A stretch of DNA of 45,225 nucleotides from Nitrospira sp. (GTDB taxonomy: Bacteria > Nitrospirota > Nitrospiria > Nitrospirales > Nitrospiraceae). This document shows positions 1-45,225 of this stretch, one piece after another. The stretch is taken from positions 1 through 45,225 of the forward strand of contig VGXF01000012.1 of assembly GCA_016873435.1 (NCBI GenBank), in the 5' to 3' direction. How positions within the stretch are numbered: position 1 is the first letter of the stretch; every line of letters starts with the position of its first letter. The translations under genes and the position numbers were made by a program. The notes under the pieces were generated by a model. That model was not told where the DNA came from and did no database searches. It worked only from the letters and a program-made list of their open reading frames with translations.

Positions 1-206
1 GAGAGCTGCTGTCCGGGGCTACCGCCCTGCAATGCAAGCACGGTGTACTTCAAATAGTCTAATTCCTCAACCACCGCCACCTTCACCCGCACCGCATGCG
101 GCGTTGGCCACGTACCCCGCTGGATGGCGTAGTCGTAGGAAAAGGCCGGTTCGCGCGGCTCGCGATACGGGCCACTCACATTTAAGATAGTAACGGGATT
201 GGTCAT
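1..206 (-). CDS. Hypothetical protein, 3' end cut by window edge
   Basis: The first 68 codons of a gene that runs off the left edge. It begins at an ATG whose complement lies at 204-206 and reads MTNPVTILNVSGPYREPREP, followed by a soluble, mixed-charge sequence with a beta-rich look (AVRVKVAVVEELDYLKYTVL). I do not recognise the family. There is no clear Shine-Dalgarno site, but a good promoter-like pair lies about 70 bases upstream, which supports transcription from here. It points the same way as hemG but is separated from it by about 150 bases and probably has its own promoter. Confidence 0.55.
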   Translation of the reverse strand, partial: MTNPVTILNVSGPYREPREPAFSYDYAIQRGTWPTPHAVRVKVAVVEELDYLKYTVLALQGGSPGQQL

Positions 207-276
207 GTTGCGCTATTGATCCACCGCTATCAATGAGGCGGCATTCGCGAGCAATGAATCGAACCTGTACGTCGTA

Positions 277-305
277 AGTATCGATGGTCCCGATTTAATT
301 TTCAA
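277..305 (-). promoter_or_regulatory. Predicted sigma-70 type promoter for the leftmost gene
   Basis: Read on the minus strand there is TTGAAA, 17 bases, then GATACT. This is close to consensus spacing and four to five of six matches per box. It lies in the short gap between hemG and the leftmost gene and faces that gene, leaving a leader of about 65 bases. Prediction from sequence only. Confidence 0.4.
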
Positions 306-352
306 TTACGAACGGCTCGTGGTTCATTTTCTGCCCCCTCGCTCATCCCTTA

Positions 353-1825
353 TCAGCCCCGCCGGCCGGCAAACAGCCCGACCAGTTTACCTGCCGCCTC
401 CGTGCCGTCCTTGATGCAATCGGGAATGCCGATCCCCCGATACGCTGCGCCGGCCAGGACGAGGCTCGGATAGCGGTCCAGCGATCGCTGCATCGTGTCC
501 AAGCGATCGAGATGGCCGAGCGTATATTGCGGCATCGCGCGATCCCACCGGTTCACGTTGACATAGGAGGGCTCGGCCGTGATGCCGGCGATCGTCCGCA
601 ACTCCTCGCGCACTAGCTTTGTGAGCATCGACTCGTCCTGTTGCAAGACGGCTTCACGCCCGATGCCGCCCAGATAGCACCGCACCAGCGCCTGCGTCTG
701 CGGCGCCCGGTGCGGCCATTTCAGCGACGTCCAGGTCGCTGCCAGCAACGGCCGACCTTCCGCCCGCGGCACGACAAAGCCGAATCCGCTCACGGCGGCG
801 CCGAGCGCGGCGGCAGGATAGGCCAGCGAGATGGTCGCGGTGGACGCGTAGGGGATCGCGCCCAGCAGCTCTGATGCGATCGGGCTCAGCGGCCGAATTA
901 ACTCGGCCGCCACGAAGGCCGGCGTGGCCAGCACCACCGCGTCCGCCGACACGACGGAGCCGTTGCCCAGCGTGAGATCATACGCCCATTCGCTCGACCG
1001 GTTCGTGCTTGCCTGGCGCACGCGCAGCGCCGCGACCGACTGCTGCGTCATGAGTTTCGCACCCGAGGCCATTACCTTGGCCACCAGCGCCTGCGTCAGT
1101 TCCGCCAGTCCGTTTTTCAGCGTGACGAACATGGTGCGCCCGCCCGCTCCGCCGGCGGACCGGCCTAATGTAGGTGAGGCTGGACGGCTTGCCAGCATGC
1201 CGCGGATCAGACTGCCGTGTGTTCGTTCCAGTTCGAGAAAACGCGGGAACGTGGCCTTCATACTAATCTGTGTCGCATCGCCCGCATAGATGCCAGCCAT
1301 CAAGGGCTCCACTACGCGCGTGAAGGCTTCACGCCCAAGACGCCGACTGAAAAACTGCGCGAGTGATTCGTCTTCGTCAGAACGGCGCGCCGGCAGGACC
1401 AAATCCAACCCCATGCGTGCGATGCCCGGCCATGAAACGAGCCCGCTCTTGAAAAACGGCCCCAGCTTGGTCGGCACGATCACGACCAGCCCCTCCGGCA
1501 GCTCGCGGAGCTTTCCGCGCGAGTAGACAAAAGTCTTTTTGTTCCGTTCGTCGGTATTGATCAGCCGGTCGGCCAGGCCGAGCTTTGTGCAGAGCTCGAT
1601 GCCCGCCGGTTTTTGAGAGAGAAAGGAATCGGGGCCCGCTTCGATGAGCAGATCACCCACCCGATGCGTGACAATTTTACCGCCCCACTCGCGACCCGCT
1701 TCGATGAGCGTGCAGGTCGCAGCCACGCCGGCCGTTGCCGCCTGCTCGTAGAGGGCATAGGCGGCCGAGAGCCCCGCGATGCCGCCGCCAACAATCACAA
1801 CATGTTTGGAGGGGGAAGACGACAC
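353..1825 (-). CDS. hemG: Protoporphyrinogen oxidase, FAD-dependent (HemG/HemY type)
   Basis: Oxygen-dependent protoporphyrinogen IX oxidase, which takes six electrons from protoporphyrinogen IX to form protoporphyrin IX, normally on the inner face of the cytoplasmic membrane. Visible evidence is the N-terminal dinucleotide-binding motif VVIVGGGIAGLSAAYA (residues 9-24) and the C-terminal FAD-contacting stretch VLAGAAYRGIGIPDCI (about 456-471). The length of 490 residues is normal for the family. The start is GTG, only 7 bases after the hemH stop codon, so it is the last gene of the hemE-hemH-hemG run and probably translated from the same message. The substrate and product are strong photosensitisers when they leak, which matters in view of the photolyase operon further on. 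Confidence 0.93.
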   Translation of the reverse strand: MSSSPSKHVVIVGGGIAGLSAAYALYEQAATAGVAATCTLIEAGREWGGKIVTHRVGDLLIEAGPDSFLSQKPAGIELCTKLGLADRLINTDERNKKTFVYSRGKLRELPEGLVVIVPTKLGPFFKSGLVSWPGIARMGLDLVLPARRSDEDESLAQFFSRRLGREAFTRVVEPLMAGIYAGDATQISMKATFPRFLELERTHGSLIRGMLASRPASPTLGRSAGGAGGRTMFVTLKNGLAELTQALVAKVMASGAKLMTQQSVAALRVRQASTNRSSEWAYDLTLGNGSVVSADAVVLATPAFVAAELIRPLSPIASELLGAIPYASTATISLAYPAAALGAAVSGFGFVVPRAEGRPLLAATWTSLKWPHRAPQTQALVRCYLGGIGREAVLQQDESMLTKLVREELRTIAGITAEPSYVNVNRWDRAMPQYTLGHLDRLDTMQRSLDRYPSLVLAGAAYRGIGIPDCIKDGTEAAGKLVGLFAGRRG

Positions 1826-1832
1826 AACGCGC

Positions 1833-2777
1833 CTAGCGGGCCGGCGGGGACTGATGCTGTTCGATCAGAGAGGCCAGGATATTAATCAATGGCGGCGTTG
1901 CGTTGAGCATCGCGATCCGCTCAAGGTGTATGCCCAGCTTAGTCGCGCGCTCCTTGAGTTCAATATCAATATCGTAGAGCACTTCCACATGGTCGGAAAT
2001 AAATCCGATCGGCGCCATGAGCACATGCTTGTGGCCTTCCGCGGCCAGCGCATCGAGCGTCTCCTCCATCGTTGGCCCCAGCCATTTTTCGCTGGAGCGT
2101 CCCTGGCTCTGATAGGCAAACCGCGCCCTCACTTGGCCAAGCTGCTTGCAGACCGCGTCCATTGTGGCCTTGACGTGGTCGGGATAGGGATCCTTCATTT
2201 GGAGAACACGCTCCGGGAGACTGTGCGCCGTGAAGAAAATCGGCACGCGGCCCCGGACGTCGGCCGGAAACTTCTGCAACGCCTCCGTAATGTTAGCGGC
2301 AATTGCCTGGATCAACTTCGGATGGTCATGCCAGCTCTGCACAAAACTGACAGGAAACTCTGCCCCGACCGCCGCTTTGGCCTCCTCGACATTTTTGATA
2401 TAGGCGCCGATGCTCATGGAGGAATATTGCGGCGCCATGCAGATGCCAATCAACTGCTCGGGCCGTTCGTTGGCCAGTTCCGCGTAGACGTCCTTGATAT
2501 AGGGATGCCAGTGCCGGAAGCCGATGTGAACGCGGTACCGCGCGCCGCCTAGCCCGTTGAGTTGCTGAGTGAGTTTCGCGGCCACCTCGCGCATGATCGC
2601 GAGCACGGGCGTCTTCCCGCCAGTTGCGCGATAGCGTTCCTTGATTTCCTCGACAAGCTCTTTCGGCGTGGGCCGGCCGCCGCGCACGTCCAGTAGATAG
2701 GGCTCGACGTCATCGAGCTTGTCTGGCCCGCCCACAGCCATCAGGAGAATTGCGATCGGTTGCTGCGGTCCAGACAT
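1833..2777 (-). CDS. hemH: Ferrochelatase
   Basis: Inserts ferrous iron into protoporphyrin IX to make protohaem, the last step of this pathway. The family's catalytic histidine is in FTAHSLPERV (His185 in this numbering) and the second metal-site pair is in GFISDHVEVLYD (His263, Glu265). With 314 residues it has the compact bacterial length. I chose the ATG at 2777: on the minus strand AAGGAG sits 8 bases before it, whereas the GTG nine bases further upstream uses the last G of that same ribosome-binding site and cannot be served by it. It lies between hemE (113-base gap) and hemG (7-base gap). Confidence 0.93.
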   Translation of the reverse strand: MSGPQQPIAILLMAVGGPDKLDDVEPYLLDVRGGRPTPKELVEEIKERYRATGGKTPVLAIMREVAAKLTQQLNGLGGARYRVHIGFRHWHPYIKDVYAELANERPEQLIGICMAPQYSSMSIGAYIKNVEEAKAAVGAEFPVSFVQSWHDHPKLIQAIAANITEALQKFPADVRGRVPIFFTAHSLPERVLQMKDPYPDHVKATMDAVCKQLGQVRARFAYQSQGRSSEKWLGPTMEETLDALAAEGHKHVLMAPIGFISDHVEVLYDIDIELKERATKLGIHLERIAMLNATPPLINILASLIEQHQSPPAR

Positions 2778-2890
2778 GGTGCTCACTCCTTCCCAGTTGT
2801 TCGCGTCGGCACGAAGCTAAGGGCGGTTGGCGTGAACGCTCCCTCATGAATTTGCCCCTGGCTTATTCCGTAACGCCTCTCGCCTGCGCG

Positions 2891-3916
2891 TTAGCGTTGG
2901 CTTAGTTTGTGGACGTACTCGGCGGCAGCAGCCACATGCTCGACGGGCGTGTGCTGGAGAATGCCGTGGCCGAGATTGAAAATGTGGCCGTGGCGATTGC
3001 CCGCGCGTGTGAGAATGTCCTCCACGCGCCGCTCGATTTCATGCAACGGCGCAAACAGCACGACCGGATCGAGATTGCCCTGTACCGCGACATCAGGGCC
3101 GACCCTGGCCCAGGCCTCATCTAGGTTGATACGCCAGTCCACGCCGATCACGGTGCCCCCGGCCTGCCGCTGTAATTTCAACAGAGCCGCTGTGCCGGTA
3201 CCGAAATGGATCGTCGGCACGTTCTCGCGTTTTAACCCCTCGAAAATTAGCTGGACGTGCGGCAGCACATATTCGGCATAGTCGCCGGGCGAGAGGCAGC
3301 CGACCCAGCTGTCGAAGAGCTGTACGGCCTGTGCGCCGGCGCGAATCTGCCGGCGCAGATACCCCGTGATCACACGGGCCAGCTTGTCCATCAGCTTGTG
3401 CCAGGCCTCCGGCTCGCGATACATGAACTGCTTGGTCGTGATAAAGTTTCGCGAGCTGCCGCCTTCGATCGCGTAACTCGCCAGCGTAAAGGGCGCTCCC
3501 GCAAACCCGATCAGCGGGACCTTTCCCCCCAGCATCTGCTGGGCCTGAATGATCGCCTCCTCAACATAGCGCAGCTCATCGCCATCAATATGCTTCAACC
3601 GTTCCACCGCGGCACGGTCGCGAACCGGATTGGCAATGACCGGTCCCTCGCCTTCCTCGAAGCTCAGCGCAAGGCCCATCGGCTCCAGCGGCAGCAGGAT
3701 GTCGGCAAAAATGATGGCGGCGTCGAGCGGAAACCGGTCGATCGGTTGCAGCGTGACCTGCGCGGCTAGTTCGGGTGTCTTGCATACCTCGAGAATCGAG
3801 TGCCTGGCTCGAATCGCCTGATATTCCTGCATGTAGCGGCCGGCCTGCCGCATGAACCACACCGGCGTGCAGTCCACCGGCTCGCGACGGCAGGCTTTGA
3901 GAAACCGATCATTCAT
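2891..3916 (-). CDS. hemE: Uroporphyrinogen III decarboxylase
   Basis: Removes the four acetate carboxyls of uroporphyrinogen III to give coproporphyrinogen III in the cytoplasm. Both family signatures are present: PVWFMRQAGR (residues 18-27) and GFAGAPFTLASYAIEGG (137-153), plus the active-site aspartate in FADILLP (Asp72). The length of 341 residues is typical. It is the first gene of a hemE-hemH-hemG group. No coproporphyrinogen oxidase is in the window, so the pathway is completed elsewhere. The start has no Shine-Dalgarno sequence. A TAATAT box ends only 9 bases before the ATG, so the message may be leaderless. Confidence 0.95.
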   Translation of the reverse strand: MNDRFLKACRREPVDCTPVWFMRQAGRYMQEYQAIRARHSILEVCKTPELAAQVTLQPIDRFPLDAAIIFADILLPLEPMGLALSFEEGEGPVIANPVRDRAAVERLKHIDGDELRYVEEAIIQAQQMLGGKVPLIGFAGAPFTLASYAIEGGSSRNFITTKQFMYREPEAWHKLMDKLARVITGYLRRQIRAGAQAVQLFDSWVGCLSPGDYAEYVLPHVQLIFEGLKRENVPTIHFGTGTAALLKLQRQAGGTVIGVDWRINLDEAWARVGPDVAVQGNLDPVVLFAPLHEIERRVEDILTRAGNRHGHIFNLGHGILQHTPVEHVAAAAEYVHKLSQR

Positions 3917-3925
3917 AGCGTCGGC

Positions 3926-3954
3926 ATATTAGCGGGGTCCTGCGGGAATATCTA
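3926..3954 (-). promoter_or_regulatory. Predicted hemE promoter, possibly giving a leaderless mRNA
   Basis: On the minus strand: TAGATA, 17 bases, TAATAT, then 9 bases to the hemE ATG. Transcription would start within a few bases of the start codon. The absence of a ribosome-binding site agrees with this. Prediction only. Confidence 0.4.
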
Positions 3955-4155
3955 CTGCAAGCCGAGGGGGCACACCACGCGCTTGATCTGAGATCGCTGG
4001 ACAAGCATGCCGTGATCGTAGCGCACCTGGAGATTGTGACGCCGCGGCAGTGGCCGCCCGTGAAACCGGAACGCACCGACGCAGCCACATCTCCGGACCC
4101 AACCCTCACCATTCCTCTCGCGCCCAAGGGCACGCCAGCCGGGCGGTGACGCCAG

Positions 4156-4635
4156 TTAGCCTCTGTTCAACCGCCAAATCTCGACATTGAGCAGCCCCGC
4201 GAAGGTGACCCAGACAAGATATGGCAGCAGCAGCGCGCCGGCCTGGGGCGACACGGTCCAAAAGGACACCACCGTCACCACAATAGCCACCCATAGTGCG
4301 ACGATGTCCGCGAGCGCCCAATCCGGCCTGTGCAGGCCGAAGAACAGCCAGGTCCAGATTCCGTTGAGTGCCAGCTGTAGTGCGAACAAGCCCAGCGGCC
4401 CCAGCGCCCCTGCGACTCCTGCCTCCCGCCAGACCAACCAGCCCGCCACCGCCATCGCGGTATAAAGGACACTCCACACGGGGGCAAAAATCCAGTTTGG
4501 CGGCGTCCATGCCGGCTTGGCAAGTCGGCCATACCACGCATCGGGTCTGAAGCGGGCGCCAAACCACGCGACACCGTAGCAGGCCAACAGGAAGAGGACC
4601 AATCCTGCGACTTCTGGAATCGATGGAGACAACAT
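4156..4635 (-). CDS. tspO: TspO/MBR family tryptophan-rich membrane protein
   Basis: Integral membrane protein of the TspO (translocator protein/peripheral benzodiazepine receptor) family, known to bind porphyrins and haem and in some bacteria to help degrade or export protoporphyrin under oxidative stress. Five hydrophobic segments fill the 159 residues. Family hallmarks include KPAWTPPNWIFAPVW (about residues 40-54), many tryptophans and the C-terminal WVTFAGLLNVEIWRLN. The start is supported by AGGAA six bases before the ATG. The position upstream of the haem genes, on the same strand, fits porphyrin handling, though a 239-base gap to hemE suggests separate transcription. A TATAAT-like box lies at 4697-4702 on this strand. 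Confidence 0.92.
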   Translation of the reverse strand: MLSPSIPEVAGLVLFLLACYGVAWFGARFRPDAWYGRLAKPAWTPPNWIFAPVWSVLYTAMAVAGWLVWREAGVAGALGPLGLFALQLALNGIWTWLFFGLHRPDWALADIVALWVAIVVTVVSFWTVSPQAGALLLPYLVWVTFAGLLNVEIWRLNRG

Positions 4636-4772
4636 AAGTTTCCTGAAATGCCTTCTAACGTGTTGATATTTATTGGTATTATTCTGCTATAACGCGATTA
4701 TACTGCTACCTGTTGCTCTCTTCGCACCGCATTTCAACTCAAATGCCAGCCCTTCGTCCACATTTTTGTTCT

Positions 4773-4794
4773 AGAACGCTCTAGTACGCGTTCT
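4773..4794. repeat. Inverted repeat in the tspO upstream region
   Basis: Perfect 7-base arms AGAACGC and GCGTTCT separated by 8 bases, within a stretch that repeats GTTCT-like words (GTTCTAGAAC immediately to the left, CGTTCTG to the right). It lies about 140 bases upstream of tspO in an AT-richer gap. The GAAC/GTTC arms resemble LexA-type operators of some phyla, but no regulator target is proven. The rest of the gap 4636-4827 shows only the TATAAT-like box noted under tspO. Confidence 0.4.
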
Positions 4795-4827
4795 AAATCG
4801 TTCTGTAATAACTCATAAGGTCCGCTC

Positions 4828-4908
4828 TTACTCCTGGCGTCTGACTCGTCCTCGGCGCTCTCCGATAAATTGATAATTATCAAATTTCGGTGCTCTGTCA
4901 AGTTTCAC
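4828..4908 (-). CDS. Possible 26-codon peptide or gene remnant
   Basis: A short frame that starts at a GTG overlapping the TGA stop of the 59-codon gene (GTGA) and reads MKLDRAPKFDNYQFIGERRG and on to a TAA. AGGAGG is present but only one base from the GTG, which is too close to be a convincing ribosome site. The AT-rich palindrome at 4870-4883 falls inside it. It may be a coupled peptide, a truncated gene end or chance. Confidence 0.2.
   Translation of the reverse strand: MKLDRAPKFDNYQFIGERRGRVRRQE
4870..4883. promoter_or_regulatory. 14-base perfect palindrome TTGATAATTATCAA
   Basis: A perfect AT-rich palindrome standing out in an otherwise GC-rich sequence, between tspO and the Sel1 gene. 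It has the look of a dimeric repressor operator; GATAAT-type words are typical of Fur boxes, and an iron or haem link would suit the neighbouring tspO and hem genes. It is not a full 19-base Fur box, and it may also overlap a short reading frame. Confidence 0.35.
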
Positions 4909-5084
4909 CCCTCCTGAGATCCTGGAAACTCGCCTCGCGCCACCGCGCTGGCTACGGTTTTCAAGAATTCCTTCGCTCGCCTCAGATTTTGAATCGCTAA
5001 ACGGGCGACGCCGTTGTTGATGTAGTCCAACCGCTTTTCTTCTTCAGTTAGCGGCGCGATCTTGCGGCGCGTTGTATAAGGCAT
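4905..5084 (-). CDS. Small conserved-looking protein, 59 residues, unknown function
   Basis: An ATG-initiated frame of 59 codons starting MPYTTRRKIAPLTEEEKRLD and ending GEFPGSQEG. The sequence has real-protein character: a basic N-terminus, an acidic patch TEEEK, then an amphipathic helix (residues about 20-50) rich in Ala, Leu, Arg and Lys. No Shine-Dalgarno site is evident, but a TATACA box lies 22 bases upstream of the ATG. It is divergent from the Sel1 gene and shares its promoter region. I do not recognise the family. A small DNA- or RNA-binding protein or an antitoxin-sized protein would be compatible, but neither is shown. Confidence 0.45.
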   Translation of the reverse strand: MPYTTRRKIAPLTEEEKRLDYINNGVARLAIQNLRRAKEFLKTVASAVARGEFPGSQEG

Positions 5085-5085
5085 T

Positions 5086-5114
5086 AGGACAGACTGCTTA
5101 GCTTCTTGTATACT
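5086..5114 (+). promoter_or_regulatory. Predicted promoter for the Sel1-repeat gene
   Basis: AGGACA, 17 bases, TATACT, about 45 bases before the ATG at 5159. The -10 box contains the palindrome GTATAC, so it can also serve the divergent 59-codon gene on the other strand. Prediction only. Confidence 0.4.
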
Positions 5115-5158
5115 TGCCCCTGCTCGTGCTCTCCTAGTCTCGTCTCGGAGGTTTATCT

Positions 5159-5539
5159 ATGAATCTTGGCTGCCTGCTTCTCGTGAGCACTCTAGTCACT
5201 GCGGGTGCGCTTCCTCGTCTCGCGTTGGCAGACGAGTCTCAGCAAGTCAAAACATACAGAGCGCAATGCGACAAAGGTGAAGGGTTAGCGTGTGCGGTTC
5301 TTGGTGAGAGGTATGAACACGGCGAAGGCGTCACACAAGACTTTACTCAAGCAGCAGCGTTCTTTCGTAAAGCGTGTGACGGGGGATATGCGGAAGGGTG
5401 TTCCAATCTGGGTGTGGCGTATGAGCACGGCGAAGGCGTGAAACAAAGCACCCCCGAGGCCCTCAACTATTACGGAAAAGCGTGCGGTATGAAGGACGAG
5501 GCAGGGTGCGAGGCGTACGCACGACTGAAGAAGAGGTGA
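5159..5539 (+). CDS. Secreted Sel1-repeat (HcpA-like) protein
   Basis: Exported solenoid protein. Residues 1-24 form a signal peptide ending ALA, followed by about three Sel1-like repeats with paired cysteines (CDKGEGLACAVLGERYEHG, then ACDGGYAEGCSNLGVAYEHG, then ACGMKDEAGC). The C-x7-C pattern matches the disulfide-linked Hcp family, in which each repeat is clamped by a disulfide in the periplasm. These proteins bind other proteins or cell-wall fragments; no enzyme activity can be read here. GGAGG lies 7 bases before the ATG, which fixes the start. The gene and its surroundings are visibly less GC-rich than the rest of the window. Confidence 0.85.
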   Translation: MNLGCLLLVSTLVTAGALPRLALADESQQVKTYRAQCDKGEGLACAVLGERYEHGEGVTQDFTQAAAFFRKACDGGYAEGCSNLGVAYEHGEGVKQSTPEALNYYGKACGMKDEAGCEAYARLKKR

Positions 5540-5613
5540 CTTACTGAGAACTTTTTAAGCGCCCTTCTGACTAAAACCGTTACTATTTCATCTCGTTATT
5601 CAGAGGGTCATCA

Positions 5614-5642
5614 TTGACACATTGGACAGTATGATCTACACT
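5614..5642 (+). promoter_or_regulatory. Strong sigma-70 type promoter candidate
   Basis: Perfect -35 TTGACA (5614-5619), exactly 17 bases, then TACACT (5637-5642). It faces the BolA remnant at 5763 and the FGE-like gene cluster beginning at 6087. The flanking gap 5540-5762 holds no other recognisable element. Confidence 0.5.
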
Positions 5643-5762
5643 CGGCCCTCGAATTTGGATGTCACCCTTCTCTACGATCGCCGGGGAGAGGCGTAGCACC
5701 CAGTTGCGGAATCGCGCGCAGCTGCGATATTCTTCCGATTAGGGGAGCTAAGGCCAGTCCCA

Positions 5763-5990
5763 GTGATCACGAGCGAAGTTCTCACCAGCTGCATGCGGCA
5801 AACTCTGCCCGATGCGGTCGTAGCCGTCACGGACCGCACCGGCACGCACGATCATTTCAACCGCAAGGTCGTCTCCGACCAGTTCAAGGGCAAGAGCCAA
5901 CTGGGCATGCGGGGCAGCGACGTGCTCGGTGCTGTCATCCTGCTCGACGGGCTTTGGCCTACGCCGCCCGATGCCAGGCGGCCGACATAG
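5763..5990 (+). pseudogene. BolA-family gene, C-terminal half lost
   Basis: The first roughly 48 codons (GTG start) read as a BolA/IbaG-type protein: ITSEVLTSCMRQTLPDAVVA, then DRTGTHDHFNRKVVSDQFKGKSQ. This matches the family pattern of a GTHxHF motif and VVSxxFxGKS. BolA proteins work with monothiol glutaredoxins in iron-sulfur and iron handling. After GKSQ the expected RHRLVY helix is missing. The frame instead continues with unrelated GMRGSDVLGAVILLDG and stops at 75 codons, and no other frame restores the family end. It is therefore most likely a decayed gene, although translation of a shortened product cannot be excluded. It is not the shadow of a gene on the other strand. Confidence 0.55.
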
Positions 5991-6086
5991 TGTACCGTGA
6001 CGCAACGGAAACAAGGCAGCATTGACTAATTTCACAACCAACCCCGCCGATCACAGCGGGTGCATTTAACTAAGGGGGACGCGCGC

Positions 6087-7133
6087 ATGAAGCAGACACC
6101 TATCATCATGGCAGCATTGGCGACCATGCTGGTGACGTTTGGAGGCTACCCGCCCGGGTACGCCCAGACAGGATCCGGGAACCGGCAGATGGTACTCATC
6201 CCAAGTGGGGAATTCACGATGGGCAGCCTCGATCATGCGGATGAACCGCCCCATCAGGTTGTGCTGGACGCCTATAAGATCGACAAATTCGAGGTATCCA
6301 ACAAGCAATACGGGGAGTTCATGAAGGCCAAGAACCATCCGGCTCCAGCCTACTGGGATGATCCTCGCCTCAACAAGCCGGAACAGCCAGTGGTCGGCGT
6401 GAACTGGTACGACGCCAAAGCCTATTGCGAGTCCAATGGCCTGCGCCTGCCAACGGAAGCCGAGTGGGAACACGTTGCCAAGGGCCCCAAGGGCGACTAC
6501 CATTATCCGTGGGGGCACTCGTTCGATGCGAAAAAGGTAAACTACGGCCAACGGATTGGGAAAACGTCACCGGTTGATGCCCACCCCGAAGGCGCCAGCG
6601 GATTTGGCGTCTACAACATGGCTGGCAACGTATTCGAGTGGGTATCAGACTGGTACGCACCCGACTACTACAAAAAGAGCCCGGCGCTCAATCCAACGGG
6701 ACCCGACATCGGACTCGATTTCGCCAAGCAGGGGCCGGTCCGGGCCCTGCGCGGCGGATCCTGGCTTGCGCCGGAAACGTCACTGCATACCAGCCATCGC
6801 TTTTGGAACCAGCCCGACAACAACTCCTATGGCGTCGGACTTGGATTCCGTTGCGCGGTCTCGGAAGGCCCCCGCACGGCTAGTGACAAAGTCAGCGCGC
6901 CAACGAATGCCGGCTCCGCGGTGAATCCCAAAGCGGTGGTGAATTCCAAGGCGGTGGTGAATCCCAAGGTGGAAGCCCGCGAAGCCTACATGGAGGCGCT
7001 AATCGCCATGGGGGCAGAGAAGCAAGCGGAGGCCACAGCGCTGATCGACAAGGCCATTAAGCTCGATCCAAAAGTCCGTGAGTATAAGGATTTGCGCGAA
7101 CTGATCAAGAAAAACACTGACAAAAAGAAGTAG
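6087..7133 (+). CDS. Exported FGE-sulfatase (SUMF1-like) domain protein, copy 1
   Basis: Formylglycine-generating-enzyme-like fold in an exported protein of 348 residues. The signal peptide is followed by MVLIPSGEFTMGS, VGVNWYDAKAYC, LRLPTEAEWEHVAKG, YPWG, MAGNVFEWVSDWY, LRGGSW and YGVGLGFRCA, the classic order for this domain. The cysteine pair that oxidises the sulfatase in true FGE (after GGSW) is absent. The two remaining cysteines (AYC, FRC) correspond to the structural disulfide, so another function such as ligand or protein binding is likely. The C-terminal 60 residues form a TPR-like helical pair. The ATG at 6087 has AAGGGGG eight bases upstream, so I prefer it over the GTG at 6060. 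It is the first of three such proteins here. Confidence 0.88.
   Translation: MKQTPIIMAALATMLVTFGGYPPGYAQTGSGNRQMVLIPSGEFTMGSLDHADEPPHQVVLDAYKIDKFEVSNKQYGEFMKAKNHPAPAYWDDPRLNKPEQPVVGVNWYDAKAYCESNGLRLPTEAEWEHVAKGPKGDYHYPWGHSFDAKKVNYGQRIGKTSPVDAHPEGASGFGVYNMAGNVFEWVSDWYAPDYYKKSPALNPTGPDIGLDFAKQGPVRALRGGSWLAPETSLHTSHRFWNQPDNNSYGVGLGFRCAVSEGPRTASDKVSAPTNAGSAVNPKAVVNSKAVVNPKVEAREAYMEALIAMGAEKQAEATALIDKAIKLDPKVREYKDLRELIKKNTDKKK
6918..6968 (+). repeat. Short in-frame tandem repeat in FGE-like copy 1
   Basis: Three near-identical units (15, 18 and 18 bases; consensus GCGGTGGTGAATCCCAAG) encoding AVNPK, AVVNSK and AVVNPK. They form a linker between the FGE-like domain and the C-terminal helices. Unit number could vary between strains by slippage. 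Confidence 0.75.
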
Positions 7134-7144
7134 CGGGATCCCGT

Positions 7145-7163
7145 GGGGCAGGAGCGCTGCCCC
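7145..7163 (+). terminator. GC-rich hairpin between FGE-like copies 1 and 2
   Basis: Stem GGGGCAG/CTGCCCC (7 pairs) around a 5-base loop. No T-run follows, so it may be an attenuator or mRNA-stabilising hairpin instead of a true intrinsic terminator. A small palindrome CGGGATCCCG lies just before it. Confidence 0.35.
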
Positions 7164-7194
7164 CCCGCCTTCACAATTAATTAAGGGGACACTC

Positions 7195-8319
7195 ATGCGT
7201 ACAGCTTCGTATAGGACAATGGCGTTGACCGGAGCGATGGGGGCAATCCTGATGCTTACAACCGTGGCATCGGCCGCGGGACCGCAAGAACGTCAGCTGA
7301 TTTCGCCGTCACAGAAGGCGCCCGAGAGCCCTGCCGTGTCAGTGCCTACTGATATGGTCTATGTGCCCTGGGGCTCATTCACCATGGGCATGGACCGACC
7401 GCCGTCCAAAGCAGTCGCGGCTAAGCCGATGACCGCCCGCGAGCGGCTGACCAAACGCTCGTGGTCGGCCGAGGCCTTTTTTGACGAGGGGCCTGCGCAC
7501 ACGGTTGTTCTGGATTCATATTTCTTCGACAAGTTTGAGACCTCCAATGCCCTGTTTGGTGCATTCTTAAAGGCCACGGGCCACCCTGCCCCAGCCTATT
7601 GGGATGACCCGCGCTTGAACAGGCCGGAGCAGCCGGTGGTTGGCGTGAACTATAACGATGCCAAGGCCTTCTGTGAGTGGAAAGGCAAGCGGCTGCCTAC
7701 GGAAGCCGAGTGGGAAAAGGCGGCCCGTGGGCCCAAAGGGTACCGGTATCCTTGGGGCGACACTTTTGACGCGGCGAAGGCGAACTACGGGAAACAGCTC
7801 ACGAGCACCCTGCCCGTAGACTCGCTGCCTGAAGGCGAAAGTTTTTACGGCGCCCGGCATATGGCCGGTAACGTGTTTGAGTGGGTGGCGGACTGGTATC
7901 ATACTGATTATCTGCCCAGTATGACCGCAATGGCCAATCCGAAAGGGCCGGAGAAGGGCGCCTATATTGGGGCAACAGGGACATATATCGACCGCCTGGC
8001 AACCGGCGAAAAGCGCGTGATTCGCGGTGGATCCTGGATTGCCCCCCAGGGCAGCGTCACCACGACGCATCGCTTTTGGAATGACCAGATGAACAACAGC
8101 TATGGGGTCGGGCTCGGAGTTCGCTGCGCGCAGAACGCGCCCCAGGAGATTGACCAGCAGGTGCGGGAGGCACACGTGCGCACCTTGGTCAGCATGGGGA
8201 AGGAAGACTATGCGGCCGCCGGCCAGTCCTTGGCAGAAGGCCTGAAGCTGGATCCTACGAATGAGGACCTGCTACAGCTCCGCGAGCAGATCAGGAAAAC
8301 CGCCAGTGGATCTAAGTAA
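7195..8319 (+). CDS. Exported FGE-sulfatase domain protein, copy 2
   Basis: Paralogue of the preceding gene, 374 residues, with a signal peptide (cleavage near VASAAG). Shared blocks include HPAPAYWDDPRLN, PEQPVVGVN, KRLPTEAEWEKAARG, HMAGNVFEWVADWY, IRGGSW and SYGVGLGVRCA. A 35-residue insertion (about 65-100) separates the first strand block from the rest. As in copy 1, the catalytic cysteines of true FGE are lacking, and the last 50 residues look like a TPR-type helix pair (VREAHVRTLVSMGKEDYAAA). The start has AAGGGG six bases before the ATG. It is 61 bases downstream of copy 1 and very likely co-transcribed. I infer a tandem duplication because the similarity continues into the C-terminal helices. 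Confidence 0.88.
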   Translation: MRTASYRTMALTGAMGAILMLTTVASAAGPQERQLISPSQKAPESPAVSVPTDMVYVPWGSFTMGMDRPPSKAVAAKPMTARERLTKRSWSAEAFFDEGPAHTVVLDSYFFDKFETSNALFGAFLKATGHPAPAYWDDPRLNRPEQPVVGVNYNDAKAFCEWKGKRLPTEAEWEKAARGPKGYRYPWGDTFDAAKANYGKQLTSTLPVDSLPEGESFYGARHMAGNVFEWVADWYHTDYLPSMTAMANPKGPEKGAYIGATGTYIDRLATGEKRVIRGGSWIAPQGSVTTTHRFWNDQMNNSYGVGLGVRCAQNAPQEIDQQVREAHVRTLVSMGKEDYAAAGQSLAEGLKLDPTNEDLLQLREQIRKTASGSK

Positions 8320-8345
8320 GGCGCCTAGCTGTTAGGAGTGACGCC

Positions 8346-8732
8346 GTGCACACGCTCACAATATACAGACTGGCCGTGGGAGTGGTGTGCCTTGGCGCAG
8401 GGCTTTTTTGCCTGGCACCGTCGGCATTCGCTGACCCGGTTCTCAAGCCCGACAAGACGCTTCATTTTGAGGCCATCCAGAAAGTCCACGACGCCCAACA
8501 CGAAGTGGACCATGCCTGGGAAGTCTTTCACAAGGCCGCGCTTGGAGGCACCCTCTCCTCCCCGGCTATCCAGACGGATGTGGAGCAAGCCCTGCACGAA
8601 TCGCGCGGCTTGCTCGTCAAGGCACGCGAGGCGGCCAATGTCGATGACCAGAGCGCCTTGGAGTCAATTCTGAACCGCATTCACAAACTGACCGCACGAG
8701 CTATCACTGCAAGTCAGGAGCAGAAAAAATGA
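8346..8732 (+). CDS. Small exported helical protein, unknown function
   Basis: 128 residues starting at GTG, with AGGAG seven bases upstream. A signal peptide with cleavage near AFA/DP (about residue 30) is followed by three predicted amphipathic helices rich in His, Lys, Glu and Gln (KVHDAQHEVDHAWEVFHKAA, then LHESRGLLVKAREAAN). There are no cysteines in the mature part, and I recognise no family. It sits between FGE-like copies 2 and 3 and overlaps copy 3 by four bases (ATGA), so it is made together with them. A periplasmic partner or chaperone of the FGE-like proteins is conceivable, from position only. Confidence 0.75.
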   Translation: MHTLTIYRLAVGVVCLGAGLFCLAPSAFADPVLKPDKTLHFEAIQKVHDAQHEVDHAWEVFHKAALGGTLSSPAIQTDVEQALHESRGLLVKAREAANVDDQSALESILNRIHKLTARAITASQEQKK

Positions 8733-9532
8733 CGTGGTGTTCGCTGAGAATACTGTGCTGCGCGATCGCAGCCGGCGCGCTCCTGATATCCCTCCCCGCT
8801 CTGGAGGCGCGTGGGCCTGAGGAACATGATGCCGTGTCCATGGTGGTTGTGCCCGCCGGGCCTTTTCTCATGGGAAGCTCTGAAGGGCAGGGACGCGCGG
8901 ACGAGTGGCCGCAACGCACCGTGCATGTGGACGCCTTTGCCATCGACTCCGTTGAAGTCACTAACGCCAGGTTTCTGGCCTTCCTCGAAGCCACCGGTCA
9001 TCGCCCCCCCCCGAATCCGTACGGAGAGGGCTCGCTGACGTCCGCCAAGGGCATTGAGGACCTGCCAGTTGTCCAGGTGAACTGGCACGACGCCGCTGAC
9101 TACTGCCAGTGGGCTGGCAAGCGGCTGCCGACCGAGGCAGAATGGGAAAAGGCGGCCCGTGGTACGGACGGCCGCCGCTTTCCCTGGGGCAACGAGCCTC
9201 CTACCGGCAATCGCGTGAACTACGACCAGGAATGGAACGATGGAAAGGCTTTGCGCCCCGTTGGAACAACGCCGGGCGGCCAGTCACCGTACGGCGTGCA
9301 CGACATGGCTGGCAACGCCCGCGAGTGGATCCGGGACTGGTATGCGCAGGACTATTACAAGCAGGCACCCGACCGCAATCCCACGGGACCGGAAAACGCT
9401 GTCCTGAAGGTCATCCGTGGAGGATCCTGGCGGAGCCCACAGGCGGATATCACAGCGCCCTCTCGCGGCCGGGGTGGCTTTGCGCTTCGGACGCACGGCA
9501 CCGGCTTTCGCTGCGTCCGTGGCCCGGGCTAG
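8729..9532 (+). CDS. Exported FGE-sulfatase domain protein, copy 3
   Basis: 267 residues, the shortest of the local trio and without the C-terminal helices. The signal peptide (first about 28 residues) is followed by VVVPAGPFLMGSSEG, VVQVNWHDAADYCQWAGKRL, PTEAEWEKAARG, FPWGNE, YGVHDMAGNAREWIRDWY, IRGGSW and THGTGFRCVRG. The active-site cysteine pair of formylglycine-generating enzymes is missing (the region after GGSW reads RSPQADITAPSRGR), while AYC/FRC-equivalent cysteines remain. The ATG overlaps the previous stop by four bases, and AGGAG is correctly placed. Likely periplasmic. Could be a non-catalytic binding member of the family. Confidence 0.87.
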   Translation: MTWCSLRILCCAIAAGALLISLPALEARGPEEHDAVSMVVVPAGPFLMGSSEGQGRADEWPQRTVHVDAFAIDSVEVTNARFLAFLEATGHRPPPNPYGEGSLTSAKGIEDLPVVQVNWHDAADYCQWAGKRLPTEAEWEKAARGTDGRRFPWGNEPPTGNRVNYDQEWNDGKALRPVGTTPGGQSPYGVHDMAGNAREWIRDWYAQDYYKQAPDRNPTGPENAVLKVIRGGSWRSPQADITAPSRGRGGFALRTHGTGFRCVRGPG

Positions 9533-9554
9533 TCACGGAGGCGCCTGAGGAGCC

Positions 9555-10508
9555 ATGCGCATCGTGGTCGCAGGCGGAACAGGATTCATCGGCCGTGCGC
9601 TCTGTCGTACCCTGGCAACCACTGGCCATCAAGTGACCGTCCTGTCACGGACTCCATCTCGTGAAGCCAAGCACACTCGAGCCTCCGCGGCCGTAACTGT
9701 TGGGTGGGATGGTGCGCAGCCCGGCTCATGGGAACGCGCGCTCGAAGGCGCGGACGCTGTCGTAAATCTTGCCGGCGAACCGATCGCGAAGGCGCGATGG
9801 TCCAGCGCACGAAAGCACACGCTGCGTACGAGCCGAATCGGCACCACGCGGCTGCTAGTGCAAGCGATGAGTCGTTGCCGGAATAAACCGGGCATCCTTG
9901 TAAATGCTTCCGGGATTGGGATTTACGGACCCTGCGACGACCAGATCGTGACCGAACGCTCTCCAGCCGGCTCGGGATTCCTAGCAGAGCTTGCAAAGGA
10001 CTGGGAATACGAAGCCCTACAGGCCGCCGCCTTTGGCATCCGTGTTGTCCTTCCACGTTTCGGTATGGTGCTTGCCGAGGACGGGGGCGCCCTGCCCCGC
10101 ATACTGCTGCCGTTTCGCCTGTTTCTTGGCGGACCGATACAGCCCGGCACCCAGTGGGTTTCCTGGATCCACCGGCAAGACCTGATTGCACTCATCCACT
10201 GGACACTGACAACGCCTGCCATATCCGGCCCAGTGAATGCTGCTTCACCGGGCGCGGTGACCATGACGGAATTCTGTCGCACGATCGGCCAAGTATTGCA
10301 GCGACCCAACATGCTGCCCGTGCCGCTATTTGCCCTCCGATTCGTGCTGGGGGAATTGTCCACTCTCATGACAACGGGGCAGCGGGTTGCCCCTCTGGTG
10401 GCGCAGCAGACAGGATTCGTGTTCCAGTATCCCGCGTTAAGACAGGCCTTGGAACAAATTGTTCGTGCCGCTGGTCCAGAGCCGATGCCGATGCGCGCCG
10501 CGGGATAG
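9555..10508 (+). CDS. TIGR01777-family NAD(P)-dependent epimerase-like protein (YfcH type)
   Basis: Cytosolic short-chain-dehydrogenase-like protein of the extended, epimerase type. GGTGFIGRAL at residues 7-16 is the dinucleotide motif. DAVVNLAGEPIAKARWS and the C-terminal DUF1731-like region (GPVNAASPGAVTMTEFC, about 225-241) are characteristic of TIGR01777. The family is widespread; its substrate is unknown. The length of 317 residues is normal. It is 22 bases downstream of FGE-like copy 3 on the same strand and probably in the same transcript. The start ATG follows GGAGG and GAGGAG. Confidence 0.85.
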   Translation: MRIVVAGGTGFIGRALCRTLATTGHQVTVLSRTPSREAKHTRASAAVTVGWDGAQPGSWERALEGADAVVNLAGEPIAKARWSSARKHTLRTSRIGTTRLLVQAMSRCRNKPGILVNASGIGIYGPCDDQIVTERSPAGSGFLAELAKDWEYEALQAAAFGIRVVLPRFGMVLAEDGGALPRILLPFRLFLGGPIQPGTQWVSWIHRQDLIALIHWTLTTPAISGPVNAASPGAVTMTEFCRTIGQVLQRPNMLPVPLFALRFVLGELSTLMTTGQRVAPLVAQQTGFVFQYPALRQALEQIVRAAGPEPMPMRAAG

Positions 10509-10760
10509 CCCCATGAGCGGTTGAGAAGCAACACACATTGTTGGCGCAGCGGCTCTGGCGACTGCAGGTATAACTGGACGATCGGCGGCAGCCACAGAAA
10601 ACCGGGCGCAGGGCACCCGTCCGGCAAACACATGACACCCCTTGGGCGCCTCTGCCGGCGGGGCCCTCTGGCCCTTTAACAGACCTTGCCGGATGGGCCA
10701 GGCTCCCCTGCCAAGATCGCAGGGGGCTCATATCAGAGGATCACTGAGACGCGCAGCATG

Positions 10761-10787
10761 TGTTACACTGGCACGACCCTGCCAGTG
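10761..10787 (+). promoter_or_regulatory. Extended -10 promoter overlapped by a perfect inverted repeat (likely operator)
   Basis: TGT-TACACT (10761-10769) is an extended -10 element. A perfect 8-base inverted repeat CACTGGCA-N6-TGCCAGTG (10766-10787) begins inside the -10 box and covers the predicted start site, ending just before the ribosome-binding site GGAGGAG (10790-10796) of the next gene. Repressor binding here would block transcription. As RNA, only the right arm and loop would be transcribed, so a DNA operator is more likely than an RNA hairpin. The remaining gap after 10508 shows no gene I can support. Confidence 0.5.
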
Positions 10788-10800
10788 AACGGAGGAGTCC

Positions 10801-11373
10801 ATGATGCCTACGGACAAACACCGCGGTGGACCGCCACAGCGCCCGGCGGTTATTGTGGCGGGCCTGATGACTGCCCTGCTAACGCTTGCGGGCGCGTGGA
10901 CCTTGATTGGCACCCCGGCTCAAGCCTCCACGGAACAGGTGCGCCCCTATCTGAGCCGAGCTAGAATTTTCCTGTCGGCCGGCGATTATCGGCGTGCGCT
11001 GGAAGCTGCGCAGAAAGTCGTGGACGAGTCGCCCTCCGCGGAAAGCTACATCTACCTAACTTATGTTTATCAGGCGATCGACGGCTACCTAGAGTACCTC
11101 GCGAGCACGGAGCAATGGGGCGCTGTGGACCGCGTCTATATCAATCTGGCCTTCCGGAATCCGGAGGACTTGGTAGACCCGCCTGGCGGCCTTGCACGCA
11201 TGGCCAAGGAAATGATCCAGACCAGCGTCCGACAGCAATCCGATTTGAGCGCGGCGATGGCTATTAAGCTGGACAAGGCTTTGGCTGAGCGGCTGTGGCA
11301 GCAGCAGGCTGCCTGGCGTACCGCCCATCCTGATCGCTGGTGGACCAGCACACCTGAAAGTTGGAATTGGTGA
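10801..11373 (+). CDS. Exported TPR-like protein
   Basis: 190 residues with an N-terminal membrane/signal segment (about 16-40, ending TPAQA-S). Then comes a TPR-like pair of helices (YLSRARIFLSAGDYRRALEA, AQKVVDESPSAESYIYLTYV) and a Trp-rich C-terminus. TPR proteins are scaffolds; the partner is unknown. GGAGGAG precedes two adjacent ATGs (10801, 10804), and either could be used. The gene is preceded by its own operator-like palindrome and followed by a 270-base gap, so it seems to be a separately regulated unit between the FGE cluster and the photolyase operon. Confidence 0.75.
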   Translation: MMPTDKHRGGPPQRPAVIVAGLMTALLTLAGAWTLIGTPAQASTEQVRPYLSRARIFLSAGDYRRALEAAQKVVDESPSAESYIYLTYVYQAIDGYLEYLASTEQWGAVDRVYINLAFRNPEDLVDPPGGLARMAKEMIQTSVRQQSDLSAAMAIKLDKALAERLWQQQAAWRTAHPDRWWTSTPESWNW

Positions 11374-11518
11374 ACGCCGGACTGACGCAACACCTCGTCG
11401 AGCTTTCCTGTCGGCCGACACGGGGGACGACAACCGACCGGAAATGCAACCGGAATCCGGCACGCCGTGCTCCGGCGCTGCGCGGGCCTGCCCCCGCTAG
11501 GGCGAGCTGCTTATTCTT

Positions 11519-11647
11519 ATGATGCTCGGCAACGACGTTTCTTCCAACGCCTGGATGGGACAACTTCCGTATTGCTGGATGATGCCCCCCGCGCCACCGG
11601 CACTCCGGCTGATAGCCGTCTGCGCACAGGAAACGACTTTTGCATGA
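11519..11647 (+). CDS. Possible 42-codon peptide preceding the photolyase operon
   Basis: The gap 11374-11643 has no well-supported gene. One short frame starts at the paired ATGs 11519/11522 (MMLGNDVSSNAWMGQLPY...) and ends in a TGA that overlaps the next ATG by four bases (ATGA), the same junction type used through the operon behind it. It has no good ribosome site and odd composition (several Met and Pro). It could be a leader peptide or chance. Confidence 0.2.
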   Translation: MMLGNDVSSNAWMGQLPYCWMMPPAPPALRLIAVCAQETTFA

Positions 11648-12075
11648 CAACCCCACAACACCAGCCATCCGGACGAGACATCAAGACCTTGGGAGGCCTC
11701 TTTCTGATCGTCGGCACGATGGACATGGTGATCATCGCCTGGTATCCCGACTACGCGCTGAAAATTTTCGGCACCTCGCTGTCCGGCACGGCCGGCTACC
11801 TGGTTAAACTCCAGTCGCCCATTGTGCATTTTCTGATCGGGTACGGTTTCCTGTTCCTCCGGCCTTGGGCCTGGGGCCTGAGCCTGGCCTATGCCGGGTT
11901 CGGCATCGCCAGCGAATGTCTCAACCAGTATGTGCTCGGATTTAGCGTCATCCGGTCCTCGTTCATACTGACGACGCTCGCCTTCATCGGCTATCTGGTC
12001 TGGCGGCGCGCGGTATTTGACGGCCCTCCACTCCTCTCGGATAAACGCCTATCGCCGTTCAGGAAGTCCTGCTGA
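11644..12075 (+). CDS. Small integral membrane protein, first gene of the photolyase operon
   Basis: 143 residues with four hydrophobic segments (about 13-31, 42-66, 70-90, 98-118). The likely start is the ATG at 11644 (MTTPQHQPSGRDIKTLGGLF), after AGGAAA, because the upstream extension has no membrane or protein-like character. I recognise no family beyond a generic four-helix membrane protein; transmembrane region FLIVGTMDMVIIAWYPDY has two acidic residues. The stop overlaps the photolyase start by one base (TGATG), so the two are translationally coupled, which hints at a membrane role in the same response. Confidence 0.7.
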   Translation: MTTPQHQPSGRDIKTLGGLFLIVGTMDMVIIAWYPDYALKIFGTSLSGTAGYLVKLQSPIVHFLIGYGFLFLRPWAWGLSLAYAGFGIASECLNQYVLGFSVIRSSFILTTLAFIGYLVWRRAVFDGPPLLSDKRLSPFRKSC

Positions 12076-13490
12076 TGCGCGGTCTCGTCTGGTTTCGAAG
12101 GGATTTGCGCGTGCACGACCATCCGGCGCTGACCACCGCCCTGGCCGAGTGTAAGGAGGTGCTCCCGCTGTTCGTGTTTGACGCCCCGCTGCTGCAGTCG
12201 CAGACGTTTGGTGCGCCCTGCGTGAATTTCTTGCTGGGGTGCCTGAAGGAGCTCGGTGATGAGTTGGACGCACGCGGGTTGCGGCTCACCTGGCGACGGG
12301 GCGATCCGGTCGAGGCAGTCGTAAAGATGGCGCGCGATGCGCGGGTTGATGTCGTGTACTGGAACCGGGATTACGAACCCTCCGCCGTCGAGCGCGACCA
12401 GGCGGTCACTCAGGCACTCGCAGCCTTTCGAATCCCCGCCCGCACCTTCAAGGATCACGTCGTGTTCGAAGCCGGCGAGATTCTCTCCGGCGCCGGTACA
12501 CCCCTGCAGCGCTACGGCGCCTATCGCACACGATGGTGGGCGCAGTGGCACGCGGCGGCTCCAGCTGTCCTTCCGCCACCCGCGCGGCGGGCCCGGCCCG
12601 GCATCAAGACCCTGCTCGAGCTGCCGACACCTGATGAACTGGGCTACGCCCTGTTGCCACCGTCTTTTTCTGCCGGCGAGACCGCGGCCCGGCGCCGGCT
12701 GAGGTGGTTTCTCAACGGCCCGATCAAGGACTATGCGATCGGGCGCAACCGTCCTGCCATGGACGGCACGTCAACGCTCTCGCCACACTTTCGGTTCGGC
12801 ACGCTTTCAGCCAAGAGCGCGGTACATACCGCGCTGGCTGTAGGGGCTGCTCGCGACGCCACTTGGAGGACTGGCATCAGGACCTGGGTGGACGAACTGG
12901 TCTGGCGGGATTTTTTCCAGCAGATTGTGGCGTCGTTCCCGCGCGTGGCCAACCGTTCGTTCCGCCCCAATACGGACGCGCCGCGGCCGCGCAAAGATGC
13001 CCGGTTGCTCAAAGCCTGGCAGGAGGGCCGCACCGGGTTCCCGCTCGTGGATGCCGGCATGCGGCAATTAAACCGAACCGGCTGGATGCACAACCGCGTG
13101 CGTATGGTCGTCGCGTCGTTTCTCGTGAAAGACCTGCGGCTCGATTGGCGGCAGGGCGAACGGTATTTCATGAAGCATTTGCTCGACGCCGACCTGGCGG
13201 CCAACAACGGCAACTGGCAATGGTGTGCCTCCACCGGCACCGACGCCATGCCTAGCTACCGGATCTTCAATCCCACGCTTCAGGCGAAAAAATTTGATCC
13301 CGATGGCGACTACATCCGCACCCACGTGCCGGAGTTGCGATCGCTGCCGACCAAACTGATCCACCAGCCGGAGATCATGTCCGCCGACGACCAGGACCGG
13401 TACAACTGCCGACTTGACCACGATTACCCCAGGCCCGTTGTGGATCATGCCCGCGCTCGCAACGAATACCTGCTTGGAACCCACCGGTAG
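12075..13490 (+). CDS. phrB: Deoxyribodipyrimidine photolyase (class I CPD type)
   Basis: Light-driven flavoenzyme that splits UV-induced pyrimidine dimers in DNA. 471 residues: an N-terminal antenna-chromophore domain (GLVWFRRDLRVHDHPAL, residues 3-19) and a C-terminal FAD domain with TGWMHNRVRMVVASFLVKDL (335-354) and DADLAANNGNWQW (371-383). Asn378 in the NNG motif indicates CPD repair, and cryptochromes often differ there. Tryptophans 315, 358 and 381 occupy the positions of the electron-transfer triad. The start overlaps the previous stop by one base. The next gene begins 43 bases after the stop, in the order seen reversed in E. coli (ybgA-phr). Confidence 0.95.
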   Translation: MRGLVWFRRDLRVHDHPALTTALAECKEVLPLFVFDAPLLQSQTFGAPCVNFLLGCLKELGDELDARGLRLTWRRGDPVEAVVKMARDARVDVVYWNRDYEPSAVERDQAVTQALAAFRIPARTFKDHVVFEAGEILSGAGTPLQRYGAYRTRWWAQWHAAAPAVLPPPARRARPGIKTLLELPTPDELGYALLPPSFSAGETAARRRLRWFLNGPIKDYAIGRNRPAMDGTSTLSPHFRFGTLSAKSAVHTALAVGAARDATWRTGIRTWVDELVWRDFFQQIVASFPRVANRSFRPNTDAPRPRKDARLLKAWQEGRTGFPLVDAGMRQLNRTGWMHNRVRMVVASFLVKDLRLDWRQGERYFMKHLLDADLAANNGNWQWCASTGTDAMPSYRIFNPTLQAKKFDPDGDYIRTHVPELRSLPTKLIHQPEIMSADDQDRYNCRLDHDYPRPVVDHARARNEYLLGTHR

Positions 13491-13533
13491 CCCCGCCTTG
13501 ACTCCCGATTCCGTCTCCAGCGCTGGCCCCCCT

Positions 13534-14490
13534 ATGGTCGACAAGACAAAGCTACGCCTTGGGATCAGTCGCTGTCTCTTAGGGGACCACGTCCGTTTCG
13601 ATGGCGGACACAAGCGGGATGCGTTTCTCACTGACGTACTCGGCCAGTTTGTCGACTGGGTGCCGGTATGTCCGGAAGTCGAAGCCGGGCTGGGGACCCC
13701 CCGCGAAGCCATGCGGCTCGTCGTCCACGAAGAAGGGCCGCGCCTCATCACGATCAAGCACGGCACGGACCACACACAGACCATGACACGCTTTTCTGAA
13801 CAGCGCGTGCACAACCTCGAGGCCCTAGATCTCTCCGGCTACGTGTTCAAGAAAGATTCACCGAGTTGCGGGATCGAGCGGGTCCGCCTCTACGATCCGC
13901 ACGGCATACCGGCGCGAAACGGTGTTGGGCTGTTCGCACGGGCGTTCATGGAACGATTCCCGCTCATCCCGGTTGAGGAGGAAGGCCGGCTCAATGATTC
14001 CGTGCTGCGCGAGAACTTCATCGTACGAATGTTCTGCTACCGTCGATGGCGCGACCTCACAGCCAGCCGCGTGACGCGTGGGGCTGTTGTGGCCTTTCAC
14101 ACCGCCCACAAGTATCTCTTGCTGGCGCACAGCCGGCCGCACTACGAAACGCTCGGACGGCTGGTCGCCAGTGCCAAGCAGTACATTCCCACTGACCTAG
14201 CCTGCCGTTACGGAGTGCAATTCATGAAAGCACTGGACGTCAAGGCCACGGTCCGGAAACACACTGACGTTCTGCATCACCTCATCGGCCATTTGACCGA
14301 CAAGCTGGAGGTGGCGGAACGGCGCGAACTACTGGAAGTCATCGACGACTATCACAGGAGACTGACGCCCCTGATCGTGCCAATCACGCTGATCAAGCAT
14401 TACGTGAATCGGTTCGGCATCGAGTACCTGCAGCAGCAGGTCTATCTGAATCCCCATCCCAAGGAACTCATGCTGCGCAACCATGTATGA
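13534..14490 (+). CDS. DUF523 (TudS-like) plus DUF1722 fusion, YbgA family
   Basis: 318 residues in two domains. Residues about 6-150 are DUF523, with the three cysteines that in the TudS thiouracil desulfurase hold a [4Fe-4S] cluster: SRCLLG (Cys14), VCPE (Cys46) and SPSCG (Cys112). Residues about 195-310 are DUF1722 (AHKYLLLAHS, then LVASAKQYIPTDLACRY). E. coli YbgA has the DUF1722 part and is encoded next to photolyase. A thio-base repair or salvage role, for example on 4-thiouridine products formed by near-UV, is inference. I use the ATG at 13534, where family similarity starts; a longer frame would extend back into the photolyase gene. Confidence 0.85.
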   Translation: MVDKTKLRLGISRCLLGDHVRFDGGHKRDAFLTDVLGQFVDWVPVCPEVEAGLGTPREAMRLVVHEEGPRLITIKHGTDHTQTMTRFSEQRVHNLEALDLSGYVFKKDSPSCGIERVRLYDPHGIPARNGVGLFARAFMERFPLIPVEEEGRLNDSVLRENFIVRMFCYRRWRDLTASRVTRGAVVAFHTAHKYLLLAHSRPHYETLGRLVASAKQYIPTDLACRYGVQFMKALDVKATVRKHTDVLHHLIGHLTDKLEVAERRELLEVIDDYHRRLTPLIVPITLIKHYVNRFGIEYLQQQVYLNPHPKELMLRNHV

Positions 14491-15089
14491 ACGGCGAGGG
14501 TAAGACAGGAACCATGGCACATCGGCCTGCGCGATATGCGGTAATCTCGGCGCTGGTCCTGGCGGGGCTGGCTGTTCCCGCACTCCCCCGCGCCGCGGAG
14601 ATCGAGGGCGTCCATTTCGCCGACCGTACGCAGGCCGGTCCGGCGGCGCTGGTCTTGAAAAACCTTGGCCTCGCTCGCTATCTTTTCTTGAAGGTGTATG
14701 TGACCGCATTGTATGTGGGCGATGGCATCCCGGCGGATAGGGTACTGGCCGATGTACCAAAACGGCTGGAACTGTCCTATTTCCAGAGCATCAAGGCCGG
14801 CGACTTCACGACGGCCGCGGATCAAGTCTTGCCGGACAATGTTCCCGCCGCCAATATCGCCGCACTGCGCCCAAAGATCGACCGGCTCCACGCGCTGTAC
14901 AGAGATATCAAGCCCGGCGACCGCTATGCCCTCACCTACCTGCCGGGGGTTGGCACGGAATTAGCCCTGAATGGAACGCCGCTGGGAACGGTTGAAGGTG
15001 CCGACTTTGCGGCGGCCTATTTTGCCATCTGGCTGGGTCCCAAACCGATCAGCGAGTCGCTCAAATCACAGTTATTGAAGACGCCATGA
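14487..15089 (+). CDS. Exported chalcone-isomerase-like protein
   Basis: 200 residues with an N-terminal signal sequence (about 17-37, ending PRAAE), followed by the bacterial chalcone-isomerase-like fold: FADRTQAGPAALVLKNLGLA, then RYLFLKVYVTALYVG. Bacterial relatives have no flavonoid substrate and are thought to bind fatty acids or other hydrophobic ligands in the periplasm. The frame starts ATGA, overlapping the previous stop by four bases. A second ATG at 14514, after ACAGGA, would give a 191-residue form with a more typical signal peptide, and I cannot decide between them. Its position just before a desaturase supports a lipid-linked job. Confidence 0.82.
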   Translation: MNGEGKTGTMAHRPARYAVISALVLAGLAVPALPRAAEIEGVHFADRTQAGPAALVLKNLGLARYLFLKVYVTALYVGDGIPADRVLADVPKRLELSYFQSIKAGDFTTAADQVLPDNVPAANIAALRPKIDRLHALYRDIKPGDRYALTYLPGVGTELALNGTPLGTVEGADFAAAYFAIWLGPKPISESLKSQLLKTP

Positions 15090-16063
15090 TGCCATTGCCC
15101 CCAAACCGAGCTACCTCGCCGAAATCGCACGACGTTCTCGTCTCGCTCGTGCGTTGGTTCGACGCCTGGGCCGGCGTAGAAGATATTCGTGAGACCGATC
15201 CCCAGCAGGTGGACTGGAGCCGCGTCGTTCCCTTCGTCGTCCTACACCTGATGTGCCTGGGGGTGATCTGGGTGGGCTGGAGTTGGACGGCCGTTGGAAC
15301 TGCCGCCGCGCTCTACGCTGCCCGCATGTTCGCCATCACCGGTTTTTACCACCGGTTTTTTTCCCACCGAGCCTTCAAAACCTCCCGCTGGTGCCAGCTT
15401 GCCTTTGCGATCCTCGGGGCTTCCGCCGTTCAGCGGGGTCCGCTCTGGTGGGCGGCGCATCACCGGCACCATCACCGCCATTCCGACCAAGCAGCCGACA
15501 TCCACTCGCCGCACCAGCACGGCCTGCTGTGGAGCCACATGGGATGGATCACCTCGCGCCCGAATTTCGTGACGAAGCGGAGGCTAGTACCCGACCTCGA
15601 TCTCTATCCCGAGCTGCGCTTTCTGGACCGGTTCGACGTTGCAGTGCCCGTCGCTTTAGCAGTTGGGCTTTACGCCCTTGGTGCCTGGCTGGCCATCCGC
15701 GCTCCGCACCTGGGCACCAGCGGCGCGCAGTTGCTGATCTGGGGCTTTTTCGTGTCGACGGTTGCGCTCTTCCACGGCACGAATACGATTAACTCGCTGG
15801 CCCACCGGTTTGGCTCACGGCGGTACGAGACGCCCGACGACAGTCGGAACAATCCCTGGCTAGCGCTGCTCACGTTCGGTGAAGGCTGGCACAACAACCA
15901 CCACCACTATCCGGCCTCCGCTCGCCAGGGATTCTATTGGTGGGAGATTGACCTGACCTATTATGGGCTGGTGATCATGTCGTGGCTGGGTCTGATCTGG
16001 GACCTCAAGACCGTACCCACGCGTGTGCGACGAGATGAAACTGGATCGGAGGTGACTGCATGA
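15086..16063 (+). CDS. Membrane fatty acid desaturase (acyl-CoA delta-9 type)
   Basis: Di-iron integral membrane desaturase that puts a cis double bond into an acyl chain using oxygen. The three histidine boxes are intact: HRFFSHR (89-95), HHRHHH (125-130) and EGWHNNHHHY (266-275). A fourth His-containing segment is HGTNTINSLAH. Four to five hydrophobic segments fit the usual topology, and 325 residues is the length of the stearoyl-CoA desaturase group. The actual position of the bond is not readable. It overlaps the genes on both sides by four bases. Within the operon it would provide the unsaturated substrate for the CFA-like methyltransferase. Confidence 0.92.
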   Translation: MMPLPPNRATSPKSHDVLVSLVRWFDAWAGVEDIRETDPQQVDWSRVVPFVVLHLMCLGVIWVGWSWTAVGTAAALYAARMFAITGFYHRFFSHRAFKTSRWCQLAFAILGASAVQRGPLWWAAHHRHHHRHSDQAADIHSPHQHGLLWSHMGWITSRPNFVTKRRLVPDLDLYPELRFLDRFDVAVPVALAVGLYALGAWLAIRAPHLGTSGAQLLIWGFFVSTVALFHGTNTINSLAHRFGSRRYETPDDSRNNPWLALLTFGEGWHNNHHHYPASARQGFYWWEIDLTYYGLVIMSWLGLIWDLKTVPTRVRRDETGSEVTA

Positions 16064-16476
16064 GCCAGCAGGTGGAATTGTTCAAATCTACCTTCAACAG
16101 TCTGACCAGCGCGAATATGGCTCTACTTGATAATCTTTATGCCAGCAACGTCGTGTTCGCTGATCCGTTTCACCACATCGCGGGACTGACGGCCCTACGG
16201 GCCTACTTCTTGCGGCAATACGAAGGCGTCATCCGCTGCACCTTCACGTTCGAGGAACAGGTCGTGCAGCGCGGGACGGCCATGCTGACCTGGACCATGC
16301 ACCTGGAGCATGCAAGGATTTCAAAGGGAGAGACGATCCATCTACCCGGGGCCTCGCACATCCGGTTTACCGACAAGGTGACGTACCATCGCGACTATTT
16401 TGATGCCGGCGAGTTTCTGTATGAGCGGTTGCCGGTCGTGGGCGGGCTCATACGGGCCATCAAGGGTCGCCTCTGA
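16060..16476 (+). CDS. SnoaL/NTF2-like small protein
   Basis: 138 residues with the pattern of a cone-shaped NTF2-like fold: FKSTFNSLTSANMALLDNLY, then VVFADPFHHIAGLTALRAYF, then VTYHRDYFDAGEFLYERLPV. Many relatives (SnoaL-like, often annotated nuclear transport factor 2 family) are isomerases or cyclases acting on small hydrophobic molecules, and others only bind ligands. The HRDYFDAG motif is usual in the type found beside SDR and FAD-oxidase genes. GGAGG precedes the ATG by 7 bases. It overlaps its neighbours by four bases and one base. Confidence 0.8.
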   Translation: MSQQVELFKSTFNSLTSANMALLDNLYASNVVFADPFHHIAGLTALRAYFLRQYEGVIRCTFTFEEQVVQRGTAMLTWTMHLEHARISKGETIHLPGASHIRFTDKVTYHRDYFDAGEFLYERLPVVGGLIRAIKGRL

Positions 16477-17246
16477 TGAACCGGTCCTATTTCACAGACC
16501 GACGTATCTGGATCACCGGCGCCTCGAGCGGCATTGGACGCGCCGTGGCACTTGAGTTGGACCGACGCGGGGCGATCATCATCGCGTCCGCCCGCAGTCA
16601 GGACGGTCTGAAGCAGTTGGCGAGGGACGCCGGCAGCGGCCGCGTGCACTCGCTGTCACTGGATGTGACCGACCGCCAGGCCACGTTGGCCGCGGCTCAG
16701 ACGATCCAGCAGGAAGTGGGCGGACTGGATATTGCCTTCTTCAACGCCGGCACCTGCGAGTATGTGGACGTCGCCCGCTTTGACAGCGCGATGTTTGAAC
16801 GGGTCCTGCAAACCAACTTCTTAGGCATGGTCTATGGCATCGAAGCGGCTCTACCGTTGCTGCGGCGTTCGGCGCATCCGCACCTTGTCGGTATGAGCAG
16901 CACTGTGGCCTATGGCGGCCTGCCCCGCGCGGAGGCCTACGGCGCTTCCAAGGCGGCCATCAAGCACATGCTCGAATCGCTGCGCATTGACCTCGTGCAG
17001 GACCACATTCCAGTCTCGATCATCTGCCCGGGGTTTGTGGAAACCCCGCTCACGGATCGCAACGATTTTCCCATGCCCTTCGCCATCAGCGCGGATCTCG
17101 CCGCACGCTATATCGCTGACGGCATCGCCGCACAGACGCATGAGATTCATTTTCCCAAGCGCTTCAGCCTGGCATTTAAGCTGCTGGCCCTCCTGCCCAG
17201 CCGGCTTTACACGGCTGTCGGCTCGAAAATGGTCAAGTCAGCATGA
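16476..17246 (+). CDS. Short-chain dehydrogenase/reductase
   Basis: Classical NAD(P)-dependent SDR, 256 residues. The cofactor motif is TGASSGIG (14-21), the NAG block is FFNAGT, and the catalytic group is Ser141/142, Tyr155 and Lys159 (EAYGASKAA). The C-terminal LAFKLLALLPSRLYTAVGSK is hydrophobic and basic and may attach to the membrane, as in family members that act on lipids. Substrate unknown. It overlaps the preceding gene by one base and the following one by four. SDRs of this kind are regularly found with the FAD protein and DUF1365 that follow. Confidence 0.9.
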   Translation: MNRSYFTDRRIWITGASSGIGRAVALELDRRGAIIIASARSQDGLKQLARDAGSGRVHSLSLDVTDRQATLAAAQTIQQEVGGLDIAFFNAGTCEYVDVARFDSAMFERVLQTNFLGMVYGIEAALPLLRRSAHPHLVGMSSTVAYGGLPRAEAYGASKAAIKHMLESLRIDLVQDHIPVSIICPGFVETPLTDRNDFPMPFAISADLAARYIADGIAAQTHEIHFPKRFSLAFKLLALLPSRLYTAVGSKMVKSA

Positions 17247-18490
17247 AGATTGCCGTCGTCGGCACTGGCATTGCGGGAATGGTTGCGGCCTACCTGCTTC
17301 ACCAGGAGCACGAGATCACGGTCTTTGAGGCGAACGATTACATCGGCGGCCACACCAACACGATTGACGTTGAGCAGGACGGCTCGACCTACGCCGTGGA
17401 TACCGGTTTCATCGTCTACAACGACTGGACCTATCCCCATTTCGTCGCGCTCCTGGCCAAACTCGGTATCGCCTCCCAACCCAGCACCATGAGCTTTAGC
17501 GTCAAAGACGACGCGAGCGGACTGGAATACAACGGCACGACCCTCAATACACTCTTTGCGCAGCGGCGCAATCTACTTCGCCCGTCATTTTACCGGATGA
17601 TCACCGACATCCTGAGATTTAACCGTGAGGCGCGGGCGCTGCTCGACGCCGGCGACGACACGACGACCCTGCACGAGTACCTGACCGCCAATCGCTATTC
17701 GGCGGAATTTAGAGAGCACTACATCATCCCGATGGGGGCCGCCATCTGGTCCACCGATCCCGTCCAAATGGGGAATTTTCCCGCCCGCTACTTCGTCCGC
17801 TTTTTTGACAACCACGGCATGCTCAGCGTCGACAACCGTCCCCAATGGCGCGTCGTCCAGGGTGGCTCCAAACAATACGTGGAGGCACTGACCCGGCCTT
17901 ACCGTTCGCGCATTCGCCTGTGCTGTCCCGTCCGTTCCATTCGACGATTTCCCGACCATGTGGCCGTCGGGACGGCGGACGGCCGGGAGCGGTTCGATCA
18001 GGTCATCATGGCCACCCACAGCGATCAGGCCCTGGCGCTGCTGGCTGACCCAACCGGCGCGGAGCGCGACATTCTCGGGGCCATCCGCTTTCAGGCCAAC
18101 GAGGCAGTGTTGCACATGGACCGATCCCTGCTGCCAAAGCGTCGTCTGGCCTGGGCCAGTTGGAACTATCACCTCTCCAACAAACTGGCTAACCGGGTCG
18201 CCGTAACCTATCACATGAACACCTTGCAGAACCTTCGTGCGCCCCGCGAATTTTGCGTGACCCTGAATCGATCAGAGGCCATCGATCCGGCAGCCATCAT
18301 CAAGCGGATCACCTACCATCACCCGGTCTACACGCGCGAAGCGGTGGCCGCGCAACGGCGGCACGCGGAGATCAACGGCGTGCAGCGTACCTATTATTGC
18401 GGCGCCTATTGGAACTATGGCTTCCACGAGGATGGCGTGAAGAGCGCCTTGGCCGTCTGCGGACACTTCGGGAAGGGCTTGGACTCGTGA
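17243..18490 (+). CDS. FAD-dependent amine-oxidase-like protein (NAD/FAD-binding)
   Basis: 415 residues with an N-terminal FAD motif [15 protein letters not shown] (5-19) and the following GGHTNTIDV block, typical of the flavin amine oxidase/phytoene desaturase superfamily. [15 protein letters not shown] and [12 protein letters not shown] are hallmarks of the subgroup encoded next to DUF1365 and CFA-like genes. It could dehydrogenate or isomerise a modified acyl chain; the true substrate is unknown. It overlaps the SDR gene by four bases and the DUF1365 gene by four bases (GTGA). No signal peptide, so it is cytosolic or at the membrane face. Confidence 0.88.
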
Positions 18491-19275
18491 AGAGCGGCAT
18501 CTACGAAGGCCTGGTCCGGCACCGCCGCTTTGCCCCCGCGCGGCACTCGTTCCAATATAAGATCTTCATGATGTATCTGGACCTGGACGAATTGCCGACG
18601 CTCTTTGATCGGCACTGGTTTTGGTCGGACCGACGGTTCAACCTGGCCTGGTTTCGCCGCAAGGACCATTACGGCAATCCGGGCATCCCGCTCGCACAGG
18701 CGATCCGCGACCTGGTCGAGGAACGCACCGGGGTGCGCCCGCGCGGCCCCATCCGCCTGCTCACCCACCTGCGCTACTTTGGCTACTGCTTCAACCCCGT
18801 CAGTTTCTATTACTGCTTTGATACAACCGCCCAACAGGTGGATACGATCGTCGCCGAAGTGCACAACACGCCTTGGGGCGAGCAGCACTGCTACGTCCTC
18901 GATCAAACCCGCAACGAAGGACACGGGACACACAAGCGCTTCCGGTTCGACAAGCAGTTCCACGTCTCGCCCTTTATGGACATGGATGTCCGCTATGACT
19001 GGCGGTTCATCGAGCCGCGCGCGCAGCTCGCCGTGCACATGGACAACCTCAACGGGACAGGTAAGTTTTTTGACGCGACGATGGCCCTGGCCCGCCGCGA
19101 GCTCAGCACCGTCGCCCTTGCCCGAGTACTGCTGCGGTATCCCCTGATGACCCTCCAGGTCATCGCGGGCATCCACTGGCAGGCCCTGTCCCTCTGGCTC
19201 AAACGATGTCCTGTCTACGGCCATCCTTGGAAAAAGAAAGCGGCGCCCACGGCAACGGCGCCGGGAAAAGCATGA
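18487..19275 (+). CDS. DUF1365 protein
   Basis: 262 residues starting at a GTG that overlaps the previous stop (GTGA) and reads [20 protein letters not shown], which is the usual DUF1365 N-terminus. A longer upstream frame exists only as a shadow of the FAD gene. Diagnostic blocks are [20 protein letters not shown] and [16 protein letters not shown], with conserved aromatic and cysteine residues. Function is unknown, but the gene is nearly always coupled to the FAD protein and CFA-like methyltransferase, as here (four-base overlaps on both sides), so it is probably part of one lipid-modifying step. A possible membrane-associated segment lies near the C-terminus ([20 protein letters not shown]). 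Confidence 0.9.
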
Positions 19276-20564
19276 GCCGTTCGTCCACGACCACGGCATC
19301 CCGGTCCGCGCGAACGGCCGCACCGGGCTGGTTCGACCGGCTGGCGCGCGCTGCAGTCCATGCCAGACTTCGCGGCCTGCGACAGGGACGCCTCACCATC
19401 ATCGAGGGCGATGCGCCATTGACCTTTGGCGCCCCCTCCGCCAGTACATCGCACTGCGCCACAATCACAATCCTTGATCCCTCGTGCTATGGCGACATCG
19501 CCTTCGGCGGGAGCATCGGCGCCGGCGAGACCTACATGCTCGGGCTCTGGCTCTGCGACGACCTCACGGCCCTCGTCCGGATCTTTGTGGCCAACCGGAA
19601 CGTGATGGACGAGATGGAAACTGGTCTGGCCCGGTTGACGGCCCCCCTGCGCAAGCTGGGGCACTGGGTAAACCGCAACACAAAATCGGGTAGCCGGCGC
19701 AACATCGCTGCGCATTACGACCTCGGCAACGATTTCTTCTCGCTCGTCCTGGACGACACAATGATGTATTCCTGCGCCATCTTCGAACGGCCAGATGTTC
19801 CCCTCCGCGACGCCTCCATTGCAAAAAACGATCTCATCTGCCGTAAGCTCGATCTTTTACCAACAGATCATCTGCTCGAGATCGGGACGGGCTGGGGCGG
19901 CTTCGCCATTCATGCTGCCGCCCGCTACGGCTGTCGGGTGACCACGACAACCATCTCGCAGCAGCAGTACGACCTGGCTGTGCGGCGGATCGCCGAGGCG
20001 GGGCTCTCGGACCGTATTACGGTGATCCAGCGGGACTACCGCGACCTACGGGGGCTGGGCCTGCAGTTTGACAAGATTGTCTCCATCGAGATGATCGAGG
20101 CGGTCGGCCACGCGTACTACGATACCTATTTCGCCTGCTGCAGCGACCTACTGAAACCGGACGGCCGGGTGCTCATCCAGGCCATCACAATCGATGACCG
20201 CCAGTATGACCGCGCGAGGCGCTCCGTGGATTTCATCCAGCGGTTTATCTTCCCGGGCAGCTGTATCCCCTCCGTCACAGCCCTGTGCCAGTCCATCGCG
20301 CGGGCTTCCGAGCTACGGCTCTTCGGGCTGGAGGACATCGGGGCTCATTACCCGCCGACCCTACGGGGCTGGAGAGCGCACCTCGTCGCCAATACAGCCC
20401 GGCTGCGCGAGCTGGGCTATTCCGACGCCTTCATCCGCCTGTGGGAGTTCTATCTCTGCTACTGCGAAGGCGGGTTTCTGGAACGGGCCATCAGTGACGT
20501 GCATTTGGTGCTGACCAAGCCATTAGCCAGGCCGATCCACAACACATGCCGCGTGACATGCTGA
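19272..20564 (+). CDS. cfa: Cyclopropane-fatty-acyl-phospholipid synthase-like methyltransferase
   Basis: SAM-dependent enzyme that adds a one-carbon unit across the double bond of a phospholipid acyl chain. 430 residues: an N-terminal lipid-binding domain, [20 protein letters not shown] (148-167), the SAM motif [11 protein letters not shown] (201-211) and the C-terminal [10 protein letters not shown] (397-406), whose Cys398 matches the conserved CFA cysteine. Related enzymes make cyclopropane rings, methylene branches or the methyl group of furan fatty acids, and sequence alone does not tell these apart. I start at the ATG overlapping the DUF1365 stop (ATGA). The longer frame back to 19206 is a shadow. 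Confidence 0.92.
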
Positions 20565-21088
20565 AAAATCTTGCCAATGTTGTTACCTTCCAAGCCGGCT
20601 GGTTCACGTGCGTATTGGGGGCTGCCACCGATCATGGCTGGGCAGGACCGCTTGCCTGCATCATTTATCTCGCCTCACATTTGTGGCACCTACCGGACCC
20701 TGCCCGTTATCTGCGTTTCTGCACCGTCGTGGGGTTCCTGGGCTTGGCGATTGATTCGACACTGGGCGCATTCGGCATTATTACCTTTCACGCTTCACCA
20801 TTGCCCGGCTGGGTCTGCCCTCCGTGGCTGACTGCGCTCTGGATGATGTTTGCCGGCACATTACCTCTCTCCCTCAACTGGCTGACTGAACGGCCGAGAT
20901 TGGCCGCTCTGCTCGGCGCGCTGGGTGGGCCGGCCAGCTACTATGCTGGCGCATCGCTTGGCGCTATCGATCTTTATAACCCTTCCGTCACAAGCCTGCT
21001 GATTCTGGCCGTTGTCTGGGGTATCCTCATGCCGGCGCTGCTGCGCCTGAAGAATAGGATGGGACTGCAGACGTTGCCTGCTTCATGA
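20546..21088 (+). CDS. DUF2878 membrane protein
   Basis: 180 residues with about five transmembrane segments (LANVVTFQAGWFTCVLGAAT, then the regions near 30-50, 55-78, 88-108 and 148-168). The opening NVVTFQAGWFTCVLG and PPWLTALWMMFAGTLP are typical of DUF2878. Function unknown. It is a standard partner of the DUF1365/CFA-like group in other bacteria and so presumably a membrane component of the same process. The start overlaps the CFA-like gene by 19 bases. An alternative ATG at 20558 would shorten the overlap to 7. It overlaps the following gene by four bases. Confidence 0.82.
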   Translation: MPRDMLKNLANVVTFQAGWFTCVLGAATDHGWAGPLACIIYLASHLWHLPDPARYLRFCTVVGFLGLAIDSTLGAFGIITFHASPLPGWVCPPWLTALWMMFAGTLPLSLNWLTERPRLAALLGALGGPASYYAGASLGAIDLYNPSVTSLLILAVVWGILMPALLRLKNRMGLQTLPAS

Positions 21089-21879
21089 CCTCATCCAACC
21101 CGCCGCTGATCATTCTGGGGACCGGCTATACGGGCCGCGTGCTGTTCCGGCAGGCGCGAGCCGGGGGCCGCATTGTCTTCGCCGCCAGCCGCCACCCGGA
21201 GAACCATTTAACGGGCATTCCGCCCGAGCAGCGCCTCCGGTTCGATTTCCATGACGAGCGCACCTGGCGCGCGCTTCCCGCGCAGGCCGATGCGGTCCTA
21301 ACCTTTCCCCCCGTGCCGCCGGACACCGCCTGCGCCTTCGGCAAGCAGGTCCTCCCGCGCCTGCGTCAACTGGTCGTGCTCGGCTCCACATCTGCGTATG
21401 ACGGCTCGCCGCAGGCCATACGCGGCGACATTGTGGAGGAAACCGCTCCGGTGGACCGCTCCATCGCCCGTGTGCAAAGCGAGGAGCTGCTGCGCGAGCA
21501 GTATGGGGCGATCGTGCTGCGCGTGGCCGGCATCTACGGCCCAGGCCGCAACCCGCTCGACTGGATCCGGCAGGGCCGTGTTGGGTACTCAAACCGCTTC
21601 GTCAATCTGATCCACATCGACGATCTGGCTGCCATTATTATGACTGTGCTCGAACGCGGACAGCCGGGGGAGCCCTACAATGTCAGTGACGGCACACCGC
21701 GCCGCTGGTCGGAGATCATGGACACAGCCGCCGCGCGCTGGGGTACGCCGAAACCGCTGCCCGCGGATCCGACTCCGGGCAAGCGGATCAGCAATAGAAA
21801 ATTGCTCGACGCCTTGCGGTATACTGTCAGGCATCCGGATCTCTTTGCAGCGCTAGACGAACTGGAGATTGCACGCTAA
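21085..21879 (+). CDS. NAD(P)-dependent epimerase/dehydratase-like protein
   Basis: 264 residues, extended SDR fold with an unusual glycine motif LGTGYTGRVLF (11-21) in place of GGxGxxG, the VVLGSTSAYDGS serine block, and RVAGIYGPGRNPLD. The usual YxxxK catalytic pair is not evident, so it may be an atypical or non-catalytic member, similar to YeeZ-type proteins. Substrate unknown. It overlaps DUF2878 by four bases and CbiX by one base. It shares the epimerase superfamily with the TIGR01777 gene at 9.6-10.5 kb but is not a close copy. Confidence 0.82.
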   Translation: MTSSNPPLIILGTGYTGRVLFRQARAGGRIVFAASRHPENHLTGIPPEQRLRFDFHDERTWRALPAQADAVLTFPPVPPDTACAFGKQVLPRLRQLVVLGSTSAYDGSPQAIRGDIVEETAPVDRSIARVQSEELLREQYGAIVLRVAGIYGPGRNPLDWIRQGRVGYSNRFVNLIHIDDLAAIIMTVLERGQPGEPYNVSDGTPRRWSEIMDTAAARWGTPKPLPADPTPGKRISNRKLLDALRYTVRHPDLFAALDELEIAR

Positions 21880-22397
21880 TGCGCGCAGTGGTGCTGATCG
21901 GACATGGCGGCGTCCCGAAGGACTGCCCGCACGAGCTGGTACGGAAGCTCAAGCAACTGGAAGCACAGCGGCGCGCCGCCGGCATACCCATGTCGAATGA
22001 AGAGCGTGAGTTGGATCAGCAGATTCGACGCTGGCCGCGCACGCCGAAGAACGATCCGTATAAAGTTGGCCTGGAATCCCTCGCTGACCAACTCCGTTTG
22101 CTGTTGAAGCCCGACAAGCTCGCCATTGCCTACAACGAATTCTGTGCGCCGACGCTTGAGGAAGCCGTCGAAGATTTAATCAAGGACGGCATCAGGGACA
22201 TCACGGTGATCTCGTCCATGTTCACCGCTGGCGGTTCGCACGCCGAGGTCGAGATTCCGGAAATTGTTGCCGACCTGAAACGGATTCATCCGAACGCGAC
22301 GATCCGCTACGCCTGGCCCTTCGACCAGAAGCTCGTGGCCACCATGATGGCTACGCACCTGAAGCAGTTTGCGCCACAAACCCCGAACAAGCTTTAG
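21879..22397 (+). CDS. CbiX/SirB-like chelatase-family protein
   Basis: 172 residues of the CbiX (sirohydrochlorin cobalt/iron chelatase) superfamily: VVLIGHGGVPKDCP at the N-terminus, with the metal-site histidine, and later VISSMFTAGGSHAEVEIPEI, which holds the second histidine. Single-domain members insert Co or Fe into sirohydrochlorin or are of unknown specificity. Residues 35-70, rich in charge, are an insertion compared with short CbiX proteins. It is the last gene of the operon, with a one-base overlap to the epimerase. Its stop codon overlaps the stop of the convergent gene, with no terminator between. Confidence 0.8.
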   Translation: MRAVVLIGHGGVPKDCPHELVRKLKQLEAQRRAAGIPMSNEERELDQQIRRWPRTPKNDPYKVGLESLADQLRLLLKPDKLAIAYNEFCAPTLEEAVEDLIKDGIRDITVISSMFTAGGSHAEVEIPEIVADLKRIHPNATIRYAWPFDQKLVATMMATHLKQFAPQTPNKL

Positions 22398-22861
22398 ACA
22401 TACTCCGAGTCGGAGCGGTCGCGCGTGGAGCGCACCTGCGAACTGAGCGCGTCACACAACGTCTGGCTCTCGTGGTCCAGTTGCGCGGCCTCGCTGTCCG
22501 ACAAAATCCGGGCGTCCTTCGGCTCGAGCTCGATTCGATAGTGATTCTTCCGAACCGAGAACCACTCGATGTAGGGATGAGGTGTGAGGTTGGGATGTGG
22601 GTCGAAAGAGATGAGATTGACTTCTCCGACCTGGGGCGATTCCATATCACCAATCACATGGCCGGCCAGGTCGTCGTCTTCGAACCGGGGATTGCTGAAT
22701 CGAATCGCCTTGCCGGCGATCTCGCCACGAAAATTTCCTTTTAGATAGAGATCCACCGAGCCGATCACCGCAAAGGTGATGCGACCGACCACGCAGCCCT
22801 CGACGCGGTTATCCAGCCAGCCCTCCCTGACCCATCTGCTATTGCCGAATTTCTGCGCCAT
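22394..22861 (-). CDS. Hypothetical protein, 155 residues
   Basis: Starts at the ATG at 22861 (MAQKFGNSRWVREGWLDNRV), with AAGG four bases and GAAGGG further upstream. A much longer frame on the same strand only shadows the EamA gene. The sequence is soluble, beta-rich in the first half (GRITFAVIGSVDLYLKGNF) and acidic in the second, ending in a helix with RSTRDRSDSEYV. No family recognised. It lies 8 bases downstream of the EamA stop and may be co-transcribed with it. It ends three bases into the stop codon of the CbiX gene on the other strand. Confidence 0.72.
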   Translation of the reverse strand: MAQKFGNSRWVREGWLDNRVEGCVVGRITFAVIGSVDLYLKGNFRGEIAGKAIRFSNPRFEDDDLAGHVIGDMESPQVGEVNLISFDPHPNLTPHPYIEWFSVRKNHYRIELEPKDARILSDSEAAQLDHESQTLCDALSSQVRSTRDRSDSEYV

Positions 22862-22869
22862 TTTACCTT

Positions 22870-23721
22870 TTACCCTTCTACCCCGTGGCCCCTGTCGCCC
22901 GGCGCTAGCCCGCCCATAATGACCGCAGCCAGAATGAGTGCACTGCCGATCCAGCCCTGCGCACTCATCTGCTCGCCGAGAAAGTACCAGGACAACCAGG
23001 CCGCGAAGGCGGGCTCGAGCGAAAAGACCAGCGCCACCTGCTGCGCAGGCAGCACCCGTTGCGCCCATACTTGTATCGCAAAGGCCAGTGTCGCGAGCCC
23101 GCCCGTCACGGCCAATCCGACCAATAAGACACCGCTTGGCTGGAGCTGCGCAGATGTCGGCCTCTCGATGAGCATAGCCGGGGCCAGCACGGTCGTGACC
23201 AAAATCATCTGCCAAAGGAAAAATAGCGCCGCCTCCCCGCGGCGTGAATAGCTCTCCATGCAGGCAATGTGTCCGCCAAAGGCGGCGGCGCAGGCCAGCG
23301 TCCAGAGATCGCCAACGTTCATGTCCAGCGATGGCGTGACCAGAAACCAGAGCCCGACCAGGGCCAACCCGGCGGAGAACCAGGTCCGTCCCTGGAACCG
23401 CCTTAAAAAGATCGGCACGAAAATTACATAGAGCACCGTGATGAAGGCCGAGTTGGATGCGGTGGTGTATTGAAGGCCGACGGTCTGCGTAACGTAGCCC
23501 GCGAACAAAAACAGTGTCGCGATTCCGCTCATGCGCAGAATATCGCGGTCGGCCCTCAACCGCCCGCCCATCAGCAGAAAGATACCGACGGCCAGGACTG
23601 TCCCCAAACCGAACCGCAGGCACATGAACGAGAACGGCGGAATCTGCGCGAGCGCGGCTTTTGTGGCAGGGAACGTCGCACCCCAGATCAGCGTGGTCAG
23701 GATGAGGGCAAAACGGGGCAT
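22870..23721 (-). CDS. EamA/DMT-family transporter
   Basis: 283 residues (ATG; one GTG codon further upstream is also possible). Ten hydrophobic segments make two EamA repeats: the first opens FALILTTLIWGATFPATKAA, the second starts near WTLACAAAFGGHIACMESYS. LEPAFAAWLSWYFLGEQM is the conserved end block. Drug/metabolite exporters of this type usually export amino acids or small metabolites; the substrate cannot be told. It is followed closely by a 155-residue hypothetical gene. The start has no Shine-Dalgarno sequence, and the upstream 85 bases (23722-23806) are AT-rich and contain a copy of the ACGATGAA repeat word. Confidence 0.88.
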   Translation of the reverse strand: MPRFALILTTLIWGATFPATKAALAQIPPFSFMCLRFGLGTVLAVGIFLLMGGRLRADRDILRMSGIATLFLFAGYVTQTVGLQYTTASNSAFITVLYVIFVPIFLRRFQGRTWFSAGLALVGLWFLVTPSLDMNVGDLWTLACAAAFGGHIACMESYSRRGEAALFFLWQMILVTTVLAPAMLIERPTSAQLQPSGVLLVGLAVTGGLATLAFAIQVWAQRVLPAQQVALVFSLEPAFAAWLSWYFLGEQMSAQGWIGSALILAAVIMGGLAPGDRGHGVEG

Positions 23722-23806
23722 CACTCAAATTTTGAATGATGCACGATGAATTGTGACTGAACTCCCCACTTCAACATTTCACATTCACAATTCAAAAAAT
23801 TAAGGA

Positions 23807-24010
23807 CTACGGTTTACAGAGAGTGCACCGCCGATGATCGGTGGTGCCCGACTGCTCCATGGCGACCAAGGCCTGGTCTTTGTCTGGATATTCGAACCAC
23901 CCGCCCTCCCAAAAATCCGTCGTAATATTATGGGTGGGCACGGCCGGACAACGATCCTTATGGAGCGTGGTCCGATCGTTCTGGCGGGCGATGTGGAGCC
24001 AGTAAATCAT
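23807..24010 (-). CDS. Small CxxC-tailed protein, 67 residues
   Basis: Begins at the ATG at 24010 (MIYWLHIARQNDRTTLHKDR). A longer frame to 24202 exists, but its first 64 codons do not look like protein. The middle EGGWFEYPDKDQALVAMEQS and the end HRRCTLCKP match the pattern of small bacterial proteins with a C-terminal HxxCxxCKP motif, probably binding a metal. Function unknown. There is no ribosome site, so the start is uncertain. A separate small gene on the same strand lies 136 bases upstream. Confidence 0.5.
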   Translation of the reverse strand: MIYWLHIARQNDRTTLHKDRCPAVPTHNITTDFWEGGWFEYPDKDQALVAMEQSGTTDHRRCTLCKP

Positions 24011-24146
24011 GAAGAGTCGGTGGGGTGTTTGGAAAGTTGGGTTGATGATTTGTCGAGCTGGCGAAGTGCCGTTCAGCCCAACTTTCTCAAAATCACCACA
24101 TCCCGAAATCACCCAAATTAAACTCGCCGCCCGCCGAGGCGCAGGC

Positions 24147-24323
24147 TTATGGCAGGAGTTGCCACTCGTCTTTTTCGATAAAGACTTTGGCCCCAGTCTC
24201 AAGCTTCTTCACGTCCTCCTTCTCGAACAGCTTGAAATAGCGTTCGATCCGGTCCGGGTCGTCAATGCGCTCTTCCTGCATCATCCCACTGCTTAGCTTG
24301 AACCGACGAATCAACAACGGCAT
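24147..24323 (-). CDS. Small hypothetical protein, 58 residues
   Basis: ATG at 24323 with GGGAG five bases upstream, reading MPLLIRRFKLSSGMMQEERI and ending KVFIEKDEWQLLP. The highly charged middle (DDPDRIERYFKLFEKEDVKK) forms an obvious amphipathic helix. It is a real-looking gene with a good ribosome site. I do not recognise the family. It is same-strand with the CxxC-tailed protein downstream. Confidence 0.6.
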   Translation of the reverse strand: MPLLIRRFKLSSGMMQEERIDDPDRIERYFKLFEKEDVKKLETGAKVFIEKDEWQLLP

Positions 24324-24352
24324 GGGCTCTCCCTTTCAACACCCGTCTCTCA

Positions 24353-24388
24353 AGCGGACGGACGCCGTACAATACTCGACCGTCCGCT
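24353..24388. repeat. Inverted repeat in the fmdB upstream gap
   Basis: Perfect 9-base arms AGCGGACGG and CCGTCCGCT around an 18-base loop, just upstream of the divergent 58-residue gene. The next 100 bases (to about 24495) continue with short repeated words such as GGCAAGC/GCTTGCC and CCTTCGG/CCGAAGG, of the kind seen in dispersed intergenic repeats. No gene seen in 24324-24512. Confidence 0.4.
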
Positions 24389-24512
24389 CTGCGGTCAATC
24401 CCTCCCCGCGCTTCACGAAGCACCTGTTCTGAGCCTGCTTGCCCGGAGTTTGCCGAAGGGCTTGCCCGAATCGTCGAGGTGTCGAAGGGTCGCATCTGCC
24501 TGACAATTCGGC

Positions 24513-24518
24513 TATAAT
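24513..24518 (+). promoter_or_regulatory. TATAAT -10 box of fmdB, likely leaderless
   Basis: A consensus TATAAT ends 6 bases before the fmdB ATG, and there is no ribosome-binding site between. Transcription would then start at or next to the start codon. The -35 region is poor. Confidence 0.45.
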
Positions 24519-24524
24519 TGATCC

Positions 24525-24833
24525 ATGCCGATGTATGAGTACCGGTGCGAGAGCTGCGGCGGCGAGTTCGAGCTTGTCCAGCCGATGAGCGCCCGCGCCG
24601 AAGACACCACCTGCCCCCACTGCAAGGCCAAGAAGGCCGTACGGCTTTTGTCTGGCTTCGCTTCCAAGATTGTCGGTACGCACAAGACCGGTTTCAGTGA
24701 AATGAAAGCCTACAACATGCTCAACGAGCGGATGGACAAGTTCGGCAAACTGCCGCCCCTCATGGGTAAGCGGCAGCCGCCCAAGCCCACCCCGCCCTCC
24801 GGTTCCGGCTCGGGAGGCGACAGCTCGTCCTGA
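24525..24833 (+). CDS. FmdB-family zinc ribbon protein
   Basis: 102 residues. MPMYEYRCESCGGEFEL opens the FmdB/CxxC_CxxC zinc ribbon, with Cys8, Cys11, Cys30 and Cys33 as ligands. The tail is low-complexity, rich in Pro, Gly and Ser (KPTPPSGSGSGGDSSS). FmdB proteins are putative regulators; the role is unproven. The stop overlaps the next start by one base (TGATG), so the two genes are coupled. A TATAAT close to the ATG suggests a leaderless message. Confidence 0.88.
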   Translation: MPMYEYRCESCGGEFELVQPMSARAEDTTCPHCKAKKAVRLLSGFASKIVGTHKTGFSEMKAYNMLNERMDKFGKLPPLMGKRQPPKPTPPSGSGSGGDSSS

Positions 24834-25651
24834 TGCGCCTGCTCTCGCTCGCGGTCCTGGCCATTGTACTCGTGTCTGCTCCGCGCCCGGTCCTCGGCGA
24901 AGTGGCGGGCTCCATCACCATCGCCGGCAACGGTCCCGAATCCATCATGATCGAGAAGCTCGCACGGGCCTTCGAAAAGGCTCATCCTCGTGCCTACGTG
25001 GACATCCAGTGGAACGACAACTCCAAACCGCTCGACCTCCTGAAAAGCGCCCAGGCACAGGTGGTCGTGGCCGGCAAAGAGGATGCAGGCCTAAGGGCCG
25101 CGCGGATCGGCTGGGACGGCATCGCCGTCGTCACGCACATCTCCAACAGCACCAGGGAAATCACCACCGCGCAGGCCGCGCAACTCTTCTCGGGTAAAAT
25201 CAAAACATGGGCTGAGCTGGGCGGGTCAGACACGCTCGTGCTCCTGCTAGACCGTCCGAAGAATCGGAACATCCGCGACGCCTTTGAGCAGCAACTCGGC
25301 ATCACAGGTCAGATTCCAGACTCCGCTCAGGTAGTCAAGGCCGACGACAAGGCGATCAAGACCGTCGTGGGCACGTTACCGCCGATGTCGGCCGCCACCT
25401 TCGTATCCCTCGGCACGGCGCTGGAAGCCGTAGCCTCCGGCGTGGCGATCCGCGTGTTGCAAATCGACAAGGTCGAGGCGGAGGAGCCGACGGTCAAGGA
25501 TGGGCGCTACAAGCTGCGCCGTCCCGTGCTGCTCCTGAGCACGAACGAGACGAACCCGGTCGTGGATGCGCTTGTCACTTTTGCGCTCTCGCCGGCGGGT
25601 CAGCAGATCGTGGACACCGAGGGCTATACGCCCCTGGAACAGAAGAAATAG
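24833..25651 (+). CDS. PstS-like periplasmic substrate-binding protein
   Basis: 272 residues with a signal peptide (first about 22 residues, ending VLGE) followed by a PBP-like fold: GSITIAGNGPESIMIEKLAR at the N-terminus, ISNSTREITTAQAAQLFSGK, and NPVVDALVTFALSPAGQQIV near the end. These match phosphate-binding PstS/PBP_like_2 proteins, in which the TTAQ-FSG-K-W motif lies at the hinge. No ABC permease genes are nearby, so it may be a stand-alone binding or sensing protein. Coupled to fmdB and followed after 20 bases by an IPT/TIG gene. Confidence 0.82.
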   Translation: MRLLSLAVLAIVLVSAPRPVLGEVAGSITIAGNGPESIMIEKLARAFEKAHPRAYVDIQWNDNSKPLDLLKSAQAQVVVAGKEDAGLRAARIGWDGIAVVTHISNSTREITTAQAAQLFSGKIKTWAELGGSDTLVLLLDRPKNRNIRDAFEQQLGITGQIPDSAQVVKADDKAIKTVVGTLPPMSAATFVSLGTALEAVASGVAIRVLQIDKVEAEEPTVKDGRYKLRRPVLLLSTNETNPVVDALVTFALSPAGQQIVDTEGYTPLEQKK

Positions 25652-25671
25652 CACCGCCCCAGGAGGGCCTT

Positions 25672-26130
25672 ATGAACCGACCATTCGTTTCCGCTGCGAT
25701 CATCGCCTCCCTACTGCTGCTGCCGCTCGACCGGCTCACGGCCGAGGACCAAAAACAGGAAGGCCAGATCGAAGAAGGCGCCGGGTTCACCATGTTCGGC
25801 ACAGAATCGATCAAGGGTTTTGACGAACAGAAGATTGAAAAAGACCCAGTCTGTGACCGCAGCAAGCGACCGAAGATTCACAAGGTCGAACCGGACGAAG
25901 CCCCGCCCGGCGCGAAGGTCATCATCAAAGGCGAGAATTTCGGGACCAAGGAATGCTTCCGCGGCGTGGCCTTCAGCGCCGCCGGCGCCGGTAAGGTGGA
26001 ATACAAGTTCGTCAATGAGACAACCATCGAAGCGACCGTGCCGGACGTCAGAGCCGGACTGTCGTTCATCGATGTCGTGGCTGGCGGCGGCAACGCCCGC
26101 TCTAAGGGTTTTCTCGTTCTGGCAAAGTAG
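25672..26130 (+). CDS. Exported IPT/TIG-domain protein
   Basis: 152 residues with a signal peptide (about 1-24). The second half is an IPT/TIG immunoglobulin-like domain: HKVEPDEAPPGAKVIIKGEN, FGTKECFRGVAFS, ETTIEATVPDVRAGLSFIDV. Two cysteines (about 62 and 88) could form a disulfide. AGGAGG lies five bases before the ATG. Same strand as and just behind the PstS-like gene, so the two probably form one unit. Binding role assumed from the fold only. Confidence 0.78.
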   Translation: MNRPFVSAAIIASLLLLPLDRLTAEDQKQEGQIEEGAGFTMFGTESIKGFDEQKIEKDPVCDRSKRPKIHKVEPDEAPPGAKVIIKGENFGTKECFRGVAFSAAGAGKVEYKFVNETTIEATVPDVRAGLSFIDVVAGGGNARSKGFLVLAK

Positions 26131-26137
26131 TCGGCTG

Positions 26138-26207
26138 GTGAGGCGTGCAGGGTGCGGCGTAAAGGGAAGTGGCCGCTTCCTCTGGCGCCTTTCGTTGTAC
26201 GCCTCAC
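26138..26207. repeat. Nested palindromic element between the IPT/TIG and carboxylase genes
   Basis: Outer perfect arms GTGAGGCGT (26138-26146) and ACGCCTCAC (26199-26207), inside which GGAAG/CTTCC also pair. The word ACGCCTCAC recurs at 37513-37521. It would fold strongly as RNA and could end the upstream transcript, although no T-run follows. No gene is seen in 26131-26307 apart from the meaningless upstream extension of the carboxylase frame. Confidence 0.5.
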
Positions 26208-26307
26208 ACCCCTCTGCTCCGTCCCTCGACACCATCGAATCCCCTGTGCTACCTTACTCAGACTTTTTGGGCCTAAGGCCGCACCTCTGAGGGAGCTAAA
26301 CTCCGCG

Positions 26308-27726
26308 ATGTTTAAGAAGATTCTCGTGGCCAACCGAGGCGAAATCGCCATGCGCGTCATTCGCGCCTGCCGCGAACTCAACATCGCCACCGCCGCCATC
26401 TATTCCGACGCCGATCCCACGGGCATCTACGTCAAAAAAGCCGACGAATCCCATCTGGTTGGCCCCGGCCCTGTGAAGGGTTTTCTGGATGGCCCGCAGA
26501 TCGTCGATCTGGCCAAACGTATCAGTGCCGACGCGATCCACCCGGGTTACGGCTTTCTCTCCGAGAACGCCGCCTTCGCACGCCTCTGCCAGGCTTCCGA
26601 TATCACGTTCATCGGCCCCTCGCCGAAGGCCATCCAGTTAATGGGCGACAAGATTCAAGCGCGCAATCTCGCACAGCAGGTCGGTGTGCCGATTGTCCCG
26701 GGCACGGAGCGGGGCGTGACCAACGTCGATGACGCACTGGCCTTCGCAAAAACTGCGGGCTACCCGATCATGATCAAAGCCGCCGCGGGCGGTGGCGGAC
26801 GCGGGCTGCGCGTTGCGCGCTCCGATCAGGAACTGCGCACGAACATGGATGTTGCGTCGCGCGAAGCGCAGGCCGCCTTTGGCGACGGCAGCGTGTTTCT
26901 CGAAAAATACATCGAACGGCCGCATCACATCGAGTTCCAGATTCTTGCGGACAAGTACGGACACATCGTCCATCTCGGCGAGCGCGACTGCTCTATCCAG
27001 CGTCGCCATCAAAAATTGATTGAACTTGCTCCGTCGCTGGTTCTCACGCCGCAACTGCGGGCGAAGATGGGCGAGGACGCCACGAAGATCGCCAGAGCGG
27101 TGGACTACGACAACGCGGGCACGGTGGAATTTCTGCTCGATCAGACGGGCCAGCACTATTTTATTGAGATGAATCCGCGCATCCAGGTCGAGCACACGAT
27201 CACTGAGCAGATCACCGCCGTGGATATCGTCCGCGCGCAGATCACGATTGCCGCGGGCAAGCCGCTGGAGATCACGCAGAAGGACGTCACGCTGCAGGGC
27301 CATGCGATCCAGTGCCGCATCAACGCCGAGGACCCGCGAAATAATTTTCGCCCTGCCACCGGCAAGGTCACGGCCTACCTCTCGCCGGGCGGCATCGGCA
27401 TCCGCATCGACGGCGCGGTCTACAAGGACTACGTCGTGCCGCCCTACTACGACGGCCTGTTGGCCAAGCTCACCGTCCGCGGCCGTACGTGGGAGGAGAC
27501 CGTCAGCCGCATGCGCCGTGCGCTTGAGGAATATGTCCTGCGCGGGCTCAAGACGACAATTCCTTTCATGGAGCGGATCATGCAGGAGCCGGACTTCCTC
27601 GCTGGCAAGTTCGACACGTCGTATCTAGACACACATCCGGACGTGTTCAATTACGACGACCATGTGGAGCCGGAAGATCTGGTACTGGCGATCTCCGCCT
27701 CGATTGCCGCCTACGAGGGACTGTGA
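26308..27726 (+). CDS. pycA: Pyruvate carboxylase subunit A (biotin carboxylase)
   Basis: ATP-grasp enzyme that carboxylates biotin with bicarbonate. 472 residues: MFKKILVANRGEIAMRVIRA at the start, a glycine-rich ATP loop AAGGGGRGLRVA, HHIEFQILADKYG and EMNPRIQVEHTITEQI, the signature of biotin carboxylases. The frame is open back to 26152, but homology begins at the ATG at 26308. GGGAG lies 12 bases upstream. The next gene supplies the carboxyltransferase and biotin carrier, so together they form a two-subunit (archaeal-type) pyruvate carboxylase that makes oxaloacetate. It could equally be the biotin carboxylase of acetyl-CoA carboxylase (accC), but the neighbour argues for pyruvate. Confidence 0.88.
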   Translation: MFKKILVANRGEIAMRVIRACRELNIATAAIYSDADPTGIYVKKADESHLVGPGPVKGFLDGPQIVDLAKRISADAIHPGYGFLSENAAFARLCQASDITFIGPSPKAIQLMGDKIQARNLAQQVGVPIVPGTERGVTNVDDALAFAKTAGYPIMIKAAAGGGGRGLRVARSDQELRTNMDVASREAQAAFGDGSVFLEKYIERPHHIEFQILADKYGHIVHLGERDCSIQRRHQKLIELAPSLVLTPQLRAKMGEDATKIARAVDYDNAGTVEFLLDQTGQHYFIEMNPRIQVEHTITEQITAVDIVRAQITIAAGKPLEITQKDVTLQGHAIQCRINAEDPRNNFRPATGKVTAYLSPGGIGIRIDGAVYKDYVVPPYYDGLLAKLTVRGRTWEETVSRMRRALEEYVLRGLKTTIPFMERIMQEPDFLAGKFDTSYLDTHPDVFNYDDHVEPEDLVLAISASIAAYEGL

Positions 27727-27803
27727 GTCGCGATGCGCGCTTAATCATGACGTACTGACCGGCACTTCATCGTTCACCAGTCATACTACAGACGGCGGGA
27801 TAT

Positions 27804-29705
27804 ATGGCGACACGCAAACTTACAAAGAAGGCGGCCAAGGACACACTCGGCCTGGATGTCACGCCCGCGCCTGGGAAGAAACTGCTGATCACGGACGTCG
27901 CTCTGCGCGATGGCCACCAGTCGCTGCTCGCCACGCGTATGCGCACCGAGGACATGCTGCCCGCTGCGCAGGCGCTCGATGCAATCGGCTACTGGTCGCT
28001 GGAAGTCTGGGGCGGCGCCACCTTTGATACCTGCCTGCGGTTTTTAAAAGAAGACCCGTGGGAACGGTTGCGCGCGCTCCGGGTGGCGATGCCCAATACA
28101 AAACTTCAGATGCTGCTGCGCGGGCAGAACATCGTGGGCTACCGCCACTACGCCGACGACGTGGTGGAACGGTTCATTGAGCGCGCCGCGCACAATGGGA
28201 TCGACGTCTTCCGCATCTTTGACGCGCTCAACGATATCCGCAATATCGAACATGCCGTCCGCTGCGTACGGGACCAGGGCAAGCACGTCCAGGCGACGAT
28301 CTGCTACACGACAAGCCCTGTCCACACACTGGACAATTTTGTCGATCTGGCTAAGCGCATGGAGGATCTTGGCACGGACACGCTCTGCGTCAAGGACATG
28401 GCGGGCCTGCTCGCGCCTGCGGATGCGTACCAGCTGATCAAGAAACTCAAAGCGGCAGTAACCGTGCCGATCCAATTGCACTCGCACTACACCTCGGGTA
28501 TGGCTTCCATGTCCGCGCTCATGGCGGTGCTAGGCGGGCTCGATATTCTTGATACGGCCATGTCGCCACTTTCCGGAGGCACCTCGCATCCCCCGACGGA
28601 ATCCCTCGTTGCCGCACTGCGCGGCACGCCCTACGACACCGGCCTGCACTTACCAAAGTTTGTCTCGGTCGCCGAACACTTGCGGCAGGCGCGCAAAAAG
28701 TATCACCAGTTTGAGAGCAACTTCACCGGCGTAGACGCAGAAATTCTCACCTCGCAGATTCCGGGCGGTATGCTCTCTAATCTCGCGGCCCAGCTCGTGG
28801 AGCAGAACGCGCTTGATCGGATGAAGGACGTGCTTGACGAAGTCCCGCGCGTGCGGAAGGATATGGGCTACCCGCCGCTGGTCACGCCGAGCAGCCAGAT
28901 CGTGGGCTCGCAGGCCACGCTCAACGTGCTGACTGGCGAGCGCTACAAAGTTATCACGACTGAGACCAAAAATTACTTCCTCGGTCTTTACGGGAAGGCG
29001 CCCGGCCCTGTGAACAAGGAGATCGCCGCACGCGCCATCGGCAACGAGCAGCCGGTGAAGGGACGTCCGGCGGACCGGCTGCAGCCGGAACTCCCCGCTG
29101 CAGTCACAGAATTGTCCGGCAAATCCGCGTCGGCGGAAGACGTCGTCTCGCTGGCGCTCTTCCCAGCGATCGCGCGGGAATTCTTCGAGCAACGCGAGAA
29201 GGGGGCGCTCAAGCCGGAGGCCCTGGTACCGCTAGAGGAAGCGGGGCCGCGGGCCGCGCGCGAGCTGCATCTCGCTCCGGCCGAATTCAACATCACGGTC
29301 CACGGCGAGACCTACCACGTCCAGGTGTCGGGCTCCGGCCGTAGGGCAGACGGCCGCAAGCCCTATTACATTCGTATCAACGACAAGCTGGAGGAAGTGC
29401 AGCTCGAGACAATCCAGGAGGTACTGGCCGGCACGCCGGAGGCGCCGGGTGCCGGCGGAAAAAGTTCGTCTAAGCGTCCTAAACCCGGGAAGCCTGGCGA
29501 TATCGCCTCACCCATGCCCGGTCGCGTCGTCAAGGTACTCGTGGCCAAGGGTGACTCCGTCAAGACCGGCGATCCCGTGCTGATCATCGAAGCGATGAAA
29601 ATGGAAAACCGCGTCCCCGCCCCCATCCCTGGCACCGTCGCCGCGCTCTACGTGAAGGACGGCGATGACGTGAAACCGGACGAAACGCTCGTCCAGTTGG
29701 AATAA
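27804..29705 (+). CDS. pycB: Pyruvate carboxylase subunit B / oxaloacetate decarboxylase alpha type
   Basis: 633 residues. Carboxyltransferase domain: DVALRDGHQSLLATRM (about 31-46), catalytic lysine in TLCVKDMAGL, metal ligands in LHSHYTSGMA. A conserved PYC_OADA linker follows, then a Ser/Lys/Pro-rich hinge (KSSSKRPKPGKPG), then a biotinyl domain ending with the attachment motif EAMKMEN, in which Lys599 carries biotin. It transfers CO2 from biotin to pyruvate. An Na+-pumping oxaloacetate decarboxylase would need beta and gamma subunits, which are not here. 77 bases after pycA, same strand. Confidence 0.92.
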   Translation: MATRKLTKKAAKDTLGLDVTPAPGKKLLITDVALRDGHQSLLATRMRTEDMLPAAQALDAIGYWSLEVWGGATFDTCLRFLKEDPWERLRALRVAMPNTKLQMLLRGQNIVGYRHYADDVVERFIERAAHNGIDVFRIFDALNDIRNIEHAVRCVRDQGKHVQATICYTTSPVHTLDNFVDLAKRMEDLGTDTLCVKDMAGLLAPADAYQLIKKLKAAVTVPIQLHSHYTSGMASMSALMAVLGGLDILDTAMSPLSGGTSHPPTESLVAALRGTPYDTGLHLPKFVSVAEHLRQARKKYHQFESNFTGVDAEILTSQIPGGMLSNLAAQLVEQNALDRMKDVLDEVPRVRKDMGYPPLVTPSSQIVGSQATLNVLTGERYKVITTETKNYFLGLYGKAPGPVNKEIAARAIGNEQPVKGRPADRLQPELPAAVTELSGKSASAEDVVSLALFPAIAREFFEQREKGALKPEALVPLEEAGPRAARELHLAPAEFNITVHGETYHVQVSGSGRRADGRKPYYIRINDKLEEVQLETIQEVLAGTPEAPGAGGKSSSKRPKPGKPGDIASPMPGRVVKVLVAKGDSVKTGDPVLIIEAMKMENRVPAPIPGTVAALYVKDGDDVKPDETLVQLE

Positions 29706-29766
29706 CCGCCCAGTTGCCAGGCCATGAATATGGCGTTTCCGGTGGCCTCGGGGGGTGCTCTAGCAG

Positions 29767-31155
29767 ATGGCTCACTACGATCTTATCGTCCTCGGTAGCG
29801 GCCCTGCGGGCCAGAAGGCGGCGATCCAGGCCGCCAAGCTGCGCAAGCGCGTGGCCATCATCGAGAAGGAATGGATCGGGGGCGCCTCCGTCAACACCGC
29901 CACGCTCCCCAGCAAGACACTCAAGGACGCGATCTACTATTTCCACGGCGCCAAACTCCGCGCCTTCACCAATCTGTCCGAGTCGCTCAAGGAAAGCTTT
30001 ACGCTGCGCGACCTCATGGCGCGCAAGGCACACGTCATCAAAAACGAGCTGGCCATCATCACCAACCAGCTCCAACGCAACGACGTGGAGATCGTCCGCG
30101 GCACCGGCTCGTTTATAGATGCCCACACCATCCGCGTCCTCAAAGAGCCGGGCTCTGACGAGCAGTTGAGCGCGGACTTCATCGTCATCGCCACCGGCTC
30201 GCGCCCGCGCCACGAACCCATCATCGCGTTTAACAACACCACCATCTTCGACTCGGACAGCATTTTGGACGCCGAGACGATCCCCAAGACCATGGCCGTG
30301 CTGGGCGGGGGGGTGATCGGCTGCGAGTACGCGACGATGTTCTCCGCCTTTGGTGTGAAGGTCACGCTGATCGACCGTCGAAACGAGCTGCTCCGTTTCG
30401 TGGACCAGGAAGTGATTCAGGCGCTCATCTATCAGATGCGGATCAACGGCGTGACCGTCAAACTCAACGAGGAGCCACAGGATGTAAAAACTGACGAACG
30501 CGGTCTCGTCGTCACCAGGCTCAAGAGCAACAAGACCGTCGTCACGGATATGCTGTTGTTCTCGATGGGCCGCTCCCCCAATGTCGAGGCGCTCAATCTA
30601 CACACGGTTGGGATCGCGACCGACCAAACAGGGCTCATCAAGGTCAACGAGTTCTACCAGACGGACATCCCGCATATTTATGCAGCGGGCGACGTCATTG
30701 GTTTTCCCGGTCTCTCCTCCACATCTATGGAGCAAGGTCGTCGCGCGGCCTGCCACGCCTTCAAGGTCGAACTATCCAAACTGCCGACGATGATGCCCTA
30801 TGGTATTTACACAATCCCGGAAATTTCCACAGTCGGCAAGAGCGAGGAAGAACTGTCGAAAGCGAACGTGCCTTACGAAGTTGGCCGCGCCTACTACAAA
30901 GAAATCGCGCGGGGGCAGATTTTCGGCGACCTGGACGGTCTCATGAAACTCATCTTCCACCGAGACACGCTGGAACTGCTTGGCGTTCATATCATTGGCG
31001 AGGGCGCCACCGAGCTCATTCACATCGGCCAGGCAGTCCTCACCTACGGCGGCAAGGTGGATTTCTTCGTCCACAACGTCTTCAACTATCCGACGCTGGC
31101 CGAGTGTTATCGCACAGCAGCGCTCGACGGCATCAACCGCCTGGGAATCACTTAG
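29767..31155 (+). CDS. sthA: Soluble pyridine nucleotide transhydrogenase-like flavoprotein (SthA type)
   Basis: 462 residues of the pyridine nucleotide-disulfide reductase family. FAD motif LIVLGSGPAGQKAAI (6-20), NAD motif AVLGGGVIGCEYAT, second FAD motif HIYAAGDVIGFPGLS, and a C-terminal dimerisation domain (NYPTLAECYR). The redox-active CxxxxC is absent; the site reads GGASVNTATLPSKTL. This rules out a disulfide reductase and fits Si-specific NAD(P)+ transhydrogenase, which swaps hydride between NADPH and NAD. Located 61 bases after pycB and probably in the same transcript. Weak ribosome site. Confidence 0.87.
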   Translation: MAHYDLIVLGSGPAGQKAAIQAAKLRKRVAIIEKEWIGGASVNTATLPSKTLKDAIYYFHGAKLRAFTNLSESLKESFTLRDLMARKAHVIKNELAIITNQLQRNDVEIVRGTGSFIDAHTIRVLKEPGSDEQLSADFIVIATGSRPRHEPIIAFNNTTIFDSDSILDAETIPKTMAVLGGGVIGCEYATMFSAFGVKVTLIDRRNELLRFVDQEVIQALIYQMRINGVTVKLNEEPQDVKTDERGLVVTRLKSNKTVVTDMLLFSMGRSPNVEALNLHTVGIATDQTGLIKVNEFYQTDIPHIYAAGDVIGFPGLSSTSMEQGRRAACHAFKVELSKLPTMMPYGIYTIPEISTVGKSEEELSKANVPYEVGRAYYKEIARGQIFGDLDGLMKLIFHRDTLELLGVHIIGEGATELIHIGQAVLTYGGKVDFFVHNVFNYPTLAECYRTAALDGINRLGIT

Positions 31156-31156
31156 A

Positions 31157-31197
31157 ACGATGAACAAACTAGTCGGAGCAGTTACTGCATCGTTCAT
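31157..31197. repeat. Short palindromic element shared with 44221-44258
   Basis: ACGATGAAC, 20 bases, then TGCATCGTTCAT; the flanking GAACGATG/CATCGTTC arms pair over 8 bases. The identical 12-base word TGCATCGTTCAT, again preceded by ACGATGAA, occurs at 44221-44258. A related ACGATGAA copy lies at 23743-23750. All three are intergenic. Probably a dispersed palindromic repeat. Confidence 0.5.
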
Positions 31198-31224
31198 CAT
31201 TCCTACTGCGTAGCTACACCCATC

Positions 31225-31893
31225 ATGTCGTTTAGTCAGCACCTTAAGAAGATTGCCAAGCCGATCTGGGACGCACAGCTGACACATCCTTTTGTCGAAC
31301 AACTTGGCAACGGCACGCTGCCGGAGCGGAAATTCAAATACTACATCCTCCAGGACGCGCGGTTTCTCGGCGATCTCGCCCGCGTCTTTTCCGCCGCCGC
31401 GCAAAAAGCGCTGGATTTGGAGTCCGCACTTAAGTTCCTCACACTGGCGGAAGAAACCCTCGTCGTCGAACGCAGTCTCCACCAAAGTTACGGCCAGCAG
31501 TGGAAGATGACGCCAACACAGATGACCTCCGTTCCGATGGCGCCGACCACCTACGCCTACACACGACATATGCTGGCCGTCGCTGCAACCGGCTCAGCTT
31601 GTGAAATCACCGTCGTCGCTCTCCCCTGCGCATGGATCTACTGCGTGGTGGGCAAGCATCTCTTACGGAAAGGCCCGCCGCCCAAGAACCATCCCTACCG
31701 CAACTGGCTCATGCTCTACGCGTCACCAGAGTTTGCGGAAGTGCAGACGTGGATGAGAAGGAAGGTGGATCAGTGGGCGAAAGACGCAAGCAAGTCCGAG
31801 CGGGCACGAATGGAAGAAGCGTTTGTGATCAGTTCGCGCTACGAGTGGTTGTTCTGGGATATGGCATTTTCAGAGGAGGAATGGCCCATCTAA
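31225..31893 (+). CDS. tenA: TenA-family protein (thiaminase II / aminopyrimidine aminohydrolase)
   Basis: Hydrolyses thiamine breakdown products such as aminopyrimidines to recover HMP for thiamine synthesis. 222 residues, all-helical. Key residues seen: Asp44 in LQDARFL, Cys135 in ALPCAWIYC and Glu207 in SRYEWLFWDM, which line up with the known active site. Length is typical. The thiD gene for the next salvage step is 2.2 kb further on, and no other thiamine gene is in the window. A palindromic repeat lies just upstream; no TPP riboswitch was seen. Confidence 0.88.
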   Translation: MSFSQHLKKIAKPIWDAQLTHPFVEQLGNGTLPERKFKYYILQDARFLGDLARVFSAAAQKALDLESALKFLTLAEETLVVERSLHQSYGQQWKMTPTQMTSVPMAPTTYAYTRHMLAVAATGSACEITVVALPCAWIYCVVGKHLLRKGPPPKNHPYRNWLMLYASPEFAEVQTWMRRKVDQWAKDASKSERARMEEAFVISSRYEWLFWDMAFSEEEWPI

Positions 31894-31945
31894 CTCAGCG
31901 GGTGCTGGAGCATTAAGGCGTGGTTTCGCTTTCGTGCTCGCTGAG
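31894..31945 (+). terminator. Possible hairpin after tenA
   Basis: CTCAGCG (31894-31900) and CGCTGAG (31939-31945) are perfect 7-base arms over a 38-base loop, in which a small GCT/AGC stem also forms. It sits immediately after the tenA stop. No T-run follows, so terminator function is uncertain. In the rest of the gap up to 32212 I see nothing supported. Confidence 0.3.
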
Positions 31946-32212
31946 CGCGCGCATATGAATGGGGGCTTCAGGCTCTCGTGCGAATGCAAGTTGGTACATA
32001 CTGCCGTCTGTGCGCTCCCATCCCGATCACCAGAGTTACGCTTCAAGTAGCGCACAACACATGCTCTGCACTAAGGGTAGCACGCTCCTAATTGCAACCC
32101 TCCAGATCGTGCGCGATGTCTGCAATCTTAGAAAGAGTAAGGATGTGGTCACTCAACAGGACTGATCGGAGCAATGCTCGCGGCCTAGAAATATGCCGAC
32201 CTTGATTAGGAC

Positions 32213-32479
32213 ATGACTGGATCGATGGACGGAGCAATGACATTAGGGTTTCTGGCCGGAACGTTGACCACCGTGGCCTTCATCCCGCAGTTGATCAAGG
32301 CGTGGAAATCGAAATCCACTGGAGATCTGTCGTGGGGAATGCTGGTCACGTTCAGCACGGGTGTGCTCTTGTGGTTGATCTACGGAATCTGGATTGATTC
32401 GGCACCGGTCATTTTGGCTAACGCGGTGACGCTGCTCTTACAGGCCGGGATCGTCCTTCTGAAAATTAAGCGCGGATAG
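32213..32479 (+). CDS. SemiSWEET-type membrane transporter
   Basis: 88 residues with three transmembrane helices and the PQ motif: TLGFLAGTLTTVAFIPQLIK, DLSWGMLVTFSTGVLLWLIY, APVILANAVTLLLQAGIVLL. This is the bacterial half-transporter that dimerises and moves sugars or similar small molecules. Three ATGs (32213, 32225, 32237) precede the first helix and none has a well-placed ribosome site; I keep the first. It stands alone between tenA and a convergent membrane-protein gene. Confidence 0.85.
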   Translation: MTGSMDGAMTLGFLAGTLTTVAFIPQLIKAWKSKSTGDLSWGMLVTFSTGVLLWLIYGIWIDSAPVILANAVTLLLQAGIVLLKIKRG

Positions 32480-32836
32480 ATCGGCCAGCGGCTTCCCACA
32501 GCGCGGCCCTCGCCGACGAGGGTGCCGAAGGCGGTAAACAGTTGCCTGGTGAAGTACTGCGCCTCGGACGGACCGTCGGCCGTCCGGCGTCGCATGTAAT
32601 CGTTGCGGCCGCGTTCGCCAACGCCTCCTACTCGAGAGATCCATCGGACAACGTGCAACAGGCCCGCGACTGCGTGACCGTTTGAGGAAACCTATCGTGC
32701 CCGACGGACCACTAGGCGCAACTTTGTAACGCGGCAAGAACAATGAGAGCGAGGCCAAGAGCTTTTCAGGGCGAACACCCGGACGCAGTCATCTCACCTC
32801 GTCCCTCGCTGAGCCCCCGGTGGGCACACGTTCAGT
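32480..32836. other. Gap without a supported gene
   Basis: 357 bases between the SemiSWEET gene and a gene on the opposite strand. Both strands have stop-free frames (for example RRRTADGPSEAQYFTRQLFT on the minus strand, with an ATG far inside the SemiSWEET gene), but neither has a good start, ribosome site or recognisable family. It may hold the remnant of a lost gene. Confidence 0.3.
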
Positions 32837-33865
32837 TCACGGCTTGTGAAGAGGCTGCCCGGCCCATCCGGGCTTGGAGGCGAAGCCCGCTCCATACCGA
32901 TCGTAGAGCTCAAAAAACTGGTAGGCTTTGCAGTCTGTAACGACTTCCTTGATTTCGACCAGATAACGCTCAAAGGAGTATTCGAAGGCCACGCCCTGCC
33001 CGCCCACCAGCGTCACGATACGTCTGACCGGGTCAATCGTGCTCTCCTGGTGGAACACATAGCGATAGTAGGGGCTGCGTGGCCCGCCGATGTGTTTGAG
33101 AAACTGTGCCCACGTAGGTGGCTTGTCGAAGGAAAGCCGTTCCTTGATGTTCACGCCCGCGACGGGGCCGAATGGTTCGAAAAAGTCTTTGAACATCAAG
33201 TCCCGCCAGTTGTGCTCGTCGGCAATATGATGGATGGCGTGCTCGAAGGGTACGACCGTGTGGGTTTCCCAGCGGGACCCCGGCGCCCAATGGAAGATGA
33301 CACCGTGTGTCGGCCCCTTCCATTCGGTGCCGCCGATCTGCTCCACCTGGTGCTCAATAATTTTGTTGGCCCAGACCCAGTAGAGAAAATCCAAGAACCG
33401 CGGGTCGTCCGGCTTCACGGTCAGAGTTTTGATGTCGAGAGGCCCGGAGGGATTATAGCTGGTCCTGACGTTCCGGCAGTGCTGCTCCCATTGCGCGTCG
33501 GACCAGGCAGCCTTACTGACAGGAAAGGCATCGGCGCCGGTGCCAATCGCGCCCAGCGCGACAACGAGGGCCACCGTGCGAAATCTGAAATGATTTATGA
33601 GCGCCGGCCGCCACCACATCGAGCTTCTCAATGACGGTCCCTCTCCTGCGGGCCTGGGATCTTCTCGCGACTCCAACCACAGCATGACGGCAAGCACGGC
33701 CGGAAGCACGGCGCCAGTATAGCTCACCCACAGCGGAATGGACATCCCACCGAGAGCCCCGACGGATTCGCCAACGATCACCATCCAGCCCCGTGCACTG
33801 CGGACAAGATCTAGGGCGGCCACGAGCAAACAGACGACGACGGCTGCGGTCGTAAATGGTTTAAT
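32837..33865 (-). CDS. Membrane protein with large soluble C-terminal domain, unknown function; probable ATT start
   Basis: Three hydrophobic segments (FTTAAVVVCLLVAALDLV; WVSYTGAVLPAVLAVMLW; FRTVALVVALGAIGTGADAF) are followed by about 210 residues outside the membrane, with many Trp, His and Tyr (WAPGSRWETHTVVPFEHAIH). No family recognised. The frame is open to an ATG at 33961, but the first 32 codons there lack a ribosome site and a protein-like character. A strong AAGGAGG (33870-33876) lies four bases before an ATT, giving M/I-KPFTTAAVVV, a typical membrane-protein start. I therefore place the start at 33865 with the rare ATT codon. An annotation using 33961 (374 residues) would be the alternative. 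Confidence 0.6.
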   Translation of the reverse strand: MKPFTTAAVVVCLLVAALDLVRSARGWMVIVGESVGALGGMSIPLWVSYTGAVLPAVLAVMLWLESREDPRPAGEGPSLRSSMWWRPALINHFRFRTVALVVALGAIGTGADAFPVSKAAWSDAQWEQHCRNVRTSYNPSGPLDIKTLTVKPDDPRFLDFLYWVWANKIIEHQVEQIGGTEWKGPTHGVIFHWAPGSRWETHTVVPFEHAIHHIADEHNWRDLMFKDFFEPFGPVAGVNIKERLSFDKPPTWAQFLKHIGGPRSPYYRYVFHQESTIDPVRRIVTLVGGQGVAFEYSFERYLVEIKEVVTDCKAYQFFELYDRYGAGFASKPGWAGQPLHKP

Positions 33866-33973
33866 ACTGCCTCCTTCGGCTTGAAAACCCCCTGCCCGAC
33901 GGCGGACAGAACAAACACGCGGGTTTAGCATAGCACACCCGGGAAGATATGTACCGCACATTGCGTTTTCATC

Positions 33974-33982
33974 TGGTATAGT
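33974..33982 (+). promoter_or_regulatory. Extended -10 element ahead of the thiD unit
   Basis: TGG-TATAGT matches the extended -10 pattern TGnTATAAT with one mismatch. It lies 40 bases before the 39-codon gene that is coupled to thiD. No good -35 box, which is usual for extended -10 promoters. Confidence 0.35.
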
Positions 33983-34022
33983 TGGCGTGAATTGAAGAAC
34001 GCCGCCGTGCTGGCCTGACAGC

Positions 34023-34142
34023 GTGGATCGTCCCAGTCTACCGATCTATTTGCTGGTCCTGATGCCGCTGAGCTATGCTGTCGGACGGCTGGCGGAACGC
34101 TTCCTGTTCAAAGAGCCGGCGCTACTACACGACACTCCATGA
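34023..34142 (+). CDS. 39-residue single-span membrane peptide coupled to thiD
   Basis: GTG-initiated frame reading [20 protein letters not shown] followed by [19 protein letters not shown]. One transmembrane helix (about 6-21) is followed by a basic stretch, as in genuine small membrane proteins. Its TGA overlaps the thiD ATG by four bases (ATGA), the normal coupling junction. The ribosome site is weak. Function unknown; it may simply couple translation of thiD or be a small accessory protein. Confidence 0.45.
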
Positions 34143-34936
34143 CGACGCTCAAACAGGTTCTGACCATTGCCGGCTCGGATTCCGGCGGCGGCGCCGGCAT
34201 CCAGGCGGACATCAAGGCGATGTCGGCCAACGGCGTCTTCGCCATGTCCGTGCTGACGGCCATCACCGCACAGAACACTGAGGCGGTCACGGACGTCTTC
34301 GCACTGCCCGCCTCGATCGTGGCGTCGCAACTGGACGCCGTGTTCGACGACTTCGACGTCGCTGCGGTCAAGACCGGCATGCTCTCCTCTGCAGACATCG
34401 TCCGTGTCGTGGCCAGGGCGCTCGCGCAACAGCGCATCGCCACCCTCGTCGTGGACCCGGTCATGATCTCCAAAAGCGGCCACGCGCTCCTCAAGCCAGA
34501 TGCTGTGGAGGCGCTGCGGACTGAGTTGATCCCGCTGGCGCTCGTCATTACCCCGAACGTGTACGAAGCGGAACAACTATCCGGCCTGAAAATCACCACC
34601 CTCGCCGACGCACGACAGGCGGCCAAGGCACTCCACACGCTGGGCTGCAAGAACGTGCTGATCAAGGGGGGCCATTTGCTTTCCGAGCGCGGAACCGACC
34701 TGCTATACGACGGACGGTTCTTCACCGTGTTCAAGGGGGAATTCATCGAGACGCCCCACACCCACGGCACCGGCTGCACCTTCGCCTCCGCCATCGCGGC
34801 GCAACTGGCGAAGGGGCACACCCTGCCAGAGGCGGTGCCCCTTGCCAAGACTTATCTCACGGAAGCAATCCGGCACGGGCTGGCCATCGGCCACGGCAAG
34901 GGGCCGACGAACCATTTTTATTTTCTGGCACCGTGA
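34139..34936 (+). CDS. thiD: Hydroxymethylpyrimidine/phosphomethylpyrimidine kinase
   Basis: Phosphorylates HMP and then HMP-phosphate to make the pyrimidine half of thiamine. 265 residues of the ribokinase-like ThiD family: [20 protein letters not shown] (8-27), [22 protein letters not shown], and the anion hole with catalytic aspartate region [14 protein letters not shown]. Together with tenA it makes a small thiamine-salvage pair, although the two genes are separated by two unrelated genes. The start overlaps a 39-codon gene. A gap of 25 bases to the next gene allows co-transcription. Confidence 0.94.
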
Positions 34937-34961
34937 TGCCCGGACCATCTGTGGTGCCTGC

Positions 34962-36218
34962 ATGAAACCGACCGTCCATCCGCATCTGTTTCTGCTGACC
35001 GGTCTGCTGTGGCTCGCAGGCGCCTGCGCCCTCGGCCTGCTACTCTTTCTTGGGATGACGATGGGCCAGGGGTACGGGCAGCATCTGCGCCCGCTCCACG
35101 CGCACGGCGCCCTACTTGGCGGCGTGATGCAAATCGTCGGGGGCCTCCTACTGGCCGGACGAGACCGCGCCCCATCCGCGCCCCTCGTCTTCGCCGCGCT
35201 CAATCTCGGGACGATCGGCCTGCTGGCCGGACAAACGCGGGAGGACGCGATATTGATGAGCGCGTCCAGCCTGCTGTTTCTCAGCGCGGTCATCGCGTTG
35301 AAGGACGATCTTATCCGCCAGCTGCGTCTTAGCGCGGTCGGCGGCCCGCTGGGCTGGTGGTATTACAGTGTGGCGCTGGCGTCGCTAGCAATCGGCCTGC
35401 TGGCCGGCGCCGCTATCCCGTTTCGCCTGCTACCGCCCGACTCCATCGGGCAGGGCCGACTGGCACACATCCATTTCCTCACGCAGGGCTTTCTGCTGTT
35501 GATGATCGTGGGCGCCATACACGCCCAGTTCCCTGGCGGGGTCAACGCCAACCTGCACAGCACGCGGGTCGCCCAGACGACCTTTGCGCTGCTGCCCTCG
35601 GGCATTGTGACTCTGATCGTCGGGTTTCTGTTGAGCGATCACTGGGTACAGATCGCCGGCGGGCTACTGATGCTGGCTGGCGCCGCTTGCTACAGTTATA
35701 ACACCACGCGGACCTGGATGAGTGTGGGACGGGCGGGCCGCGCCGGCACGGATTTCAGCCTAATCGCGACGTTCTTTCTGGTCGTCGCCAGCGTCTGTGG
35801 AATCGGCGTCTCCGCTAACGCTCTGGGGCAGCCGCCCTACGTACCCCTTGGCTCGCTGCACCTGATGGCCTACACACACCTGGCGTTCGTCGGCTTCATG
35901 CTGCTGTCCGTTCTCGGCGCGCTGATCAACCTACTGCCGCGCCTGCTGGCCGACGAACGCGCGCCCAGCAACAAGAAGCGTGGTCCCTACGAGGCGACGC
36001 TGACGGCCCTGGCCGCGCGGGGGAATCCGATTCAGCTCTGCACGATCAGCACCGGCGCGATGAGCCTCGTTGTCGTCGCCGCCCTTGTCTGGCAGTATCC
36101 GCTTAGCTCGCCACCGGTGGCCTATGTCGCCTGGGCCGGCGCACTGCTGCTGGCGACGGGGCTGGCGCTGTTCGTCGGCAACGTCGTGCAGCTTCTCCTC
36201 GTCAAGCCGGAAGACTAG
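34962..36218 (+). CDS. Polytopic membrane protein resembling haem-copper oxidase subunit I / NnrS
   Basis: 418 residues with eleven or twelve hydrophobic segments. The ATG at 34962 (MKPTVHPHLFLLTGLLWLAG) opens directly into the first helix; the longer frame to 34842 is a shadow of thiD. Histidines sit at helix starts as in haem-binding oxidase-like proteins: HLRPLHAHGALLGG, LAHIHFLTQGF, GAIHAQFPG and LHLMAYTHLAFVGF. The HPEVY motif of copper-B in true oxidases is not visible, so catalysis of oxygen reduction is doubtful. Best described as a member of the cbb3-subunit-I/NnrS-like group of unknown role. No ribosome site is clear. Confidence 0.7.
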   Translation: MKPTVHPHLFLLTGLLWLAGACALGLLLFLGMTMGQGYGQHLRPLHAHGALLGGVMQIVGGLLLAGRDRAPSAPLVFAALNLGTIGLLAGQTREDAILMSASSLLFLSAVIALKDDLIRQLRLSAVGGPLGWWYYSVALASLAIGLLAGAAIPFRLLPPDSIGQGRLAHIHFLTQGFLLLMIVGAIHAQFPGGVNANLHSTRVAQTTFALLPSGIVTLIVGFLLSDHWVQIAGGLLMLAGAACYSYNTTRTWMSVGRAGRAGTDFSLIATFFLVVASVCGIGVSANALGQPPYVPLGSLHLMAYTHLAFVGFMLLSVLGALINLLPRLLADERAPSNKKRGPYEATLTALAARGNPIQLCTISTGAMSLVVVAALVWQYPLSSPPVAYVAWAGALLLATGLALFVGNVVQLLLVKPED

Positions 36219-36233
36219 CAGAGAGGCGCCCCC

Positions 36234-37007
36234 ATGCCTGTCCAGGAGACGCCAGTTTGCTTTACCGCCAACGGCAATCGCCGCGTTGCGGCCCTGCTGA
36301 CGATCCCGGAAGGCAAGACCGACCACGTCGTCCTGCTCTCGCACGGATTTCTCACCAACAAAAACAGCACGACGAACAAGACACTCACGCGCACCCTGAC
36401 CGAACGGGGCCTAGCAACCCTGCGGTATGATTTTTTTGGCCACGGCGAGAGCGACGGCCCCTTCGCGAACATCACTGTGGACGCGGCCATCAATCAGGCA
36501 CTCGCTGCGCTCGACTGGCTGGCCGCCAATGGGTACAACAAAATTGGCATGGTCGGCTCCAGCTTCGGTGGACTAGTGTCGACCCTCGCCGCCGCACAAC
36601 GTCCGAACATCAGGTGCCTCGGACTGAAATGCCCCGTGGTGGACTTTCCCGAGGTCCTGCGCTTGGAGTTCGGTGAAGCCGGCATGGTGCACTGGAAAGC
36701 GCATAACGAAATCCCTGACGTGACCGGCGGCTCGAAACCCCTCTCGCTGCACTATGCTTTTTATGAGAACGCACTCACCCACGACGGCTACACGGCCGCT
36801 GCCTCGATCCGCATCCCCACGTTGATCGTGCAGGGCGAACGGGACGAACTGGTGCCGCTCCATCAAAGCCAACAACTCATGGGCCTCCTGCAAGGCAAGC
36901 GGCAACTGGAAGTACTGCCGGGTGCTGACCACGGCTTTACCAAAGGGGACGATTTCAAAACGATGACGGGTTTGTTGGCCGACTGGATAGTGCAACACCT
37001 TACATGA
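36234..37007 (+). CDS. Alpha/beta hydrolase
   Basis: 257-residue serine hydrolase. LLSHGFLTNKNS provides the oxyanion-hole region, GMVGSSFGGLVST holds the nucleophile Ser in GxSxG form, VQGERDELVPLHQ carries the acid Asp, and GADHGFTKGDD the catalytic His. All triad residues are present. Substrate unknown; many relatives are esterases or act on peptides. AGAGAGG lies seven to eight bases before the ATG. It overlaps the following gene by four bases. Confidence 0.9.
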   Translation: MPVQETPVCFTANGNRRVAALLTIPEGKTDHVVLLSHGFLTNKNSTTNKTLTRTLTERGLATLRYDFFGHGESDGPFANITVDAAINQALAALDWLAANGYNKIGMVGSSFGGLVSTLAAAQRPNIRCLGLKCPVVDFPEVLRLEFGEAGMVHWKAHNEIPDVTGGSKPLSLHYAFYENALTHDGYTAAASIRIPTLIVQGERDELVPLHQSQQLMGLLQGKRQLEVLPGADHGFTKGDDFKTMTGLLADWIVQHLT

Positions 37008-37462
37008 ATAACCTGCGCGACGAACAGATCGAAGTGCTCAAGGCCCTCTATCCGTCTTACAAGGCCGAGGTCTACCGGCGACGCGAACAGATGATGAAGC
37101 TCACCGCCTTCGCCTGCTCGTTCCTCGTGCTCCTGCTGATTACGATGCTAACCGCGCCCGGCTCCGACCGCCCCGCCTTCACCACGGTCCTCTTTGCGTC
37201 CACCGGCGTGGCACTCTTCTCCAGCCTCTTTGCCTATCTGGTGCTCCAGCAGCGTGACCGCCACCGCATGGCCAAGGAAGCACTGATCGAAATCGAACGG
37301 CTGCTGGGGCTCTACGACGAAGGACTCTTTCTGCAAGGCAAATCGCTCTATCCGGAAAACTGGCAGACCGACTGGCAGGCTGACCGCAGCGTGACCGTTT
37401 ACCTGGCCATGCTGATGACCCTCACCGTGCTGGTCATCGCGGCAGTACTCTTAAGAATGTAA
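37004..37462 (+). CDS. Hypothetical membrane protein
   Basis: 152 residues with three hydrophobic helices (LTAFACSFLVLLLITMLTA; FTTVLFASTGVALFSSLFAY; VYLAMLMTLTVLVIAAVLL) and a charged N-terminus and central loop. The start overlaps the hydrolase stop (ATGA), so both are produced together. No family recognised. It is the last plus-strand gene before a convergent pair, with a strong hairpin right after the stop. Confidence 0.75.
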   Translation: MNNLRDEQIEVLKALYPSYKAEVYRRREQMMKLTAFACSFLVLLLITMLTAPGSDRPAFTTVLFASTGVALFSSLFAYLVLQQRDRHRMAKEALIEIERLLGLYDEGLFLQGKSLYPENWQTDWQADRSVTVYLAMLMTLTVLVIAAVLLRM

Positions 37463-37465
37463 CCC

Positions 37466-37514
37466 GTGATGAGTGTTGAGGGGGGTAGACGAGACGCCCC
37501 TCCCACTGCATCAC
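37466..37514. terminator. Large hairpin between convergent genes (bidirectional terminator candidate)
   Basis: GTGATGAGTG (37466-37475) pairs with CACT-g-CATCAC (37504-37514, one bulged base), and inside it GAGGGG pairs with CCCCTC. It begins four bases after the stop of the plus-strand gene and ends four bases before the stop of the minus-strand FGE-like gene. It lacks a U-run. The word ACGCCTCAC follows at once, as in the element at 26.1 kb. Confidence 0.5.
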
Positions 37515-37517
37515 GCC

Positions 37518-38339
37518 TCACGGATCACCCGTCACCGGCCTGGCACAGCGGAAGCCCGTGTAACTGTTGCGCGTACCCGGTGGAAGTTTAAAGCGGCCGT
37601 ACGTCAGCATATATTTGGCCATGTCCGACCAGGACCCGCCGCGCAGGACTTTGAACTGGCCCAGCTCAGGGCCTGATGGATTTTTCTTCGGGCTTTTCTC
37701 GTAATAATTGCCCTCGTACCAGTCCTGCGTCCATTCCCAGACGTTTCCGCCCATGTCGAAGAGACCGTAGGGACTTTTCCCCTTCTCGTAGGTACCCACC
37801 GGCTGAAGAACCTGCTCGTAGCTGAACCGGGCCCCGAGCCCATGGTTGGCGAGGTCCGATGCCGGCTTCTGCACGCCCCACGGATAGGGCCGCTCATCGG
37901 TCCCGCGCGCAGCCTTTTCCCATTCCGCTTCTGTCGGCAGACGCTTGCCGGCCCAGTGGCAATAGGCCTGCGCGTCCTCCCAATCCACGCCAATCACTGG
38001 TCGATCGCCATGCTCAACCAATTTGACCGTCTCCCAATACGCTGGCGGGTCGCGATGCGTGGCTGCAAGAAACCGGGCATAGCGGGCCACGGTGACTTCA
38101 TACACATCCATTGAATAGGCATCAAGATGGACTTTGTGGCGCGGCCGTTCATCTTCGAGCGCAGCCACACCGTCCAACCCCATTGAAAATTCACCGGCGG
38201 GAATGGCGGCCATCGACGTATCATCACCCCGCACGGTCGCCTCGTTTTTCTGCTTGCGGAGCTTGTTGATCTGCGCGTCGACTGAAATGGGAAGGCACGC
38301 CACACAGACAATCAGTACGGCTGGCCACCCACGGCCCAT
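37518..38339 (-). CDS. Exported FGE-sulfatase domain protein, copy 4
   Basis: 273 residues. Signal peptide (about 1-22, ending VDAQ), then AAIPAGEFSMGLDG, VIGVDWEDAQAYCHWAGKRL, PTEAEWEKAARG, YPWGVQ, DMGGNVWEWTQDWY, LRGGSW and YTGFRCARP. As in the three copies at 6-9.5 kb, the catalytic cysteine pair of formylglycine-generating enzyme is missing (after GGSW: SDMAKYMLTYGRF). It overlaps the methyltransferase gene by one base, giving the order prmA - MOSC - methyltransferase - this gene. The ATG follows the upstream stop directly, so translation is coupled. Confidence 0.88.
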   Translation of the reverse strand: MGRGWPAVLIVCVACLPISVDAQINKLRKQKNEATVRGDDTSMAAIPAGEFSMGLDGVAALEDERPRHKVHLDAYSMDVYEVTVARYARFLAATHRDPPAYWETVKLVEHGDRPVIGVDWEDAQAYCHWAGKRLPTEAEWEKAARGTDERPYPWGVQKPASDLANHGLGARFSYEQVLQPVGTYEKGKSPYGLFDMGGNVWEWTQDWYEGNYYEKSPKKNPSGPELGQFKVLRGGSWSDMAKYMLTYGRFKLPPGTRNSYTGFRCARPVTGDP

Positions 38340-38998
38340 CAGAGAATCGTGCCCCCAACGACCCAGTGGCGATCATCAATCACGTCGATCAAGAGCCGCG
38401 ACAGATTCATCTCAGCCAACTGCGCTGCCACTTCGTCTTCGGTGAAGGCGGCTAGAAGCGAATTGTAAAAGTCTCGCCGCAAAATCGCCAGCTCAGTAGC
38501 GGCATAGCGATTCACAATGGCCTGTGCGGCCTCCGGTGATTCGGGACGCACCAGATCCATGACCAGCACGCAGGCGCCCGGCTTGACCTGCGTCTTGAGG
38601 CCATGCCAGAACTGCAAGGGATTGGGAATGTGATGCAGGAGCGAATTGGAGAGCACCGCATCAGCCCGTTCGGCCAGTGTCAGCGCCTGTATCCGCTCGC
38701 ACTTCAACGCAATCTGCGCAGCCAGACCGGCCTCTCTGACTGCCGCCTCGGCCAGCTTGATCATCGGCAGCGAGGCGTCCACCGCCGTTACGCGGCACTT
38801 CGGTAGGGCTTTCACAAAACGGATTGGAATATTGGCCGGCCCGCAGCCCAGATCGAGTACGTGGCCTTCAGAAAAGTTTGGGAAATACTCGCGGAACAGG
38901 TTGACAAAAGCCTGGTTCTCTTCGTCAAAGTCAGCCTTGGCATAGGCAGACGCCTGCTCGTCATCATCCATCAGCTCAGGCTCGAGGACGCGCTTCAT
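38339..38998 (-). CDS. SAM-dependent methyltransferase, class I
   Basis: 219 residues. HVLDLGCGPANIPIRF is the SAM-binding motif I, AVDASLPMIKLAE motif II, and DAVLSNSLLHHIPNP the motif IV region. Substrate unknown; similar to small-molecule or lipid methyltransferases. The start is the ATG at 38998 because GAGGAA lies five bases before it; the GTG six codons upstream has none. It overlaps the FGE-like gene by one base, so the two products are linked, and lies 58 bases downstream of the MOSC gene. Confidence 0.87.
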   Translation of the reverse strand: MKRVLEPELMDDDEQASAYAKADFDEENQAFVNLFREYFPNFSEGHVLDLGCGPANIPIRFVKALPKCRVTAVDASLPMIKLAEAAVREAGLAAQIALKCERIQALTLAERADAVLSNSLLHHIPNPLQFWHGLKTQVKPGACVLVMDLVRPESPEAAQAIVNRYAATELAILRRDFYNSLLAAFTEDEVAAQLAEMNLSRLLIDVIDDRHWVVGGTIL

Positions 38999-39056
38999 TT
39001 TCGTTCCTCGAAGCACGTGATGCGTATCTCGTCACACGTTAAGGAAGAGTCTTGCT

Positions 39057-39524
39057 TCACGCTTCCACCACCACCGGATCGCCCTGCTTGACGGTTCCTT
39101 CAGCCAGCACCTTCGCGTAGACACGGCTCCAACCCGGATGGGATTTTTGCGCGATGCGCGAGAAATCGCCGTCCTTAAACCAGCAGGCGTTGTGTTTGCA
39201 CGGCGCCGTGTAACTCAGGACTTCCACCCGCACCTCGTCCCCCACGCGCAATTTGGTTCCCGGCTCGACATGCTTCCAGACGAGTCCGGCAATCGTGAAA
39301 TTCTCTCCGGCTGACCCCGGCGCGATCGAATGGCCCTCCTTCCGAAGCGCTTCGATCAGTTCCAGCGCATAAAGACAGATCGCGCGGTCCGGCCCCCCGT
39401 GAACTTCGAGATTCCGTTGCCGGTCGCCTTCTACGCCGTGCTTGGTGACACGGGCCCTTGGTACCGCGCGTTTGGGGACACCGCCAGTGGATACGCTGAT
39501 TTGATGTAAATGCGGATTCGTCAT
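39057..39524 (-). CDS. MOSC-domain protein (YiiM-like)
   Basis: 155 residues. MOSC domains are found in molybdenum cofactor sulfurases and mARC-type enzymes. Here HGGPDRAICLYALELIEALR, PGSAGENFTIAGLVWKHV and APCKHNACWF are the usual blocks, the last carrying the conserved cysteine that binds Moco sulfur or molybdenum. Its start overlaps the prmA stop by four bases (ATGA). GGAGG is three bases from the ATG. Molybdoenzyme partner unknown; a Moco-related role is inferred from the domain. Confidence 0.85.
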   Translation of the reverse strand: MTNPHLHQISVSTGGVPKRAVPRARVTKHGVEGDRQRNLEVHGGPDRAICLYALELIEALRKEGHSIAPGSAGENFTIAGLVWKHVEPGTKLRVGDEVRVEVLSYTAPCKHNACWFKDGDFSRIAQKSHPGWSRVYAKVLAEGTVKQGDPVVVEA

Positions 39525-40384
39525 ACACCTCCGTCACATGAGTCCGGCTTGAGGATTTGCACTGCCAGCCAGCCAGCCCGTTCTTTCGACGCGACGATTA
39601 CGCCGCCCGCTTCTGAAAACACTCCGGCGATCTCGGACCGGTCTTCCAGCAGGACACCCGACACAAGCACACGCGCGCCGTGCGCGAGCAGCGGCTCGAA
39701 TAACCGCCCTGCCTCCAGCAGCGTGGGCCGGTCAAGATTGGCCAGAATCAGATCAAACGGATGCGATCCCAGCGCGTCCAGCGTGGCGACCCGCAAATCA
39801 AGTTCGGGACCGAACCGATTGTCCGTCGCATAGTCTCGCGCACAGTCGATGGCGACCGGATCATTGTCGATGCCTATGGCAGCCTTCGCGCCCAGCTTCA
39901 ACGCCACCATGGCTAGAATGCCGCTGCCAGTACCGACGTCCAACACTCGCTCGCCGCCGTGAATGCAGTCCTCCAGCCACTCAAGCAGCATCGCCGTCGT
40001 GGCATGGTGGCCGGTGCCAAAGGCCTGCTTGGGATCAAGCACCAGTTCGATGTCACCAGATTGCAGTTCCATGCGCTGCCAGCTCGGGCGAAGCACAATG
40101 CGCCGGCCGATGCGAATGGGGGTGACCGACTTCGCCCACTGCTTGTTCCAGTCCTGTGCGGGCACCTGATCCACGGTAATGGATACTGACGTGTCTCCGC
40201 ACAGACTCAACACCCGCTTGAGCACAGCCAGCCGGTCTGGACTCCACCGATCTGCCGGCCAGTAGAGCCGCACCGCCCCGTTCTCTTGCCATGCACCGGA
40301 GACAGCGGGATCGCCCAGCAGACCGAGCACCTCGCCGGCATCCGCTGATCCCGTCCATCGCACTTCGATCCAGTTCTGCGCCAT
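39521..40384 (-). CDS. prmA: Ribosomal protein L11 methyltransferase (PrmA)
   Basis: 287 residues. Homologous to PrmA, which trimethylates ribosomal protein L11. The substrate-binding N-terminal half is followed by the methyltransferase domain: DPKQAFGTGHHATTAM, VLDVGTGSGILAMVALKLG, GIDNDPVAIDCA and ILANLDRPTLLEA. The usual motif NPPY is replaced by NLDR (family: NIL), as in other PrmA proteins. I start at the ATG at 40384; the longer frame (40411) has nothing to support it. An extended -10 box lies about 20 bases upstream. First gene of a four-gene unit. Confidence 0.88.
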   Translation of the reverse strand: MAQNWIEVRWTGSADAGEVLGLLGDPAVSGAWQENGAVRLYWPADRWSPDRLAVLKRVLSLCGDTSVSITVDQVPAQDWNKQWAKSVTPIRIGRRIVLRPSWQRMELQSGDIELVLDPKQAFGTGHHATTAMLLEWLEDCIHGGERVLDVGTGSGILAMVALKLGAKAAIGIDNDPVAIDCARDYATDNRFGPELDLRVATLDALGSHPFDLILANLDRPTLLEAGRLFEPLLAHGARVLVSGVLLEDRSEIAGVFSEAGGVIVASKERAGWLAVQILKPDSCDGGV

Positions 40385-40401
40385 ACGATCACGTGACGGG
40401 C

Positions 40402-40410
40402 ATTGTACCA
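40402..40410 (-). promoter_or_regulatory. Extended -10 element for the prmA unit
   Basis: On the minus strand TGG-TACAAT, ending 17 bases before the prmA ATG. The -35 region is poor. It would drive prmA, MOSC, methyltransferase and FGE-like copy 4 together. Confidence 0.4.
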
Positions 40411-40520
40411 AGCCGGTTCAGAGGGGACCATCCCCAACTTGACAGGCCCCATCGGCCTTCCTGAGTTGCTGCCGTTCCGGGGACTCGCGACCGAGACCCT
40501 CACATGAAGACATGGCTACG

Positions 40521-40721
40521 ATGTATTCTTCGCGCGATGCGGGCGCTGGCGGCCTACACGTTCAAGGGTATGCCGAAGGCACCCCCAATACGACATCGAC
40601 CATCACCGGCACCACGTCCGGCAAGTCGTAGTTCGAGGGCGGCCTGGTCAAGAAGGACCAGACGACGCGGGCCGAGATGCGAGTGGCGCGCGATCACCTG
40701 AGCGCGCGACGCGCGAACTAA
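40521..40721 (+). pseudogene. Possible gene remnant with in-frame TAG
   Basis: From the ATG at 40521 a frame reads MYSSRDAGAGGLHVQGYAEG, then a Thr/Gly-rich stretch, a TAG at 40629-40631, and continues in the same frame as FEGGLVKKDQTTRAEMRVAR to a TAA at 40721. The part after the TAG looks like the end of a real protein. It could be a decayed gene or chance in GC-rich DNA. The rest of the 40412-40780 gap shows nothing else. Confidence 0.25.
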
Positions 40722-40780
40722 ACTAATGGATTCTTGTCGGCTCGGCCCGTCGGGCGTGCGTCCGCCGGGCCAGGCTGCTT

Positions 40781-42262
40781 TTAGCGCAGCATTAAAATAA
40801 TGGAGAGGCACACGCTGGCATTGTTCACCATATGCGCGAGGATTCCCGGCAGGATGCTCCCGCTCCGCTCGTAGACCCAGGCCCACAGTAGTCCGCTCCA
40901 GAGCACGCTGATGAACCCCAGCAACCCGTAGCCGTGCGCGACGGCAAACACCGATGCGCTAATCAACGCCGAGGCGACGAATCCGAACCGCCGGCGCAGC
41001 GTGGCAAAAAAGAGTCCGCGGAAGACGATTTCCTCGAACACCGGCGCGAAGACGATCGTTTCGACCAGGCTGGTGGCCAGCTCCATTCCATCTCCCCAGA
41101 CCAGCGCCTCATCGAACCCCTCCGTCCAGTGGCTGCCGAGTCCCATCGGCTGCGTGATCATCGTAACCAGCCATTCGACCAGCAATCCAGTGGCCGAGAC
41201 GATAGCCACCAGCCGCCAGCACCGGCCCCAGCGGCCCCGCCGGGGTATCCACCCGACGCCCGCCCGCAAACCCAGTCCAGCCGGTTCCATCAAATCGCGT
41301 CGCGCCAGCAGCAACAGTGGCAGATAGGTCAGCGGCATGGCGAATAGACGGAACGATGGGGGACCGATCGACAGAATGCTCAGCAGTAGCCCGATCCACA
41401 GGGCGCCGCCACGAATCAGTACCGTTGCGCCGGCCGAGCCGGGCCAGGGCGGCGGCATCATGGCCTCGCCGACGCCCCACGTTTCTTCCCGCGAGTGCGC
41501 GCGCGCCAACACCCACCCCAACAACGCCACGCCCAGCAGTATCAGCCCCAGATCCAGTCCCAGCAGCAGGCGCGCGCGCACGAGCAGCCGGTCGCTGCGC
41601 TCCGCCAGCCCACCCTGGACTTCTGTGAGCCACTTCTGATTGCCCGCGCGCGTGGCGAGGCTCAGCGCCAACCGATCCCCAAACCATCCGAGTGGAATCG
41701 TGCTCTCCAGCTCGTCCCGCAACGCACGCGCTTCGTCCGGTGCCAGCGTGTCATCGTGTAAATAAGCGGCTCCCAACAGACGCGCGTAGACCGGGAAGGG
41801 ATCCGGCAACTGGGTCCAGCCCGCGATCTTGTCCTCGACGAGATCGATCCGGCCCGCTTCACCCTCAAGAATTGCCAGATAGGCCTGCGAGAGTGGTTTG
41901 CCGGATTCCACTGCCAGCTCCTCATACCATTCGATCGCCTGGGCCTGATCGTCTGCCCATCCGGTCGTCGCCTCGTAGAACAGATGCTCCCAAAGGGGGG
42001 TCTGCGCGATTGCATAGTCCAGATCCATTGTGCGATTGACGATGAGGGAGAGGGCCCGGTCCGGATCGGCAACGCGCTGGAGACGCGGCGTGGAGAGCAC
42101 CAGCCCAGCCAGCATGAGGATGCCACCAGCCAGCACGAGGGCGGCCAGGCCCGTCACCAGCCTCGGCCAGAGCGGCTGCGACGGCTGAAGAGGGAATTGG
42201 GCTGCCGGTGCGGGCGCAGGCGTTTGTGAAAAATCGGTCTCCAAGGCTGCGCAGTATAGCAT
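40781..42262 (-). CDS. CPBP-family intramembrane metalloprotease
   Basis: 493 residues (ATG at 42262; the longer frame to 42364 runs into the neighbour's promoter). One N-terminal transmembrane helix (about 35-57) is followed by a helical, TPR-like soluble region of about 180 residues and then about eight membrane segments forming the CPBP/Rce1-like protease. Catalytic motifs are EEIVFRG (Glu410, Glu411), FAVAHG (His443) and HMVNN (His477). The family includes prenyl-protein proteases and bacteriocin-resistance proteins; the substrate here is unknown. The extra soluble domain is unusual in length. Divergent from the DUF3365 gene. Confidence 0.85.
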   Translation of the reverse strand: MLYCAALETDFSQTPAPAPAAQFPLQPSQPLWPRLVTGLAALVLAGGILMLAGLVLSTPRLQRVADPDRALSLIVNRTMDLDYAIAQTPLWEHLFYEATTGWADDQAQAIEWYEELAVESGKPLSQAYLAILEGEAGRIDLVEDKIAGWTQLPDPFPVYARLLGAAYLHDDTLAPDEARALRDELESTIPLGWFGDRLALSLATRAGNQKWLTEVQGGLAERSDRLLVRARLLLGLDLGLILLGVALLGWVLARAHSREETWGVGEAMMPPPWPGSAGATVLIRGGALWIGLLLSILSIGPPSFRLFAMPLTYLPLLLLARRDLMEPAGLGLRAGVGWIPRRGRWGRCWRLVAIVSATGLLVEWLVTMITQPMGLGSHWTEGFDEALVWGDGMELATSLVETIVFAPVFEEIVFRGLFFATLRRRFGFVASALISASVFAVAHGYGLLGFISVLWSGLLWAWVYERSGSILPGILAHMVNNASVCLSIILMLR

Positions 42263-42320
42263 CCCAAACGGCCCCTCTGCCCCCTCGACATCGAAGTGGA
42301 ACGGCCCCCCCCCGCTTCTG

Positions 42321-42326
42321 TATACT
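42321..42326 (+). promoter_or_regulatory. TATACT -10 box of the DUF3365 gene, likely leaderless
   Basis: TATACT ends nine bases before the ATG at 42336 with no ribosome site. Predicted transcription start is two to four bases before the start codon. A run of nine C residues lies 5' of the box. Confidence 0.4.
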
Positions 42327-42335
42327 GTTGATGCT

Positions 42336-42983
42336 ATGAACCAGCAGGAAGACCGCCCCCTCACCGACCGCCGTTACGAACGCGCCGGATATCGGCTGCT
42401 AAAATGGGCCCTGGCCTGCCTGACGATCGGTCTAATCGCAGGAGGCTTCTTCTGGTGGCTCAATGAATGGAAAGCCGCGCAGGAGAAACCCCCGACGCTG
42501 GCGCCTCAAGTGGTGGCCGACTATCTCCACGCCGTCATCGAAGCGCAGCGCACCGTCTACACGACCAAAGTCATCGACCCTCTGGAGGCCAAGGGTGTGC
42601 ATGCTGAGGAACACTGGAAGCAGCAGAAGGCCCTGCCGCTGCCTGCGCAGATGGTCCTCGAAAGCGGACGTCTCGTGGCCCAGACCAATCTGGGCATCAA
42701 ATACCGTTTGGCCAGCCTCACGCCCATCTATGTGTGGAACGCGCCGGCCAATGATTTCGAGCGCAAGGGACTTGAAGCTGTAACCAAAACTCCCAATCAA
42801 CCCTACACTGGGTTCGTCAGCGAAGGTCGCAACCGATACTTTAAGGCCATCTATGCCGACAAGGCCTTCTCGGAAGCCTGCGTCACTTGCCACAACGCCC
42901 ATAGCAACAGCTCGAAAAAAGACTACCGGCTCAACGACGTGATGGGCGGCCTCATCATCACGATTCCGATCAACGAATCATGA
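42336..42983 (+). CDS. DUF3365 c-type cytochrome (Tll0287-like)
   Basis: 215 residues. Membrane anchor (about 20-42), then a periplasmic DUF3365 sensor-like domain with one c-type haem site CVTCH (Cys182, Cys185, His186). QPYTGFVSEGRNRYFKAIYA is typical of the family. Relatives include the cyanobacterial haem protein Tll0287 and the sensor parts of signalling proteins; a redox- or haem-sensing role is inferred. The stop overlaps the amidohydrolase ATG by four bases. The proposed leaderless start is discussed in the findings. Confidence 0.85.
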   Translation: MNQQEDRPLTDRRYERAGYRLLKWALACLTIGLIAGGFFWWLNEWKAAQEKPPTLAPQVVADYLHAVIEAQRTVYTTKVIDPLEAKGVHAEEHWKQQKALPLPAQMVLESGRLVAQTNLGIKYRLASLTPIYVWNAPANDFERKGLEAVTKTPNQPYTGFVSEGRNRYFKAIYADKAFSEACVTCHNAHSNSSKKDYRLNDVMGGLIITIPINES

Positions 42984-44206
42984 CCGTCATGACGAAGGCG
43001 GGCTATGCCATCCAGCACGTGCGCGTGGTGGACGGACTTGGACGGACTTGGCCACGGGCGACCGTTGTGATCAAGGGCGACCGCATCGCAACCGTGGACG
43101 ACGCGAAATCGCCGTCCATCCCACGCGACGTCACGCGCATCGACGGCCGCGGGCTCACGCTGCTACCGGGCCTCATGGACTGCCACGTGCACCTGTGCCT
43201 GGGCGGGGATGCCGACGTGGTCAAGACCGTGCAGGGGGACGATCCAGCGCTGACCCTGCTGAAGGCTGCGCGCTATGCGAAGCAGACGCTGGAAGCCGGT
43301 TTCACAACCGTGCGTGACGTGGGCTTCCGTGACCATGCCGTGTTCCAGCTCAAACGTGCCATCACCGATGGACTGCTGCCCGGTCCGCGCATCGCCGCCG
43401 CGGGAAGAGTCATCTGCATGACCGGAGGCCACGCCCGCTTCATCGGCCAGGAGGCTGACGGACCCGAAGCCGTGGCCGCCGCCGTCCGCGAGCAAATCGC
43501 CGCCGGCGCCGAGGTCATCAAGTTCATTGCCTCCGGCGGCGTCCTCACGCCGGGTACGTCGCCAGATGCCGCGCAGATGACGCCGGAGGAACTCTCGGCG
43601 GGCATGCGCATCGCGCGGCAGGCCAACCGGCGCGTGGCCGCCCACGCGCACAGCGCGCAGGGCATCAAGAACGCGATCCAGGCCGGTGCCCATTCAATCG
43701 AACACGCCACGCTCATGGACGACGAAGCGGCCGGCCTGATGAAGCGTCATGGCGCATACATGGTCCCGACCCTCTCGGCCCTGGCCACCACCGCTGCCTG
43801 CGGCCTGTCGTGCGGCGCGCCGAAAACTGCCGTTGAGAAAGCCACGGCCATGGTGTCGCGCCACAAGACCAGTTTCAAGATGGCGCATAAGGCGGGCATC
43901 GCGATCGCGATGGGAACGGATGCGGGGACGCCGTTCAATTACCACGGCGAGAACGCGCAGGAATTAGAACGGATGGTCGCGCTGGGTATGACACCAATGG
44001 AGGCGATCATCGCCTCGACAGCATCGGCGGCAGCGCTGATCGGGGTTGCAGATCAGGTCGGCACGATCGAGCCGGGCAAGCTGGCCGACCTGATACTGGT
44101 CAAGGGCAACCCCCTCTCGACGATTACACTCTTGCAAGACAGAAAAGGGCTTGCCGGCGTGATGCAAAATGGAAGGTTCGTTGCAGGACCGCTTTCTAAA
44201 CTGTGA
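42980..44206 (+). CDS. Amidohydrolase (imidazolonepropionase/prolidase-like)
   Basis: 408 residues, TIM-barrel metal-dependent hydrolase. Metal ligands HVH (69 and 71) in LPGLMDCHVHLCLGGDA, a lysine in EVIKFIASGGVL, histidines in RVAAHAHSAQG and HSIEHATLMD, and the aspartate in IAMGTDAGTPFN. Such enzymes cleave cyclic amides or dipeptides; the substrate is unknown. A 10-base tandem duplication GGACGGACTT lies near 43031-43050 without breaking the frame. It overlaps the DUF3365 gene by four bases. No signal peptide. Confidence 0.88.
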   Translation: MTVMTKAGYAIQHVRVVDGLGRTWPRATVVIKGDRIATVDDAKSPSIPRDVTRIDGRGLTLLPGLMDCHVHLCLGGDADVVKTVQGDDPALTLLKAARYAKQTLEAGFTTVRDVGFRDHAVFQLKRAITDGLLPGPRIAAAGRVICMTGGHARFIGQEADGPEAVAAAVREQIAAGAEVIKFIASGGVLTPGTSPDAAQMTPEELSAGMRIARQANRRVAAHAHSAQGIKNAIQAGAHSIEHATLMDDEAAGLMKRHGAYMVPTLSALATTAACGLSCGAPKTAVEKATAMVSRHKTSFKMAHKAGIAIAMGTDAGTPFNYHGENAQELERMVALGMTPMEAIIASTASAAALIGVADQVGTIEPGKLADLILVKGNPLSTITLLQDRKGLAGVMQNGRFVAGPLSKL

Positions 44207-44220
44207 CCGATGCCTGCAGC

Positions 44221-44258
44221 ACGATGAAGTAAAATTCCCTCCGCGGTGCATCGTTCAT
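44221..44258. repeat. Second copy of the short palindromic element
   Basis: ACGATGAA, then 18 bases, then TGCATCGTTCAT, which is identical in the terminal 12-base word to the copy at 31157-31197. It lies between two convergent genes, near the stop codons of both. Confidence 0.5.
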
Positions 44259-44260
44259 AC

Positions 44261-44899
44261 TTAACTCCGTTCATACAGCAACTCCATCGCCGAGCCGATC
44301 CCAGTGAGGCGGCCGTTTTGGAAGACCTCCTTGAAATGCTGGTGCATCGAATTGACGGCCGTCGCGTCGTCCTTCTTAACGACGCCCTGTGAGACCATCA
44401 TCTGCACCGCCACATCGCACAGGCGCTCGGCCCGCATCTCCATTTCGGCTGTGACGAATTCTGGCAGCAGCTCCTTCGCCCGCTCGCGGACAATCTCCGC
44501 CTTGAACGTATCGTAGCCCTGCGCCTTGACAGTCCGCGTACGCAGGACCGACAGTTCCGCCTTGATCCGCTTCGTGTCCCTGATGAGCAGGGCAAACAGT
44601 TCCTTGCGCCCCTCCTCGAACAGCTTCTCCTCCATCTGCTGGAGGATGAGCCCCAAGTCGGGCGTCTCCGCCCGCACTTCGTCGCCAAACCGTAGGCGGT
44701 CGTAGGACCGGCGTTTCTCGGGATCGCCGACGATCTCGTAGGCTTCGTTGATCTCCCGGATTTTCTCCTCGGCCGTTGCACTGCCGGGGTTGCGGTCCGG
44801 ATGGTACTGGAAGACGAGCTTCCGGTAAGCCTTTTTGATCTCCTCGTCGGAAACATCGTATGCCACGCCGAGGGTGTCGTAAAAATCCTTTCGCCTCAT
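44261..44899 (-). CDS. J-domain protein (DnaJ-like)
   Basis: 212 residues. N-terminal J domain ([33 protein letters not shown]) with the HPD motif at 33-35, needed to stimulate DnaK. There is no Gly/Phe region or zinc finger; instead it has a long charged C-terminal helical domain (about 95-212), so it is a class C co-chaperone with its own specificity. I place the start at the ATG at 44899, where the J domain begins. The upstream extension to 44989 shadows the next gene. An extended -10 box ends 8 bases before the start, which suggests a leaderless message. Confidence 0.87.
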
Positions 44900-44905
44900 G
44901 AGGCG
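44892..44905. promoter_or_regulatory. 14-base perfect palindrome over the J-domain start codon
   Basis: CGCCTCATGAGGCG is its own reverse complement and contains the start codon of the J-domain gene (minus strand) at its centre. It could be an operator immediately downstream of the promoter, or chance. Confidence 0.3.
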
Positions 44906-44907
44906 GC

Positions 44908-44916
44908 ATGATACCA
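44908..44916 (-). promoter_or_regulatory. Extended -10 element of the J-domain gene
   Basis: On the minus strand TGG-TATCAT ends 8 bases before the ATG; no ribosome site exists. Transcription would start within a few bases of the ATG. Confidence 0.4.
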
Positions 44917-44960
44917 GATGTGCATTGACTTCACGAGAATCTGATACAGCTCTCAATGCG

Positions 44961-45225
44961 ATGGTCCGCATTCTTGTGTGTCTGTCCATCCTGCTGGCCC
45001 TGCTGGCCGCTGACCTTCAGGCCCAGACCGAAGAGGGAAATTCGCTCACTGCACGGCTGGCGCCGGTGTCCGGCGCGAGCATGGTTAAGGACGTCGCCCG
45101 GCTGAGCGGACCCGATTTCAACGGTCGGCAGGTCGGCACTGCGGACGAGCTGCGGTCCGGACTCTCTGTTACCAACTGGTTCAACTCGCTCGGTCTCGCC
45201 ACGGTCGTCAGCGGCGGGCCGCATG
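44961..45225 (+). CDS. Secreted M28-like peptidase, N-terminal part (cut by window edge)
   Basis: The first 88 codons of a gene running off the right edge. Signal peptide [20 protein letters not shown] followed by AQ cleavage, then [20 protein letters not shown] and a helix ending FNSLGLATV. This matches the region before the metal sites in M28 (aminopeptidase Y/transferrin-receptor-like) zinc peptidases, in which L-S-x-x-F-x-G-R-x-x-G-T is conserved. The catalytic part lies outside the window. Divergent from the J-domain gene; no clear ribosome site. Confidence 0.6.

Follow-up and report, generated by a model that had tools for sequence, protein, structure and literature searches.

The window analysed here, the whole stretch of 45,225 nucleotides from Nitrospira sp., carries an operon that probably makes a methyl-furan fatty acid on the chains of membrane phospholipids, within a defence against photo-oxidative stress. 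The ufaDOM pathway itself is known from proteobacteria; the window has a Nitrospiraceae ufaDOM operon with its own desaturase. The first-pass annotation had offered furan, methyl-branched and cyclopropane acids as products. Among these three, furan fits best, on the grounds of homology, gene order, clade and active-site residues; a methyl-branched chain is expected only as an unsaturated intermediate, and the evidence speaks against the cyclopropane proposal. The underlying gene set (desaturase, SAM methyltransferase, FAD oxidoreductase and SDR) was accurate by Pfam matches, with DUF1365 named only in the test that was proposed.

Between 15086 and 20564, the genes for a fatty acid desaturase, a SnoaL/NTF2-like protein, an SDR, an FAD oxidoreductase, a DUF1365 protein and a CFA-like methyltransferase are coupled end to end, all on the plus strand, with neighbours overlapping by 1–4 nt. 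The operon extends past these limits, with a photolyase, a RudS-type gene and a Chalcone_3 gene upstream, and a DUF2878 gene, an epimerase-like gene and a further ORF downstream, again with an overlap at every junction:

12075..13490, plus strand: phr, class I photolyase (NCBIfam 1.4e-122, under the curated cut-off; 8-HDF-type models score best)
13489..14490, plus strand: RudS-type TudS(DUF523)-DUF1722 fusion, predicted tRNA 4-thiouridine desulfidase (Pfam 5.7e-41 and 1e-38)
14487..15089, plus strand: chalcone isomerase-like protein, Chalcone_3 (PF16036, 6e-37)
15086..16063, plus strand: FAdes, SCD/DesC-type membrane acyl desaturase (FA_desaturase PF00487, E=3.2e-22)
16060..16476, plus strand: SnoaL/NTF2-like protein (SnoaL_2 PF12680, 8e-14)
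16476..17246, plus strand: SDR oxidoreductase, RSP1087-type (adh_short PF00106, 1e-41)
17243..18490, plus strand: ufaD homologue, predicted FAD-dependent acyl-chain desaturase (Amino_oxidase PF01593, 1.4e-28; GxGxxG at residue 7)
18487..19275, plus strand: ufaO homologue (DUF1365), predicted O2-using furan-forming enzyme (PF07103, 1.9e-91; GTG start)
19272..20564, plus strand: ufaM homologue, predicted SAM-dependent acyl-chain C-methyltransferase (CMAS PF02353, 3.8e-80)
20546..21088, plus strand: DUF2878 membrane protein (PF11086, 7e-44)
21085..21879, plus strand: NAD-dependent epimerase-like gene, translationally coupled (PF01370, 6e-6)
from 21879, with an overlapping junction: further ORF, similar to a sister-cluster protein with a Pfam CbiX match

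The start codon of the RudS-type gene is uncertain, its ORF opening at 13414 (TTG) with a 77-nt overlap with phr. The epimerase-like gene is an uncertain member of the operon and was seen in no other cluster among the 32 Nitrospiraceae clusters surveyed, window included.

UfaM–UfaD–UfaO is the characterised furan fatty acid pathway, and its methylation, dehydrogenation and oxygen-insertion steps were shown for the R. sphaeroides and R. palustris enzymes (PMC7380195). In E. coli, a Halomonas ufaM reportedly yielded an intermediate of the pathway (PMC12089945). In the window, FAdes would presumably desaturate a saturated chain, leaving a cis double bond, after which, by homology, the UfaM homologue with SAM would methylate the double bond to give an 11-methyl-Delta12-trans chain, the UfaD homologue would dehydrogenate this to a methyl-diene, and the UfaO (DUF1365) homologue would add an O2-derived oxygen and close the furan. 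The product is probably a C16 acid; if the substrate were 16:1 cis-11, which is common in Nitrospira, the predicted product is 10,13-epoxy-11-methyl-C16, or 9-(3-methyl-5-propylfuran-2-yl)nonanoic acid. Counting against the furan reading, furan acids are absent from the Nitrospira lipid profiles consulted (PMC3660363), though the cultures were not described as stressed by singlet oxygen. The photolyase and the RudS-type protein, whose family acts as a tRNA s4U desulfidase (PMC11417400), would respectively take care of DNA damaged by light and of s4U, a photosensitive tRNA base. The SDR, which had been counted among the needed enzymes, is probably dispensable for the chemistry, since deletion of RSP1087, identified as an SDR (PMC5507510), from the R. 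sphaeroides operon left the fatty acids unchanged (PMC7380195).

The contiguity of the trio is far beyond chance across Nitrospiraceae and proteobacterial records: ufaD, ufaO and ufaM are adjacent in all 32 Nitrospiraceae clusters, the window being counted among them, and also in records from Aeromonas, Legionella, Rhizobium and Acinetobacter. The photolyase was found in the same place in 25 of the 32, several others being cut by contig ends, and the DUF2878 gene in 28, as well as in the Aeromonas and Legionella clusters. Homology was traced via annotated relatives and published locus tables rather than the tested Ufa sequences themselves, with identities to the Aeromonas, Legionella, Azospirillum and Rhizobium proteins of 54, 44, 45 and 42% for the UfaD homologue and 42, 41, 38 and 35% for the UfaO homologue. 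The latter retains the conserved residues of the DUF1365 alignment; its structure prediction from the single sequence had a mean pLDDT of 36 and was set aside, and the search of viral_contigs for relatives to deepen its alignment yielded none. The SnoaL/NTF2-like protein and the SDR are 41% and 43% identical to their counterparts in the Aeromonas cluster.

That the methyltransferase might be no more than a standard cyclopropane fatty acid synthase, its neighbours having nothing to do with it, was suggested by its best-scoring named models, which are CFA synthases, and by its 37% identity to E. coli Cfa. This is very improbable, as all model scores fell under their curated cut-offs, and the gene is partnered with ufaD-ufaO in each of the 32 clusters. 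In the phylogeny that the first-pass annotation had called for, the protein falls within the UfaM-type proteins of ufaD-ufaO-ufaM clusters (99/97 support) and not with E. coli Cfa or BfaB, in a tree that leaves out the experimentally tested UfaM sequences. Of the bicarbonate-site residues C139, E239, H266, I268 and Y317 (E. coli numbering), the window protein keeps C, E, I and Y, with His266 replaced by Gln303 (DNA 20178); His240 is replaced by Ala277 (DNA 20100). The A240/Q266 signature was present in 14 of 14 UfaM-type rows and absent from the CFA, BfaB-like and class B/D rows; cyclopropane and 10-methyl enzymes retain both histidines. Together with the tree position, the loss of His240 and His266 argues against an ordinary cyclopropane product.

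FAdes, which by sequence is the predicted source of the cis-unsaturated chain on which UfaM would act, has the HX4H, HX2HH and HX2HH boxes (HRFFSH, HHRHHH and HNNHHH) and the SCD-like fold family of SCD/DesC enzymes, and matches the mouse SCD1 structure 4ymk at 1.4e-25. A desaturase beside ufaDOM is the unusual part of the operon, FAdes being joined to the trio in three of the 32 Nitrospiraceae clusters (the window, G198 and G176). In seven Acinetobacter plasmids, the FAdes and ufaM matches lie about 3.2 kb apart, and the two loci that were read (p1AsACE and pXMC5X702-195k) both have the order desaturase-ufaD-ufaO-ufaM. A common subfamily for the Ufa-linked desaturases was considered, and the FAdes tree did not resolve one. 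The genome to which the window belongs has three desaturases, of which FAdes is one, and FAdes may serve general lipids. The search for a fabA-type gene found none, so O2-dependent desaturases are the probable origin of the double bonds.

A methyl-branched route, in which the CFA-like enzyme methylates 16:1 and the FAD protein or the SDR reduces the product, would yield the 11-methyl-16:0 that marks N. moscoviensis, N. bockiana and N. calida (PMC3660363), and an 11-methyl chain does lie on the UfaM reaction path (PMC7380195). This route is unlikely for the window. The proposed link to saturated 11-methyl-16:0 is contradicted because N. moscoviensis, scored ‘++’ for the acid in Table 3 of PMC3660363, is without a DUF1365 homologue or a UfaM-clade gene, whereas an N. 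defluvii MAG carries the cluster, including the DUF1365 homologue, and N. defluvii is not listed with the acid. N. defluvii also has no BfaA-like gene. Furthermore, the FAD protein is UfaD-like, of the phytoene-desaturase/Amino_oxidase type, and not BfaA-like (FAD_binding_4); the BfaA reductase type is a separate gene with no match in the window's own genome. Some relatives have a separate desaturase–CFA–BfaA-like operon, which better fits methyl-branched acids; as the source of 11-methyl-16:0 in all Nitrospira it fails, N. moscoviensis being without a BfaA-like gene.

The pathway could also go no further than the methylated chain, in its unsaturated or its diene form, or UfaD and UfaO could be mainly singlet-oxygen signalling proteins, given that the degradation of ChrR under singlet oxygen needs RSP1090 and RSP1091 (PMC3818230). 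This is improbable: the own genome has no match to ChrR (Cupin_7) to signal to, the conserved core is kept, and UfaD was shown to be active in vitro, while UfaO proved both necessary and sufficient to form the furan (PMC7380195). The known light and singlet-oxygen switches, of the ChrR and MerR types, were not found in this genome; RpoE/ChrR control of the furan pathway is customary in alphaproteobacteria without being a strict hallmark of it. A scan for R. sphaeroides-type sigma-E promoters gave no convincing site ahead of the operon, and neither the window nor the surveyed neighbourhoods in Nitrospiraceae contained a gene like the Aeromonas MerR (LitR-type). LitR-type regulation was set aside, the single MerR gene of the genome being short and located elsewhere.

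The furan reading of the operon extends, more tentatively, to a broader one that is plausible without being favoured: that Nitrospira-family bacteria make C16 furan acids, and that in this lineage one light-defence operon encodes every step between the saturated chain and the furan, because ufaDOM has gained an O2-dependent desaturase as a neighbour, an event that seems to have happened more than once among different bacteria. The usual typing of nitrite oxidisers and comammox bacteria relies on a few C16 marker acids, and an inducible furan acid, if true, would be a new lipid class for the family and would suggest a membrane defence against singlet oxygen. The desaturase–ufaDOM unit would also be a small set of genes with which a chosen host could make furan acids from saturated chains. 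With the furan locus set apart from the BfaA-type operon, the origin of 11-methyl-hexadecanoic acid, an old question, becomes directly testable.

Among known systems, the BfaA–BfaB operon for 10-methyl fatty acids likewise pairs a CFA-like methyltransferase with a flavoprotein; unlike in the window, that flavoprotein is an FAD_binding_4 reductase adjoining the methyltransferase, the bicarbonate-site residues are kept and DUF1365 is absent. The UfaM–UfaD–UfaO pathway (RSP2144/RSP1091/RSP1090 in R. sphaeroides, RPA2569/2571/2570 in R. palustris; PMC7380195) has the same three families, in R. palustris in the same order (RPA2571-2569, ufaD-ufaO-ufaM), whereas the window belongs to another phylum, has a desaturase gene in the operon and no ChrR found, and its chains are likely C16, not C18. 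The order is also identical in the P. syringae trio PSPTO_1118-1116 (PMC5507510). The proteobacterial light and singlet-oxygen cluster (P. syringae PSPTO_1121-1116; Aeromonas plasmid p1, with the order RudS-MerR-phrB-NTF2-SDR-ufaD-ufaO-ufaM-DUF2878-chalcone isomerase) has in common with the window phrB, NTF2-like, SDR, ufaD, ufaO, ufaM, DUF2878 and chalcone isomerase-like genes, and RudS is shared with the Aeromonas cluster. The Rhizobium and Azospirillum plasmid clusters have ECF sigma and ChrR genes near ufaD-ufaO; the window operon neither contains nor adjoins a MerR or ECF regulator gene, and it adds FAdes. The Acinetobacter plasmid cluster (p1AsACE, pXMC5X702-195k) differs in its lipocalin and DUF1295 genes, in a second methyltransferase on p1AsACE, all lacking from the window, and in the placement of the desaturase relative to SnoaL/SDR, but it too has an acyl-CoA desaturase, 53% identical to FAdes, directly upstream of ufaD-ufaO-ufaM.

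The first-pass annotation had read 15086-20564 as a possible route to methyl-branched, furan or cyclopropane fatty acids, and all six genes that it named or implied were confirmed there on the + strand. They belong to a longer coupled run, in which all junctions overlap (by 1-77 nt):

12075 (start), photolyase, upstream member
between photolyase and Chalcone_3, DUF523-DUF1722 protein of the RudS type (predicted tRNA 4-thiouridine desulfidase)
upstream of the desaturase, Chalcone_3
15086-16063, +, fatty acid desaturase (FAdes)
following, +, SnoaL/NTF2-like protein, then SDR
17243-18490, +, FAD amine-oxidase-like protein (ufaD)
18487-19275, +, DUF1365 (ufaO)
19272-20564, +, CFA/CMAS-like methyltransferase (ufaM)
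20546 (start), DUF2878, downstream member
after DUF2878, epimerase-like gene
22397 (end), further ORF, resembling a protein in a sister cluster that matches Pfam CbiX

The genome lies within the Nitrospira family, as judged from a family member (G064 and G200) with the very match coordinates of the N. defluvii MAG NOB1, but under a genus label of its own. It is small (1.72 Mb at 98.5% completeness), well below most family members of comparable completeness. Elsewhere in the window, the genes at 353-3916 (-) were taken by eye for protoporphyrinogen oxidase (PPOX), ferrochelatase and hemE, ~8 kb from the photo-defence operon, and a PPOX-like gene is likewise found near CFA and desaturase genes in two other loci (L083, L138). 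Also by eye, four formylglycine-generating-enzyme-like (SUMF-type) proteins, two with C-terminal TPR-like repeats, lie at 6060-9532 and 37518-38339, and 26152-29705 reads as a biotin carboxylase and a carboxyltransferase/biotin-carrier subunit on separate genes, the pattern of a two-subunit pyruvate carboxylase.

Methyl-furan fatty acids are made on the phospholipid chains of R. sphaeroides and R. palustris by UfaM, a CFA-like SAM methylase, UfaD, an NAD/FAD-binding, phytoene-desaturase-like protein, and UfaO (DUF1365); the three steps have been shown, with the ring oxygen coming from O2, and a deletion of RSP1087-1089 left the fatty acids unchanged (PMC7380195). The window proteins are 42-54% (ufaD), 35-42% (ufaO) and 41-50% (ufaM) identical to those of annotated plasmid clusters, and this homology supports the furan option as the favoured reading of the operon. 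The homologues would perform the same three steps on acyl chains that are probably C16, with FAdes providing the double bond. DUF1365 is present in 43 of 175 family genomes and 6 of 22 genera.

The two other products were weighed on the methyltransferase, which shares 37% identity with E. coli Cfa and 29-34% with BfaB-type enzymes. The tree and residue comparison of CFA-like proteins is headed by the following label:

METHYLTRANSFERASE

In a maximum-likelihood tree of 37 such proteins, the window protein clusters with 10 Nitrospiraceae relatives and with Aeromonas, Legionella and Rhizobium UfaM (support 99/97); E. coli Cfa, the BfaB-type proteins and three further classes from Nitrospiraceae fall elsewhere. 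In E. coli Cfa numbering, the bicarbonate-site residues C139, E239, I268 and Y317 are retained, but His266 is replaced by Gln (Gln303 of the window protein) and the neighbouring His240 by Ala (Ala277). This A/Q pair occurs in 14/14 UfaM-type rows; His stands at both positions in E. coli Cfa, BfaB-type rows and classes B and D, and class A has His240 in every row and His266 in all except one. In PMC7791843 the 10-methyl enzymes were selected by a conserved bicarbonate site and set apart from M. tuberculosis ufaA1. The loss of both histidines, together with the tree position, argues against BfaB-type methyl-branched products and makes a cyclopropane product, as judged from sequence, disfavoured. 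A second, very different CMAS, 26-27% identical to ufaM and accompanied by DUF2878, DUF1295, DUF6134 and lipocalin genes, is found in 14 of 32 ufa clusters (L074, L075, L079, L080, L082, L161 and others). It shares ~50% identity with the second methyltransferase on an Acinetobacter plasmid and could act like FufM, a dimethyl-furan enzyme with 26% identity to UfaM (PMC7380195).

The cluster had also been tied to 11-methyl-16:0, which PMC3660363 Table 3 gives as a major acid for N. moscoviensis, N. bockiana and N. calida and does not list for N. defluvii. Neither DUF1365 nor a BfaA-like gene was found in the N. moscoviensis genome, whose three CFA-like genes all fall outside the UfaM clade, whereas a ufa cluster is present in the N. 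defluvii MAG NOB1 and in a complete genome (G045) that we take to be N. defluvii. This gene content contradicts the tie: the window-type cluster does not account for the marker. Where present, a separate operon of desaturase, CFA-like and FAD_binding_4 (BfaA-like) genes is a better candidate for methyl-branched acids than the ufa cluster. It occurs in other family members (L065-L072, e.g., L072:5545-8976; in L068 the desaturase is not adjacent) and is absent from N. moscoviensis and the window genome. Its FAD_binding_4 gene is found in 26 of 175 Nitrospiraceae genomes, the product being 45-50% identical to plasmid proteins, including one from Tsukamurella that is paired with a methyltransferase in a recR/Rv3717-like setting, presumably the BfaA-BfaB locus. 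In N. moscoviensis itself, FA_desaturase, divergent CMAS-like and class A CMAS genes stand in a row (L134:8674-12029) and are candidates for its 11-methyl-16:0; no reductase was recognized among the listed neighbours.

FAdes is of the SCD/DesC type (mouse SCD1 match 1.4e-25; His boxes) and one of three desaturases in the window genome, in which no fabA-type gene was found. It is present in 3 of the 32 Nitrospiraceae clusters, several of which end at contig edges, lying between Chalcone_3 and SnoaL in the window and in G198, and directly before ufaD in G176. Seven Acinetobacter plasmids carry a desaturase 53-54% identical to FAdes ~3.2 kb from ufaM, immediately 5′ of ufaD-ufaO-ufaM in the two loci read. 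The desaturase tree shows no single Ufa-linked subfamily, and the G198 desaturase is nearly the same as one in G018, a genome without DUF1365. This suggests, without proving, repeated recruitment of desaturases to ufa clusters, as expected if the desaturase feeds UfaM. The two plasmid loci (L157, L158) combine this string with lipocalin and sensor kinase/response regulator genes, and L158 with a photolyase, a candidate mobile furan fatty acid cluster.

The photolyase and RudS of the window suit a light-stress operon; RudS genes often lie within light-responsive operons (PMC11417400), and the blue-light MerR/ChrR response of V. cholerae has a CFA-like gene among its members (PMC5241685). No ChrR and no MerR of LitR size were found in the window genome, nor a clear sigma-E-type promoter site before the operon.

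No description of furan fatty acid genes in Nitrospira was found in the open-access literature. In R. palustris the trio is adjacent as RPA2571-2569 (PMC7380195), and the window matches it in both protein families and gene order. The gene string is also that of P. syringae PSPTO_1119-1116 (SDR, flavin amine oxidase, RSP1090 homologue and cfa, with phrB two loci upstream; PMC5507510). An Aeromonas plasmid cluster runs RudS-MerR-phrB-NTF2-SDR-ufaD-ufaO-ufaM-DUF2878-(small gene)-chalcone isomerase, and genes for ECF sigma and ChrR lie near the clusters of Rhizobium and Azospirillum.
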